This document shows positions 1-64,000 of a stretch of 64,000 nucleotides of DNA, piece after piece. The stretch is from Daucus carota subsp. sativus. Lineage: Eukaryota > Streptophyta > Magnoliopsida > Apiales > Apiaceae. Positions within the stretch are counted from its first letter, which is position 1. Each line of letters begins with the position of its first letter. The stretch spans positions 28,036,517-28,100,516 of the forward strand of contig NC_030387.2 in the NCBI RefSeq assembly GCF_001625215.2. The letters are read 5' to 3'. The notes under the pieces were generated by a model that was not told the origin of the DNA, did no database searches, and worked only from the letters and a program-made list of their open reading frames with translations. The position numbers and the translations under genes are program-made.

Positions 1-7
1 CTCTAAG

Positions 8-820
8 GTGTCAACAATCATTAATCAGATTCGAAGTTATGGAGATACTTTGGATGATAAAAAAGTTGTTCATAAAATTTTAAGAAGCCTGCCAACGAAA
101 TTCGAGCATGTAGTAGCAGCGATTGAAATTTCTAAAGATTTGTCCAAATTAACGGTGGATGAACTTATGGGCGCTCTTGAAGCTAACGAGGAAAGAATTC
201 ACAGATTCTCAAATCAGCCCCTAGAGCAAGCTTTTCAAGCAAAAATCAGCATAAGCAACAAAAATGGTGAAGTAAATCAGGAGAACGAAGCACGAAGAAA
301 CTACAGCAGGAATCAAAATACTAGAAGAATGAATCAGAAATTTCAAGGAAGAGGAGGAACACGAAATTTTAATCAAAAAAGCAACTTCAACAATTCCAAA
401 TGTATCATCTGCAAGCGATCAAATCATGAGTCAAAAAATTGCAAATTCAGATGCAAAAGGTGCAAAGTTTCTAACCATTCTCAAAGAGACTGCTGGTTCC
501 AATACAGAACTCAAGCAAATGCAAATTTTTCGGAGGAGAGTGAAGAGACACATGTGACTTTTTCATGTATGAATGACCAGCAAGTGCAGAAAAGGTGGTA
601 TATTGATAGCGCTTGTAGCAATCACATGACGGGCAGCAAGGAGCTTTTCTCAGAGTTTGATGAAAGCCATAAATCTGAAGGAAAGATTGGAGATGGAAAA
701 ATGCTGAAAATTGAAGGAAAAGGCATCATTACATTCTGCTTTAAAGAAGGTATGAGTCTAAACATCGCTGATGTTCACTACGTTCCTGAATTAACTCAAA
801 ATTTGTTGAGTATTGGCTAA
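8..820 (+). pseudogene. copia gag and aspartic protease remnant
   Basis: This open segment carries the C-terminal half of a copia gag. It has two CCHC zinc knuckles (C-x2-C-x4-H-x4-C, about residues 132-145 and 149-162), which bind RNA in the virus-like particle. The aspartic protease starts near residue 198; its active site reads D-S-A followed by C-S-N-H-M, where the usual motif is D-S/T-G. A stop at 818-820 and another near 931 cut the protease from the integrase. The Gly-to-Ala or Cys changes around the active Asp fit decay of a non-selected copy. The frame is already open at the window edge, so the first Met is not the true gag start. Confidence 0.9.
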
Positions 821-935
821 CTGATGCAAAGAGGATTCTCAATAAATTTCGATGATGAGCATTGTGTTATTTTTGATAAAAAAAAATCCACAGTGGCAAG
901 AATTAAAATGATTTCAAACAAAATGTTTCCTTAAA

Positions 936-1842
936 ATGCCACTGGAACGTCACATTTCTCTAAAAGTTGCGAAGAACGATGATTCATTTTTATGGCATCT
1001 GAGGTACGGACACCTCAATTTCAATGGCCTTAAATTATTAAAAGACAAGAATATGATTGTAGGCCTGCCTTCTATCGCAAAAATCAGTGAAGTTTGTGAA
1101 GGTTGTATATATGGAAAAATGCACAGATTGCCTTTTCCAAAAACTGCTTGGAGAGCAAGGGCTCCGCTGGAACTAGTTCACTCTGATATTTGCGAATCGA
1201 GGACTCCATCCATCAATGGCAGCAAATATATTCTCATGTTCGTGGATGACTACACAAGAATGATGTGGGTGTATTTTCTAAAGCAAAAATCTGAGGCATT
1301 CAGCTCTTTTATCCACTTCAAGGCGCTGGTATAAAATTAAAGCAAAGCTAAAATAAGAACTCTCAGAACTGATCGTGGTGGAGAGTTTATATCTCAGCCT
1401 TTTCTTAGTTACTGAAAGAAAAAGGAATAAGGAGGCAGCTGACAATAAGGTATAGTCCTCAGCAAAACGGTGTTGCAGAACGAAAGAATCGAACAATAGT
1501 GGAAATGGCCAGAAGCATGTTGAAAGGGAAAGGATTGTCAAATATTTTCTGGGCAGAAGCTGTTAATACAGCTGTCTATCTTTTAAATATCTCTCCAAGG
1601 CAGTATTCAATACTTACGAAGCTTGGCATAGGCAGAAACCAGAAGTACATCAACTCAAAGTGTTTGGATGCATCGCCTATTCTCATATTCCAGCACAACA
1701 TAGAGAGAAATTTGATGAGAAAGGTGAGAAGCTGCTCTTTCTTGGCTACAGCGAAGAATCAAAAGGCTATCACCTTTTTAATCCTGCCACAAAGAAATTT
1801 GTGATCTCCAGAGATGTAATTTTTGATGAAACAAAACAGTGA
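936..1842 (+). pseudogene. copia integrase remnant, frameshifted
   Basis: Pieces in different frames encode the copia GAG-pre-integrase and integrase. The first (936-1334) holds the zinc-binding H-x3-H ... C-x2-C unit (residues about 21-60: HLRYGH then CEGC) and the start of the catalytic core (HSDI, then VDDYTR with a conserved Asp). After a stop at 1332-1334 the core resumes in another frame near 1420 with the Q-Q-N-G-V-A-E-R-K-N motif (1461-1490), which contains the catalytic Glu. The end lies in a third frame (1660-1842). Integrase would insert the cDNA; this copy is inactivated by stops and shifts. Family assignment is sure; the exact positions of frameshifts are approximate. Confidence 0.9.
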
Positions 1843-2015
1843 AACTTTCAAAACAATGCATCTCAACCATCACTTCAGAATGTGCCAACAATATCTCCAG
1901 AAATCTTTGAAGATGTTGTCTTACCAGAAGAAGGATCAAGATTCACAACTGAAGACACTACGGATACGGAAGTACTTAGACATCGTTCAATTCAAAATTT
2001 TATGATTCTTGTAAC

Positions 2016-3795
2016 GTGGCATTCTTTACATGTGACCCAAAAAATTTCGAGGATGCTGCAAGAGAAGAAACTTGGAGAAAAGCAATGGATGATGAGATTA
2101 CTACTATAGAGAAAAATCATACGTGGAAACTTGTTAATCCTCCGAAAAATAAAGATGTCATAGGACTAAAGTGGGTCTATAAGACAAAATACAATGAAGA
2201 TGGAACTATCCAAAAGCACAAGGCAAGATTAGTTGCCAAGGGATATTCTCAGCAACCAGGAATTGATTTCACTGAAACATTTGCTCCGGTAGTGGTTCGT
2301 ATGGAGACAATCAAATCTGTACTGGCTGTTGCTGCTCAATTTCAGTTACCAGTCTACCAACTTGATGTCAAGTCAGCCTTTCTTAATGGAGAGCTCCAAG
2401 AAGAAGTTTACGTGGAGCAGCCTCAAGGGTACATCAAAAAGGGGCAGGAAAAGAAGGTTTGTCGTCTTTATAAAGCCTTGTACGGGCTGAAGCAGGCGCC
2501 ACGTGCTTGGAATGCTATGATTGATGGTTATTTTCGAAAAAATGGTTTCCAGAGAAGCAAAAGTGAGCCATCCTTATATGTTAAAAAATCTGGTACGCAT
2601 GATTTTCTCATTGCATGTTTATATATGGATGACTTGATCTATATGGGAACTAATGCTAAATTGGTGGAAGATTTTAAGAGATCAATGAAAGAAGAATTTG
2701 AAATGACTGATCTAGGCCTTATGAAATACTTTCTTGGTATCCAAGTGAAGCAATCTTCTGGTGAAATAACATTATGTCAAGAGAAGTATATTGATGATTT
2801 GTTGAGGAGATTTCATATGGAAAATTGCAAGCCAATGGATACTCCTATGGCTGCAAATCTAAAACTACAGCTTGATGATGGTGCAACAAAGATTGATGCA
2901 AGGAGATATCAAAGTCTTGTGGGATCGCTTATTTATTTAACAAATACAAGGCCAGATATAGTTTATTCGGTTAGCCTAGTATCAAGATTTATGCAAGAAC
3001 CAAGCAGCTTGCATTATTCAGCAGCGGAACGCATTCTTCGTTACTTGAAGGGTACTAAGAATCATTGGGGCCGTTTGGGTTAGCTTAAAAGAAGTGACTT
3101 CTTGCTTAAACTAAAGAAGTGGAGAAGAAGTGAGAAGTAAATAAGTTAATAAAGTGTTTGGAAAAAAAGTAGAAGCTGTGAGAGAGAAGCTAGCATTCTC
3201 AGCTTCTTAAAAGTGCTTCTACTTATTTCCACAAACAGATCAAGAGAAGTAGAAGTTAGAAGTAGCTATTACTTCTCTGAAACAAACACGCCCATTGTCT
3301 GAAGTACACAAAAGAAGAAAATAACAGGCTGACTGGTTATACTGACAGCGACTGGGCTGGTTCTATTGATGATCGCAAAAGCACTCTAGGTTATGTATTT
3401 TTCTTAGGAACAAAGTCTATCTCATGGTCATCCAGAAAACAGAAAACTGTTGCACTTTCTTCTGCAGAGGCAGAATATGTCTCGGCTTCAGATGCAGCCT
3501 GTGAAGCAATTTGGCTCAGGAGAATACTTAATGACGTGGAACAAGTTGAGAAAGGGCCGACTACTATATTGTGTGACAACATGTCAGCAATTGCAATGAC
3601 TAAAAATCCTGTCTTTCATAGCCGCACCAAACATATTGAGCTACGTCATCACTTTTATTCGGGATCTGGTGCAAGATGGAGAAGTTTTGCTAAAGTTCAT
3701 CAACACAAATGAGCAAGTTGCTGATATTTTCACAAAATCAGTCTCAACCGAGAAATATACAAAATTCAAGGAAAGTTTGGGAATTACAAATTAAG
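2016..3795 (+). pseudogene. copia reverse transcriptase and RNase H, split by an insertion
   Basis: The reverse transcriptase (2016-3066) is open over about 350 residues with the copia landmarks: K-A-R-L-V-A-K-G, then F-A-P-V-V, then the Q-L-D-V-K-S-A-F-L-N-G motif, and the catalytic Y-M-D-D box near 2625-2636 (usually YVDD). The RNase H part (3298-3795) carries T-G-Y-T-D-S-D-W-A-G and the A-L-S-S-A-E-A-E-Y block with the catalytic acidic residues. Between them a 225-bp element (3068-3292) has been inserted; it adds a stop. Outside the insertion this is the best preserved part of the element, with one further frame break near 3660. Confidence 0.93.
3068..3292. mobile_element. short inverted-repeat (MITE-like) insertion inside copia pol
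   Basis: This 225-bp non-coding segment starts GGGCCGTTTGGG and ends in the near complement (ACAAACACGCC). The body is built of inverted AGAAGT/ACTTCT runs, giving a strong foldback. The direct repeat CATTG (3063-3067 and 3293-3297) flanks it, and removing one copy restores the pol reading frame, so it is a true insertion. A 4-5 bp duplication does not clearly fit hAT (8), Harbinger (3) or Mutator (9); the terminal GGGCCGTTTGG resembles many plant MITEs. Superfamily is left open. Confidence 0.8.
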
Positions 3796-3801
3796 AGGGG
3801 G

Positions 3802-4067
3802 TGTTAAAAATAAGCTAATTTGTAATTCTCTTGAATTATCTCTAAGAGTCTAGATGATTCTAGTTATAAGTAATGAGTCAAATATTCAATGTAAGCAATG
3901 GAAGGTCTCCTGAACTTATTCATGAACCTTATTAATGATCTAAACTCATAGTCTTCCTAGTCTATCTATATAAAGACTAGATGGATCAGTTGTAAATCAA
4001 GCAAGCAAGTAATAATATATAAAGAAAAGCTTTCTGCCTTCTTCCTTTATCAATTCTGATCCCAACA
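3802..4067 (+). repeat. copia 3' LTR
   Basis: Directly after the polypurine tract, a 266-bp segment begins TGTTAAAA and ends CCAACA, the usual TG...CA LTR ends. It contains a TATA box (TATATAAAG near 3966-3974), as expected for the LTR promoter and U3/R region. The 5' partner is outside the window, so length and identity of the pair cannot be checked. Confidence 0.85.
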
Positions 4068-4385
4068 GTATCTCCCTAGTCATATAAACACGAACACCGA
4101 GGAGTTTGTAAAGTGCTAAGTATAGAGTACGTTGCACCTATCTACAAGTTCGGGCTTTTAGCACAGTAATAAAAGGTCTAATCCTAACAATTGGTATCAA
4201 TGCGAGAAGGTAGCCATCTATTGTTAATATTATGGCTTATGGCATTTGTGTCCAGCATCTCCCTATTCATATAATTAAACACGAACACGAGACTCTTATA
4301 ATGTCCTATGTATAAGAAAATAAGGTTACACCTTCTCTACAAATTCGGGCTTTCAGGGCAGTGGTAATCGTCTGATCTTAACACT
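4068..4385. repeat. two diverged LTR-tail-like copies with a primer-binding-site-like motif
   Basis: Two related blocks (about 4068-4190 and 4258-4383) share ATCTCCCTA-TCATATAA, ACACGAACAC, CTACAA-TTCGGGCTTT and a final CTTAACA/CCTAACA. The first is followed by TTGGTATCAATGCGAGAAGG (4191-4210), which resembles the tRNA-Met primer-binding site TGGTATCAGAGC found just after copia 5' LTRs. They may be remnants of a different LTR element, unrelated to the copia element on the left. Inference only. Confidence 0.45.
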
Positions 4386-4737
4386 CGTTTGTAGTTTTTA
4401 ATGTTGTAATGCGGTTTTATGCCAATTTTGTTTTGCAGAACTTCTTCTTCTCCGATTCACATCATTGGATACTTTGATTTTGTAATAATATAATTATATA
4501 GATTATTACATCACACCTATTTGATTTGGAGAAGTTTTACGATATGCAGTAAAAGCGTTCATCTTATATTACTCAATTACATTTCGCTAAGAAAGACGTT
4601 TGTAATTGTATAAGAAATCTCATTACAAGACTTCAACCGATACATGAAGGATAATGGCTACAAGGCCACATTTATTGATCATTATAAAACATAGTACTAT
4701 AATTAAGATATGCAGCAATAACTGATGAAATACATAA

Positions 4738-5070
4738 TCATATGTTGCTGCATGCAGTTAAAACTCTGTCCACTGCAGTTTGAACACTCATGTTCCTAGG
4801 TTTCAGAGAATCTGCTTTGATGACCTTGCATAGGCAAGCTGAAAGGTCTTCTGCAGAAAGGGACTTCAATGTGCTGCAGCAAAGCCGAATGGCGACAGGA
4901 GCCACGCCGCCACCTAGCACAACCCCACAGGCTCCTAGTCCTATAGGATTTACGCGGCAGTTACTGCAATTGAGATCAGAAAGAGGACTTGGACCCAAGA
5001 CTTGGCCATGCGTTAGGGTAAAGAAGAGGATGTTGAAAAGCACAACGTAAGTACTAGGTGTGGAACTCAT
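4738..5070 (-). CDS. small secreted cysteine-rich protein, hydrophobic-seed/LTP-like family
   Basis: A single-exon gene for a 110-residue protein. The ATG at 5068-5070 is chosen; an upstream in-frame TTG at 5094 is not a likely plant start. Residues 1-22 form a signal peptide (short polar start, hydrophobic core, cut likely after THG), so the product is secreted. The mature part has eight Cys arranged C-x2-C-x9-C-x15-CC-x13-C-x-C-x25-C. The CC and CxC pair and the L-K-S-L-S-A-E-D-L region are typical of the AAI/LTSS fold (hydrophobic seed protein or 14-kDa proline-rich-like domain), which binds lipids or coats cell walls. Unusually the last family Cys is absent, since the protein ends three residues after Cys 8, and there is an extra N-terminal Cys. 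A TATA box lies 75 bp upstream. The exact role is unknown. Confidence 0.85.
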   Translation of the reverse strand: MSSTPSTYVVLFNILFFTLTHGQVLGPSPLSDLNCSNCRVNPIGLGACGVVLGGGVAPVAIRLCCSTLKSLSAEDLSACLCKVIKADSLKPRNMSVQTAVDRVLTACSNI

Positions 5071-5144
5071 GGTTATTATGTTGAAGGAGTTCAAAATACA
5101 AGGCTAATTTGCAGTGATGATGAAAACAAATGATGATGTTGTGG

Positions 5145-5152
5145 TATTTATA
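5145..5152 (-). promoter_or_regulatory. TATA box of the cysteine-rich protein gene
   Basis: The minus strand reads CTATAAATACC here, a good plant TATA box 75 bp before the ATG at 5070. Initiation about 30 bp downstream would leave a 5' UTR of about 45 nt. Confidence 0.65.
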
Positions 5153-5831
5153 GACTACAAACTGAAGAGAAATCCATAGTAATTTATAAATGCATGTAAT
5201 ATACTTCTTCAGTAGTCCCGTTTAATTCTATAACTTTCTTTTCTCTGCTTGACACGCAATTAATGCTTTTATAGAATATATTATATATATTGTAACTTAT
5301 TTTTTAAAAAAATTTTGTCTAAATAAAATTAGAACATTCAAATTTTTATTCACAAAAAAAAAACTTAAAAATAAATTATAAAACTATATTTTACACGAGT
5401 GTTAAAGTACGTGTCACGTGTTCGTCCTTCGTCCTTCAGTTATATAATTCAGGAGACCGGGAGAATAATCCTCACAGTTCTGGGCAAGAGAAATCAAAGC
5501 TGAACAAATGAAAATTGTGTCCTTTATTTCATTATATTTGTTATATAGGACAAGCGGACAACGGACACGATATAAGAAAAGGTAAGTTAATTTTTGTATA
5601 TAGGTCTGAAAATGTACATGACCTCAAATGTACCTTAATTCACCGCATTTTAGCCATTCAAACATAGCATCAATGTGGACAGTGGTACTACCAAATGATC
5701 TTGTAAAATTATGTAAAAGAACCAACCATCTAATTAGATGACCAAACAAAGGACTAAACCACAATTCCTTGCGATAATTACTTGAACCGGCCAAGCACAT
5801 GTCGTCTTAATTAAAACAAAGAAAATAATTA

Positions 5832-6103
5832 CTCCCTCTGTCCCATTTTAACTGCTTTTTTAGAGAGATGCACACAAACCAACTTTTACATTTATTGAGG
5901 TGTTTATTTGAATACTTTTACACAGCTACCCCTCATAAAGTCAAACTAAACTACAATTTGTATTGCATAGAAAATATAAGCTGCATTAATGAGGGGCAAA
6001 ATTGAAATTCACCTACCAAATAGTGTATGAAAACAAAAAAAAGTCACTTATTTTGGGACAACAATCAAATTCTAAAAAGGCAGTTAAAATGGGACGGAGG
6101 GAG
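5832..6103. mobile_element. Stowaway-type MITE (Tc1/mariner)
   Basis: Terminal inverted repeats CTCCCTCTGTCCCATTTTAA (left) and its near-perfect complement on the right (ending GGGACGGAGGGAG) enclose 272 bp. TA dinucleotides at 5830-5831 and 6104-6105 are the target duplication. CTCCCTCYGTCCC is the hallmark Stowaway end. Non-coding. Confidence 0.92.
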
Positions 6104-6372
6104 TATATAACAAAAAATAAATAATAAATAAATTTGATAAAATCTAAATATATTATCATAAATATTAGAAATCATAACCTTTTACTTAGTTATAATAAAC
6201 ATTCAAGAATAATGTCCAAAACTTTATAAATTATATTTTTAAGGCTTGTACTGATATTTATGGTGACTGTAATGACCATCTTGATAACGTTTTCAGTTCG
6301 ATTATCAACCTAATACATTAAGCCCACAAGATAATTAACCCTTATTTTAAGGATGCACAGTGATTTCAAAAA

Positions 6373-6573
6373 GGGCAATGCTAGAGACCCCAAAAACTTT
6401 TCCCAAAATTTGTTACCAAATGACGTGGCTAACAAGTGGCGAAATTTGATTGGGTGATTGATGAATCTGCAGGGGGGCCTCATTATTATGGGAATGAATG
6501 CAGCCAATGAGATTTTGCCACGTCATTTGGGAAAAAAATTTGGGATAAATATTTGGGGTCCCTAGCATTTTCC
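6373..6573. mobile_element. Mutator-like MITE with 9-bp target duplication
   Basis: Inverted arms of about 60 bp (left GGGCAATGCTAGAGACCCC, right complement GGAAAATGCTAGGGACCCC) enclose 201 bp. The 9-bp direct repeat TTTCAAAAA stands on both sides (6364-6372 and 6574-6582), the duplication length typical of Mutator elements. No coding capacity. Confidence 0.85.
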
Positions 6574-7523
6574 TTTCAAAAAAGCGATGACTTGTGTATA
6601 GTGAGAATTGAGAAGATGAAACATGTTCAAATTAGATGAAAGACTGACAACTGTATATTGTATCCTTCGTTTTATAGTTTTAAATAAGATATATTCAGTA
6701 ATTATGACAAAAATAACAATCGCTATTGGCACCATACGCTTTTTAACGGAGAATCAGGCCACTTGACAGATGAAATTTGTCATATTACTGTCATTAAAAG
6801 ATTATTTTACAACCCTACTTTTAGAATAACGATGAGGGTGTAATTTGTTGGTGGATCAAAACGGGAATGAGTGATATATTACGGGTCACCTGGTAAGGAT
6901 GAATTATCCAACAATGAACGAGGCTCCTATTTCATTAACCGGACTCGATCATCTACCATAACTCCATAAGAACACATCCTAAGTTGCAGGTTTCAATTTT
7001 GTTTTTGATAATCAAATTGTAAAAAGAAACTTTCGAATATTAATCAGTTGTCAAGAGTAAATGGATAGTGGTCATAGTACCATTCACGAGCCATAAATTT
7101 TGGGCAGAATCTTAATCTTACAAGCGTTTCAAATGTTCAGTATTCCAAATCATCAAGCAGGTATATGCAAACTGTTCAAAGAGCCAGTAGCAGTTATCTA
7201 AACTCTGAAATAAAAGGTTCTCCTTCAGAGGTTTTTCGTACATCTCTATAGTAAAGATTTAAAATGAAAAACTAATAGACTACTGGATCTAAGCACGCAA
7301 TCATTCAGGAATTCCACACACATTACTGGTTGAATGCTGAAAACTGTCGTATTCCTTCTCCGGTTCATTTGCTGATTATCTTAATATGTGAATCAGACAC
7401 AACAAGCTCTTAAGTGAAGGATCCTCCCATTGCAGGTGTGGGAACTGTGTACGTCATCATTAAAATGACGCATAATCAGTAGGAATATACTTGCAGCTTT
7501 CACATTGAGAATTTATGGTGTTT

Positions 7524-10500
7524 CTATGGCTTTAGAAGGACGATAACACGATGATGCCCAATTCGGCTTTCAGTTATACGTCCAAGGTGACGAAGGACCT
7601 GTAAGAATTACATATCAAGTTAATATTAGTATGCATGGATCTAGAAAAAGGACTTGTTAATTGTTATGCTTGTATAACTGTCCTCCAAGTATTACATAAT
7701 GCAGCAACTCAGAATATTTAATTAGAGGATTTCCTTGCTTTCTATTAGTTTGATTACAGATCTCCAATTTCTCTTAAAATTTCACATAGATTATTAATAT
7801 TGTCTGCTACACTATAACATTTTTTAGAAAACCAAAGGAATAGCTCAAAAAGGCGCAATTACTTGTAAATGCCTTTACTTATACATTAAAATAATACAGT
7901 AATGCTTATGTTTCACAATGCTAACTGCATATTTGAGTTTAACGATGAAAAATGCAAAATAGAAGTACAGTAGTACACATATGTAAGCCAGTTTTAAGCA
8001 AATAAAACTATAATTTGACCAACATTCGTATATATTGCCAATCCCAATTTCTCCAAAGGGATAGATTGATATTAGTATATTACTAGTCCAGGAGCCTGGC
8101 ATAAGGGGGCTATTAGCTAAATATATAGCTTACAATATTAGCTAAAAATGGACTGTTGGACTTCTATTGAACACAATTTTTAGTAATACTTTCTTGTATG
8201 TGGGGCATATATTTGTCCAATAATAAACTACCCTAAGTGCAATGCATTCTACAAAATATACAAGTAATAAATTAAACTGACAGCTAGAGGATTATAATCC
8301 AAGATCAGTGAGCCTGCAAACAAACATAAAATGTAAAAAAATGACTTCTAATGTGGCAAGCAGTACTTTATATGGCTGGTTTTACTGGACATGCTCCTTC
8401 TTCTTATTTATAAATTTCAGGACATGCTCTTTATTAACCAGTATACAGAGAACCAGCTTACTGTTAGTATTGCTTTTCCAGTATTGTCAAGCTTGAAGGA
8501 AGGTCCTTTAATGTCAGTTTCTAAAAAGAAGTGCTTGCCCTTCACAGCATCTGTTCCTGCAATGTCTCTCAATTCCTGCAGTGTCATAGGACAATTAGCT
8601 GTACTTTCAGATCATATAATACTAAGCTCGAAGATATCACAAATTGTAGAGACATGCCACAAAGCTGAATACTACGTAATGTCAGTCCAAACTATGAATG
8701 CAGTCCAAAACTGGGAGGTACTTGCAGTAGATTGCATGGAAATGAAGTGTTATATCATATAAAATCTAATTGGGGAATCAAAAGTTTTTTAAACATACGC
8801 ACATAAGATACATACCATAGCTCTGTCCAAAGTAGCTTCTGTCAACTTCAGAAAGAAACATAATAATTTTCAGTAGACAAACAACAAAATTTAATTAATC
8901 AAAAGAAAGCAGAGGAAGAGGAGGTGATTTAGACTGAGCAACCTTCTTCCTGGGTGCTGTAACAAGTTGGGAATTCGCTTCAGCATAGGTAGCCATGTCA
9001 CTGATTGCTGCATTGACCTTTTCTAAAGTTAGCCGTCCTTTCATATACCTGAATATTGCAGAAGAGGATGGTAGTAATTATATTTTAGCACTAAAATATC
9101 ATGAAATATATTTTAAATACTAATTCGTTACTTTAAAAATACACAACTAACGTGAGATACACTACACATTATATATCAGTATATCACTACACATTATATA
9201 TTACTAATGTTAGTCAAATTTTAATAAGTATATTTTATGTATCAATACTTAATTAATCCATATAGAGTATATAACTCATGAGCATATTCATTGGAAATCT
9301 ATCCAAAAATTTGCTTGTAGCCTATATTGCCTTGAAAAGGAGAGATGACGGAGTTACAGATCCAAGGTACTAATAAAGCAAAAATACGGAGCAACTAAAC
9401 AAGAACGATAAGTAATATAATTGAGTTGATTAATATCTATAAGTTATGACTGCTGTAAAAGAAGGTACTCAACAATTACTAATGGCACTTACGAAGACAA
9501 TGAATTAAGCTCATCAGCAGTAATGTACCATAGTGGTGGTGGGCCACGACCCTTCTTCTCCTGCGAAGGTACACATTGTGAGTAATCATCACAAAAAAAC
9601 ATCTCAAGTTTGTACATATACAGGGTCACCAAATTCTTTAATCTGGATTCGATTACTGGTCATAAAATTTTCAGGATGAAAGATTTAAGAAAAATGATTC
9701 TTTGATTCAACCAAAACCAAAATCATGAATTTTGCATAGGTGACCATATAGTCAAGCTGCAACAGATAGATCACAGCAAAGGGCATCAATAAAAATGAAC
9801 AACATTATTTACCAGAAAGTGTAAGGAATTGCCTTGTGGATTTGACTACAATTAAAAAAAAAAAATAGTTTTCTTAACTGAATTTTATTTTACATGGTTT
9901 TAATTAATTAACTGACACTTGGTACATACTAGTGAACTTCAATATCTACGAATCCATGAGCGTTTTGCCATGAGTCCCCTAGTAACCTCAAACTATGGAA
10001 TTGTGTGTCGAGATCAAATAACAAGGATCAGTTCAAATTAAAACACATTTAGGCATTAGAAAGTCTCACTTTAGGTAATGCTGGAGGCTCCTCGTAGTTA
10101 AGTGAGATGAAAGGGATATCCTGCTTGTTTTCAGGTTGCACACTGAAATACAAGAAAATAAAATATTGGGAAACATCCCTCATTCACGAACAAAATAAGA
10201 TTGAATCATTAGTAAAATGAAAACCTACATTGTCCTGGGTTCATGATTATTAGTTGAAATTCGTTCAGGCGGATTAGAGGGCACATAGGCAGACATCATT
10301 TGGAGTTTCCTTTGCTGCTGTAGCGATGCCTCAATCAGTTTCTGCATTCATAATTTCAGACCAATCAGCCAAGTCATACAATTCATCATCTATACCTGAC
10401 AAACCAACAATTATTATATATTTTTAAGAAGCATGCCTTCTTTACGGTTCCAATCATTTTCAAGTTTACATATATATATCATACATTCAAGCCGTATATA

Positions 10501-13500
10501 ACCCCGATAAGTATCTAAATTCAGGGCATATTCGGGCTTATGCCTTATAGGCCTAAACACATTTTCTTAGCGCAACTCCAAGGCAGTGCACCTGTTAGCT
10601 ATATTACTACAGCTGGCATATAATATTAATATTTATACCTATCATCAGCCATATCTCTCCCTCCAAGTCTCCAACCGCTCATCCCTGTTAGCTAAAATTT
10701 AGCTACTGAGTTTTCATCCGCTACTTGTGGCGATTACAATCTCGTCTTCTATATTTGTACACCTCATCTCCCGGTCAATTTCTCCTCTCCCGCTTCTTCT
10801 TTGTTTATCTCCGGCCGTATCAGTTCCTCCTGCAGAAGTATGAGATCGAGTTTTTCAGTATGTGTTTGTGTTGTGTTGGGTTGAAGAGGCCACCACCGTT
10901 GCTGTGTGGGTGGCGGAGTCGCGATCGGCTACGGAAGAGAGGGAGAGGAGATCGAGCAAGGGAGGGAGATGACAGATAAGAGGTAGGCGAGAGAGAGGGT
11001 GGCCTGAGAGAAATGCCGGAAAAACTGAGAGTTTGGCTTTGACTTCAACGAGTAAAAAACATGAGTCGATTGTTCACTCTAACAATTTAAAGGGGAGAGA
11101 ATGGTGATTATAAGGGTTTTGTAATTTCCTAACTAAAAGGAGAGGACATGACCTCAGACAAGAGTTCTTTGAGACACCCTTTAGAGTATCTGAAATTCCT
11201 TAGGTCTTTGAAAGCCAAATCTCAAGGAAATTGGTGTTAATAGGAGCCTGCATAAATGCAGTGATACACATTGGATTGAAGCAAGTTCAAGAAAATCAAA
11301 TGAAACACACTGATCATAGTTGACTTGAAGTAAAGATATCTAGATAGATCAAATATGGTTGTTCTAATAACTACAGAGGTATTACTCTGTGTTCTCAAAC
11401 TAATAATGTGATTCAACACATCTAGTTACTATACATAGATAGTAACACAGTAATATATTCTAATAACCACATAGTATAACCAGACATAGTATAATCAGAC
11501 GGCATTACTCTGTGTTCTCAAACTAATATCAATACATTCTATATTTTATATGTATTTTTTTGTTTAAAGTTATATCATTTTAAGTTTTGGCTCCCAACAC
11601 TAAAATTTATCACATATAGGATTTGGTTCACTTTTTTTGATACTCATAATATAATAGATGAATTCCAGGATTTCAGAGTTTAAAAGAATGTAGAACACAA
11701 TTTTTATTTGGGAAAACAGATTTGTTTACCATCCAACTTATTATTTATTTAGAAACCTACCACTGAACTATAATTTTTTTTTTTTTGTCACTAATATTAG
11801 GTTCGGATTTTTTTCCGTCACTAATGTTAGGTTCAGATTTATTTTTTTGTCACTAACGTTAGGTTTGGATTTAATTATTAACATTATGTTATTCTTTTTA
11901 GCATTATTAAAATATAGTGGTAGTCTGTAATATAATGGTGATCTGATATGTGTCTATATCTTTATATGTAGTACAGTCCTGGGTAGTTTATCTTGGAGGA
12001 CAAGAGTATGAATTTTTTTACTCACAAAGGAAATCTCAAAATTAAGTTATTAATCTATATTTTATAAGAGTGGGAACCTTAAAATACGTGCCAAGTAGTG
12101 GTAAAAGAACTATAAATTGATGAGATGGACGAAGGGAGTAATAATGACATAAATGAGTGGTAAAATCAGGAATAATTATAATTAGAATTCTAAAAATTCA
12201 TTAAATTGTCAATATGAAATCAATGACTTCAAACAATTTATCATCTACAATCAATTCTCAAGTAAAATTGAGTCAAGTGATACTATATTTTTGTGGAGCC
12301 TTAAAATAGTTTATAAAACTAAATTTTTTAGGTTATTAAAATGTGTGTTAAACTCTCGTATTTCAAGGTAAACTACCCAGGGGACATACAGATTTTTTTT
12401 TTTTTGTCAGGAAGGCAGGGGACATATAGATGACTATATATAATGCTATAGACACATATCATATCACCATAATATTGCAGACTACCACTATGTTTTTATA
12501 ATGCTTAAAAAAATAAAATATTGTGAATAATCAAATCAAAACATAACGTTAGTGACAAAAAAAATTCAACGTTTTTTTTTAAGGAAAAAAAACCAGCGTT
12601 AAATTTAAAGGTTGAATTTTATTCGGAAAAAATAAAATAAAATAATTTTTGAAACTAAATTTTTTAGGAGCCTCAAAATGAGTGTTCAACTCTCGTCCTC
12701 CAAGTTAAACTACCTAGGACAAATATGTACTCCCTCTGTCCCTCTCATTTCTTTTACAGTTACTATTTTGAGATGTCCCTCTCATTTCTTTACGTTACTA
12801 TAAGTAGTAAGTTTTTCTCATCATTACACCCACTATCTTCCCCTACTATCTCATATTTAACAATAAAAACTACTATTACACTCACTACTTTCCTCCACTA
12901 TCTCAAATCTATTATTAAATATTGATAGGTCCCACCACTTTACCCACTTTTCATCTAACTTTACTCATTTTTTATACATTGTCTTGGTCTCCGTGTCCCC
13001 CTCCAATGTAAACAATTGAGAGGGACGAAGGGAGTAATAATACATATAAAGATATAGACACATATCAGATTACCATAATATTGCAGACTAACACTATATT
13101 TTAATAATGCTAAAAAAATAACATAGTGTTAATAATCAAATCCGAACCTAACGTTAGTGATAAAATATAATCCGAACCTAACATTAGTGACAAAAAAGAA
13201 AAAAGTTATAATTCAGTGGTAGGTTTCTAAATAAATAATAAGTTGGGTGGCAAAAAAATCTGTTTTCTCTTTTTATTTATATGCAAGTACCTTTATATTC
13301 TCGTTTCGTATCAAATATAGTTTAATATTATTTTGAATTGGCCCTGTCGGATTCAATTCTGGCTTCGTCCATGAATATAATCACACCCAAGCCACCATCG
13401 GAGCATCTAGTAAGCGGCATTGGGGACATTAAAAATTTTAGAAAAATACAGAAGAGTTTCGAAAAGACCTTGGCTTTAGGAATAGCTTCTTTCTCCTCGC

Positions 13501-13776
13501 GCAAGCGATCTTTAATTTGGTGAACCTGAAGCTCCATTGCCTTGACTAAACTATCAATTGCCGATAAATCAGGGAGACTGCTAGTTGGATACACTGTGGA
13601 TAGAAGAGATTACATTGGTAACGAGTATCTGAAACAGAAATGAATGTTGAGAAATGAATAAGTGAGAATTTACTGTTGCGAGCGATGACGAGTTGTTGAA
13701 GCTCGGAAATGCGAGTGTTGAAACCGGAGATTATCGAGTCCAGTGATGCTCCTGCGCACTCTTTTTTGCCTTCCAT
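7524..13776 (-). CDS. SKA1: Spindle and kinetochore-associated protein 1 homolog
   Basis: Plant SKA1 (formerly DUF1395), a subunit of the Ska complex that couples kinetochores to spindle microtubules in mitosis. Exons in gene order: 13776-13674, 13593-13469, 10341-10229, 10142-10070, 9560-9493, 9048-8943, 8845-8816, 8575-8462, 7598-7524; 807 nt, 268 aa, close to the usual plant length of about 270. The N-terminal helical part contains LDSIISGFNTRISELQQLV and LPDLSAIDSLVKAMELQVHQ. The middle has KGRGPPPLWYI and YMKGRLTLEKVNAAISDMA. The C-terminal winged-helix microtubule-binding domain includes AVKGKHFFLETDIKGP and ends LRHLGRITESRIGHHRVIV. All phases join without stops. Exon 7 is only 30 nt and the donor of exon 6 (AAG/GTTGCT) is weak. 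Intron 2 (3.1 kb) is swollen by transposons. Confidence 0.93.
10560..11100. other. unexplained GC-richer island in SKA1 intron 2
   Basis: Most of this intron is AT-rich, but 10725-11000 is GC-richer, with purine/pyrimidine runs (CTCCCGGTC..., GAGAGGGAGAGGAGATCGAG) and no splice-compatible coding frame that I recognise. Short repeats of CTGTTAGCTA occur near 10590 and 10687. It may be a captured 5'-UTR-like sequence or the inside of an old transposon. Confidence 0.3.
11710..13269. mobile_element. Mutator-like element with long TIRs, in SKA1 intron 2
   Basis: The left end GGGAAAACAGATTTGTTTACC matches the complement of the right end (GAGAAAACAGATTTTTTTGCC). The inverted homology continues for about 280 bp on each side (AACCTACCACTGAA, repeated CACTAA-GTTAGGTT blocks, ATATGTGTCTATATC, CTGGGTAGTTTA). 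The 9-bp repeat TTTTTATTT flanks it exactly (11701-11709 and 13270-13278). The interior holds a further inverted copy of the subterminal part (about 12340-12560). No transposase frame is visible, so it is non-autonomous. The right arm is split by a Stowaway element at 12730-13034. Confidence 0.9.
12730..13034. mobile_element. Stowaway MITE nested in the Mutator-like element
   Basis: Ends CTCCCTCTGTCCCTCTCATT and, at the right, the complement of CTCCCTTCGTCCCTCTCA, flanked by TA (12728-12729, 13035-13036). Removing it and one TA restores the right TIR arm of the surrounding element (CCTAGGACAAATATG then ATACATATAAAG), so it inserted later. Confidence 0.9.
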
Positions 13777-14209
13777 TTTCTGATTATTTTCTTCTGGGCT
13801 TCGGAATGCGGGGAAGATGGGAAATGTTTTGGGAGCGGAGCGGGGGAATTAGATTTGATTTCTGATTTTCATAAAGCAAGGTACATTGTACAATGTGATT
13901 AACATTTTTCCTGATTAATTTTGAACATGTTCTAAGGTGGTGTGGTATAAAAGTTATTTTTCAAAATCTCCTTTTACATATTTTGAAAACAAAAGTTAAA
14001 ATAATAATTTTAATTATATGATAAATTGACAACATATTTTAAAATACGTGTGAATTTTTTTTGAAAATAAATAAAATAAAATATTTACATAAAATAAGCT
14101 TACTTTTCAGATATGTTTTAAATAGAAATTGTATAAAAATTATTTATATTATTCTTGATCTCATTTGAATATGTCAATCATATTATGATAGAATATGATT
14201 TGAATATAT

Positions 14210-14449
14210 ATATATATTTTTGCTAAAGGAAGGATGATTTCATTCATTAATCAAATCGTTAGTGAACTCCGGGTGATTATCACTCACCCGCCAAATACGA
14301 TCAGCTACAGAATTGGTAGACTTAGCTAAGAAATGTGCTACCATATTCGCAGACCGTTTAACAAACTTAACAAGAACATTTCTATCTTTCAACTCGGACA
14401 ATAGGGATTTACATTCATTTATGAGTATGCCGAAGTATGAAAGAGGGAC
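14210..14449 (-). mobile_element. 5'-truncated LINE fragment (RNase H C-terminus)
   Basis: Read on the minus strand, about 14420-14222 encodes the end of a reverse-transcriptase-linked RNase H, with VKFVKRSANMVAHFLAKST and a closing stop. These are the last conserved residues of plant LINE ORF2 (a catalytic-region His in AH-LA). An 18-bp direct repeat AATATGATTTGAATATAT stands on both sides (14192-14209 and 14450-14467). The 3' end has a short T run on the plus strand (poly(A) remnant). This is target-primed insertion of a severely truncated LINE. Confidence 0.88.
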
Positions 14450-14639
14450 AATATGATTTGAATATATTAATCATATTCCAATGCTTATGATAGAATATGA
14501 ATTTATTGTAATCATTATTGTTAGCAATCGGGTCGATTTCGGGTCAAGTTTAAATCACTTGAAATAGAATAAAACCAAAAATTGAAATTTTTAGAAATTA
14601 AATTCTAATTTCAAGTCATTTCGGGTGAATCGGGTGATT

Positions 14640-15190
14640 TTCAGGTCACTTTCAGATTTTGTCTCAATAAATTTGATTGCGGATTGGGTCAGTTTTTGGA
14701 TCGTTTGGCTCAAGTCTCATATTGTCACCCCTGCTGAAACAGACTGAACTACATATTTAGCTGGATTTGGTTATTTGAGTCTTACTATGGATTGTCTCAA
14801 TAAATTGGATTGCGGATTGGGTCAGGTCTTGGGTCGTGTCTCATATTGTCACCCTGCTGAACTTCATATTTAGCTGGATTTGGTTATTTGAGTCTTGCTA
14901 TGGATTGATTTATTATATCAGTGAAACTCAATATCCTCATCAAACATTCAAGTAAGAACAACAAATCAGGTCCCTGATAGTCTAGAGGTTGTCAGATGGG
15001 ATTGCGGACTGGGTCAGGTTTTAAGTCAGTGTTGATATTACCACCCCTTACCTAAACTTCATAGTTAGCTTAGATTTGGTTATTTGGGACTTGCTATGGA
15101 TTGATTCATTATATCAAAGAAATTTAAAATCCTGATCAAACATTCAAGAAGAACAACAAATCAGGTCCCGATAGCTTAGAGGTTTCTGAA
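14640..15190. repeat. three tandem copies of a 120-215 bp unit
   Basis: Units begin near 14663, 14783 and 14997. They share GATTGCGGATTGGGTCAGG, TATTGTCACCCCTGCTGAA, TTAGCTGGATTTGGTTATTT, CTATGGATTGATT and (copies 2 and 3) TCAAACATTCAAG-AAGAACAACAAATCAGGTCCC. Non-coding. Copy 1 lacks the second half. Confidence 0.8.
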
Positions 15191-15239
15191 AACCTGTTCA
15201 TTTCACTAAAGCGCCCTTGTACGGATTACTAATTGATGA

Positions 15240-18200
15240 TGTATTATACGAACTAGCTTTTTTGGCCCGTGCTACGCACACGGGTATTGATTCTTTGATT
15301 TTTATCGACTTAATCTATTCTTTGCTTTAAAGAAAAAAACTTAATCTATACTTTATGTCGTGATTAACCCCAAATCTGGCGGGTAATCAGTGCAGTCAAA
15401 TTATTTATTATGAGTTTTAAATTATAGAATTTAAAATGTTTATTAGCATTTTGTCTCGTGCTACGCACACGTGTATGTTTTTTGTTTTTTTTATCGAGTT
15501 AACCTATACATTTTTATTAACAAACAGTATGATATGAGATATATGTTATGAAAGCAACGTACGTAAGAGTCAAAATACTCGAGTTTTGTTATTAGCGAAC
15601 AGTGCGTTGTAGATGTTAAAAATAATATATACAAATGTCGATTGAAAAAATAAAATCACGCAACAGAAATTATAACGACGCAGACTATATAAATCTTTGT
15701 ATTTAGAAATATATATAATTATTAACTTAACCTGATTATGCAGATTACAGAGTTTCCATCCATTCCTCAATTATAAAATTAAGGTGAATATGCTGATAAT
15801 AGAGTTTCCCCCCGTCCTTAATAAAAATTGATAAATATGTTAAGAAATAATTAACCTTAAAGTAATACATCAATTAGGGAATACATATGTATTCATAATT
15901 TAGTTACATTACTAAAATTATATAATGCTATAATTATTGCCTATATTGAAAATTGATACTAAGAGAATATACGTGATAAATATCTATAATAGAATAGATT
16001 CTGTATTGATTTTATAACGGAATAGATTTTTCATTAATATCATTACAATAACCAAATATTTAATATAATAATAATATTTCATGTTTGGAATAAAAATTTA
16101 TATGTTCATGAATCTATGATCAAATCATTATTTGTATAGTTAAAATAATAAAAAAATATTCGATAATTGTTTTTAAAACATTTATAAAAGATATGAAAAA
16201 TAGTAATGACTATATAATTAAAATTTCTCGGCGTCGCCTAAATAAAACAACAAAAACTATAATAAACTATATGTAAAAATTTTATTGTTTACTTATTTAA
16301 ATGAAAATTTTCTAATTTATGAAAAATTTATTTAAATAAAAATAAACATGTAGCATTTTCGCCCGTGCTACGCACACGGGTATGATTTTTTTTTATCTAG
16401 TTAAACAATAAATTTTTTATTAACAAACAGTATGATATGAGATATAAGTTATGAAAACTAACGTATGTAATATTCAAAATACTCGAGTTATGTTATTGAC
16501 GATCAATACGTTGCAAATGTTAAAAATAATATATACGAATGTCAATTTAAAAAAAAAATCACACAACGGAAATTATGACGACACGGGCTATATAAATCTT
16601 TGAATTTAGAAACATAAATAATTATAAACTTAACCTGATTATACGTATTATAAAACTTCCATCCATTCCTTAATTATAGAATTAAGGTGAATATGTTGAG
16701 AAATAATTAGCCTTAAAGTAATACATTAATAAAGGAATACATATGTAGTCATAATTCAGTTACATTACTAAAACTATACATATGCTATAATTATTGCCTA
16801 TTGAAAATTGATAATAAGAGGATATACATCATAAATATCTACAATGGAATAGATTCTGCATTGATTTTATAACAGAATAGATTTTTCATTACTATCATTA
16901 ATATAACCAAATATTTAATATAATAATATTTCGTGTTTGGAATATAAATTTATATCTTCATGGATCTATGATCAAATCATTATTTGTATAGTTAAAATAA
17001 TAAAAAAATATTCGGTAATTGTTTCTAAAATATTTATAAAAGACATAAAAATAGTAATGACTATAAAATTAAAATTTCTTGGCGATGCCTCGAATCTTAA
17101 ATAAAATAACAAAAAATATAATAAATTATATGTAAAAATTTTATTGTTAAGTTATTTAAATGAAAATTTGCTCAATTACGAAAAATTTATTTATATAAAA
17201 ATATACTCGTAGCATTTTGGCCCTTGCTACGCGCACGAGTATGATTTTTTGTTTTTTTTATCTAGTTGAACTATACATTTTTTATTAACAAACAGTATAA
17301 TATGAGATATAAGTTATGAAAGGCAACGTATGTAAGAGTCAAAATACTCGAGTTATGTTATTGACGATCAGTACGTTGTAGATGTTAAAGATAATATATA
17401 CAAATATCGATTGAAAAAAAATAAACTCATGCAACAAAAATTATGAGGACGCGGACTATATAAATCTTTGTATTTAGAACATAAATAATTATAAACACTT
17501 AACCTGATTATGCGTATTATAATTCTTCCATCCATACTTCATTATAAAATTAAGGTGAATATGCAAATGATAGAGTATTCTCCCTTCCTTAATAAAAATT
17601 GATAAATAAGTTAAGAAATAATTAACCTTAAGGTAATACATCAATAAAGGAATACATATGTAGTCATAATTCAGTTATATTACTAAAATTATATGCTACG
17701 ATTATTGCCTGTAATGAAAATTGATAATAAGAAGAGATATACGCGATAAACATCTATAATGGAATAGATTCTGTATTGATTTTATACCGGAATAGATTTT
17801 TAATTAGTGTCATTAATATAAATAAATATTTTATATAATAATAATAATTCATGTTTGGAATAAAAATTTATAATTTCATGGATCTATTATCGAATCATTA
17901 TTTGTATAGTTAAATAATCAAAAATATTAGGTAATATGTTCCAAAATATTTATAAAAGATATGAAAATAGTAATGATTGTATAATTAAAATTTCTTGGTG
18001 TCGTCTAAAGGCGACGCCTCGAATGTTAAATAAAATAATAAAAAATATAATAAACTATATGTAAAATTTTTATTGTGAAGTTATTTAAATAAAAATATGC
18101 TCATTTATGAAATTTTTATTTAAATAAAAATATACTCGTAGCATTTTTGCCCGTGCTACGCACACGGATATAATTTTTTGTTTTTTAATCTAGTTAAACT

Positions 18201-20540
18201 ATACATTTTTTATTAATAAACAATATGATATAAGATATAAGTTATGAAAGACAACGTATGTAAGAGTCAAAATACTCGAGTTATGTTATTGACGATCAGT
18301 GCGTTGTCGATGTTAAGCATAATATATACGAATGTCGATTAAAAAAAATAAAATCACGCAACAAAAATTACAATGACGCAGACGATATAAATCTTGTGTT
18401 TAGAAACATAAATGATTATAAACTTAACCTGATTATGCGTATCATAAAGTTTCCATCCATACCTTAATTATAAAATTAAGGTGAATATGCAAATGATAGA
18501 GTTTCCTCCCTTCCTTAATAAAAATTGATCAATAGGTTAAAAAATAAATAACCTTAAGGTAATACATCAATAAAGAAATACATATGTAGTCATCATTCAG
18601 TTAGATTACTACAATTATATGCTACGATTATTGCTTATATTGAAAATTGATAATAAAAAGATATACGTGATAAATATTTATAATGGAATAGATTCTGTAT
18701 TGATTTTATAACGGAATAGATTTTTAATTAGTATCATTGATATAATCAAATATTTAATATAATAATAATATTTCATGTTTGGAATAAAAATTTATAACTT
18801 TATGGATCTATTATCAAATCATTATCTGTATTGTTAAATAATCAAAAATATCAGGTATTATTTTCTAAAATATTTATAAAAGACACCAAAATAATAACGA
18901 CTACAGAATTAAAATTTCTCGACGTCGCCTAACGGCGACTCCTCGAATCTTAAATAAAATAACAAAAAATTATAGTACACCGTATGTAAAATTTTTTATT
19001 GTCAAGTTATTTAAATAAAAATATGCTCCTTTATCAAATTTTTATTTCAATAAAAATATGTTCATAGCATTTTGGCCCGTGCTATGCACAAGGGTATGAT
19101 TTTTTGATTTTTTTTATGTAGTTAAACTATACATTTTTTTATTGACAAACGGTATGATATGAGATATAAGTTCAGAAAGGCAGTCAAAATACCCGAGTTA
19201 TGTTATTGGCGATCAATACGCTGTAGATGTTAAAAGGTAATATATACGAATGTCGAATGAATAAAATAAAGTCACACAACAGAAATTATAACGACGCGTA
19301 CTATATAAATTTTTGTATTTTGAAACATAAATAACAATAAACTTAACCCAGTTATGCAAGTTATAAAGCTTCCTTCCATTCCTTAATTATAAAATTATAG
19401 TGAATATGCTGCTGATAGAGTTTCCTCCTGTCCTTAATAAAAATTGATAAATATTTATAACGGGATATATTTTTCATTAATATCATTAATATAATCAAAT
19501 ATTTGATATAATAATAGTATTTCATGTTTGGAATAAAAATCTATAAGTTTATGGATATATTGTTAAATCATTATTTGTATAGTTAAAATAATAATAAAAT
19601 ATTAAGTAATTTTTATCTAAAATATTTATAAAAAAACATGAAAATAGTAATGATTATATAATTAAAGTTTCTCGGCGTCGCCTAACGGCGATGCCTCATA
19701 CCTTAAATAAAATAGCAAAAAATAATAATAAACTGTATGCAAAGAATTTTATTGTTAAGTTATTTGAATAAAACGATGCTCATCTATCAAATTTTAATTC
19801 AAATAAAAAAATGCTCATAGCATTTTAGCCCGTGCTACGTACACAGATAGGATTTTTTTGTTTTTTTTTCCACTTAAGTTATACATTTTTTTATTAACAA
19901 ACAGTATGATATGAGATATAAGTTATGAAAGACAACGTAATAGATTTTTCATTAGTATCATTAATTAAAGTGAATATGCTGATGATAGAGTTTCCTCCCG
20001 TCCTTAGTAAAAATTGATAAACATGTTAAAAAATAATTAACCTTGAAGGAATAATCAATAAAGAAATACATGTGTGATTTAAAAAGAAAAAAGAAATACA
20101 TATGTAATCATAATTGAGTTACATTACCAAAATTATATGCTACAATTATTGTCTATATTAGAAATTGACAATAAGAATATATACGTCATAAATATCAATA
20201 ATGGAATAGATTCTGTATCGATTTTATAACGGAACAGATTTTTCATTAGTATCATTAATATAACCAAATTTTAATATAATAATAATAATAATTTATGTTT
20301 GGAATAAAAATTTATAAGTTTATGGATCAAAGACATGAAAATAGTAATGACTATATAATTAAAATTTCTCATTGTCGCCTAATGGCAACACCTCGTATCT
20401 TGAATAGAATAACAAAAAATTATAATAAACCGCATGTAAAAAATTTTATTGTTAATTTATTTAAATAAAAATATGCTCATTTATTACCACATGAAAATTA
20501 TTTAAGCATTTTGGCTCGTGCTACACACACAGGTATGATA
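15240..20540. repeat. tandem array of 0.7-0.93 kb AT-rich units with GC-rich hairpins
   Basis: Eight occurrences of CCCGTGCTACGCACACGGG or variants lie at 15266, 15455, 16362, 17221, 18150, 19076, 19829 and 20515. From the second onward the spacing is 907, 859, 929, 926, 753 and 686 bp. Each unit then repeats the same order: T-rich run with (in three units) CTAG, TATGATATGAGATATAAGTT, AATACTCGAGTTATGTTATT, ATTATAACGACGCG-ACTATA, GGAATAGATTCTGTATTGAT, then a second hairpin with arms GGCGTCGCC and GGCGACGCC (clearest at 18920-18945 and 19674-19695), about 140 bp before the next first hairpin. Apart from these hairpins the unit is very AT-rich. No gene is present. It may be a satellite or a tandem array of non-autonomous Helitron-like units. 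Confidence 0.92.
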
Positions 20541-20559
20541 CAGGTATGAAAAAAAATGC

Positions 20560-21640
20560 TCTATTAATAATGAAATTATAACAAAAATTCTTGATCTGGA
20601 AATTGAATGTAATGAACATGAAAACTGTATAAATTAAACGAAAAAGTATTGTTGTAGTAATAAATGTCAAAATCTGTGGAAATCAAATGAAGTTTGACTT
20701 TCTATTCGCATATAAGCTATTACAGTCCAGATTCATGTATCGAAAATTTGTAAAACCGAGTGTATGAATACTTCCTTATATATCAAGAGCTGAAATTATT
20801 GAATGAGAAAAGACTCCATTAATTTGAATTTATAACAAAAAGTTTTGATTTGAAAATTAAATATAGTGTATATGTAAACCACCACATTTTATACAAAAAT
20901 GGATTGTAATAATAAATGCCAAAATTATTGAAAATCAAATAAAATTTGACTATTTTTCCTTATTTACATATAAGTTATAGCAGGCTAGATTCATGTATCT
21001 GAAAATTTTAAAAGTCTAATATATGGAAACTTCTTTATCAAGAGTTAAAATTGTGAAGTGAAAAAAAAAATACTCAATTAATCAGAAATTAAAACAAAAA
21101 GTCCATCTGAAAATTGAATATAGTAAATATGAAAACTGCACAAATTATACGAAAAAGTTTTATAATATTAAATGCTAAAAAAAGTGGAAATCAAATTATG
21201 TTTGACTACGTTTCCTTTTTTGCTATGAATTATAGCAGTCTATATCCAAAGTCTTGATTTGAAAATTAAATGTATTGAATATGGAAACCAATATATATTA
21301 TTTGAAAATCAAATAAAGTTTGACTTCCATATTTGCATATGAGCTATAACAGTCTAGATCTATGTGTCCGAATATTTAAAAATCTAATATATAAAAACTT
21401 TCTTATCGAGAGCTAAAATTGTGAAGTGAAAAAGTACTCCATTAATTTGAAATTATAACAAAAGGTCTAGATTTGAAAATTGAATATAGTGAATATGGAA
21501 ACCACTACATATTATACAAAAAAGAATTAATGCCAAAATCATCGAAAATCAAATATATTTTGACTACATTTCCTTATACACATATGAGTTATAGTAGGCT
21601 AGATTCATGTATCTGGACGAAAATTGTGTCATATTCATTC
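20560..21640. repeat. second tandem array, about five 150-260 bp units
   Basis: Units with the shared order CTCCATTAATTTGAAATTAT, AACAAAAAGT-TTGATTTG, AAAATTGAATATAGTGAATA, TGCCAAAATCATCGAAAATC, AAATAAAGTTTGACTA, TTCATGTATCTGAAAA and CTTTATCAAGAGCTAAAATT recur near 20560, 20810, 21070, 21250 (shortened) and 21430. The array directly abuts the last unit of the hairpin array and is unrelated to it in sequence. Confidence 0.82.
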
Positions 21641-23473
21641 TCGGTGTCTCTTGTCAAAATACAATGACACGCAATAAGAAGTAAACAAAAAGCCTTGATC
21701 AGATGTTGAGAAAAAGTGAATATAAATCTTCACACGGTGAGCATCCGATAGTGGCCTGGACGAATTATCTCTTTTCAGCAGCTGCAAGGAAAACTCAATC
21801 ATAAAAAAAGGATCAATAAATGCATTAGTGGACATATATGCATCATAATCACTATCAATACGAAAGGAAATTATGCAAAAATAATGTCAAAAAAATTAAT
21901 TACAAAATATAATGTCATCTATACAATATAAAAAAACTTAAAAACTGGAACAAAAATATAAAAAATAGAACATACACCAATGCTAAGCCACAATCCCATA
22001 TGTGGGAGTCGTATACTTTCAAAAAAGGCCTCTCCAGCTTTCCAAACTTTCACCCAATAACTATCTTAATCCTATATTAGGTGAATCATATGAGCTCCCC
22101 ACATGAGAATACCTATTAATTAACAACAGACACAAACTTATTACAAATTGTTGTATATCACACTAATGATTCTATATGAAGACGTTAACGACAATACGAT
22201 CGCGTCCAAGACTTTTGAGGAACCAAGACCAAGAGTACTGTATCTTGAAAATGAATGCGTATGAAAACTTTACTCTAGTGCGGAAATCAATTACCTGATG
22301 CATGTGCTTTCTTTTGATTCTTGGAAATTGTCTCAACACTTTTACCACGATCCATGTCCATTTCTTTTCACACCTGCAGAAACAAAATTTTACGATTATA
22401 ATCGAGGATTTCGATACTGCAACATTATCATCAAAAGGATTGCAAAACCTGTTGACGACGTTGAATCCGTCTTCATGCTAAAAAAACACGACCACTGTTA
22501 TCACTGCAATATAAAATAAATGTTACTACCATACACTCTACAAATCGAGAGAGAAAAAAAATGATCAAATGATTACAGATGCAAGTAGATAATAAGAATT
22601 TCGAATTTTAAATAAAAAATAGCAGAGAGCATAATGGAGGAGGAAGAGATTGATTTAGATAAATAAGCACGGATTTGTTATGATTAATTATCATGTTTGA
22701 ATTTGAAATCAATTAGACGTAGTAATGAGTGCCATGATTGGAGGAACCGAATTCAATGCTTTTTTCAAACTCTCATATGGTTGGAAGATGCTATGAGATC
22801 CAAAAAGCTCAATGAGTGGCTTGATCAATGGAACAGCAATAAATGCCACGCTCCTGATATGGCAGGAACTTGCTGCATGCCCAGTGGAAATCGGGTGGGT
22901 CGCATAAAAACCCGGAATATTCTTTCATAGTGTTAAGTTGAATGAGAAAACTGCCGGGTCGATCCGAAGCTTAATGAGTTGATCCAAGAGAAAGTGAAAT
23001 TACCAAAGCAGCCTTAAAAAATGACTCATGCTTTAAGAATTATATAGATATAAGTATCGACCGGAGGGCCTTGCATATGATTCTTCAATTACTACCGCGT
23101 ATAAGAGTATTCTGTTAAACTTTTGCCTATAATATTATAATCTTCAGCAAACAAATAAAATAGGATAGGCACACAGAAAACATCATATCTTATTTTCCTC
23201 GATTGAACAACACTACAACTAAATAACAAACTTTAGGGTACTCTTTTAAAGTACAAGAAAATCATTAGATGAGCTAATCACACAATGGATGCTTGGAGAG
23301 CTGCAACTATGCCAAATTACCAAAATACCTAACCATGTTTTTCTAAGTCAACAGTCCATGCATAGAATACAAATGAGGTATATTTTCAAAGTGTGTCTCG
23401 TCTTTAAATACTGAATTTTGCATGTAACTGGATGACTCCGAGGCGCATAAAGTTACAGATCCAATTTTCTTTG
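21640..23473. other. region without a confident gene; weak minus-strand exon signals
   Basis: A possible minus-strand exon at 22373-22295 has an acceptor (TTTCTGCAG), an ATG at 22361 with 22 codons (MDMDRGKSVETISKNQKK...) and a donor (CAG/GTAATTG). The next plausible acceptor (21782) leads to a stop after five codons, so only a 27-residue product could be drawn. I do not recognise it. The segment 22700-22930 is open in both directions but matches no family I know. The remainder is AT-rich and includes the 3' flank of VAP27. Confidence 0.2.
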
Positions 23474-26400
23474 TTACGTCTTCTTAATAAGATACCCCAA
23501 AAGTATGCCAACTAACCCAAACAGGATAACATACATAAGCGAGATACCACCACGGCTTCTCTTGCTTTCACGTTTTAGAAGTTCCTGCAGCACAGACATC
23601 CAACCAACAATTTTTATATGAAACCACCAACAATTCATGAAAAAGAAAAGAAGTTCAAACATATCCTCCGAAAATCAACAAGTAGTCAACAATGTATCCT
23701 TTCCCCACACCATCCTTGCATCATACTGGAACATCACATTTAAAAAATATCGACAAAGCAGCTTATTACGTCGAAAATATATAAATAAATGAATAGCAAG
23801 TTCTGAGATATATTCCATGAATTCTCTTCACCACAATGAGAGATATTACCCTTTTGTATGAGTCACCCATAGGGGAATATATTTCGAAATTTATGTCCCA
23901 GACAACAGCTGTTCATTTGTTAGATTCTCTTAACTCTTTACCCTCAAGACACGGGTCTCCTCACATTTTCTCCAGACCCCTTGTAAAGTTACGTAACAAT
24001 TGTCATATTAATAACAAAGAGAACATTGTCTATGCTGCCTATTTTGATAGCTAATACATTGCACTTTCAAGGAAAGAAATTTTCCAACAAACCAAAACTA
24101 GCCACTATAACAGGGCACTTGTTTTAAGTTTCAACAACCTGACAAAAGACGACCATGCTGGATGATTCTGGAATTCTTAGCAATTGTTGAAATTAGAGAG
24201 AGGCAATTGAATAAAATTCTCTTACCAGTTCTTGGTGAAGCCTTTTATTTTGTTGAATGGCAGAATTTTTCTCTTCAGACAGCTTAGAAATAAGCGCCCG
24301 TACCTGAAATTTAAAAGGACACTCTAATTAGAAGCCTTGTATTACAAAGACTAAAGTACCAATCATCAAGCAGACTTCTACATGCCACTAAGCACGTGAT
24401 ATCATATTTCATCAGATTGCTTATTTTCCCACCTGGACTTCTTTAGTAATTACGAGACAAAAAATTAGTGTTGCAATGCACACTTAATTGTCTGACATAT
24501 CAACTTCAAGCTTAAAGCCTCATAAGAGACATACTTTAACTCTGTCAACAGAGGATTTTAGTTATATGCTTCACTAAAATTACTGTTTTGTCCCGCTCAA
24601 GCCTACAGACTTGAGACTTCAACTTAACAACAAATATGAAGAAAAAAACAGGAAAATATTCACTTAATCTTTGTTAAACAAGTTACGTGATACAACAGCT
24701 TATCCTAAATACCTGATACTGTTAGTTTGTTTGCTTACAAGGGACACGTGGCAATATATACAAGGAATATTCTGCCTGCCTATATTAAGTTCTGAGCATA
24801 CAATTACGGCATTTCACTTTTGACCTCTAATCGTACAAATAACACTTAATAAATATGCTCAAGACTCAAGAGTAAAAGTATAAATGAATAAAAAGAATAA
24901 ATAAGCATTTAACTAATGACCATATATAAAAGTGTTCTGGCAAGAAAGAAATCTAGAAACTAACCTCTGGGGTATTCTCTTCAGGCTCAACATATGCTCT
25001 GGAGACCTGTGTGCATAATCAAAATAATGTCAACTATGCAAGGAAGGATAATATTCGATCACATAAAGAATTTTTCTTTAAAGATCAATACTGACAGTGT
25101 TGGAGTCAAGTGTATTAGCTGTTCCATTTTCTGATACCGAAGCCCTCGGCGAGGTACCTTCCTCAGATCCTTCCCTCACTGGTGATGGTGGTTGACGGGG
25201 TGCAACATAACTAACTCTTAGTTTGCACTCCTCAACCTGATTCCCTGACTCTTTACTAAACTGTAAGAAAGCAAACAGATATATACCAATTATATTATAA
25301 TTCAACCCAATATTATGGAATATGAAAACGAGTCCTTACTGTACAATTACCATTTCCGGAGTAATTTCCTTTGCAGATGCTCCTTCAAATTCTCCAGATG
25401 CAACTGCACTTTGGAGTAGGAACTTGTCCTTGCATTGCATGTCTGGAGGAGCCTCTTTTTGTGCTTGCATTGTAACTGATACACATTATACATTGCAATG
25501 AATATAAGTAATATAATCACCTAATTTTAAATTCAAAACACATAGCTATAATTATACGGGTATATTCTGTATTGAGAATATATAATTAAAGAAGCAAATT
25601 CATACAAATATACTCTAGTAAATTACTCCCACAGCAAGCCAATAAGCAGTTTTTTGTGCCTAAAACTCATCTTAGTTCAGTTCCCACAATACCAAATATG
25701 CTTATTGAAGTACGAAGTTTGGAAATTTTAAAACTAAAATTCTAAAAAACTACTCAGCTCATTTGGGCTTGCAGATATTTCAGGACATATATCCGAAATA
25801 GAAGGAAAAGAAGTAAAGACACAACCAATTCTGATCCATTCAAAACTCAGAAAAAATATTACTGATGAACAGAACTTTTGCTGAAAACCAAGAGGGAAAC
25901 AATCACAATATAACCAATTCCATACATTAAAGAACATAACCATATAGGAGTAGTATAACTAGTTGGGTCAAAACATTTTAAATATTAATTTAATAGGGTC
26001 AAAATTTGAAAACGATGTCAGAATTGTGATTATTAATAATTAAATTTAATATATAAGATAATTAGAATAATAAGTATGTGTTTTCAAATTATGATAAGTA
26101 ATTTAGCAAAAAAAGAAAACTAAAATATAATAAGTATGTAGATATGCCCCTGCATACAGCTAAAACAATAAAAAACTGAAAAAAAATAATTCAGACAAGA
26201 ACATGAACAACCACAATCCAGAAGTTCTCACTAGGTAAAAAGTCACTCTGAATTCAAGAAAAATCCAATGCACCTCAAATGACAGCTGAATAAACTGGTC
26301 TTGATTAAGCTTACATAAACTCAACACAAATCGGTTAGCCTAGTCCCATCATTTGCTACACTAGTAAAAATCCTAAATAAAAAGAACCAGAGCAGAAAGG

Positions 26401-26991
26401 ACACAATTATATATTTCAATACACTTGAAATTAGGCGAAAAGCATTACTAGAAAGTAGAAACTAACAAATTGATTTATAAACAATGTCATGCAACATCCA
26501 CGAACTAAAAAAATCAAAAATTAACAAACTTAAACATAAACAACCCTTACACACACACACACACACACACATAATTACACATGAACTGACCTACAACATC
26601 ACACTTAGAGTGAGGCGAAACAATTCCAGTATTCGGCCTCACACAGTACTTCTTAGGATTCGTAGTTTTCACCTAAAATCCAAAATTACACAAATCAAAC
26701 ACTAAAACCCACCAAAATCAAATCATAAACAACAAAAATCAAAGAAAATTAAAATAATATACCTTAAATGCAACATGGTTACCAGTCTTATTAGCCAATT
26801 GCATAGAACATGAGATCTGCTTCTTCAACTCAACTTACAAAACAAAACAAACACACAAAAGATCATATCAACAAAAGAACAACAACAAATCATATGAAAT
26901 CAGATCTGGGTATGTAATAAAATGAGAAAAAATTACAAGGGAACTGAAGCTCTTGTGGGTCCACGCTTAGAAGCTCTCCTCCTGTAGACAT
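23474..26991 (-). CDS. VAP27-type vesicle-associated membrane protein-associated protein
   Basis: Plant VAP27/PVA family, an ER tail-anchored protein. Its MSP domain binds FFAT-like motifs and links the ER to the plasma membrane, cytoskeleton and endocytic sites. Exons: 26991-26937, 26833-26763, 26672-26591, 25475-25351, 25260-25096, 25006-24965, 24303-24226, 23584-23474; 729 nt, 242 aa. Residues about 5-125 form the MSP domain (start GGELLSVDPQELQFP, then FELKKQISCSMQL, VAFKVKTTNPKKYCVRPNTG, QKEAPPDMQCKDKFLLQS). Then come a linker with PRQPPSPVREGSEEG, a coiled coil (RALISKLSEEKNSAIQQN) and a C-terminal membrane anchor (SLMYVILFGLVGILLGYLI, then KKT). All exon phases agree. It resembles the VAP27-1/-3 group, but I do not assign a numbered ortholog. 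Confidence 0.95.
26549..26571. repeat. (AC)n microsatellite
   Basis: An uninterrupted AC run of 23 bases in intron 3 of the VAP27 gene, 20 bp beyond the exon 3 donor. Confidence 0.95.
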
Positions 26992-27359
26992 CCTCGCAGG
27001 GGACACGAATTTCGAGGTTATATCAAGATGTAAGAGGAAGATTGATGTGGGTTTTGTGAGGAGAAGAAATGTAAGTAATGATCTGGTGTGTGAATGCAAT
27101 TATAGAAAGACAAGTGAAGAAAAAAAGTGGAACAACACTAAGTGGGGACACTTGTGTATTTTGCTTTCACTCCGTGTGATCTGTTTCATTACAAACTGTA
27201 ACTGTAAGTGTTATCTGTACATCCAGTTAGTTCTGTCTGAATTATAGTGCAATATTAAATATATTTACATGGTTTATACACGTTTTTTGCCCGTGAAATA
27301 TATTTAAATGAAAATTTATATAAAAATTTAATATATTATATATATATTAAACGGGTTGC

Positions 27360-27600
27360 GCTCAAAAAAGAACCCGTGCTTAAAATAGAACCAAAGAACC
27401 ACTAAGGTTCTGCTGCAGAACCCTCAATTTTAAATAGATTTTTAAGATCTAAATCTAAATACATATTTTTTTTCATATTTTTTCATGTTCAAAAATAATT
27501 TTAAAATATAATACTATTATAGATATTGACATTTTTTTGCATGTGAAGTTGTGTTGCTGAACCCTAACTAATACTAGAATTAAGATAAGATGTCTATGGG
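27360..27600. repeat. dispersed repeat, copy 1 (GAACC element)
   Basis: About 230 bp matching 47884-48110 in the same orientation: AACCACTAAGGTTCTGCTGC, AGAACCCTCAATTTTAAATA, GATCTAAATCTAAATACAT, TCAAAAATAATTTTAAAA, TAGATATTGACATTTTTTGC, ATGTGAAGTT and CCTAACTAATACTAGAA. Identity by eye is high across the common part. Non-coding; preceded by a TATATATATA run. Confidence 0.85.
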
Positions 27601-28380
27601 TTAAATCTTTCATCTCATTGAAATTGTTAAATCAAACATCTAAATAAAATAAATATGTGATAGTATTTGACCGTGAATTTAGATTGGAATTATATAGTGC
27701 TTATTTTTAAAATATTTTTGTACATAGTATATGATGATGAGACTAGGACCACCGGAGTATTTTTGATTTACAAGATATTTATACGGCGAAATCCATCCGG
27801 TTTTTGCGAATATATATGTATTTATACGGTTCTCTCTATGTTTTTTTGTACGCAATCTTTGCATCTTGCGAAATTCACCCGCTTTTACGTTAAAAATTGG
27901 CTTATATATCTATAATTTTACGCCCCTGTTTGTTTTAATTTTTCTAAATCTCTAAGTCACTTAATTCTATAAAAATATGCAAAACGTATTTTTTTCAAGG
28001 TCACCGAAACCCGCCTCGAATAAACATTTTACTTATTTTTCAGAAATACATTTTTCGTGGATTATTGTTTATCTGGATGTGTTTGGGATGAAAAAATAAG
28101 TACATATTTTCATATTTTTTTAAAAATAAATGACTTATTTTTCAAAAAATAAAGACAAATAAAACCATAAAAATATAAACAAAAAATATTAACGATATTT
28201 TTTAACAAAAAAACGGGTTAGAGTTATAAAATTTAAATTACAAACTGTCATATAAAAAGTTGTATTCCTATGTGTTTGAATCAATATTAGAGAATATAAT
28301 TTTAATAAATTTTATTATATAAAACTACTTACAAATAGTTAGTTACTTATATTCCAAAGTATTATTTATAACCCCTCTTA

Positions 28381-28785
28381 GGGGTCGTTTGGTTCGAGGA
28401 GTGGTATCGGGTTGGAATGAGAAATCGGGTTAAGCTGGTATGGGTTTGAGGTATCATATCTGATATCATGTGTTTGGTTGAGTGCTGGAATCAATATATA
28501 CAATTTTTATAAAAAATAAGTTATTAATATATATTAATTAAAAATATTAATAAAATTATTATTGTCATATATTTTTGCATCATTGATTTAATTTTGTATC
28601 AAATATTAATATTTCATTACTTAAATAGAGGGAAAAAAAATAAAAAATGAATATAGCTCATACCTTCATCTCATACCCACCTCCCCACTTGGGTATCAAA
28701 AACCCATATCTTGGGGGTTTAAGGTATGGGTTTCAGATTTTGTTTCTCATACCTCATTCCAGAAACCCACGAACCAAACGACCCG
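28381..28785. mobile_element. PIF/Harbinger (Tourist-like) MITE
   Basis: Left end GGGGTCGTTTGGTTCG and right end CGAACCAAACGACCCG are complementary at 15 of 16 positions. TTA (28378-28380 and 28786-28788) is the 3-bp target duplication typical of PIF/Harbinger. The arms continue with inverted GGTATGGGTTT-type sequence. 405 bp, non-coding, about 450 bp upstream of the SEC16 start codon and so possibly in its promoter. Confidence 0.92.
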
Positions 28786-29001
28786 TTAATAGTTTTATCT
28801 TAATCTCTTTCAGAAAATAAAAATCTTAGAAGAAAAATTGTGTGTCCTGTCCTCTCCACTCTGTCTCGTTCACTTGAAGCATTGTAATGTCATATGTCTC
28901 TGGATATAATAAGTATACATGTGAATTGTTTAAGACTTCAGAATCAAAGCATGCAGATGCTGATAATGTTTCTCGCTCATCACTTTAATTCCAGATCAAA
29001 G

Positions 29002-29227
29002 GTAAATCTTATTCCTGTATTTTTTTTTTTTTTTGCTTTTACACAATGAATCATTAGTTCCCTTGATTTAATTTTATGATCTTTAGTTAGATTCTGAGAA
29101 CTGTGATATTTGTGACATTAATTTTGATGCATTTGTGGTTAGATGGTCACTGGTTATATATTTATTTAATTTTTGGGTTCTGCTGTGTTGATGATGTAGC
29201 TTGTAAATTTGTGGTTATGAAGAACAG
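29002..29227 (+). other. probable 5'-UTR intron of SEC16
   Basis: A donor AAAG/GTAAAT at 29001/29002, a T-rich tract, and an acceptor GAACAG/GG at 29227 lie just before the start codon at 29237. Inferred from splice signals only. Confidence 0.5.
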
Positions 29228-29236
29228 GGTTTATAA

Positions 29237-38409
<9,173 letters not shown>

Positions 38410-40070
38410 TCTACAGATGAAGAAACTCCACAAGGAAATGTCAAGACGCTTGACTCTTAACTTCTGCCCAGGGTCGATGTAAATTGATCAAACCTCACTC
38501 AGGTTCAGGTATTTGATGAAATTTAATATACTATGTCAAGAAACATGTACTTGGTGCTAACGATGTGCTCTCGTTTTTTCTTTCTGCAGACAATGTCATC
38601 AAGTAAAGGAAAATGGATTTAAACAGTTGAAATATTAGTACCTTTTCCTTCTAACCTCTTTAACTTGCTCGGCAATTTTGACAAGTTTATTGGTCTTCTT
38701 CCAGTGAACTGTTATCATTGAAAAAACTCATTCAAGAGTATTAGAACAAGGGACACTAATGTTGATTTAACTTCTCTAAATCTTATTCTGTCGTTATCTT
38801 TTCATTGCTCCCCCTTGAACAACTAATCTTGGACGACTGGAATGCGATGGAGAAGTCTGCAGTGGCAATGATGTGCACAGATAACAGATTGAATGACTAT
38901 GACTGATGTTTGAAAATTCACTATGTCATGTCTACATATATACATATAAGCAGTTTGTCTTTCTTTCTTTTTTCTTTATGTAATTTACATATGATGTTTA
39001 TTGGGTTCAATTAATCTTATTATTTTCTTAATAACTACTCGCTCCTTACCATGTTTGTTGTGATTTTCACATAAATACAATACGGTTCTAAATGTAAAAT
39101 ATTGTGATGGCTAGACGTTGCTTGCAGTTCTGCTATTTCTCAATTCTTATATTTTCCAGCTCCAATGGTTCCATCACTTTTCTGGTAAAAACAGAACAGA
39201 GTAATTTCAGGGAATCCGGGAAATGTTGCATTGTAGCGAACACTGTTCTAACTTCTCCCACCTGCAATTCAAGTAAGTTTTTCATATTTTAACCGTTGAT
39301 GGCAGCTGAATTGCAGATGCAATTTTGGGGAACCTTGTATCAAAGACAACTCGGATATATTGTAGTAAAATCTTCATTTTAATATTTGTAAGTTACTTGG
39401 ACACGCTTTACTTTGTAAAGTTTGTATCAACTTGTTCTCGGCAGGGAATTTAATTCAGGGCCAAATCTGTTTGATATGAATAGTTACATAGAAAAACTAA
39501 TGTGTGTTTACTTTGATGAAATGAAATGAGCAGATATTTGAATAAAAAGTTATAAAGAATTGTTATAGTGAAAGAAGAAAGTAAAAAACAATAATGACTA
39601 AATATGAGTGACTCTAGATTTTTTATGATGAAGATCGCAGGGAAACATGGAGTCGTGGAATGAGCATTCTTTTCAAAACATGTGAGTTAGATTTCTAATT
39701 TAAATAATTGAAATGGAATGAAAATCTAATCACCCTCAATTTTAAAGTATGAATTTCATTTCATTCTCCCCCATTTCATTACATCCAAGTGCACGGGGGC
39801 TATGACTAGAATTTTGTTAGTCATTAACCACATTAAAGTTGATCAATAGTCAATCTTGCTTGCAGTAGCAATTCATTTACGAGTGTGATAGATAGTTCAA
39901 ACCATAAAGTTTACTATCACTTATCATCGAGATTTTGTATTTTAGATTCTCGCTTATTCTGATACGCCATATAGAACATACAATTATAATTTTCAAAAAA
40001 AAAACCCAACATATATACTTGTGTTAATATACAACAAATCTAGGTTTTAGGGACGAAAATTATGAAAGAG
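38410..40070. other. SEC16 3' flank and intergenic DNA
   Basis: This holds the SEC16 3' UTR and AT-rich intergenic sequence. The only structure seen is a possible MITE at about 39511-39789. Its left end CTTTGATGAAATGAAATGAG and right end complement CTTGGATGTAATGAAATGGG match at about 16 of 20 positions; no clear target duplication is visible. No coding region is recognised. Confidence 0.5.
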
Positions 40071-40480
40071 TTTTTCTCCATATGTGACCAAAATTTTGAA
40101 AAGCCACCTAAAGCTAAAATTCCAAAAATGGCTCTAGATGGAAAACTCAAAAATAGCCCCTAATCGAAACCTACTCATGAATGGCATGAAATAGAACTTT
40201 AAGTAAAACCTACTAATAACACAATAATAACACAAATTTCATATTTCACAATAATAACACAAATAAAAAAAAAAATACTAAATCAACACAAATTATGCAA
40301 ACATGTGCACTAAAGAAATTCGAACACCACATACCTGTGAAATTAGTTTCCCCTCAGTTACCCTCTCAGTTGTTATTTTTTATATATTTTGATTAGCTTT
40401 ATGAAAATATTGAAACACCCACTTTTGGAGGGGATTTTGGTGAGACTTCATAGTGTGAAATTCAAGAGCCTCAGCTTTTT
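40070..40480. repeat. dispersed repeat, copy 1 (partner at 49575-49950)
   Basis: Shares with the second copy ACCAAAATTTTGAAAAGCCA, AAGCTAAAATTCCAAAA, AACCTACTCATG, CATGAAATAGAACTTTAAGT, CATATTTCACAATAA-AACAC, ATTATGCAAACATGTGCACT and GAAATTAGTTT-CTC. Same orientation, strongly similar but with indels. Non-coding, probably a transposon. Confidence 0.8.
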
Positions 40481-40602
40481 ATTTGAGGATATACACCCAA
40501 GATATGAAATGGACCAGCAATATCTTTATGAACAATCTCCCTTAGCCTTTTAGCTGGGAGGGGCATAAATCTAAAATATAAGCGGTCAGAACAATTTGGG
40601 AG

Positions 40603-41118
40603 ATGCCTAAAAACAAACCCATGCGGGCTCAGCTCTCCATCTTTGACTCCTCAATAGATGTAATCGAGACTTTCACCAATTCTTTTCATCTCATTTGCCA
40701 TGATTTTCAAACATGTCACATATTCTCCGATATTTCAGAACTCTTGATCTTTATATTTTCGAACTCTCCACGTAGCACTCGGAGCTGCACTTTTTTATTT
40801 TCTCGACACCCTCGAATGATTTTTGTAAGATCTCCTGTGTGTCTTTTGCTATTTTGGCTCGTGAGATTATTTTCAAAGGTCGATCAAGTGACCCATTGAA
40901 CAAACATATATAAAGCTTTTTGGTCTTTTTTCCGGGAATCTTTTAATGCTCTTTTCTCCTTATTTGGAAGGGCAACTTCATCGTTGGCTTCGACCCATTT
41001 TCGACAAATATTCAAGTTGTCATATATAGGACGCAATAACACCTTCATTTATATGCTTTTTCGTAGTTTTTGTTGCCATCAACTTCAAGATTTGTTGTTG
41101 CACCATCATATTTGCCAT
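40603..41118 (-). pseudogene. copia gag remnant
   Basis: Read on the minus strand from an ATG at 41118, the frame-shifted translation follows a copia gag (UBN2-type). It starts MANMMVQQQILKL, then WVEANDEVALPNKEKRALKD, KKDQKALYM, SRAKIAKDTQEILQKSFEG and RGEFENIKI, followed by MANEMKRIGESLDYIY. Several shifts and stops break it, so it is dead. An LTR-like segment with a TATA box lies upstream on the same strand (41229-41550). Unrelated in sequence to the element at the start of the window. Confidence 0.85.
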
Positions 41119-41228
41119 CTTTTTTCTCCAAAAAAACCTAGCTCTAACGGCACTTGTTTGAAAGGTGGTGGGCTTTTACTCAAATATAGAAGCTTAGAAA
41201 AACTCTTAGTGAAGTATTTTAACACAAT

Positions 41229-41550
41229 GTATAAAGATTTATAAATAAAAACGAACCGGCCTTCTATTTCACTAGATTAAAGATACAGCTTTTCTTTTAC
41301 ACAGGCTACAGCTTCAAAGAGCTTCAGCTCTTTTCTTGCACTCTACAATTATTTTCACTTCGACGTGTCTCTAGAACTAGCTGGGGTTCTATTTATAGGC
41401 TAACTAAATACATATGACATTATTGCTTACTAAATACTATATTTAATACAAGCTACGCCTGATCATCGAAGAGATCGATCAGGCTCATTTCCAGGAGCTG
41501 CTGTATTTTCCTCCATTCACATATTTCACCACCTTTTGTTTATACCAACA
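41229..41550 (-). repeat. probable LTR of the minus-strand copia remnant
   Basis: On the minus strand this segment starts TGTTGGTATAAAC (41550) and can be read to ATACA (41229). It contains CCTATAAATAGAACC (TATA box near 41391-41398) about 150 bp from its start side and precedes the gag remnant in the right orientation. No primer-binding site is recognised after it, and the second LTR was not found. Confidence 0.5.
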
Positions 41551-42040
41551 GCTAGTATTTCAAAGCTTCTAGCACACCAGAACTGACTCTCTTTATTACT
41601 GCCAGCCTATCTTATCTGTGTGTTCATGATTTAACCCAGCCATTTTGTTCAATCTGCCTTTATATTTCCTTGTTTTCTAGGAAGCTTGTTTCTTGACTGC
41701 TGCTCCAATATTTGAATCCATGATTCTAAGAAGTAAGAAGCATGTTTTTTCCATGCATTATTACCAATACTACTGCTATACTTATGAGAGGTTGAATCGA
41801 AAAACATTTCCCTAACTAGAATGCAATCGACATAATGAGACTGCTGATTCAATGCTTCAAACATACAACCACCAAGGTCCAAGCTACTCATGTAGTATCA
41901 AGTTTGCTTAGTACAACAGTCAAGCTCGAATATATTTCCTCTGTACCTGCACATCCTTTATCCCATATATCTGTTCCAACTGTGCATAGGCTTTTATCGT
42001 AGCTGCAAGTTACGACGTACATAGTTATTGTATCTTGTGC

Positions 42041-42180
42041 CACTACAACAAAAACGGGTATTTACGACGGAAATTAAGCCTTAAATCCGTCACAAGTTCT
42101 GAATTTACGACGGAAATGTTCCGTCGTTTTTGCTCAAGTAGTAAGTTAAAAAAATGTCGCAATTTTCCACATGCGTCGTA
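42041..42180 (+). mobile_element. CACTA (En/Spm) terminal fragment
   Basis: Begins CACTACAACAAAAACGGG, the typical CACTA end, followed by subterminal direct and inverted repeats of TTACGACGGAA (42061, 42111) and CCGTCGT. The other terminus was not found with confidence, so it is either a fragment or a solo end. The stretch 41551-42040 before it contains nothing I recognise. Confidence 0.75.
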
Positions 42181-42739
42181 AGTATGATCTTATTAGTTAT
42201 TTGCTTATTATATCTTATTGAATTTTTAAAATGATAAATATTTCATTATTGATAAATTTAAAATTATCATTGAAATAGACGATAACATACTAGATAAAAT
42301 TTGTAGCAAGTCTCAAAAAGAGGTACACTATTTTGGTGGTGTAGTGGAATGTAATTTTGATTCACAATTGGTACAACATTTTGCTTGTGTAGTGGAATGA
42401 TATTGATGGTGGATGCACTGTGGTGCAACTCGATGTCAAAGCAAGGAATCACTTAATAGAATTTGTAAATCTAAGAAAGAGTGAACAGAAAATTATGTGG
42501 GTACTCGAGCTCATTTGGATTTTGATTAGTGTTCGTACATATAAATTGGATCTTAAGAACAGTACATTAGAGATAAGACGTGATATCAATATTTATGCTC
42601 ATGTCTTGAGCAAGAGAGTTTGCAAGTGTATTTTTATGGAGATAGATTTATTATATATTTATTTATACCGACAATGAGGTTCAAATGCAATAAGGACAAT
42701 GAGAGTTTTGTTATTGGTAAATATGAACCCAAACACTAG

Positions 42740-43020
42740 TTGTTTAAAATTTTAACTGTGACCAAAAGTAAAACTTTTTTTGACATTTTTGACAATATTT
42801 TGCTTATAATACATGTATGTATGACGTGTGACATTAAACATGGGTTTATCGAAATTTGTAAAATAGAACAAATTAATAGAGATAATATGATGTCTTATAT
42901 GGAAATGAACAAGTTATTTTGTGAATATTGTATAGAAGGAAAAATAACGCGAAATATTTTTTTAAAAATGAAAAGAGTTGGTGAACTTTAAGATTTGGGA
43001 CACTCGGACATATGTGTTCC
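42740..43020 (+). pseudogene. possible copia integrase zinc-finger fragment
   Basis: A frame here ends with NKLFCEYCIEGKITRNIF, matching in spacing the C-x2-C ... GK of the copia pre-integrase zinc finger. It is followed near 42985-43015 by a decayed block resembling L-x-HSDI-x-x-P. The upstream part is full of stops in the frame expected. Weak but specific similarity. Confidence 0.45.
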
Positions 43021-43105
43021 TTGAAATCGTAAAACCCACTCCACTAAATATTATTTTATAACATTTATAAATGTTGATCGCAAGTATGTTTACTATTTAT
43101 ATCTA

Positions 43106-44022
43106 GAGCGATTGACACTTTGCACCCTAGAAGTTTAGGCGCTTTTTTGATTTGGTCTCAAACAATTTTTTTTCAATATGCACCCGGATGTTTAAAAAGC
43201 GCTTCGATATGCACCCCTTTGACCATTTTCCTTCAAATTGACCGTTAAAGTTAACAAATGTAGGGTGTACTTTGCACCCCACAAGTTTAATTTTTTTTTC
43301 ATGAATATTCTGAAATAAAGCACCTGAAGAAAAGATCGACTTAACAATAATCGGATCTTCGATGGGAGGCTAGATGATGTCGACTCTCCATGACAAGTAG
43401 TTTTTCTCGAGTTGCGGGCTTCAATTTCAAATTGTGTAGTGGAAAGTACCATGCATGTATTCCAATTCAAGCTGTTCCTTGAAAAAGAAGAAGTTGAACT
43501 TGATTGATTTTCATAGTCTGTCCATCTTTAAGGAAATAGATCAACATCTCTCCTGAACTTTCACCATTCCACAATATGTACAACAAATTTAGTTTCCACC
43601 TTATCTAGATGCTTTTGAGATAAAGGTTCCAATAAAGAATCCACAAAGGGATGAAGTTATCGACGGATCCACAAAGCGTGGCTGCTAGAGAAAGGAGGCA
43701 CATGATCAGTGAAAGATTCAAGATTTTGCAAAGCTTAGTATCTGGTGGATCAAAACTGGACACTGTGTCTATGCAGTACTAGAAAAAGTGGAATAAACAT
43801 CACACTTCAGACATCAGTTAGAAGTTTATCTGATGTTAAAGATACTTTCAACATCATTTTCACTTAAACTGATGTGTTAAAGTACTTTAGACATCAGTTA
43901 TTTATGGTCAAAGGGGTGCATATCGAAGCGCTTTTTAAACATTCAGGTGCGCATTGAAAAAAAAATTGTTTGAGACCAAATCGAAAAATCGCCTAAACTT
44001 GGGTGCAAAGTGTCATTTACTC
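43106..44022. mobile_element. long-TIR element carrying a bHLH gene fragment (Pack-MULE-like)
   Basis: About 115-bp arms are inverted copies of one another: left GACACTTTGCACCCTAGAAG, TTTGGTCTCAAACAATT, AAAAAGCGCTTCGATATGCA; right TGCATATCGAAGCGCTTTTT, AATTGTTTGAGACCAAAT, GGGTGCAAAGTGTC. Long TIRs with non-TIR cargo are the Mutator-like design. A 9-bp target duplication is not clear (TTATATCTA against TAATATACT). The cargo includes a bHLH-encoding segment (43657-43776) and, next to it, a CACTA-like terminus (43774-43905: CAGTACTAGAAAAAGTGG with repeated ACATCAGTT). Confidence 0.75.
43657..43776 (+). pseudogene. bHLH domain fragment, captured
   Basis: Forty codons are open and encode most of a basic helix-loop-helix domain: [16 protein letters not shown] (basic region with the E-box-contacting Glu and Arg pattern), [12 protein letters not shown] (helix 1), then [10 protein letters not shown] (loop and start of helix 2), followed by a stop. 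The [13 protein letters not shown] sequence is that of plant group VIII (HECATE-like) bHLH factors. Helix 2 is cut off and no promoter or full gene surrounds it, so it is a gene fragment inside a transposon. Confidence 0.85.
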
Positions 44023-44509
44023 TAATATACTATAAAGAAAATTCAAAGCATTTGAATATTTGCGGGGATTATAAGAAATCAAGTTGAGAAACAACTTGGA
44101 AGGTGCATAAAGTGTTGAAAACTAATAGATGAGGAGAGAGCATAGATCCACAACAATTGAAATTCATAGTAAAGAAAAATAAATAATTGGACACATAACT
44201 ATGCCTTATCCATCATAGTAAAAACACATATCTATATACCTTTTTACATGTACAAATACTTTTTAATATGCGAGCTTTGTTATATAAGGCTCTTTAGACT
44301 TCTCTACATAGGCTTTTACAGATTTCTCTATGTGTAGTAAAACTTCGACTTTTCGATATTTGACTTAGACAAAATTTATCCTCCAACTATATCTATATTC
44401 TATTTCCGAATTTGGAGACATGAACGAAATTTGAACCCTTTTCCTAATTACATTCTTCCAATATTGTAATAATAAAAAATTAGTCTTAAACCATAAACTT
44501 AATTATTTT

Positions 44510-44915
44510 ACAAGAGTAAAGTTCCTTGGAGTTCTCATCATTCTTCAAAATTGGATAAAATATAATATAGTGATTTCAATTTCAATTTTTTTTGTTCTAC
44601 AATATTTTTAAACATCCAACAAGCTAAAGATTATGTTCCACAACGTAATCAATGTGCACAACAACTAATTTTATAAATCACGGGACATATTAAACATATA
44701 TTGTAGAACATAGCGTCTCGCGATTTATAAAAACAATTGTTATGCATGTGTTACGTCGTAGAACATAATCTTTAGCTTGTTGAATGTTTAAAAATATTGT
44801 AGAACAAAAATAAATAAATTTGAAACTAGGAGATTATATTTATTAAATTTTAAAGAATGAGGACTCCAAGACTCCAAAGAAATGAGGATTCCAAGAAAAT
44901 TAACTATATTTTACA
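44510..44915. repeat. foldback (inverted-repeat) element
   Basis: Arms of about 190 bp are inverted copies: left TTCTACAATATTTTTAAACA, CAACAAGCTAAAGATTATGT, TTTATAAATCACGGGAC; right TCTCGCGATTTATAAAA, ACATAATCTTTAGCTTGTTG, TGTTTAAAAATATTGTAGAA. The outer part is also inverted (TTCCTTGGAGTTCTCATCAT against ATGAGGATTCCAAG). No clear target duplication and no coding content, so probably a MITE. Confidence 0.8.
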
Positions 44916-47590
44916 ATTTTTCTTACAATTATATTTGAACTTCTTAACACATGGATACAAATAAAAGTAAAATTAATACTTAACATGACTTCTACTTAGA
45001 CTTTTTATTCTAATGCTTGTTTGCAACATATTCTTAAAAAAAACAATTTTATTCACTTTAGCTAGTGTTAAATTTGTCGAGCAATTTCATTATTATTTAA
45101 CATGATGACCATTGTTGTATAGGTCTCACATTATAAAAAACATTTATGATTAAACAAATATAAAAATATATTATTTCTAAAAGGGATTTGAAGATGCACT
45201 AGCCGATATAAAATTTTCAAATATACACCATGGTAATCTGGTTTAAAGATAAACTCGATCACAATTTGGACGCCCTCAAACGTCTACGAGTTGAAAAGTG
45301 TACACTGTTAAATTTGGCTTTGTTGTGAGTTTGAATCTAACTGGGTTTATGTTAGACCATAATATATCACTCTTTGTAGTTATAATTGGATTTAGAATTT
45401 CTAATGGGAAATTGGATTCATCACTTGGAGCCATACTATATTTTGAATAGTAAAATAAATGGTACTAAAAATAAAAGTTCTCCATCTCAACCACTATAAT
45501 TTCTACAAATAATTGGATTTTAAAATCTCCTCATATGCTATGTAAGGTCATAAGAATAAAATTGAAGGTCCAAAATAACCCTAAATTACTTCTTAAAAAT
45601 ACTTGTAGCGCCGCCTGAATAAAATCAGCCCCATATTTGTTTCCGTTCATACACATGGATAATCAATTGGAAATGAATTTAAAGATTATGAGAATAAAGA
45701 TTTGTTTCCTCTTAGGATTTAGAACACTAGGTTAAGTTTGAAACACAATACTTTATATAAAGATCATATATACCAGACGAGAAAATTGAGTAATGCAAAC
45801 GTTGTATTACTTCTCTTATTTCTATACAATAGAAAATACAAAGATATATAAGAAAAACACACATAAACGTGGCTACAAAACAGGAAATAAAAGACTCCTA
45901 ACTTGACTCCACTACTGCATTACTAATCTGCTAACGTATAATGATCAAATCGAACACTACTGACTATTAATTTCCAACATTCCTCAACTCACTGATGATC
46001 TCTTGCTTTTAATTTTGTCAATGCTCAATTGTGACCTCAAATTCTTGTGCGGATGTATGCTTATCTCAAAGCATTTTCCATTGTTAATTCCTCTCATTTC
46101 TTCAGGAACTCTGTCTATTCCCGGACCCCAAGTCAGATTCTTCCTTTTCCAGGCCAAGTTAAGTATGCCTTCCAAGCCCTTAAAAGTTTCCCAAAGATTC
46201 GATCCCTCCACCTTATTTTATTGAAGAGGACCGAGAGAATCTCTAATGGAAGGCCGTGTTCAGATTCTCATCGATTCTATGTTCCCATCTTGAAGTCTGG
46301 TGGGAAAAAAAGGTAATGAGTGAAAATCAATGTCGTGCGAAAAATAAATTGATAAAGCTACAATAGAAACAGAACTCAAATAACAAACAATTTGAGATAG
46401 GTGATATAGATAAAAATTTTCAATGTAGTAATGGTCAAAGAAAATTGATACACTGAATACAACACCTTTTTTTAGCGCGCTCTACAGTGTTTATTTGTTG
46501 TTCCGCGACTAAATTAGACCTTGGCCTGCAAAGTGACGACATAAGTACTCAACAAAAAGATATTAAGAGTTTAGAAAACAGACGAAAAAAAATGGTAAAA
46601 GCATCTGCAGTTCCTTTTTCCTAGCATCATTTGTTTATGAACCACGCCATTAAAATGAAAGTATCTAGCTATACTCATGCTTATTTTTCCACTTTCTTTT
46701 CAAAATTCTACTCCTTAACCCCATCACATATAAGCAAGTACAAAAAACATATAATCAAAAATATCAAGAAGTTTTATTTATATGAAGTTATTTAACGAAC
46801 AATATGTATAAGCGAAATTAACCCTCAACATAAATTCAATAATTAATTACCATGAAATGATTTCTTTGAGCAAAAGTAAAAAAATTACCTTAAGATATAT
46901 GTTAAGCATATATCAATCTCAATCTTTTTGGAGCATTTTCTTCATTATTTGCTTCAAGTATTTCATCAATAGATGTTAGGAAAATATGGCAGGTCAGTTA
47001 TCTAAAAAAATCTATCATAAATTAATTGAATATATTAGATATACCTGTAGTAGGGGATTTAAAAGAAAATTCATTGTGTGCCACAATAAATTTGTGAATT
47101 GATGTTTCAAGAAATATTTTCACGATTTTACTTTATCAATAGTAAATTGTTCAGCTCCTCTTTCTTTCAAAACCCTCCTCTTAATTCCCTCCCTCTTTGT
47201 GGCCAACCTGGCAAACACAAATAGAGTATATCAGTAAATAAAAATTATCAACTAATTTAGGTAAAAAGAATACATGATATCTAAGTATAATCTGGATCAA
47301 TAAAAAGATTTATGAAATTCAACATAATTCTAACACTACATCAAGGCTTTTTAACACAAAAAGTTTATTTCAAAAGCAATCACAAAATTTTGGAGAATTT
47401 TATAGAGATGTATATACATATTACCTTTTCCCTCTCCTCAGGTTCTTTATCAATCCTCCTCACTCACCTCCTAACTCGCTTTCTTGAGGCACATGATGGG
47501 GGCGCCGCAGTAGAGGCAATTTGTATAACCCTAGTGCTAGCATGTATGTATATATAGCTGGACGAGGGATTTTAATATATTGATTTTCAT
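44916..47590. other. region with orphan exon-like pieces on the minus strand
   Basis: No complete gene is recognised. On the minus strand, 47450-47420 can encode RRIDKEPEEREK with a donor (AAG/GTAATA). The piece 47205-47120 follows an acceptor (TTTGCCAG) and encodes LATKREGIKRRVLKERGAEQ-FTIDK with a donor. The piece 46985-46910 encodes SIDEILEANNEENAPKRLRL and a stop. The first two join in frame but the last does not, because its only acceptor gives a stop. They look like parts of a charged, basic plant protein that I cannot name, possibly a broken gene. The stretch 45000-45960 shows nothing. Confidence 0.3.
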
Positions 47591-47594
47591 TATC

Positions 47595-48310
47595 TTGTAT
47601 TCGATTTAGATTTTAAAAGATTTTTTTTTCCATTCAATGCAATATGAGGGTATTGATAGTTTAAAATCCATTAAAATCTTGGGATATTCAATTGAGATTT
47701 TAAATTAACTATTCTCTTTTAAATTATGCAACAATATCTGACGGTATTAAATTGGGATTTTAAGTTATGCGTAAAATTTTGATGATATTCAATTGAGATT
47801 GTTTAAATTCATTAAAATCTGATAATATTCAAATGCAGATGGATTTTTTGGGATTTTATAAAATGATGGATTTTGTGGCCTTGCTAAATAGAACCATGGA
47901 ACCACTAAGGTTCTGCTGCAGAACCCTCAATTTTAAATAGATTTTTTGGATCTAAATCTAAATACATGTTTTTTTTCATGTTTTTTATCGTTGTGTGTTT
48001 CAAAAATAATTTTAAAACATAATACATAGATATTGACATTTTTTGCATGTGAAGTTCTGCTTCAGAACCTAACTAATACTAGAAATAAGGTAAGGGTTCT
48101 ATGGCTTCTCTCTCTAATGGTTCTCTCTAGAACATGACCCCCCACTAAAATCTATGAGATTTTAAAGTATTGTGCTTAAATCTTAAAAAATCTATATCAA
48201 CTTTGTGACATTTTATCAAAATTCGGCACAAAATCAAAATCACATAAAATCTACTAAAATCCATGGATTAAAAACAATCCATTAAAATTCCAATCGGATA
48301 CACCCCGTAG
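47595..48310. mobile_element. MITE-like element with a nested repeat
   Basis: The left part (GTATTCGATTTAGATTTTAA, repeated GATATTCAATTGAGATTTTA) is inverted relative to the right part (AATCCATTAAAATTCCAATC, GGATACACCCCGT). The ends resemble common plant GGGGTGTATCCRATTGG MITEs. A separate repeat (47884-48147) interrupts it between GATTTTGTGGCC and ACTAAAATCTATGAGATTTT. Exact outer ends and target duplication are uncertain. Confidence 0.55.
47884..48147. repeat. dispersed repeat, copy 2 (GAACC element)
   Basis: Second copy of the repeat at 27360-27600, here with apparent inverted ends: CTAAATAGAACCATGGAACC at the left, and GGTTCTATGGCTTCTCTC with GGTTCTCTCTAGAAC at the right. It sits inside the MITE-like element at 47595-48310. 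Confidence 0.8.
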
Positions 48311-49574
48311 TTGGATCCAATAAATTGGTTATTAAGAGATTCAATAAATATAAATCATATCGAAATTTTAGGATTCTAAATATTAAATATATTAAGTTGT
48401 GATTTTTATGCAATTTCTAAAATTTAATGATAACTAAGAATTTATATAAAAACAATTAATTAAAATATTTGTAAAAACATATCATTATACATTTTTAAAT
48501 TTCATAGAAGTTTAATATTTTTTGATATAAGAAACTCTATAAGATTTAAAGAAAAATGTGTTATCTATATTACTTAAATTATTGGGCCTTTTTATTAAAA
48601 TCAATATTGATTTGCTATTCAAATTTATTATTTATTTTGTGGCCACATATTTCGAATTTAAGAAAAAATTACTTTCAAGAAATGCACACAAATGATTATG
48701 AGAATAAATCTCAACGATCGAAGAGCTTCGGCGGCAACATCTTGACCGAGGAGTTCCTTTCATCCAAGAAAACTTATAATCTAACCATCGGACATGCAAG
48801 CGCCTTTCTTCTAGACAACCTGAAATAACACACAGAGTGTCATATATCAATGACAAGAAACAGCAAATTACAACTAATTATTTTACATTATCACCTACCA
48901 ACAAAACATTTTGTATAAAAAAATAAGGCAAACGATATTTTATCAAAAAAAAAAAAACATAATCTAAACATATTAAGGACAAATGTCCAAACCAAAGGAA
49001 ATCCTTTGATTTAAACCACTAACCAAAAATTGAAACTATAACCACTCAACCGTCACCGTCATATTCTCCGACCATTTATGCTACCCTATCTCTCCCGCAT
49101 GCGACTGCATTTTTAGTAACTAAATATTTTAGTCGTAAGAAATCCACCTAAGCCAGACAAATAAGTGAAAAATACCACAAGAGGTCAGAAACATGATGTG
49201 AAATTCAAGTTGATACACAATCACAAGGCCGAGATTTGCAGGTTTATAAACATTTCTTTAAATCAAACCTAGCGAAATGAGTATAATCACAAGAACCGTA
49301 CCAGGGATGTGGTTTTTACTCACACATTCCTTCCATAGTTTGTTAAATATACCGGGATGCCTAATAAATCAGACTGTCTAGCTGACTCGCTGAATTGGGT
49401 GATGGAGTCTACTTGAGATGTTGAGTTGCCACGGGTAAAATACCTCGATATCATCAAGCGGCACGGAGACAGATCCGACGGTGTTGTAGATTGGATAAAC
49501 GGCATCGAAAAGATAAGGAGGAAGAGGGAGATTGCGGAAGATACCATAACAGCATAAACTGATGACTTTAAACT
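48311..49574. other. intergenic, no recognised gene
   Basis: A minus-strand frame at 49596-49378 (with text such as PPYLFDAVYPIYNTVGSVSV and VPLDDIEVFY) looks protein-like rather than random but matches no family I can name. It ends at the edge of the dispersed repeat, so it may be a captured gene fragment. The rest is AT-rich, with a short GC-richer open stretch at 48680-48830 of unknown nature. Confidence 0.3.
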
Positions 49575-49950
49575 CACCAAAATTTTGAAAAGCCATTTGA
49601 AGCTAAAATTCCAAAATTGACTCCTAGATCAAAAATTCAAAAATGGCCTATAATCAAAACCTACTCATGGTGCCATGAAATAGAACTTTAAGTATAACGT
49701 CATAAGTGATGTCGTATGCATGTGGCACAAAGTCTCATATTTCACAATAACAACACAAATAAAAAATTTCAAGTCGACATAAATTATGCAAACATGTGCA
49801 CTCAAGAAATGCCAACAATACCTATACACTATGAAATTAGTTTTCTCTTAATTATCCTCTCACTTGTTATTTTTTACTAGCAGTATAAGAACATGAAACA
49901 CTCAATTTTGGGAGAAGGTGTGAAACTTCATTGTGTGAGATTACCAACTA
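49575..49950. repeat. dispersed repeat, copy 2 (partner at 40070-40480)
   Basis: Same order of shared blocks as the first copy, from ACCAAAATTTTGAAAAGCCA to GAAATTAGTTTTCTC and TTCATTGTGTGAGATT, with a small insertion near 49695-49725. Confidence 0.8.
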
Positions 49951-50099
49951 ATATTTGGTGTAAAATAATTCATAGTATCTACTATGATCAAAACATAAAA
50001 AGATATACGAAATCGAACTTCTTAGATAACTATGAAATCCAACTTGTTAAACAATTCTTGTTGTGAAAATAACAATCTCATACAATTTATAAGTTATAT

Positions 50100-50440
50100 A
50101 TATATATAGGTCCTACTCCAATACGAATTATTAAAATACAAACTAAATATAAACCAAAACTTAAGTATAATGGTAAAGGTTTTGGAATCGGGGATAGACC
50201 CCCAGATGGGCCTAGACGAGGTCTAAGTTCTAACTGGGGTTTGGTAGGCTCGGGGTGGGGGATATTGGGACCATAATTGGGTCAAGTTTTGACTCTTAAG
50301 GCTGTTTGGAGCCTGTCCAGGACCTTTGCGGAGTTTTAGCGAGGCTCTAGTTAGCCGGGGATGAATTGAGTGGGGGTGGGGGTGAGCCCTGGGTGGGTGA
50401 TGACATATAGGGGGTGGGTGTTCTCCTATTTATAAACACA
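50100..50440. mobile_element. TA-flanked element with G-rich core
   Basis: After a TATATATATA run it starts AGGTCCTACTCCAATACGAA and continues TTAAAATACAAACTAAATAT, resembling the complement of the right end of the SEC16-intron element (AGTTTTACTCCAATAGAAAC). A G-rich, mostly purine core follows (50180-50415: GGGGATAGACCCCCAG, GGGGTGGGGG, GGGGGTGGGTG). The right edge is near GTGTTCTCCTATTTATA. Non-coding. Confidence 0.45.
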
Positions 50441-50857
50441 GATATTAATAGTATGATTTTCGCATTGATTTTCTTGGTAACATAAATTAAACTAAGGCAA
50501 GTTGCTAGGAAATATATTTAACATATTATCACATTGATTTTCTTGGTACATAAATTGAGAGGTTATGCTGGCTTGTGCCTGTTTAAATGACTAAACAAAA
50601 ATGCACTAATTAGGTTGATGAAAACTGAGAAGTTAAAATAATGTAGATGTCATTTTAATCCTATATATATCACTGACATCTGAAAAATTGAAAGCAAGAC
50701 CAATTAAGCTTGGCTACTTTTATAGTTTTGTTGAAGGAGAACTGATAAAGTAAAGTACCAAGTCTATTCTATATTGGCGGGCCAATAGTTTCTAAGTGTT
50801 GCCTTGTTCAACTCCTCTTGGCCACTTTCTAACAACAGCACGCTACCAACTTCGAAC

Positions 50858-53570
50858 ATGCCTTCTTTAAACGTGGCGGTGATCGGGGCCGGGGTGGCCG
50901 GCCTGCTCGCAGGACGCGAGCTCCAGCGAGCAGGCCACAGAGTCACAATCTTCGAAAAACAGAACCAACTTGGAGGAACATGGGTTTATGATCCACGAAT
51001 AGAATCAGACCCTGTAGGCCTTGACCCCAGCAGAGAGATCATTCACTGCAGTCTTTACTCTTCACTAAGAACAAATTTTCCAAGACATCTGATGGGTTTC
51101 TCTGATTTTCCATTCACGAAAATATACGATGACTCTAGAACCTTTCCCTCACACGAGGAGGTACTCAAGTTCCTCAACGATTTTGCTCTGCATTTTGGGG
51201 TGGATAAGTTAATTCGGTTGAGTGCGGAAATTGTTGGAGTTGAGCTAAGGAATGATGAGTGGATTTTGGAGTCAAGAACGGGGGGATTGATAAGGGAGGA
51301 AGTTTTTGACGCTGTTGTGGTTTGCAATGGTCAATATACTGAGCCCAGGGTGGCCAATTTTCCAGGTTCTTATCTTTGTTTTTAATTTTATGAATTTGTT
51401 TACACTGTCTAGTTTTTTATTCCTTGAATTGAAAAGAGTCGAGATTAAATTTTATGAATTGAGCTTTTGTGGTTGAAATTTTTGGTGGATAAAACATACT
51501 GTAATAGCTTGCGCAATTTAAAGATAATTGTTGTTGAAATGCCAATGTTCTGTTTTCAACATATAGACTGAAATCTAAATAACTAATCGAACACATAGTA
51601 TGTGTCATATAAGTTAGGAGGTATCTTCCCCGCATAGTATATCGGTATCATTTTCCACAAATTGCCTGTGGAGTAATTTTAATCCAGGTCGATCATTCAT
51701 ATGCATCTTGAATCAAGCAGGGATTGAGAAGTGGCCAGGAAAGCAAATCCATAGCCACAACTACCGTGTTCCGGATCCATTTCGTGATCAGGTACATTCT
51801 GACCTGAGATTTCAAGTTCAAAGAATACAAGTTTGCCTAAAAGCATATTCTTTTAGCCAGTATAGGTCTTAGTAATTCTAGGTATTTATAATGGAGTATT
51901 TTGCAGATTGTAGTTGTGATCGGAGCTGGGCCAAGTGCTATGGATATATCAGGAGAAATTGCGGCAGTTGCCAAAGAAGTCCATATTTCAACAAGACCGT
52001 CTTCTCTCTTATCAAAATCGGTCATTTTTGAAAAATTCAAGCAGCATTCTGAGGTAAGTATGTGTGTAAACACAGTAGAGCCGTGCATTGTGAGGTAATT
52101 CACCGAATATCCTGAGAAAATAGATATATTTCACTTTTTTTTCTTTATAGCTTCTGTCATCAGTCACCATCTCTTCTATTGCCCTCAGATGGGCGAACTA
52201 GGTCCCATGGAGTACCCTAAGATGTTAATTGTTAACCTTTTCTGTAGAAATATTTTATGGCAAAAAAACAGATATTTACACGCTAAATTGAGATTGAGAA
52301 CACTCAAAGTCGTCCTATATATTTATAGTTTCAGTTTATTACATCTCCTGGTGACCTGGACGAACAATGTTTAATGATAACAGATAGACTATGTCGATGA
52401 AAGTGGTACAGTGGCTTTTGAGGATGGGTCTTCTGTTCAGGCAGATATAATATTTCATTGCACTGGGTAATATATTTTCCAGAAACTAGATCGTTTCATC
52501 TGCATTTTGTTCTACTATGGCATCATCTAAATTAAGAAAACCTCACTGAACTTGTTGCATCATTGATCATTATATTGGACTTATACACGGCATTAGCATA
52601 TGATAAATTATGCCTTTATGCATTTACAGGTACAAGTACAATTTTCCATTTCTTAAAACAAACAACATTGTCACTGTGGAGGATAACCGAGTTGGACCAT
52701 TGTACAAACATGTGTTCCCTCCTGAGATTGCCCCTAGGCTATCCTTCATTGGAATTCCTAATGCTGTAAGATCTTATCATTACTTCTGTCATTAAAGAAT
52801 TGAAACTTAGATGACATAAGAATAATCTAGTAACTGAGGCTAATTTTCCAAAAAGAGGCCATATCTTTAATTCTTGACTCTCCTTCTCCTAGTACTTCAG
52901 AAATAAGTCATCAGTTCTTGAATTTTAGCAAAATGCGAATTAGTTGCTTGATCAGTGATAGCATTCTGTTGTGGCATTGTTCACACATTATTGCGGAATA
53001 AGCTTAATTTACCAGTCCTGTATAGTGAAGAGGTGATTAGCTTTTCTAAGATTAACCGAGACCATTTATCACAGATAACTGTATTTCCAATGATGGAACT
53101 ACAAGCCAAGTGGATATCGCTTGTTTTATCAGGCCAGGTGCTTCTGCCATCCAAAGAGTCAATGTTGGCAGATACTGAAGCTTATTACAAATCAATGGAG
53201 CAATTTGGCAGCCCAATTCGTTTCACCCATTTTCTTTTCCCGACTAAGGTCATTTCATTTCCCTCAATTGTGTTGAGTTTCGACATGTCTAAATGTTTGT
53301 TTGGCCGTTGTTGGATTGTTACTTGTTAGTTTGCTAGTGCTACATTTATATTCGCAAACAGAGACGTTCCAGGCTCATAAATTCATTGGCCATGTTTTCC
53401 GAATTTTGTAGTTTGAGTACCTAGACTGGTTAGCTGATCAAGCCGGAGCACCACGGATTGATGAACTGACAAGAAGAATATTTGCACAAGTTTTTACAAA
53501 CATTTTCAGCTCTGAAGCTGATAAGTTCAGAGAATGGGATGTCGATAGCTGGATTGATACAGTCATGTAA
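50858..53570 (+). CDS. flavin-containing monooxygenase, FMO GS-OX-like, copy 1
   Basis: Class B flavoprotein that uses FAD, NADPH and O2 to oxygenate soft nucleophiles, with S-oxygenation typical for this plant clade. Exons: 50858-51365, 51721-51791, 51907-52053, 52384-52466, 52630-52765, 53075-53248, 53412-53570; 1278 nt, 425 aa. The start ATG gives MPSLNVAVIGAGVAG; an upstream in-frame TTG at 50804 was rejected. Seen: FAD-binding GAGVAG (residues 10-15) and LGGTW; the FMO motif region WPGKQIHSHNYR (around 175-186); NADPH-binding GAGPSA (near 200); and FHCTGYKYNFPFL and DNRVGPLYKHVF toward the C-terminus. It ends with REWDVDSW. First of three tandem copies. The substrate is unknown; a glucosinolate role is known only for Brassicales members. 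Confidence 0.93.
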
Positions 53571-54096
53571 TTTTATGTCAAAAAGTCGGTATTTTTAATA
53601 TTGTTACTTGTATGTAAAAAAAAATCATATTTGTGACTTCATATGTCAATCACTTATGACACAGAACTGCATAAAATGTCTTCATTCATAATTAAATGCT
53701 GATTGTATATTGTATTAGTGCGGAATTAAGATATCATTTTTAATTTCATGTTTGGTTGAGCATCTCATCCCCACTGGTTAATTTCAATAACTTATAACTT
53801 GAGATTTGAAGTATGGACATAGGATAGAAAATCTTTTAACAAAATATTATGATTAATTAGTACTCATACCTAATTTTTTATAATAACACCCGACCAAACC
53901 AAATTGACCATTCAATTTTGAGTTGATCACTGAACTTGTTCTCTGTTTTCAAAAATATACCTTACAAAACTGAAATTTCTAGACATTGTAAAATCTTCGG
54001 CCCCAACTAACACAATTTCAATTATCTATTTTAATTTAAAACGCGAGCCTAATTATTCGGCAAGACAAATTAGGAACAGGTCGGACCGAAAAAATA
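53571..54096. other. intergenic spacer between FMO copies 1 and 2
   Basis: 3' flank of FMO copy 1. AT-rich, and no gene or repeat is recognised before the Stowaway pair. Confidence 0.5.
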
Positions 54097-54629
54097 GTCC
54101 CTCTCATTTATTTACATCTTTTTACAATACTTGACATGCATTTTAAAGACGCATATAAAATATAGCTGTGTAACTTATTTTAAATTTTTTTTTTTTTTTT
54201 ATAAAAATATAAACATCAAACTTTTATTCAGAAGGAAAAAAATTCAAAATAATTTATTACTCCCTCCGTCCCACCCATTTCTTATCGAATGGGTTGGGCA
54301 CGGAGGTTAAGAAATATGTATAAAGAAGTGGAAAAGAGGAAGAAAAGTGGGTAAAGTGGTGGGACCCATTGATTTTTAATGTATAAAAAGAAGATAGTGG
54401 AGTAAAAGTAGTGTGAAATGGAAAGAAAAGTGGAGAAGTGGTGGGACCCATTGACTATTTTTGGTAAGTTTTGAAATGTAAAGAATTGGGTGGGACACCC
54501 AAAAAGGAAAAAGTGTAAAGAAATGGGTGGGACGGAAGGAATAAACTACATTTTATCTATTTTACGAGAGTATTAGAATGCGAGCCGAATTCCGTCCCCG
54601 ATCTAAACAAATGAGAGGAACAGAGGGAG
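54097..54629. mobile_element. older Stowaway MITE split by a second one
   Basis: Left end GTCCCTCTCATTTATTTACA and right end complement CTCCCTCTGTTCCTCTCATT, both bounded by TA, belong together although 533 bp apart. The excess is the inner Stowaway (54260-54541). Without it the outer element is about 250 bp. The left terminus has lost its first few bases. Confidence 0.75.
54260..54541. mobile_element. inner Stowaway MITE
   Basis: Ends CTCCCTCCGTCCCACCCATT and, at the right, the complement of TTCCTTCCGTCCCACCCA, flanked by TA at 54258-54259 and 54542-54543. 282 bp, non-coding, nested in the older element. Confidence 0.9.
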
Positions 54630-54733
54630 TAAAGTAATAAAGTAAGGTTTACCAACCCTGCTTCGAGTTGCACATGTTCACATATATATCAAACTCCTCC
54701 TTGTCCTTAACACCATTTTGTCAACTTCTCAGC

Positions 54734-57700
54734 ATGCCTTGTTTGAACGTCGCGGTGATCGGAGCGGGCGTCGGCGGCTTGTGCGCCGGCCGCGAGCTTC
54801 AACGAGCAGGCCACCGAGTCACAATCTTCGAAAAGCAAAACCAACTCGGTGGAACATGGGTCTATGATCCACGAGTTGAGTCAGATCCCCTAAGCCTTGA
54901 CCCTAAAAGAGAGATCATTCACAGCAGCCTCTACGCTTCGCTCCGAACAAATTTTCCGAGACACGTGATGGGCTTTTCCGATTTCCCGTTTACGAAAATT
55001 TACGAAGATTCCAGGGCATTTCCGTCGCACGAGGAGGTGCTGAGGTTTTTGAACGATTTTGCGGAGCAGTTTGGGCTTGTTGAGTTGACTCGGTTGAACA
55101 CGGAAGTGGTCCGAGTTGAGCTGAAGGAGGATGAGTGGGTTGTTGAGTCAAGAATGGGCGAGTTGACTCGGGAGGAGGCTTTTGATGCGGTGGTTGTTTG
55201 CGTGGGGCATCACACTGAGCCCCGGGTGGCTAATTTTCCAGGTGCATTTTATTTTTTGTATGTTGTTATGTTAATTAAATATATTTTATGTTTGTAATTA
55301 TTTCGAGTTAAGTATTGATCAGGGAAAATGGTTTTAATATTTATAGTTCAAATATTAGAAAAAAAACATATAGTTTGAGAAAATGGGTCGAAAACATATT
55401 TTTGAAATGTAACTAAATATTACGTTAGTGGTGATTGTTTATTATTTTTTTTTTTTGAAAGAGATTTTATTTCATTAAGAAGAAACATCATACATAAGAG
55501 CCTCCACCACACATGAAGGAGGAGACGTAAATAAAATCTGGCAATAGGCTAAACAAGGATATCTAGCTAATTGGTGAGCAACCTTGTTTGCACTTTTCCG
55601 AATAAAATTAACTGAAGTAAAATGGAGTTGGCTAAGCTTCTGGCAGCAGCTGGCAATCACATCCCCCACTTCTAAGTAGTTGACATCTCCTTTTTGAATA
55701 GCTCTGGTCGTTAACTGAGAGTCTGTTTCGATGAAGTGGTGATTGTTTATTACTATTGAAAGAGCAAAACACAAAATATTTAGTATAACAAAATTTTGTT
55801 CACTAATAGGCGGGAATAAACCCATGAAAATAAAGCCAAAAGATTCAGAATTGTTAAGCTGAAAAAAGAATATTTGGTCAGGATCACACCTGTGTATATT
55901 TGATGGGGAAGAATCAAATTAAGGGCCAGAGAAGACAAAGGTGAAGTGACAAAATAATAACATATAAGATTCAAAGGCAGCTTTTGCCATCGTTTAGCAT
56001 TGGAGGAGAATCATATAGTGAAAGTTAAACATTTAACACAATTCATGCCGATGAAAAATAGGATAAAAAGTACAGTAATTCCTAAAAGCGACCTAATATA
56101 TATTAATGAATATGCTATATAAATATTCCAAATTTTCTATATTACTCTATCTGCATCCCACTTGTCCTATTAGTGATGCAATTCAAATTCTGAGTTTGGT
56201 AAAATAAATTCTGAGTTCCGAACTAAGCTGAATATATATTTGACTTTTGTGCTTAAAATTTATGACCCGCCCTAACTCAGACCTTCTAAATTTTTTTTGT
56301 TCGAATTCAAGCGACAATAATTAACTTGATTACACTACTAGATTGAAGGGTGAAGGTATTAGTAGTTAAGTCGGTGGAGACATGTGTGCATATGAGAAAA
56401 AATCGAGATTTTGATATATATATTGTTTTGAGATTAATTCCCTTGAACATATAATTTAATTTATCCATTTTTAACAAAAGCAGGCATTGAGAAATGGCCA
56501 GGAAAGCAAATCCATAGCCACAACTACCGTAATAATAAGCCATTTCGTGATCAGGTACATCATAATTTGGGTATAATTTCAATATTTCATAAAACACATT
56601 CATATGCTCGACAAAACTTTTTGTATAGTAATTTTACATAATTAAGAACATTCATTACCTGAAATTAGTTGTTAGTGGTTTTGGGAGTTTATTAATGGTA
56701 CCTCCTTACAGATTGTAGTTGTGATTGGAGCTGGACCTAGTGCTATGGATATATCCATAGAAATCGCAAAAGTTGCCAGAGAAGTTCATCTTTCCACGAG
56801 ATCGTCTTCTATGTTATCGAAATTGGCAATTTTTGCAAAACTGAATAAGCACCCTGAGGTATGTATTTGTTTTCACACCCCGACACACATTCTCTAACTG
56901 ACATTATGAGACTGTTCGAACAATATTACAAAATTACAAGTGATAAAATACTTATCTCATTGTATTATATTTAATTATATTAGCCTGAAGTTTTTTAACT
57001 GTATATATGCCAACAATATCAAGTGATGTCTTCTGGACAAATGATGTTTATTCTTAGTCTTCTTATAGATAGATTACGTCGATGAAAGTGGTAGAGTAGT
57101 TTTTGAGGACGGATCTTCAGTTGAGGCAGATATACTATTTCATTGCACTGGGTACGATCTTGTCCAAACGCCAAATTATTTTTCGTTTATGATTTAATGT
57201 CCTTTGCTATTATCTATATAAGAATATAAGCAATGTCATCATGCTACTGTACATATATACCACATTGACATTTAATATATCCTAGTTGTCTCTGTTTTTT
57301 TACAGCTACAGGTACAATTTTCCATTTCTTAAAACAAACAACATTGTAACTGTGGAAGATAACCGAGTTGGACCATTGTACAAACATGTGTTCCCTCCTG
57401 AGCTTGCCCCCAGGCTCTCCTTCATTGGAATCCCATATGCGGTTAGGTCTTATATAAATATTCGCTATGTTATAGAATTTAGAATTGTATAGTTATGCTA
57501 CAGCTTCCTGATTTTATAGAATTAGGATTGTATAGTTATGTTACAGCTTTCTGATGATTACTAACTATTTTTAGGATAATGTGTTTAAAGTAATACAATA
57601 CAATGTGCATTTTGTCACAAAACTATAATATGTGCTGTGGAATGGATAATATTTTCGCTGAACAAGCTTGCCTCAAAAAATTTAGCTATGCAAGAGGAAA

Positions 57701-58203
57701 AATAAGCCATTTTCTTGTGATTTATTGCAGACAACGGGAATTCCTTTGATGGAACTACAAGCAAAATGGTTATCACTAGTTTTATCAGGCCAGCGACTTC
57801 TACCATCAAAAGAGACAATGATGGCTGATACCGAAGACTTCTACAAATCCTTAGAGCTACGTGGGATCCCTATTCGTCACACTCATTCTCTTGTGATGAA
57901 GGTTTTTTCCCCTCAATCATGTTCAGTTTCAATTGTGCGGATATGTCTGATGTGTGACTTGTTAGGTTCCTAGTACCTTATATATGCACTGAGAGTTGAG
58001 ACATTGCAAATTCATATACTGACCATGTTATGTGGAATTTGCAGTTTGAGTACCCAAATTGGTTAGCTGATCAGTTGGGGTTACCTGGTATAGATGAACA
58101 GATAAAGAAGATACAAGGACAAGTTTTCAAGATTCTTTTGAGCTCAGAAGGAAGTGATCTCAGAGAGTGGGATGTCGATAGTTGGCTAGATTCAATAAAT
58201 TAA
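54734..58203 (+). CDS. flavin-containing monooxygenase, FMO GS-OX-like, copy 2
   Basis: Second tandem copy, with the same predicted reaction as copy 1. Exons: 54734-55241, 56484-56554, 56712-56858, 57069-57151, 57306-57441, 57731-57901, 58045-58203; 1275 nt, 424 aa. The first five exons have exactly the lengths of copy 1 (508, 71, 147, 83, 136). The start MPCLNVAVIGAGVGG is aligned with copy 1; an ATG 60 bp upstream is possible but would add unrelated residues. Motifs: GAGVGG, LGGTW, WPGKQIHSHNYR, GAGPSA, FHCTGYRYNFPFL, DNRVGPLYKHVF. The loop after the FMO motif differs (NNKPFRD for VPDPFRD). Donor 5 (GCG/GTTAGG) is weak. A TATATAT at about 54681-54689 is a candidate TATA box. Intron 1 carries a LINE insertion. 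Confidence 0.92.
55445..55734 (-). mobile_element. 5'-truncated LINE in intron 1 of FMO copy 2
   Basis: On the minus strand it encodes the last part of LINE RNase H (FIETDSQLTTRAIQ, then FIRKSANKVAHQLARY) and a stop, then a 3' tail ending in a poly(A) run (T run at 55445-55456 on the plus strand). An 18-bp direct repeat AGTGGTGATTGTTTATTA stands on both sides (55427-55444, 55735-55752). It is antisense to the host gene. A perfect duplication and clean poly(A) suggest a fairly recent insertion. Confidence 0.93.
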
Positions 58204-59106
58204 CTGTTAGTAATAAGTCATCATAATCTGGTTCAATATGTTCATCATCATTGGAATGTAACTGTAACTTAAAATTGTTCAGGGATATCAATTTTCAAGT
58301 GTTCTAACATAAGAGTTTTGTGTTTTTAAATATTTAGATTTTCTAGTAAATATAAATACTTAAAATTCCTGAAAAGTTTCTTTCTTTGCATTTTCTTTGC
58401 ATGCGCCGGTACCAAAAAAGGAAAAAGGCTGCATCTGCTAGAATGGTGAGTATTAGCATGCTGTCAGCGGAAAAATAAATCATTTTAGTCCTACATTCAC
58501 ATCACATTTTAGAGGAAAGGTAAATCATTCCTGTAGTAGGTAACAAACTGTTAGAGCCACTCTCAGTGTTGTGGTCAAGATGTACATCAGTAATTTGGAG
58601 TTGGAGAATTAGACTATTCATTTTTAGATTGAAAGTTTATATAGAGACTAACGTTGAATGGTAAACGCATGAGATTTCTAGTAAAATTTAAATTTCGTCG
58701 ATTGTTACTGGTTACATTTCCAAGTCATAGACCATAAAAATTATAAGCATTCATAATTTTACGGGACCATATTTAAGGTATTTTGTGAGTTGTATATTTT
58801 TATTTTATATTCTTTTAAGGAATGTTTTTTCTTTTTTCTATATGCACTAAGATGGAAAAAACAGCTGGCGTAGAACATTCAAAATAGTAAAATTGTCCTG
58901 ATAGGAAAAAAAAATAGTAAAATTGTCAACAATGTACATTATACTCCTAGGCAAAAAGTAAAGGGTGTGTACATTGACACGAGCCCACGGTATTTGACTA
59001 TGTTTTTAAGCCCAGCTTTTGACTAATCAAATATAGCTGTCTGCTCAGGTATATTCATGGCCTGAGAAATAAACTTATTATTTAAAATTAAATAAGAATT
59101 CTCGTA
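58204..59106. other. intergenic spacer between FMO copies 2 and 3
   Basis: 3' flank of copy 2 and 5' flank of copy 3. No gene or repeat family is recognised. Confidence 0.5.
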
Positions 59107-62100
59107 ATGATTTTATCTCTCAAAATTGCGGTGATAGGAGCCGGGGTTGCCGGTTTAATAGCCGCTCGGGAGCTTAAAAGATCCGGCCACCAAGTCACCA
59201 TTTTCGAAAAATCGGGTCAAATAGGTGGAACATGGGCATACAATCCCCAAACCGAGTCCGACCCGTTAAGTCTCGACCCGAATAGAGAAATCATCCACAG
59301 TAGCCTCTACTCTTCGCTCCGAACTAACCACCCTCGACATCTTATGAGTTTTTCGGACTACCCATTTGCCAAATTCTACGGAGACCCGAGGAATTTTCCG
59401 GGTCATGAGGAGGTGTTGAAGTTTCTAAACGAGTTTTGGGTTGAGTTTGGACTCACTGAGTTGACTCGGTTGGGTACTGAAGTTGTCCGAGTTGAAGCGG
59501 TGGATGACTCGGGGTATTGTGAGTGGATTGTTGAGTCGAGAAAAGGCGAGTTGAGTGAGGTGGAAGTGTTTGATGGGGTTGTGATTTGTAATGGTCATCA
59601 TACTGTGCCGCGGGTGGCTGCGATCAGAGGTATTTTGTTTATTTCTTTGTTAAAGATTCTCATACATTTCGTAGTTATGGTGGGAACAAAAATTGCAGAT
59701 ATTATAATTTGAGAAATATTCTTGATTGTTATTAAATATTTGAAGCGAAGGCGTAGTACAGAAACCAAATGGTGTTCCTGTGTTAGTGATGCCACGGCGA
59801 ATTTAAGAACACTTTATCATTGATTTGATTTGGCCAAATCGAAGTAAAACGAGCAAATTAAATGAAACTAAAAATATATAGGTTTCTATAGCTCATTGTT
59901 TCATAGTTTTCACTCATGTGATAATATACTATCATAACAAATGAATTCCGCTATTAGGGAAAGCCGTAGCTCTTTGCTCCCAATGTACTTTCTTCCTGGA
60001 TAGAAACATTTTTCAACCTTAAATTGTAACCAAAGTAGTATTTTTGCTAAGATTATTTCGGTCTTCCACAATAATCTTTAATCCGGTGCTAGGCTTGCTG
60101 ACATCACTTTAACCAAAGATTTTCTTTGGGTGTATGTATTAGTTTTATGATTTCTGTTGCCAAATCTAACTACTTTTTGTAAGATTAACTTAATCTTATA
60201 GAAAGGCTTCCTAGCACTCTTCAAACCTAGCAAATTCACTTACTCTCCTGGAATAACATAGACATGTACTGAATCAGGTATAGGTCAATGGCCGCGAAAA
60301 CAAATTCATAGCCACAATTACCGTGTCCCAGAACCTTTTCACAATCAGGTATGCCTTTGCTAAAATTTACTTCATCAAGCAAGCACTCTGCCCTTAAGAA
60401 AGGGTTTCCAATTCTATATTTCGTTATCTGTTTGAGCTAAATATCATTGTAAAAGACAACCGTTGACAGATAGTGGTCATGATTGGAGCTGGACCTAGTG
60501 CCTATGATATATCTAGAGACATTGCAGAAGTTGCTAAAGAAGTTCATCTTTCTTCGAGAAATTCCACATGTGGTGGATTTTATAAATTGGTCAACCTTAG
60601 TAATGTAAGGCAGCACGCTGAGGTACGAACGTTATGATATATGCCTAAATTATCAATGCTCACAGTTTGGACATTATGTTATGCGCTACAGTTTAATTCA
60701 TTTTTGAAGTTATATAAGGCACTACAATTTGTAAGTCATATATTTGCAGGTAAGTGATATTATATGTGAAATTTCTTGCAGATCGATTATGTTGATGAAA
60801 GTGGTAGAGTAGCGTTTGTGGATGGATCTTCTGTTTGTGCTGATATCATATTTCATTGCACTGGGTATATATTTAATCTAATAACCGAAAGATCTTCTTC
60901 ATTATGCGACTTCAATCTACTATTGTTCTTTTGGTTGGATTTATAGAACTAAACTTTGTTATGAACCCCTGCAAACATAGTTTATAAATGCATTAGTTCG
61001 ATTAATCCCAGCCATGGCTCAGGAAGAAAACAGTAAATTCCTCCAAACAAGTGCAATTCTGAGAATTGAGCTGTCCAATTCTAAGCAAATGCTCTTTTTC
61101 TGAGTCCCTAAAACCAGTTTAACATCATTTCAGTGCTGTAATACATACCTCATGTGTTTGCATAAATTCCTTCTTGTCAACATATGTGCTGCAACATCCC
61201 CTTGATGTATTGTACTGTATAAATTTAACTTGGTGCTTTGAATGCATTTCTCTCTTTCTAGGTACAAGTTCAGTTTTCCATTTCTTAGAACTAATGGGAT
61301 CGTAACTGTGGATGATAATAGAGTTGGACCCTTGTACAAGCACGTCTTTTCTCCTGAGATTGGCTCCAGGCTCTCTTTTGTTGGAATCCCCTGCAACGTA
61401 AGGTTTAATATATGTATTCAGAATACATTCTTGTTATATGGGACTAAATCAGGGGTTGAATCATCAAAAAGCTGACAAGTTGCCAAATTAAAGTCTTTGA
61501 GTCTCTTGTTTTGGCACAGATTACATTATTCCCCATGATGGAATTACAATCCAAGTGGATATCGTGTGTTTTATCCAGCAAGGTGGTCCTACCGTCTAAA
61601 GAGGCAATGCTCGCTGATACCAACGAACACTACAGGTCGTTGGAGGAACGAGGGATCCCAAAACATAGTACTCACTCCCTTGCTACTACCGGGGTTCGTG
61701 CTTTTCTTCTTGGTAGCAGTTGCACTGCACATTGTTGCTTTATGTCCTCCGATATCTTCACTACACACAGTATACATACACGAGGTGATGAGGGCTAGCA
61801 GCTTCAGAGCTTCAGATGTACTGACTTTTTCTCTTTTTTTTTTGGTAATTTATACCATTCCTGCAGTTCCAATACCTGGACTGTCTAGCAAGTCAAGTAA
61901 AAGTTCAACCAGTTGAAGAAAGGTTAAAGAATATATACAAACAACTTGTTTCGGTGTTCTTCAGCTCCGAAGGAGACCAATTCAGGGAATGGGATGTAGA
62001 TAGTTGGGTGAATGGAAACCACTTGAAACTACTTGCAGCAAGTGAAAAACGTTCAGGCTCCAAATTGCTTGCAGCATTTGAGGAAAACGTCGGACATGAT

Positions 62101-62127
62101 AATAGCAAGGTTGTTGAAAGCAGCTAG
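59107..62127 (+). CDS. flavin-containing monooxygenase, FMO GS-OX-like, copy 3 (divergent)
   Basis: Third tandem copy. Exons: 59107-59629, 60278-60348, 60470-60622, 60782-60864, 61262-61397, 61520-61693, 61867-62127; 1401 nt, 466 aa. Exon count, phases and most lengths equal those of copies 1 and 2. Exon 1 is 15 nt longer, exon 3 is 6 nt longer, and the last exon is 102 nt longer, giving an extra C-terminal tail of about 34 residues after REWDVDSW. Motifs: GAGVAG, IGGTW, GAGPSA, FHCTGYKFSFPFL, DNRVGPLYKHVF. In the FMO motif the Gly of WPGKQIHSHNYR is Arg (WPRKQIHSHNYR; CGA for GGA). That site is normally conserved, so activity may be altered or lost. It is otherwise intact, without stops. Confidence 0.9.
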
Positions 62128-62406
62128 TTTAAATTATATGATGCTATGATGTACTTTGTTCTCGAATTTTTTATATCTGTTATCCGTAAAGGTTAAAACA
62201 CATGTAAACGATCTTTACTCAACACTCTGTATTCCGACATCACTTGTAGTCAGATATAAATATAGGATATAATTGATATTTCTGTCAGCAAAACATATGG
62301 GTCCAGGTATGATTGCTGGGGGACTCTTATCCAACATATCCAACATACTGTTTCTCAATCGTCTGATCAGATCACGGACGGTTGAGATTTAAAACAATTT
62401 CCGCAC

Positions 62407-63080
62407 GTGCAACGCTTAAAAAAAAGATACAAGTTAGTGAAGCTCAAGCGAGATTGGATTTGTTATATTGTCTTAGAGAAGAAAGCGACAACTCAAGTGG
62501 ATGGAGAAAATTGCTTGAAAAATTTTGTTTGGGTGGATCCTAAATTTTTAATGGTCTACGGTAATTTCGGATATATTGTTGCATTTGATACGACATACGG
62601 AACAAATGGGTATGTCATGTCATTTGTACCTTTTACAAGGGTTAATCATCATTACCAAACTGTTTTATTTGGATTTGCACTCATGCGGGATAAAGTAAAA
62701 ACTAGTTTTGAATGAGTGCTAAGAACTTGGCTTAAATCGGTTAACGATAAATACCGAATGTTATAATTACGAACCAAGATCAAGCAATGGCCGGGGCAAT
62801 TGCATATACGGCCAAACTCGACATTTGTTGTGTCCGTGGAATATTAGCTAGAAATTCTCGGGAAAATTAAACACCATTTATATTAAGCATCCCGGAACCT
62901 TCAAAGTGGATTTCGACAAATGCATATACCATTTGTTGACCGAAGATATTTTTCAGAAGAAGTGGAAAGATTTAGTGGCCAAGTATGATTTGAAAGATCA
63001 TTCATGATTGTCAGGATTGTATTTGTTGAAGGAGAAATAGATCCCGGCATATATTAAGAGTACAGTACTTCAGAGGTTAG
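62407..63080 (+). pseudogene. FAR1-related (FRS/MULE transposase-like) pseudogene
   Basis: The segment encodes, in pieces, the transposase-derived domain of the FAR1/FHY3 family: LKNFVWVDPKFLMVYGNFG, then VAFDTTYGTNGYVMSF (catalytic Asp of the MULE domain), VNHHYQTVLFGFALM, an ITNQDQAMAGAIAY block in another frame, and WKDLVAKYDLKDHS further on. A stop at 62713-62715, a frameshift near 62765 and later stops (63005, 63040) disable it. N-terminal FAR1 zinc finger and SWIM domain are not seen. It could derive from a host FRS gene or from a MULE transposase. The spacer 62128-62406 holds only the 3' flank of FMO copy 3. Confidence 0.88.
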
Positions 63081-63264
63081 ATAAAATGCCAATCGCTAGG
63101 CTATCAGACCGTTTCTTTGAAGTTTCAAACCTAAGCGATAGCAGAGAAGCTCAGAAGATGCGGATTTCAGTAAACAAATCGAATACAAACCTGAAGTTGC
63201 TAATGAATGGAGTGAACGGACTAAAGGAGTCAGTGTTTGTGTGTAATCGAAGTGAGGACATTTG

Positions 63265-63287
63265 GTGTGTGTGTGTGTGTATATATA
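63265..63287. repeat. (GT)n-(AT)n microsatellite
   Basis: A TGTGTG run passes directly into TATATATA at the left edge of the next element. Confidence 0.9.
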
Positions 63288-63289
63288 CA

Positions 63290-64000
63290 GGCAAGTGCTC
63301 AAATGAGAACCCCAACTAATGTGAGATATGCGATCTAATCTCAGCCCCACATTTTTATCCCTAAATTAAATCACAACCACACATTTCCCTTGTTTTATTA
63401 TTCATCTCTTTCATTCACCACCCACCCACCACCTACCAACACCACCACCCGCCACCATCACGCACAGCCACCCACAGACCACCACCCAGTCGCCCCCGCC
63501 CGTCATCTGCTCATCTCTCTCCCTCTCCGGCCGCTGCCACCACCACTCCGATCTGCTAATCTTTTTCATTCACCTCCCACCACCCACCCAACACCACCAT
63601 CACGCAGAGCCGCCCAGATCTGCTCTCTCTCTCCCCCCACATCGTGACTCCGTCGCAGCACCGCGGCGGCTCACCACCTGCTCATCTCTCTCTCCACCTC
63701 TAGCCGCTGCAATCTTTTCTTCCTCCTCCCTCTTTCTTTGGTGCTGTTGCCGGTGTCGCGGTGTGGTTGTCAACGCCGACGACACCGCAACCCCCCAGGT
63801 CAGCCCCACCACCTCCACAGGTCTGAACATCGCCGCCTCCATGGCTTTTTTTCCTTTACGTGGCAGCGTCCCGCTGCTGCACCACCGGGGTCAATCCCCC
63901 GCCCTTCTCTTTCACATCGCTGCCATATTCCTTCTTTATATATGTTAGAGACGATGCAATTGTATGTGGTTGGGTGCGGTGATTTTCGTTGTTTAGTGGT
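63290..64000. mobile_element. TA-flanked element with CCA/CTC-rich core, partial
   Basis: After TATATATACA the sequence GGCAAGTGCTCAAATGAGAACC resembles the left end of the SEC16-intron element (GGCTAATGATCAAATAGAAACC; 16 of 22 alike). A pyrimidine-rich core of CCACCACCC, CTCTCTCC and CCGCC triplets follows (63400-63900), with open frames of Pro/Ser/Arg composition that I regard as low-complexity. The element runs beyond the window. Family undetermined. Confidence 0.45.

Follow-up and report, generated by a model that had tools for sequence, protein, structure and literature searches.

A tandem array of Helitron-like 3′ modules in the carrot genome

Plant Helitrons carry a hairpin of 16–20 nt located 10–15 nt from the 3′ end, with a T immediately after the element (PMC2267711; PMC13286980). 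In rice Mothra a GC-rich hairpin of 16 bp is found 13 bp from the CTAG end (PMC4683698), and in wheat Xuan1 a GC-rich hairpin of 17 nt is found 11 nt from such an end (PMC13286980). Mothra also has tandem repeats arranged in two blocs, and the GC content of one bloc is about 20% (PMC4683698). Circular Helitron forms have been reported for Helraiser (PMC4778049) and wheat (PMC13286980), and tandem Helitron arrays for plants and bats (PMC5876387). Many arrays of the type described by Xiong et al. 2016, as related in PMC12628747, PMC6591975 and PMC7492417, have multiple 5′ ends and a single 3′ end, and they are mostly centromeric.

Here we describe a minus-strand array at positions 15253..20533 of a 64-kb stretch of Daucus carota DNA (hereafter the window). 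It consists of eight Helitron-like 3′ modules in the same orientation (Table 1), with a hairpin size and spacing that agree with those given for plant Helitrons (PMC2267711; PMC13286980), in surrounding DNA of 21–25% GC. Its best reading, which we favor by a slender balance of probability, is a set of decayed, non-autonomous Helitron-like 3′ ends in which the interval between two ends was amplified in place. The array is located between apparent genes.

Layout of the array and its 3′ modules

The repeats are arranged in tandem, head to tail. Six long units of 686–929 bp share 82–90% ungapped identity, and the first hairpin-to-hairpin interval is 189 bp long and common to the units only over about its last 70 nt. 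A 14-nt hairpin core, allowing up to 3 mismatches, occurs eight times in the window, whereas 100 shuffles averaged 0.47 occurrences and never exceeded 3; all eight copies lie on one strand and six are joined to one AT-rich body. These results confirm the eight hairpin copies and the head-to-tail arrangement proposed in an earlier sequence-only reading of this DNA, which had counted seven units of 686–929 bp where we find six.

On the minus strand, the 3′ module comprises the hairpin, a spacer of 8–9 nt and then GCTA (GCTT in U8), and in seven copies an A-rich lead of about 40 nt precedes the hairpin. Three distinct bodies precede the module: a second array (U8), the unit body (U7 to U2) and a short stretch of unrelated sequence (U1). 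With U1 and U8 left out, a six-unit profile still matched both of these modules on the minus strand, at E = 1e-9 across 65 nt and E = 3.5e-5 across 35 nt, and a module profile made from all eight copies gave no additional match within the window below E = 4.5. Taken as a whole, U1 scored 48.5 (shuffle maximum, 22.5). Its lead without the hairpin, tested over the whole 159 nt, scored 23.5 (shuffle mean, 20.5; maximum, 29.5) and is not clearly similar alone. DNA folding of the eight first hairpins gave mixed z-scores (−3.2 to +0.7), with other pairings winning in the copies at 17221 and 19076.

The second tandem array, with a period of about 250 bp, abuts the right edge of the main array and is absent from the sequence-only reading. 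A TC-like start inside it (TCTAGCCTACTATAAC) was considered as a 5′ end and left as a weak lead.

Table 1. Positions of the array, its units and associated features in the window.
Feature	Position	Strand	Description
Whole array	15253..20533	-	eight 3′ modules, six units of 686–929 bp, one ~190-bp terminal segment
U1, terminal segment	15253..15443	-	about last 70 nt match units; first 110 nt not above shuffles
Helitron-like 3′ end	15252..15284	-	hairpin CCCGTG-TGCGTAG-CACGGG, 9-nt spacer, CTAG (15256-15253), flanking T (15252)
Second outer 3′ end	15442..15473	-	five of six hairpin pairs intact, then 8-nt spacer and CTAA-T
U2, unit (907 bp)	15444..16350	-	hairpin at 15455, then CTAA-T
U3, unit (859 bp)	16351..17209	-	hairpin 16362-16380, then CTAC
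U4, unit (929 bp)	17210..18138	-	hairpin 17221-17239, then CTAC
U5, unit (926 bp)	18139..19064	-	hairpin 18150-18168, then CTAC
U6, unit (753 bp)	19065..19817	-	hairpin 19076-19094, then CTAT
U7, unit (686 bp)	19818..20503	-	hairpin 19829-19847, then CTAT
U8, last 3′ module (~35 nt only)	20504..20541	-	hairpin 20515-20533, then CTTA; joins second array directly
Second palindrome, U2	16222..16230		one arm left
Second palindrome, U3	17081..17089		one arm left
Second palindrome, U4	17997..18018		two arms, two substitutions; 7 Watson-Crick + 2 G-T pairs of 9
Second palindrome, U5	18921..18942		two arms, two substitutions; 7/9 pairs
Second palindrome, U6	19674..19695		two arms, one substitution; 8 Watson-Crick + 1 G-T pair of 9
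Second palindrome, U7	20371..20392		two arms, five substitutions; 6/9 pairs, one a double change
Second tandem array (~250-bp period)	20534..21731	-	six profile matches, two partial; directly upstream of U8 (minus strand)

Terminal motifs and the search for a 5′ end

CTRR followed by T is found after only two of the eight hairpins, the outermost (15266) and the next (15455), where the array stops. On the minus strand the six inner copies read CTAC, CTAT or CTTA after the hairpin. The difference between outer (2/2) and inner (0/6) copies has a Fisher p of 0.036, with the strand test and the edge test both picked after the sequence had been seen. In U1, a 19-nt hairpin is followed by 9 nt and CTAG and is thus placed 13 nt from the end, as expected for a Helitron hairpin. 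With simulated flanks and a start 2–13 nt away, the chance per hairpin per strand is about 0.005 for CTAG-T and about 0.04 for any CTRR-T.

A strict scan of both strands of the window for a hairpin with CTRR-T returned one match, at 15284-15252. The same scan found at least one site in 18 of 60 simulated windows (mean 0.33), showing that a site of this kind is not rare in 64 kb, and its uniqueness was therefore dropped as evidence. A looser regular expression gave 12 matches (9.6 simulated), or 1 (0.27 simulated) with a stem of at least 6, again the site at 15284-15252. The weight of the CTAG-T site instead comes from where it lies, at the edge beyond which similarity is lost: the flank outside the U1 CTAG scored 13.5 (shuffle mean, 15.8), and the 110 nt beyond the U2 CTAA scored 16.0 (shuffle mean, 17.9). 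Our assessment of the competing explanations rests on that location.

The sequence-only reading had looked to the plus strand for a Helitron 3′ end, reporting CTAG within about 15–25 nt of the hairpins at 16362, 17221 and 18150. These motifs do exist, at 16, 22 and 21 nt in three of the eight copies. We rejected them as Helitron ends because the alignment runs across CTAG into the unit body and the spacing is 16–22 nt. What survives of the proposal is the link to Helitron 3′ ends, which is supported by the minus-strand hairpin-9 nt-CTAG-T at the left edge; the plus-strand CTAGs are interior. The informative minus-strand CTAG had been overlooked in that reading.

Searches for a 5′ end were performed in several ways. 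None of the six units starts with TC, and U7 alone has TC at nt 10. Candidates of the form A|TC, sought with the maize consensus of PMC2267711, numbered 40 on both strands (simulated mean, 44), and another 5′ pattern gave 6 matches (4.2 simulated). No outer 5′ end could be placed, the candidates being at chance level. We do not claim U1 as a complete Helitron of about 176 bp starting T|TCTATAATTT, which by eye is a poor match to the 5′ consensus. No Helitron (RepHel) protein domain was detected in the 40 open reading frames scanned of 77 (at least 55 aa, 3.5–29 kb). The sequence-only reading had likewise seen no HUH/helicase gene and no convincing 5′ TC end. A RepHel protein is not required of a non-autonomous element. 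Because no unit starts with TC and no outer 5′ end is placeable, the array was filed as derived from Helitron-like 3′ ends and not as a Helitron.

Other identities were also sought. Rfam at the gathering threshold gave no match, and no tRNA was found. Exact-pattern scans of viral and prokaryote contigs returned 0 matches and are uninformative for a plant repeat. The hairpin letters matched two papers, via an 11-letter term only, and both are unrelated by title. Among the papers listed in literature searches for arrays with many 3′ ends, none, judged by title or abstract opening, describes such an array.

Origin of the array

We consider a Helitron origin of the array probable and, given that origin, amplification in place the likelier route. 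The process could have begun with at least two Helitrons, related in their 3′ ends and lying head to tail, as documented for two maize elements. Unequal exchange or template slippage, acting between 3′ modules, would then have amplified the interval between two neighboring 3′ ends, after which substitutions would have eroded the units and deletions removed segments of them. Amplification between 3′ modules predicts a repeat unit that extends from one GCTA to the next, as is seen. The array looks like an unusual but old repeat, presumably inactive, rather than a working element.

Relationships among the units bear on the route. Neighboring units group together, with support of 96.3/88 for U4 plus U5 and of 95.4/90 for the U2,U3 split, and the Mantel correlation is borderline (r = 0.43; 40 of 720 permutations as high). 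The unit tree is near-star, with internal branches of 0.005–0.020, terminal branches of 0.052–0.131 and a U6 plus U7 node supported at 4.9/37. Informative sites are in conflict: among 24 gap-free sites, four group U4 with U5 and three U2 with U3.

The near-star tree speaks for a rolling-circle concatemer, in which a circle with a truncated 5′ end has a junction that keeps the hairpin and not the CTRR cut site, replication continues beyond every hairpin, and the inserted concatemer ends at the first real CTRR-T. This agrees with inner junctions of CTAC, CTAT and CTTA and with CTRR-T at the outer copies only, and both circles and arrays have precedents in the reports cited above for Helraiser, wheat, plants and bats. 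However, similarity is higher between some neighboring units than between distant ones, and the second array joined to U8 is left unexplained. We regard this explanation as possible but doubtful, and the rolling-circle product suggested by the sequence-only reading is not demonstrated, given the many 3′ modules, the units without a starting TC and the neighbor structure in the tree.

Alternatively, the locus could be a satellite-like tandem repeat of an ordinary kind, unrelated to Helitrons and with palindromes that arose by chance, the CTAG-T at its left edge being coincidental. Six of eight copies lack CTRR, the hairpins are not conserved, no 5′ end was recognized, no transposase was seen in the 40 of 77 open reading frames scanned and no dispersed copy in the window, and hairpin-CTRR-T sites arise in the simulations at the frequency given above. 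Against this, the hairpin-CTAG-T sits where similarity ends and the 3′ module stands behind three different bodies, and we judge an ordinary satellite unlikely.

A further, unlikely reading is a runaway rolling circle, in which each turn would have had the hairpin without the CTRR cut site, so that replication went past six terminator hairpins and stopped only at a real CTRR-T. If this were true, the cut site, and not the hairpin alone, would decide the Helitron end, and the locus would represent a new "3′-end-multiplied" class of Helitron array.

The sequence-only reading had also offered a satellite with selected hairpins as an equal option, describing the hairpins as kept or co-varying in several units, and this part was not supported. 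The first hairpin changes at about the background rate (0.096; across all 19-column windows of the six units the median is 0.073, and 82% of them change at or below the hairpin's rate) and shows no double change in 8 copies of 6 pairs. The second palindrome is present in the units 140–155 bp before the next hairpin, with one arm lost in two of six, much as had been described, but an intact pair of arms is found in none, the other four units having two damaged arms. Its folding z-scores range from −2.6 to −0.4, and the 36 pairs of those four units (9 in each) include one double change, in U7, and three G-T pairs. Selection keeping the hairpins as signals, say for replication or chromatin, is very improbable: the first hairpin is recognizable in all eight copies and changes slightly less than other G/C positions (11/114 vs. 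143/967), but this difference is not significant (Fisher p = 0.16) and some positions in the hairpin set are A/T, a class with fewer changes, and the double change and G-T pairs of the second palindrome stand beside its lost arms and the absence of any double change in the first hairpin. Extra conservation of the first hairpin was not detectable, and selection is not supported.

Comparison with known systems

Arguments about Helitron termination, and about the way these elements give rise to satellite arrays, rely for the most part on end sequences. Where the 3′ ends are the multiplied part, a different route is called for: terminator modules may have recombined with one another, or replication may have continued beyond a hairpin lacking its cut site. 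The two routes predict different patterns in relatives of the plant, and genome comparison can tell them apart. As a single decayed locus, the array carries modest weight.

Among described elements, Mothra and Xuan1 resemble the array in having a GC-rich hairpin near a CTAG end, and the low-GC repeat bloc of Mothra recalls the AT-rich setting of the carrot locus. Unlike the array, both have a 5′ TC, and their accounts describe a hairpin only near the 3′ end (PMC4683698; PMC13286980); in carrot the repeat unit itself contains the 3′ hairpin, and a 5′ end was not found. A documented adjoining pair of Helitrons likewise has ends placed directly one after another, but it consists of two unlike elements, with TC right after CTAG and no amplified unit. 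In Arabidopsis, a tRNA-Cys cluster that overlaps annotated Helitrons has tandem units of about 420 bp that are 84–94% identical; the authors' manual search found, in every unit, one or more CTAG motifs with T or C as the next base, and failed termination was proposed (PMC10701932). Those units differ in carrying tRNA genes, and the same report gives no reliable prediction overlapping them from three Helitron finders. The Xiong-type arrays are also head-to-tail series of truncated, decayed Helitron copies. Where many of them, as characterized in PMC12628747, join several 5′ ends to one 3′ end, mostly in centromeres, the carrot array has eight 3′ modules, no recognized 5′ end and a position between apparent genes, and in its ends it is the reverse of many published plant Helitron arrays.

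Layout of the hairpin array and its surroundings

The array is a real repeat: a GC-rich hairpin occurs eight times between positions 15253 and 20533, always on one strand, in DNA with a local GC content of 21–25%. Its 14-nt core, allowing up to 3 mismatches, was found 8 times, whereas 100 shuffles averaged 0.47. A sequence-only reading had described eight hairpins in a tandem array, as we find, divided into seven units of 686–929 bp; there are six such units (pairwise ungapped identity 82–90%) and one much shorter interval (see table).

By its Pfam matches the window would be taken for plant DNA. They comprise copia-type retrotransposon pieces, an LTP/hydrophobic-seed domain and FMO-like regions, three of which perhaps form a local gene cluster. 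The SKA1-like ORFs probably have their start codon near 13776 (placed by eye). The array's 3′ edge is ~1.5 kb from there on the upstream side, so the upstream region of this gene may include the array. In a Pfam search, the ORF at 23477–23674 gave no VAP27-type match, just one weak unrelated match.

Features in and around the hairpin array
Feature	Coordinates	Strand	Remarks
SKA1-like ORFs (kinetochore protein)	13331–13848	minus	Pfam E 2.6e-6, slightly under curated cut-off
~196-bp repeat	14804–15184		two tandem copies, beside array's left edge
Hairpin-to-hairpin spacing			six units of 907, 859, 929, 926, 753 and 686 bp; one 189-bp interval
Second tandem array	20534–21731		~250-bp period, AT-rich, abuts eighth hairpin module directly
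Coding pieces, possibly VAP27-type	23477–24300	minus	resemble C-terminal coiled coil and membrane anchor (by eye)
Perfect (AT)n	35325–35511		uninterrupted, 187 bp
N-terminal FMO-like regions	50804–51385, 54668–55297, 59107–59712	same strand

A 3′ module shared by three bodies

The hairpin at 15266–15284 has the minus-strand sequence CCCGTG-TGCGTAG-CACGGG, after which come 9 nt, CTAG and T (15256–15252). When both strands were scanned for a perfect GC-rich stem of at least 6, then 5–14 bases, then CTRR-T, this site was the sole match in the window; because 18 of 60 simulated windows held at least one (mean 0.33), a lone site is not much evidence by itself. The looser HelitronFinder 3′ rule, as excerpted from PMC2267711, gave 12 matches, compared with 9.6 simulated, one of them with a stem of at least 6 (0.27 simulated). 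What counts is the position of the hairpin-CTAG-T, not its mere occurrence. On one strand, the chance per hairpin of CTAG-T within reach is ~0.005, and of any CTRR-T ~0.04. The second copy (15455) has CTAA-T 8 nt away and one broken hairpin pair, while the remaining six end CTAC, CTAC, CTAC, CTAT, CTAT and CTTA. CTRR-T is present in the two of eight copies that have no other unit after them (Fisher p = 0.036, test post hoc). The plus-strand CTAGs to which the sequence-only reading had pointed do follow the hairpin in three of the eight copies, but they lie 16–22 nt off, within the aligned unit.

The leftmost copy, U1, strongly matched the consensus of the long units (score 48.5, shuffle maximum 22.5). 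Its entire 159-nt lead without the hairpin was not significant (23.5; mean 20.5, maximum 29.5), indicating that the hairpin and its 3′ side supply much of the match. No similarity to the consensus was detected in the first 110 nt of U1 (16.0, shuffle mean 17.9) or in the flank past its CTAG (13.5, shuffle mean 15.8). Upstream of the rightmost copy, U8, the unit body is absent (18.5, mean 20.7), and the second array starts there. A profile built from the six long units, leaving out U1 and U8, recovered on the minus strand the last ~65 nt of U1 (E 1e-9) and 35 nt of U8 (E 3.5e-5). A second profile, made from the terminal ~75 nt of each of the eight copies and so bound to recover its own members (E 9e-21 to 2e-9), found no further match in the window better than E = 4.5. 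Helitron families are set by 30 terminal bases, their interiors being different, according to an excerpt of PMC13286980; a common 3′ module behind three different bodies thus fits Helitrons.

At the other end, none of the six long units starts with TC (U7 has TC at nt 10), and 5′ candidates in the window were at chance with either of two patterns (40 vs. a simulated mean of 44; 6 vs. 4.2); the sequence-only reading, too, had seen no convincing 5′ TC end. It had seen no HUH/helicase gene either, and no Helitron protein domain was detected in the 40 ORFs scanned out of 77 at 3.5–29 kb of the window. We therefore describe it as Helitron-like 3′ ends in an array rather than as a Helitron. Most likely, it derives from non-autonomous Helitron 3′ ends.

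Change in the hairpins

Across the six aligned units, 11 of 114 cells of the first hairpin were changed (0.096; median over 19-column windows 0.073), and 82% of such windows change at this rate or slower. The difference from other G/C positions (143/967 changed) was not significant (p = 0.16), and double changes were absent (8 copies x 6 pairs). These data do not support the proposed selection on the hairpins. A second palindrome within the units is perfect in none of the six and, as had been noted, lacks one arm in some (two); the co-variation claimed for it amounts to a double change in 1 of 36 pairs, with three G-T pairs, in the four two-armed units.

Singleton changes among units comprised 123 transitions and 75 transversions, and major-C/G sites change twice as often as A/T sites (0.42–0.43 vs. 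0.20). This is the pattern expected of decaying methylated, silent repeats, methylation here being putative. The array looks old and is probably inactive. At 17195–17255, the next unit opens with a sequence (GCTACGAGTATATTTTT, minus strand) that shows partial complementarity to both the stem and the lead of the preceding hairpin, and the larger fold that joins them is the predicted minimum.

Origin of the array

The repeat unit spans GCTA to the next GCTA, the interval between adjacent 3′ ends. Given two 3′ modules, unequal exchange or slippage would generate precisely this unit. Growth in place is weakly supported by the neighbor structure of the units: U4 groups with U5 (96.3/88), U2 and U3 split from the others (95.4/90), and distance correlates with separation at 0.43, a value matched or exceeded in 40 of 720 permutations; a U6–U7 grouping had no support (4.9/37). 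In the unit tree, internal branches are short and terminal ones long, and informative sites disagree with each other. An origin of the units in one burst is compatible with both tree and distances. Alternatively, the inner junctions would likewise be free of CTRR if the array came from a rolling-circle concatemer that had none at its own junction.

As to function the array is ordinary, with no sign of any; it is unusual in multiplying the 3′ end. Many plant Helitron arrays are described as combining several 5′ ends with a single 3′ end, following the account of Xiong et al. 2016 given in an excerpt of PMC12628747. The carrot array is the opposite, in that the 3′ end is the one multiplied.
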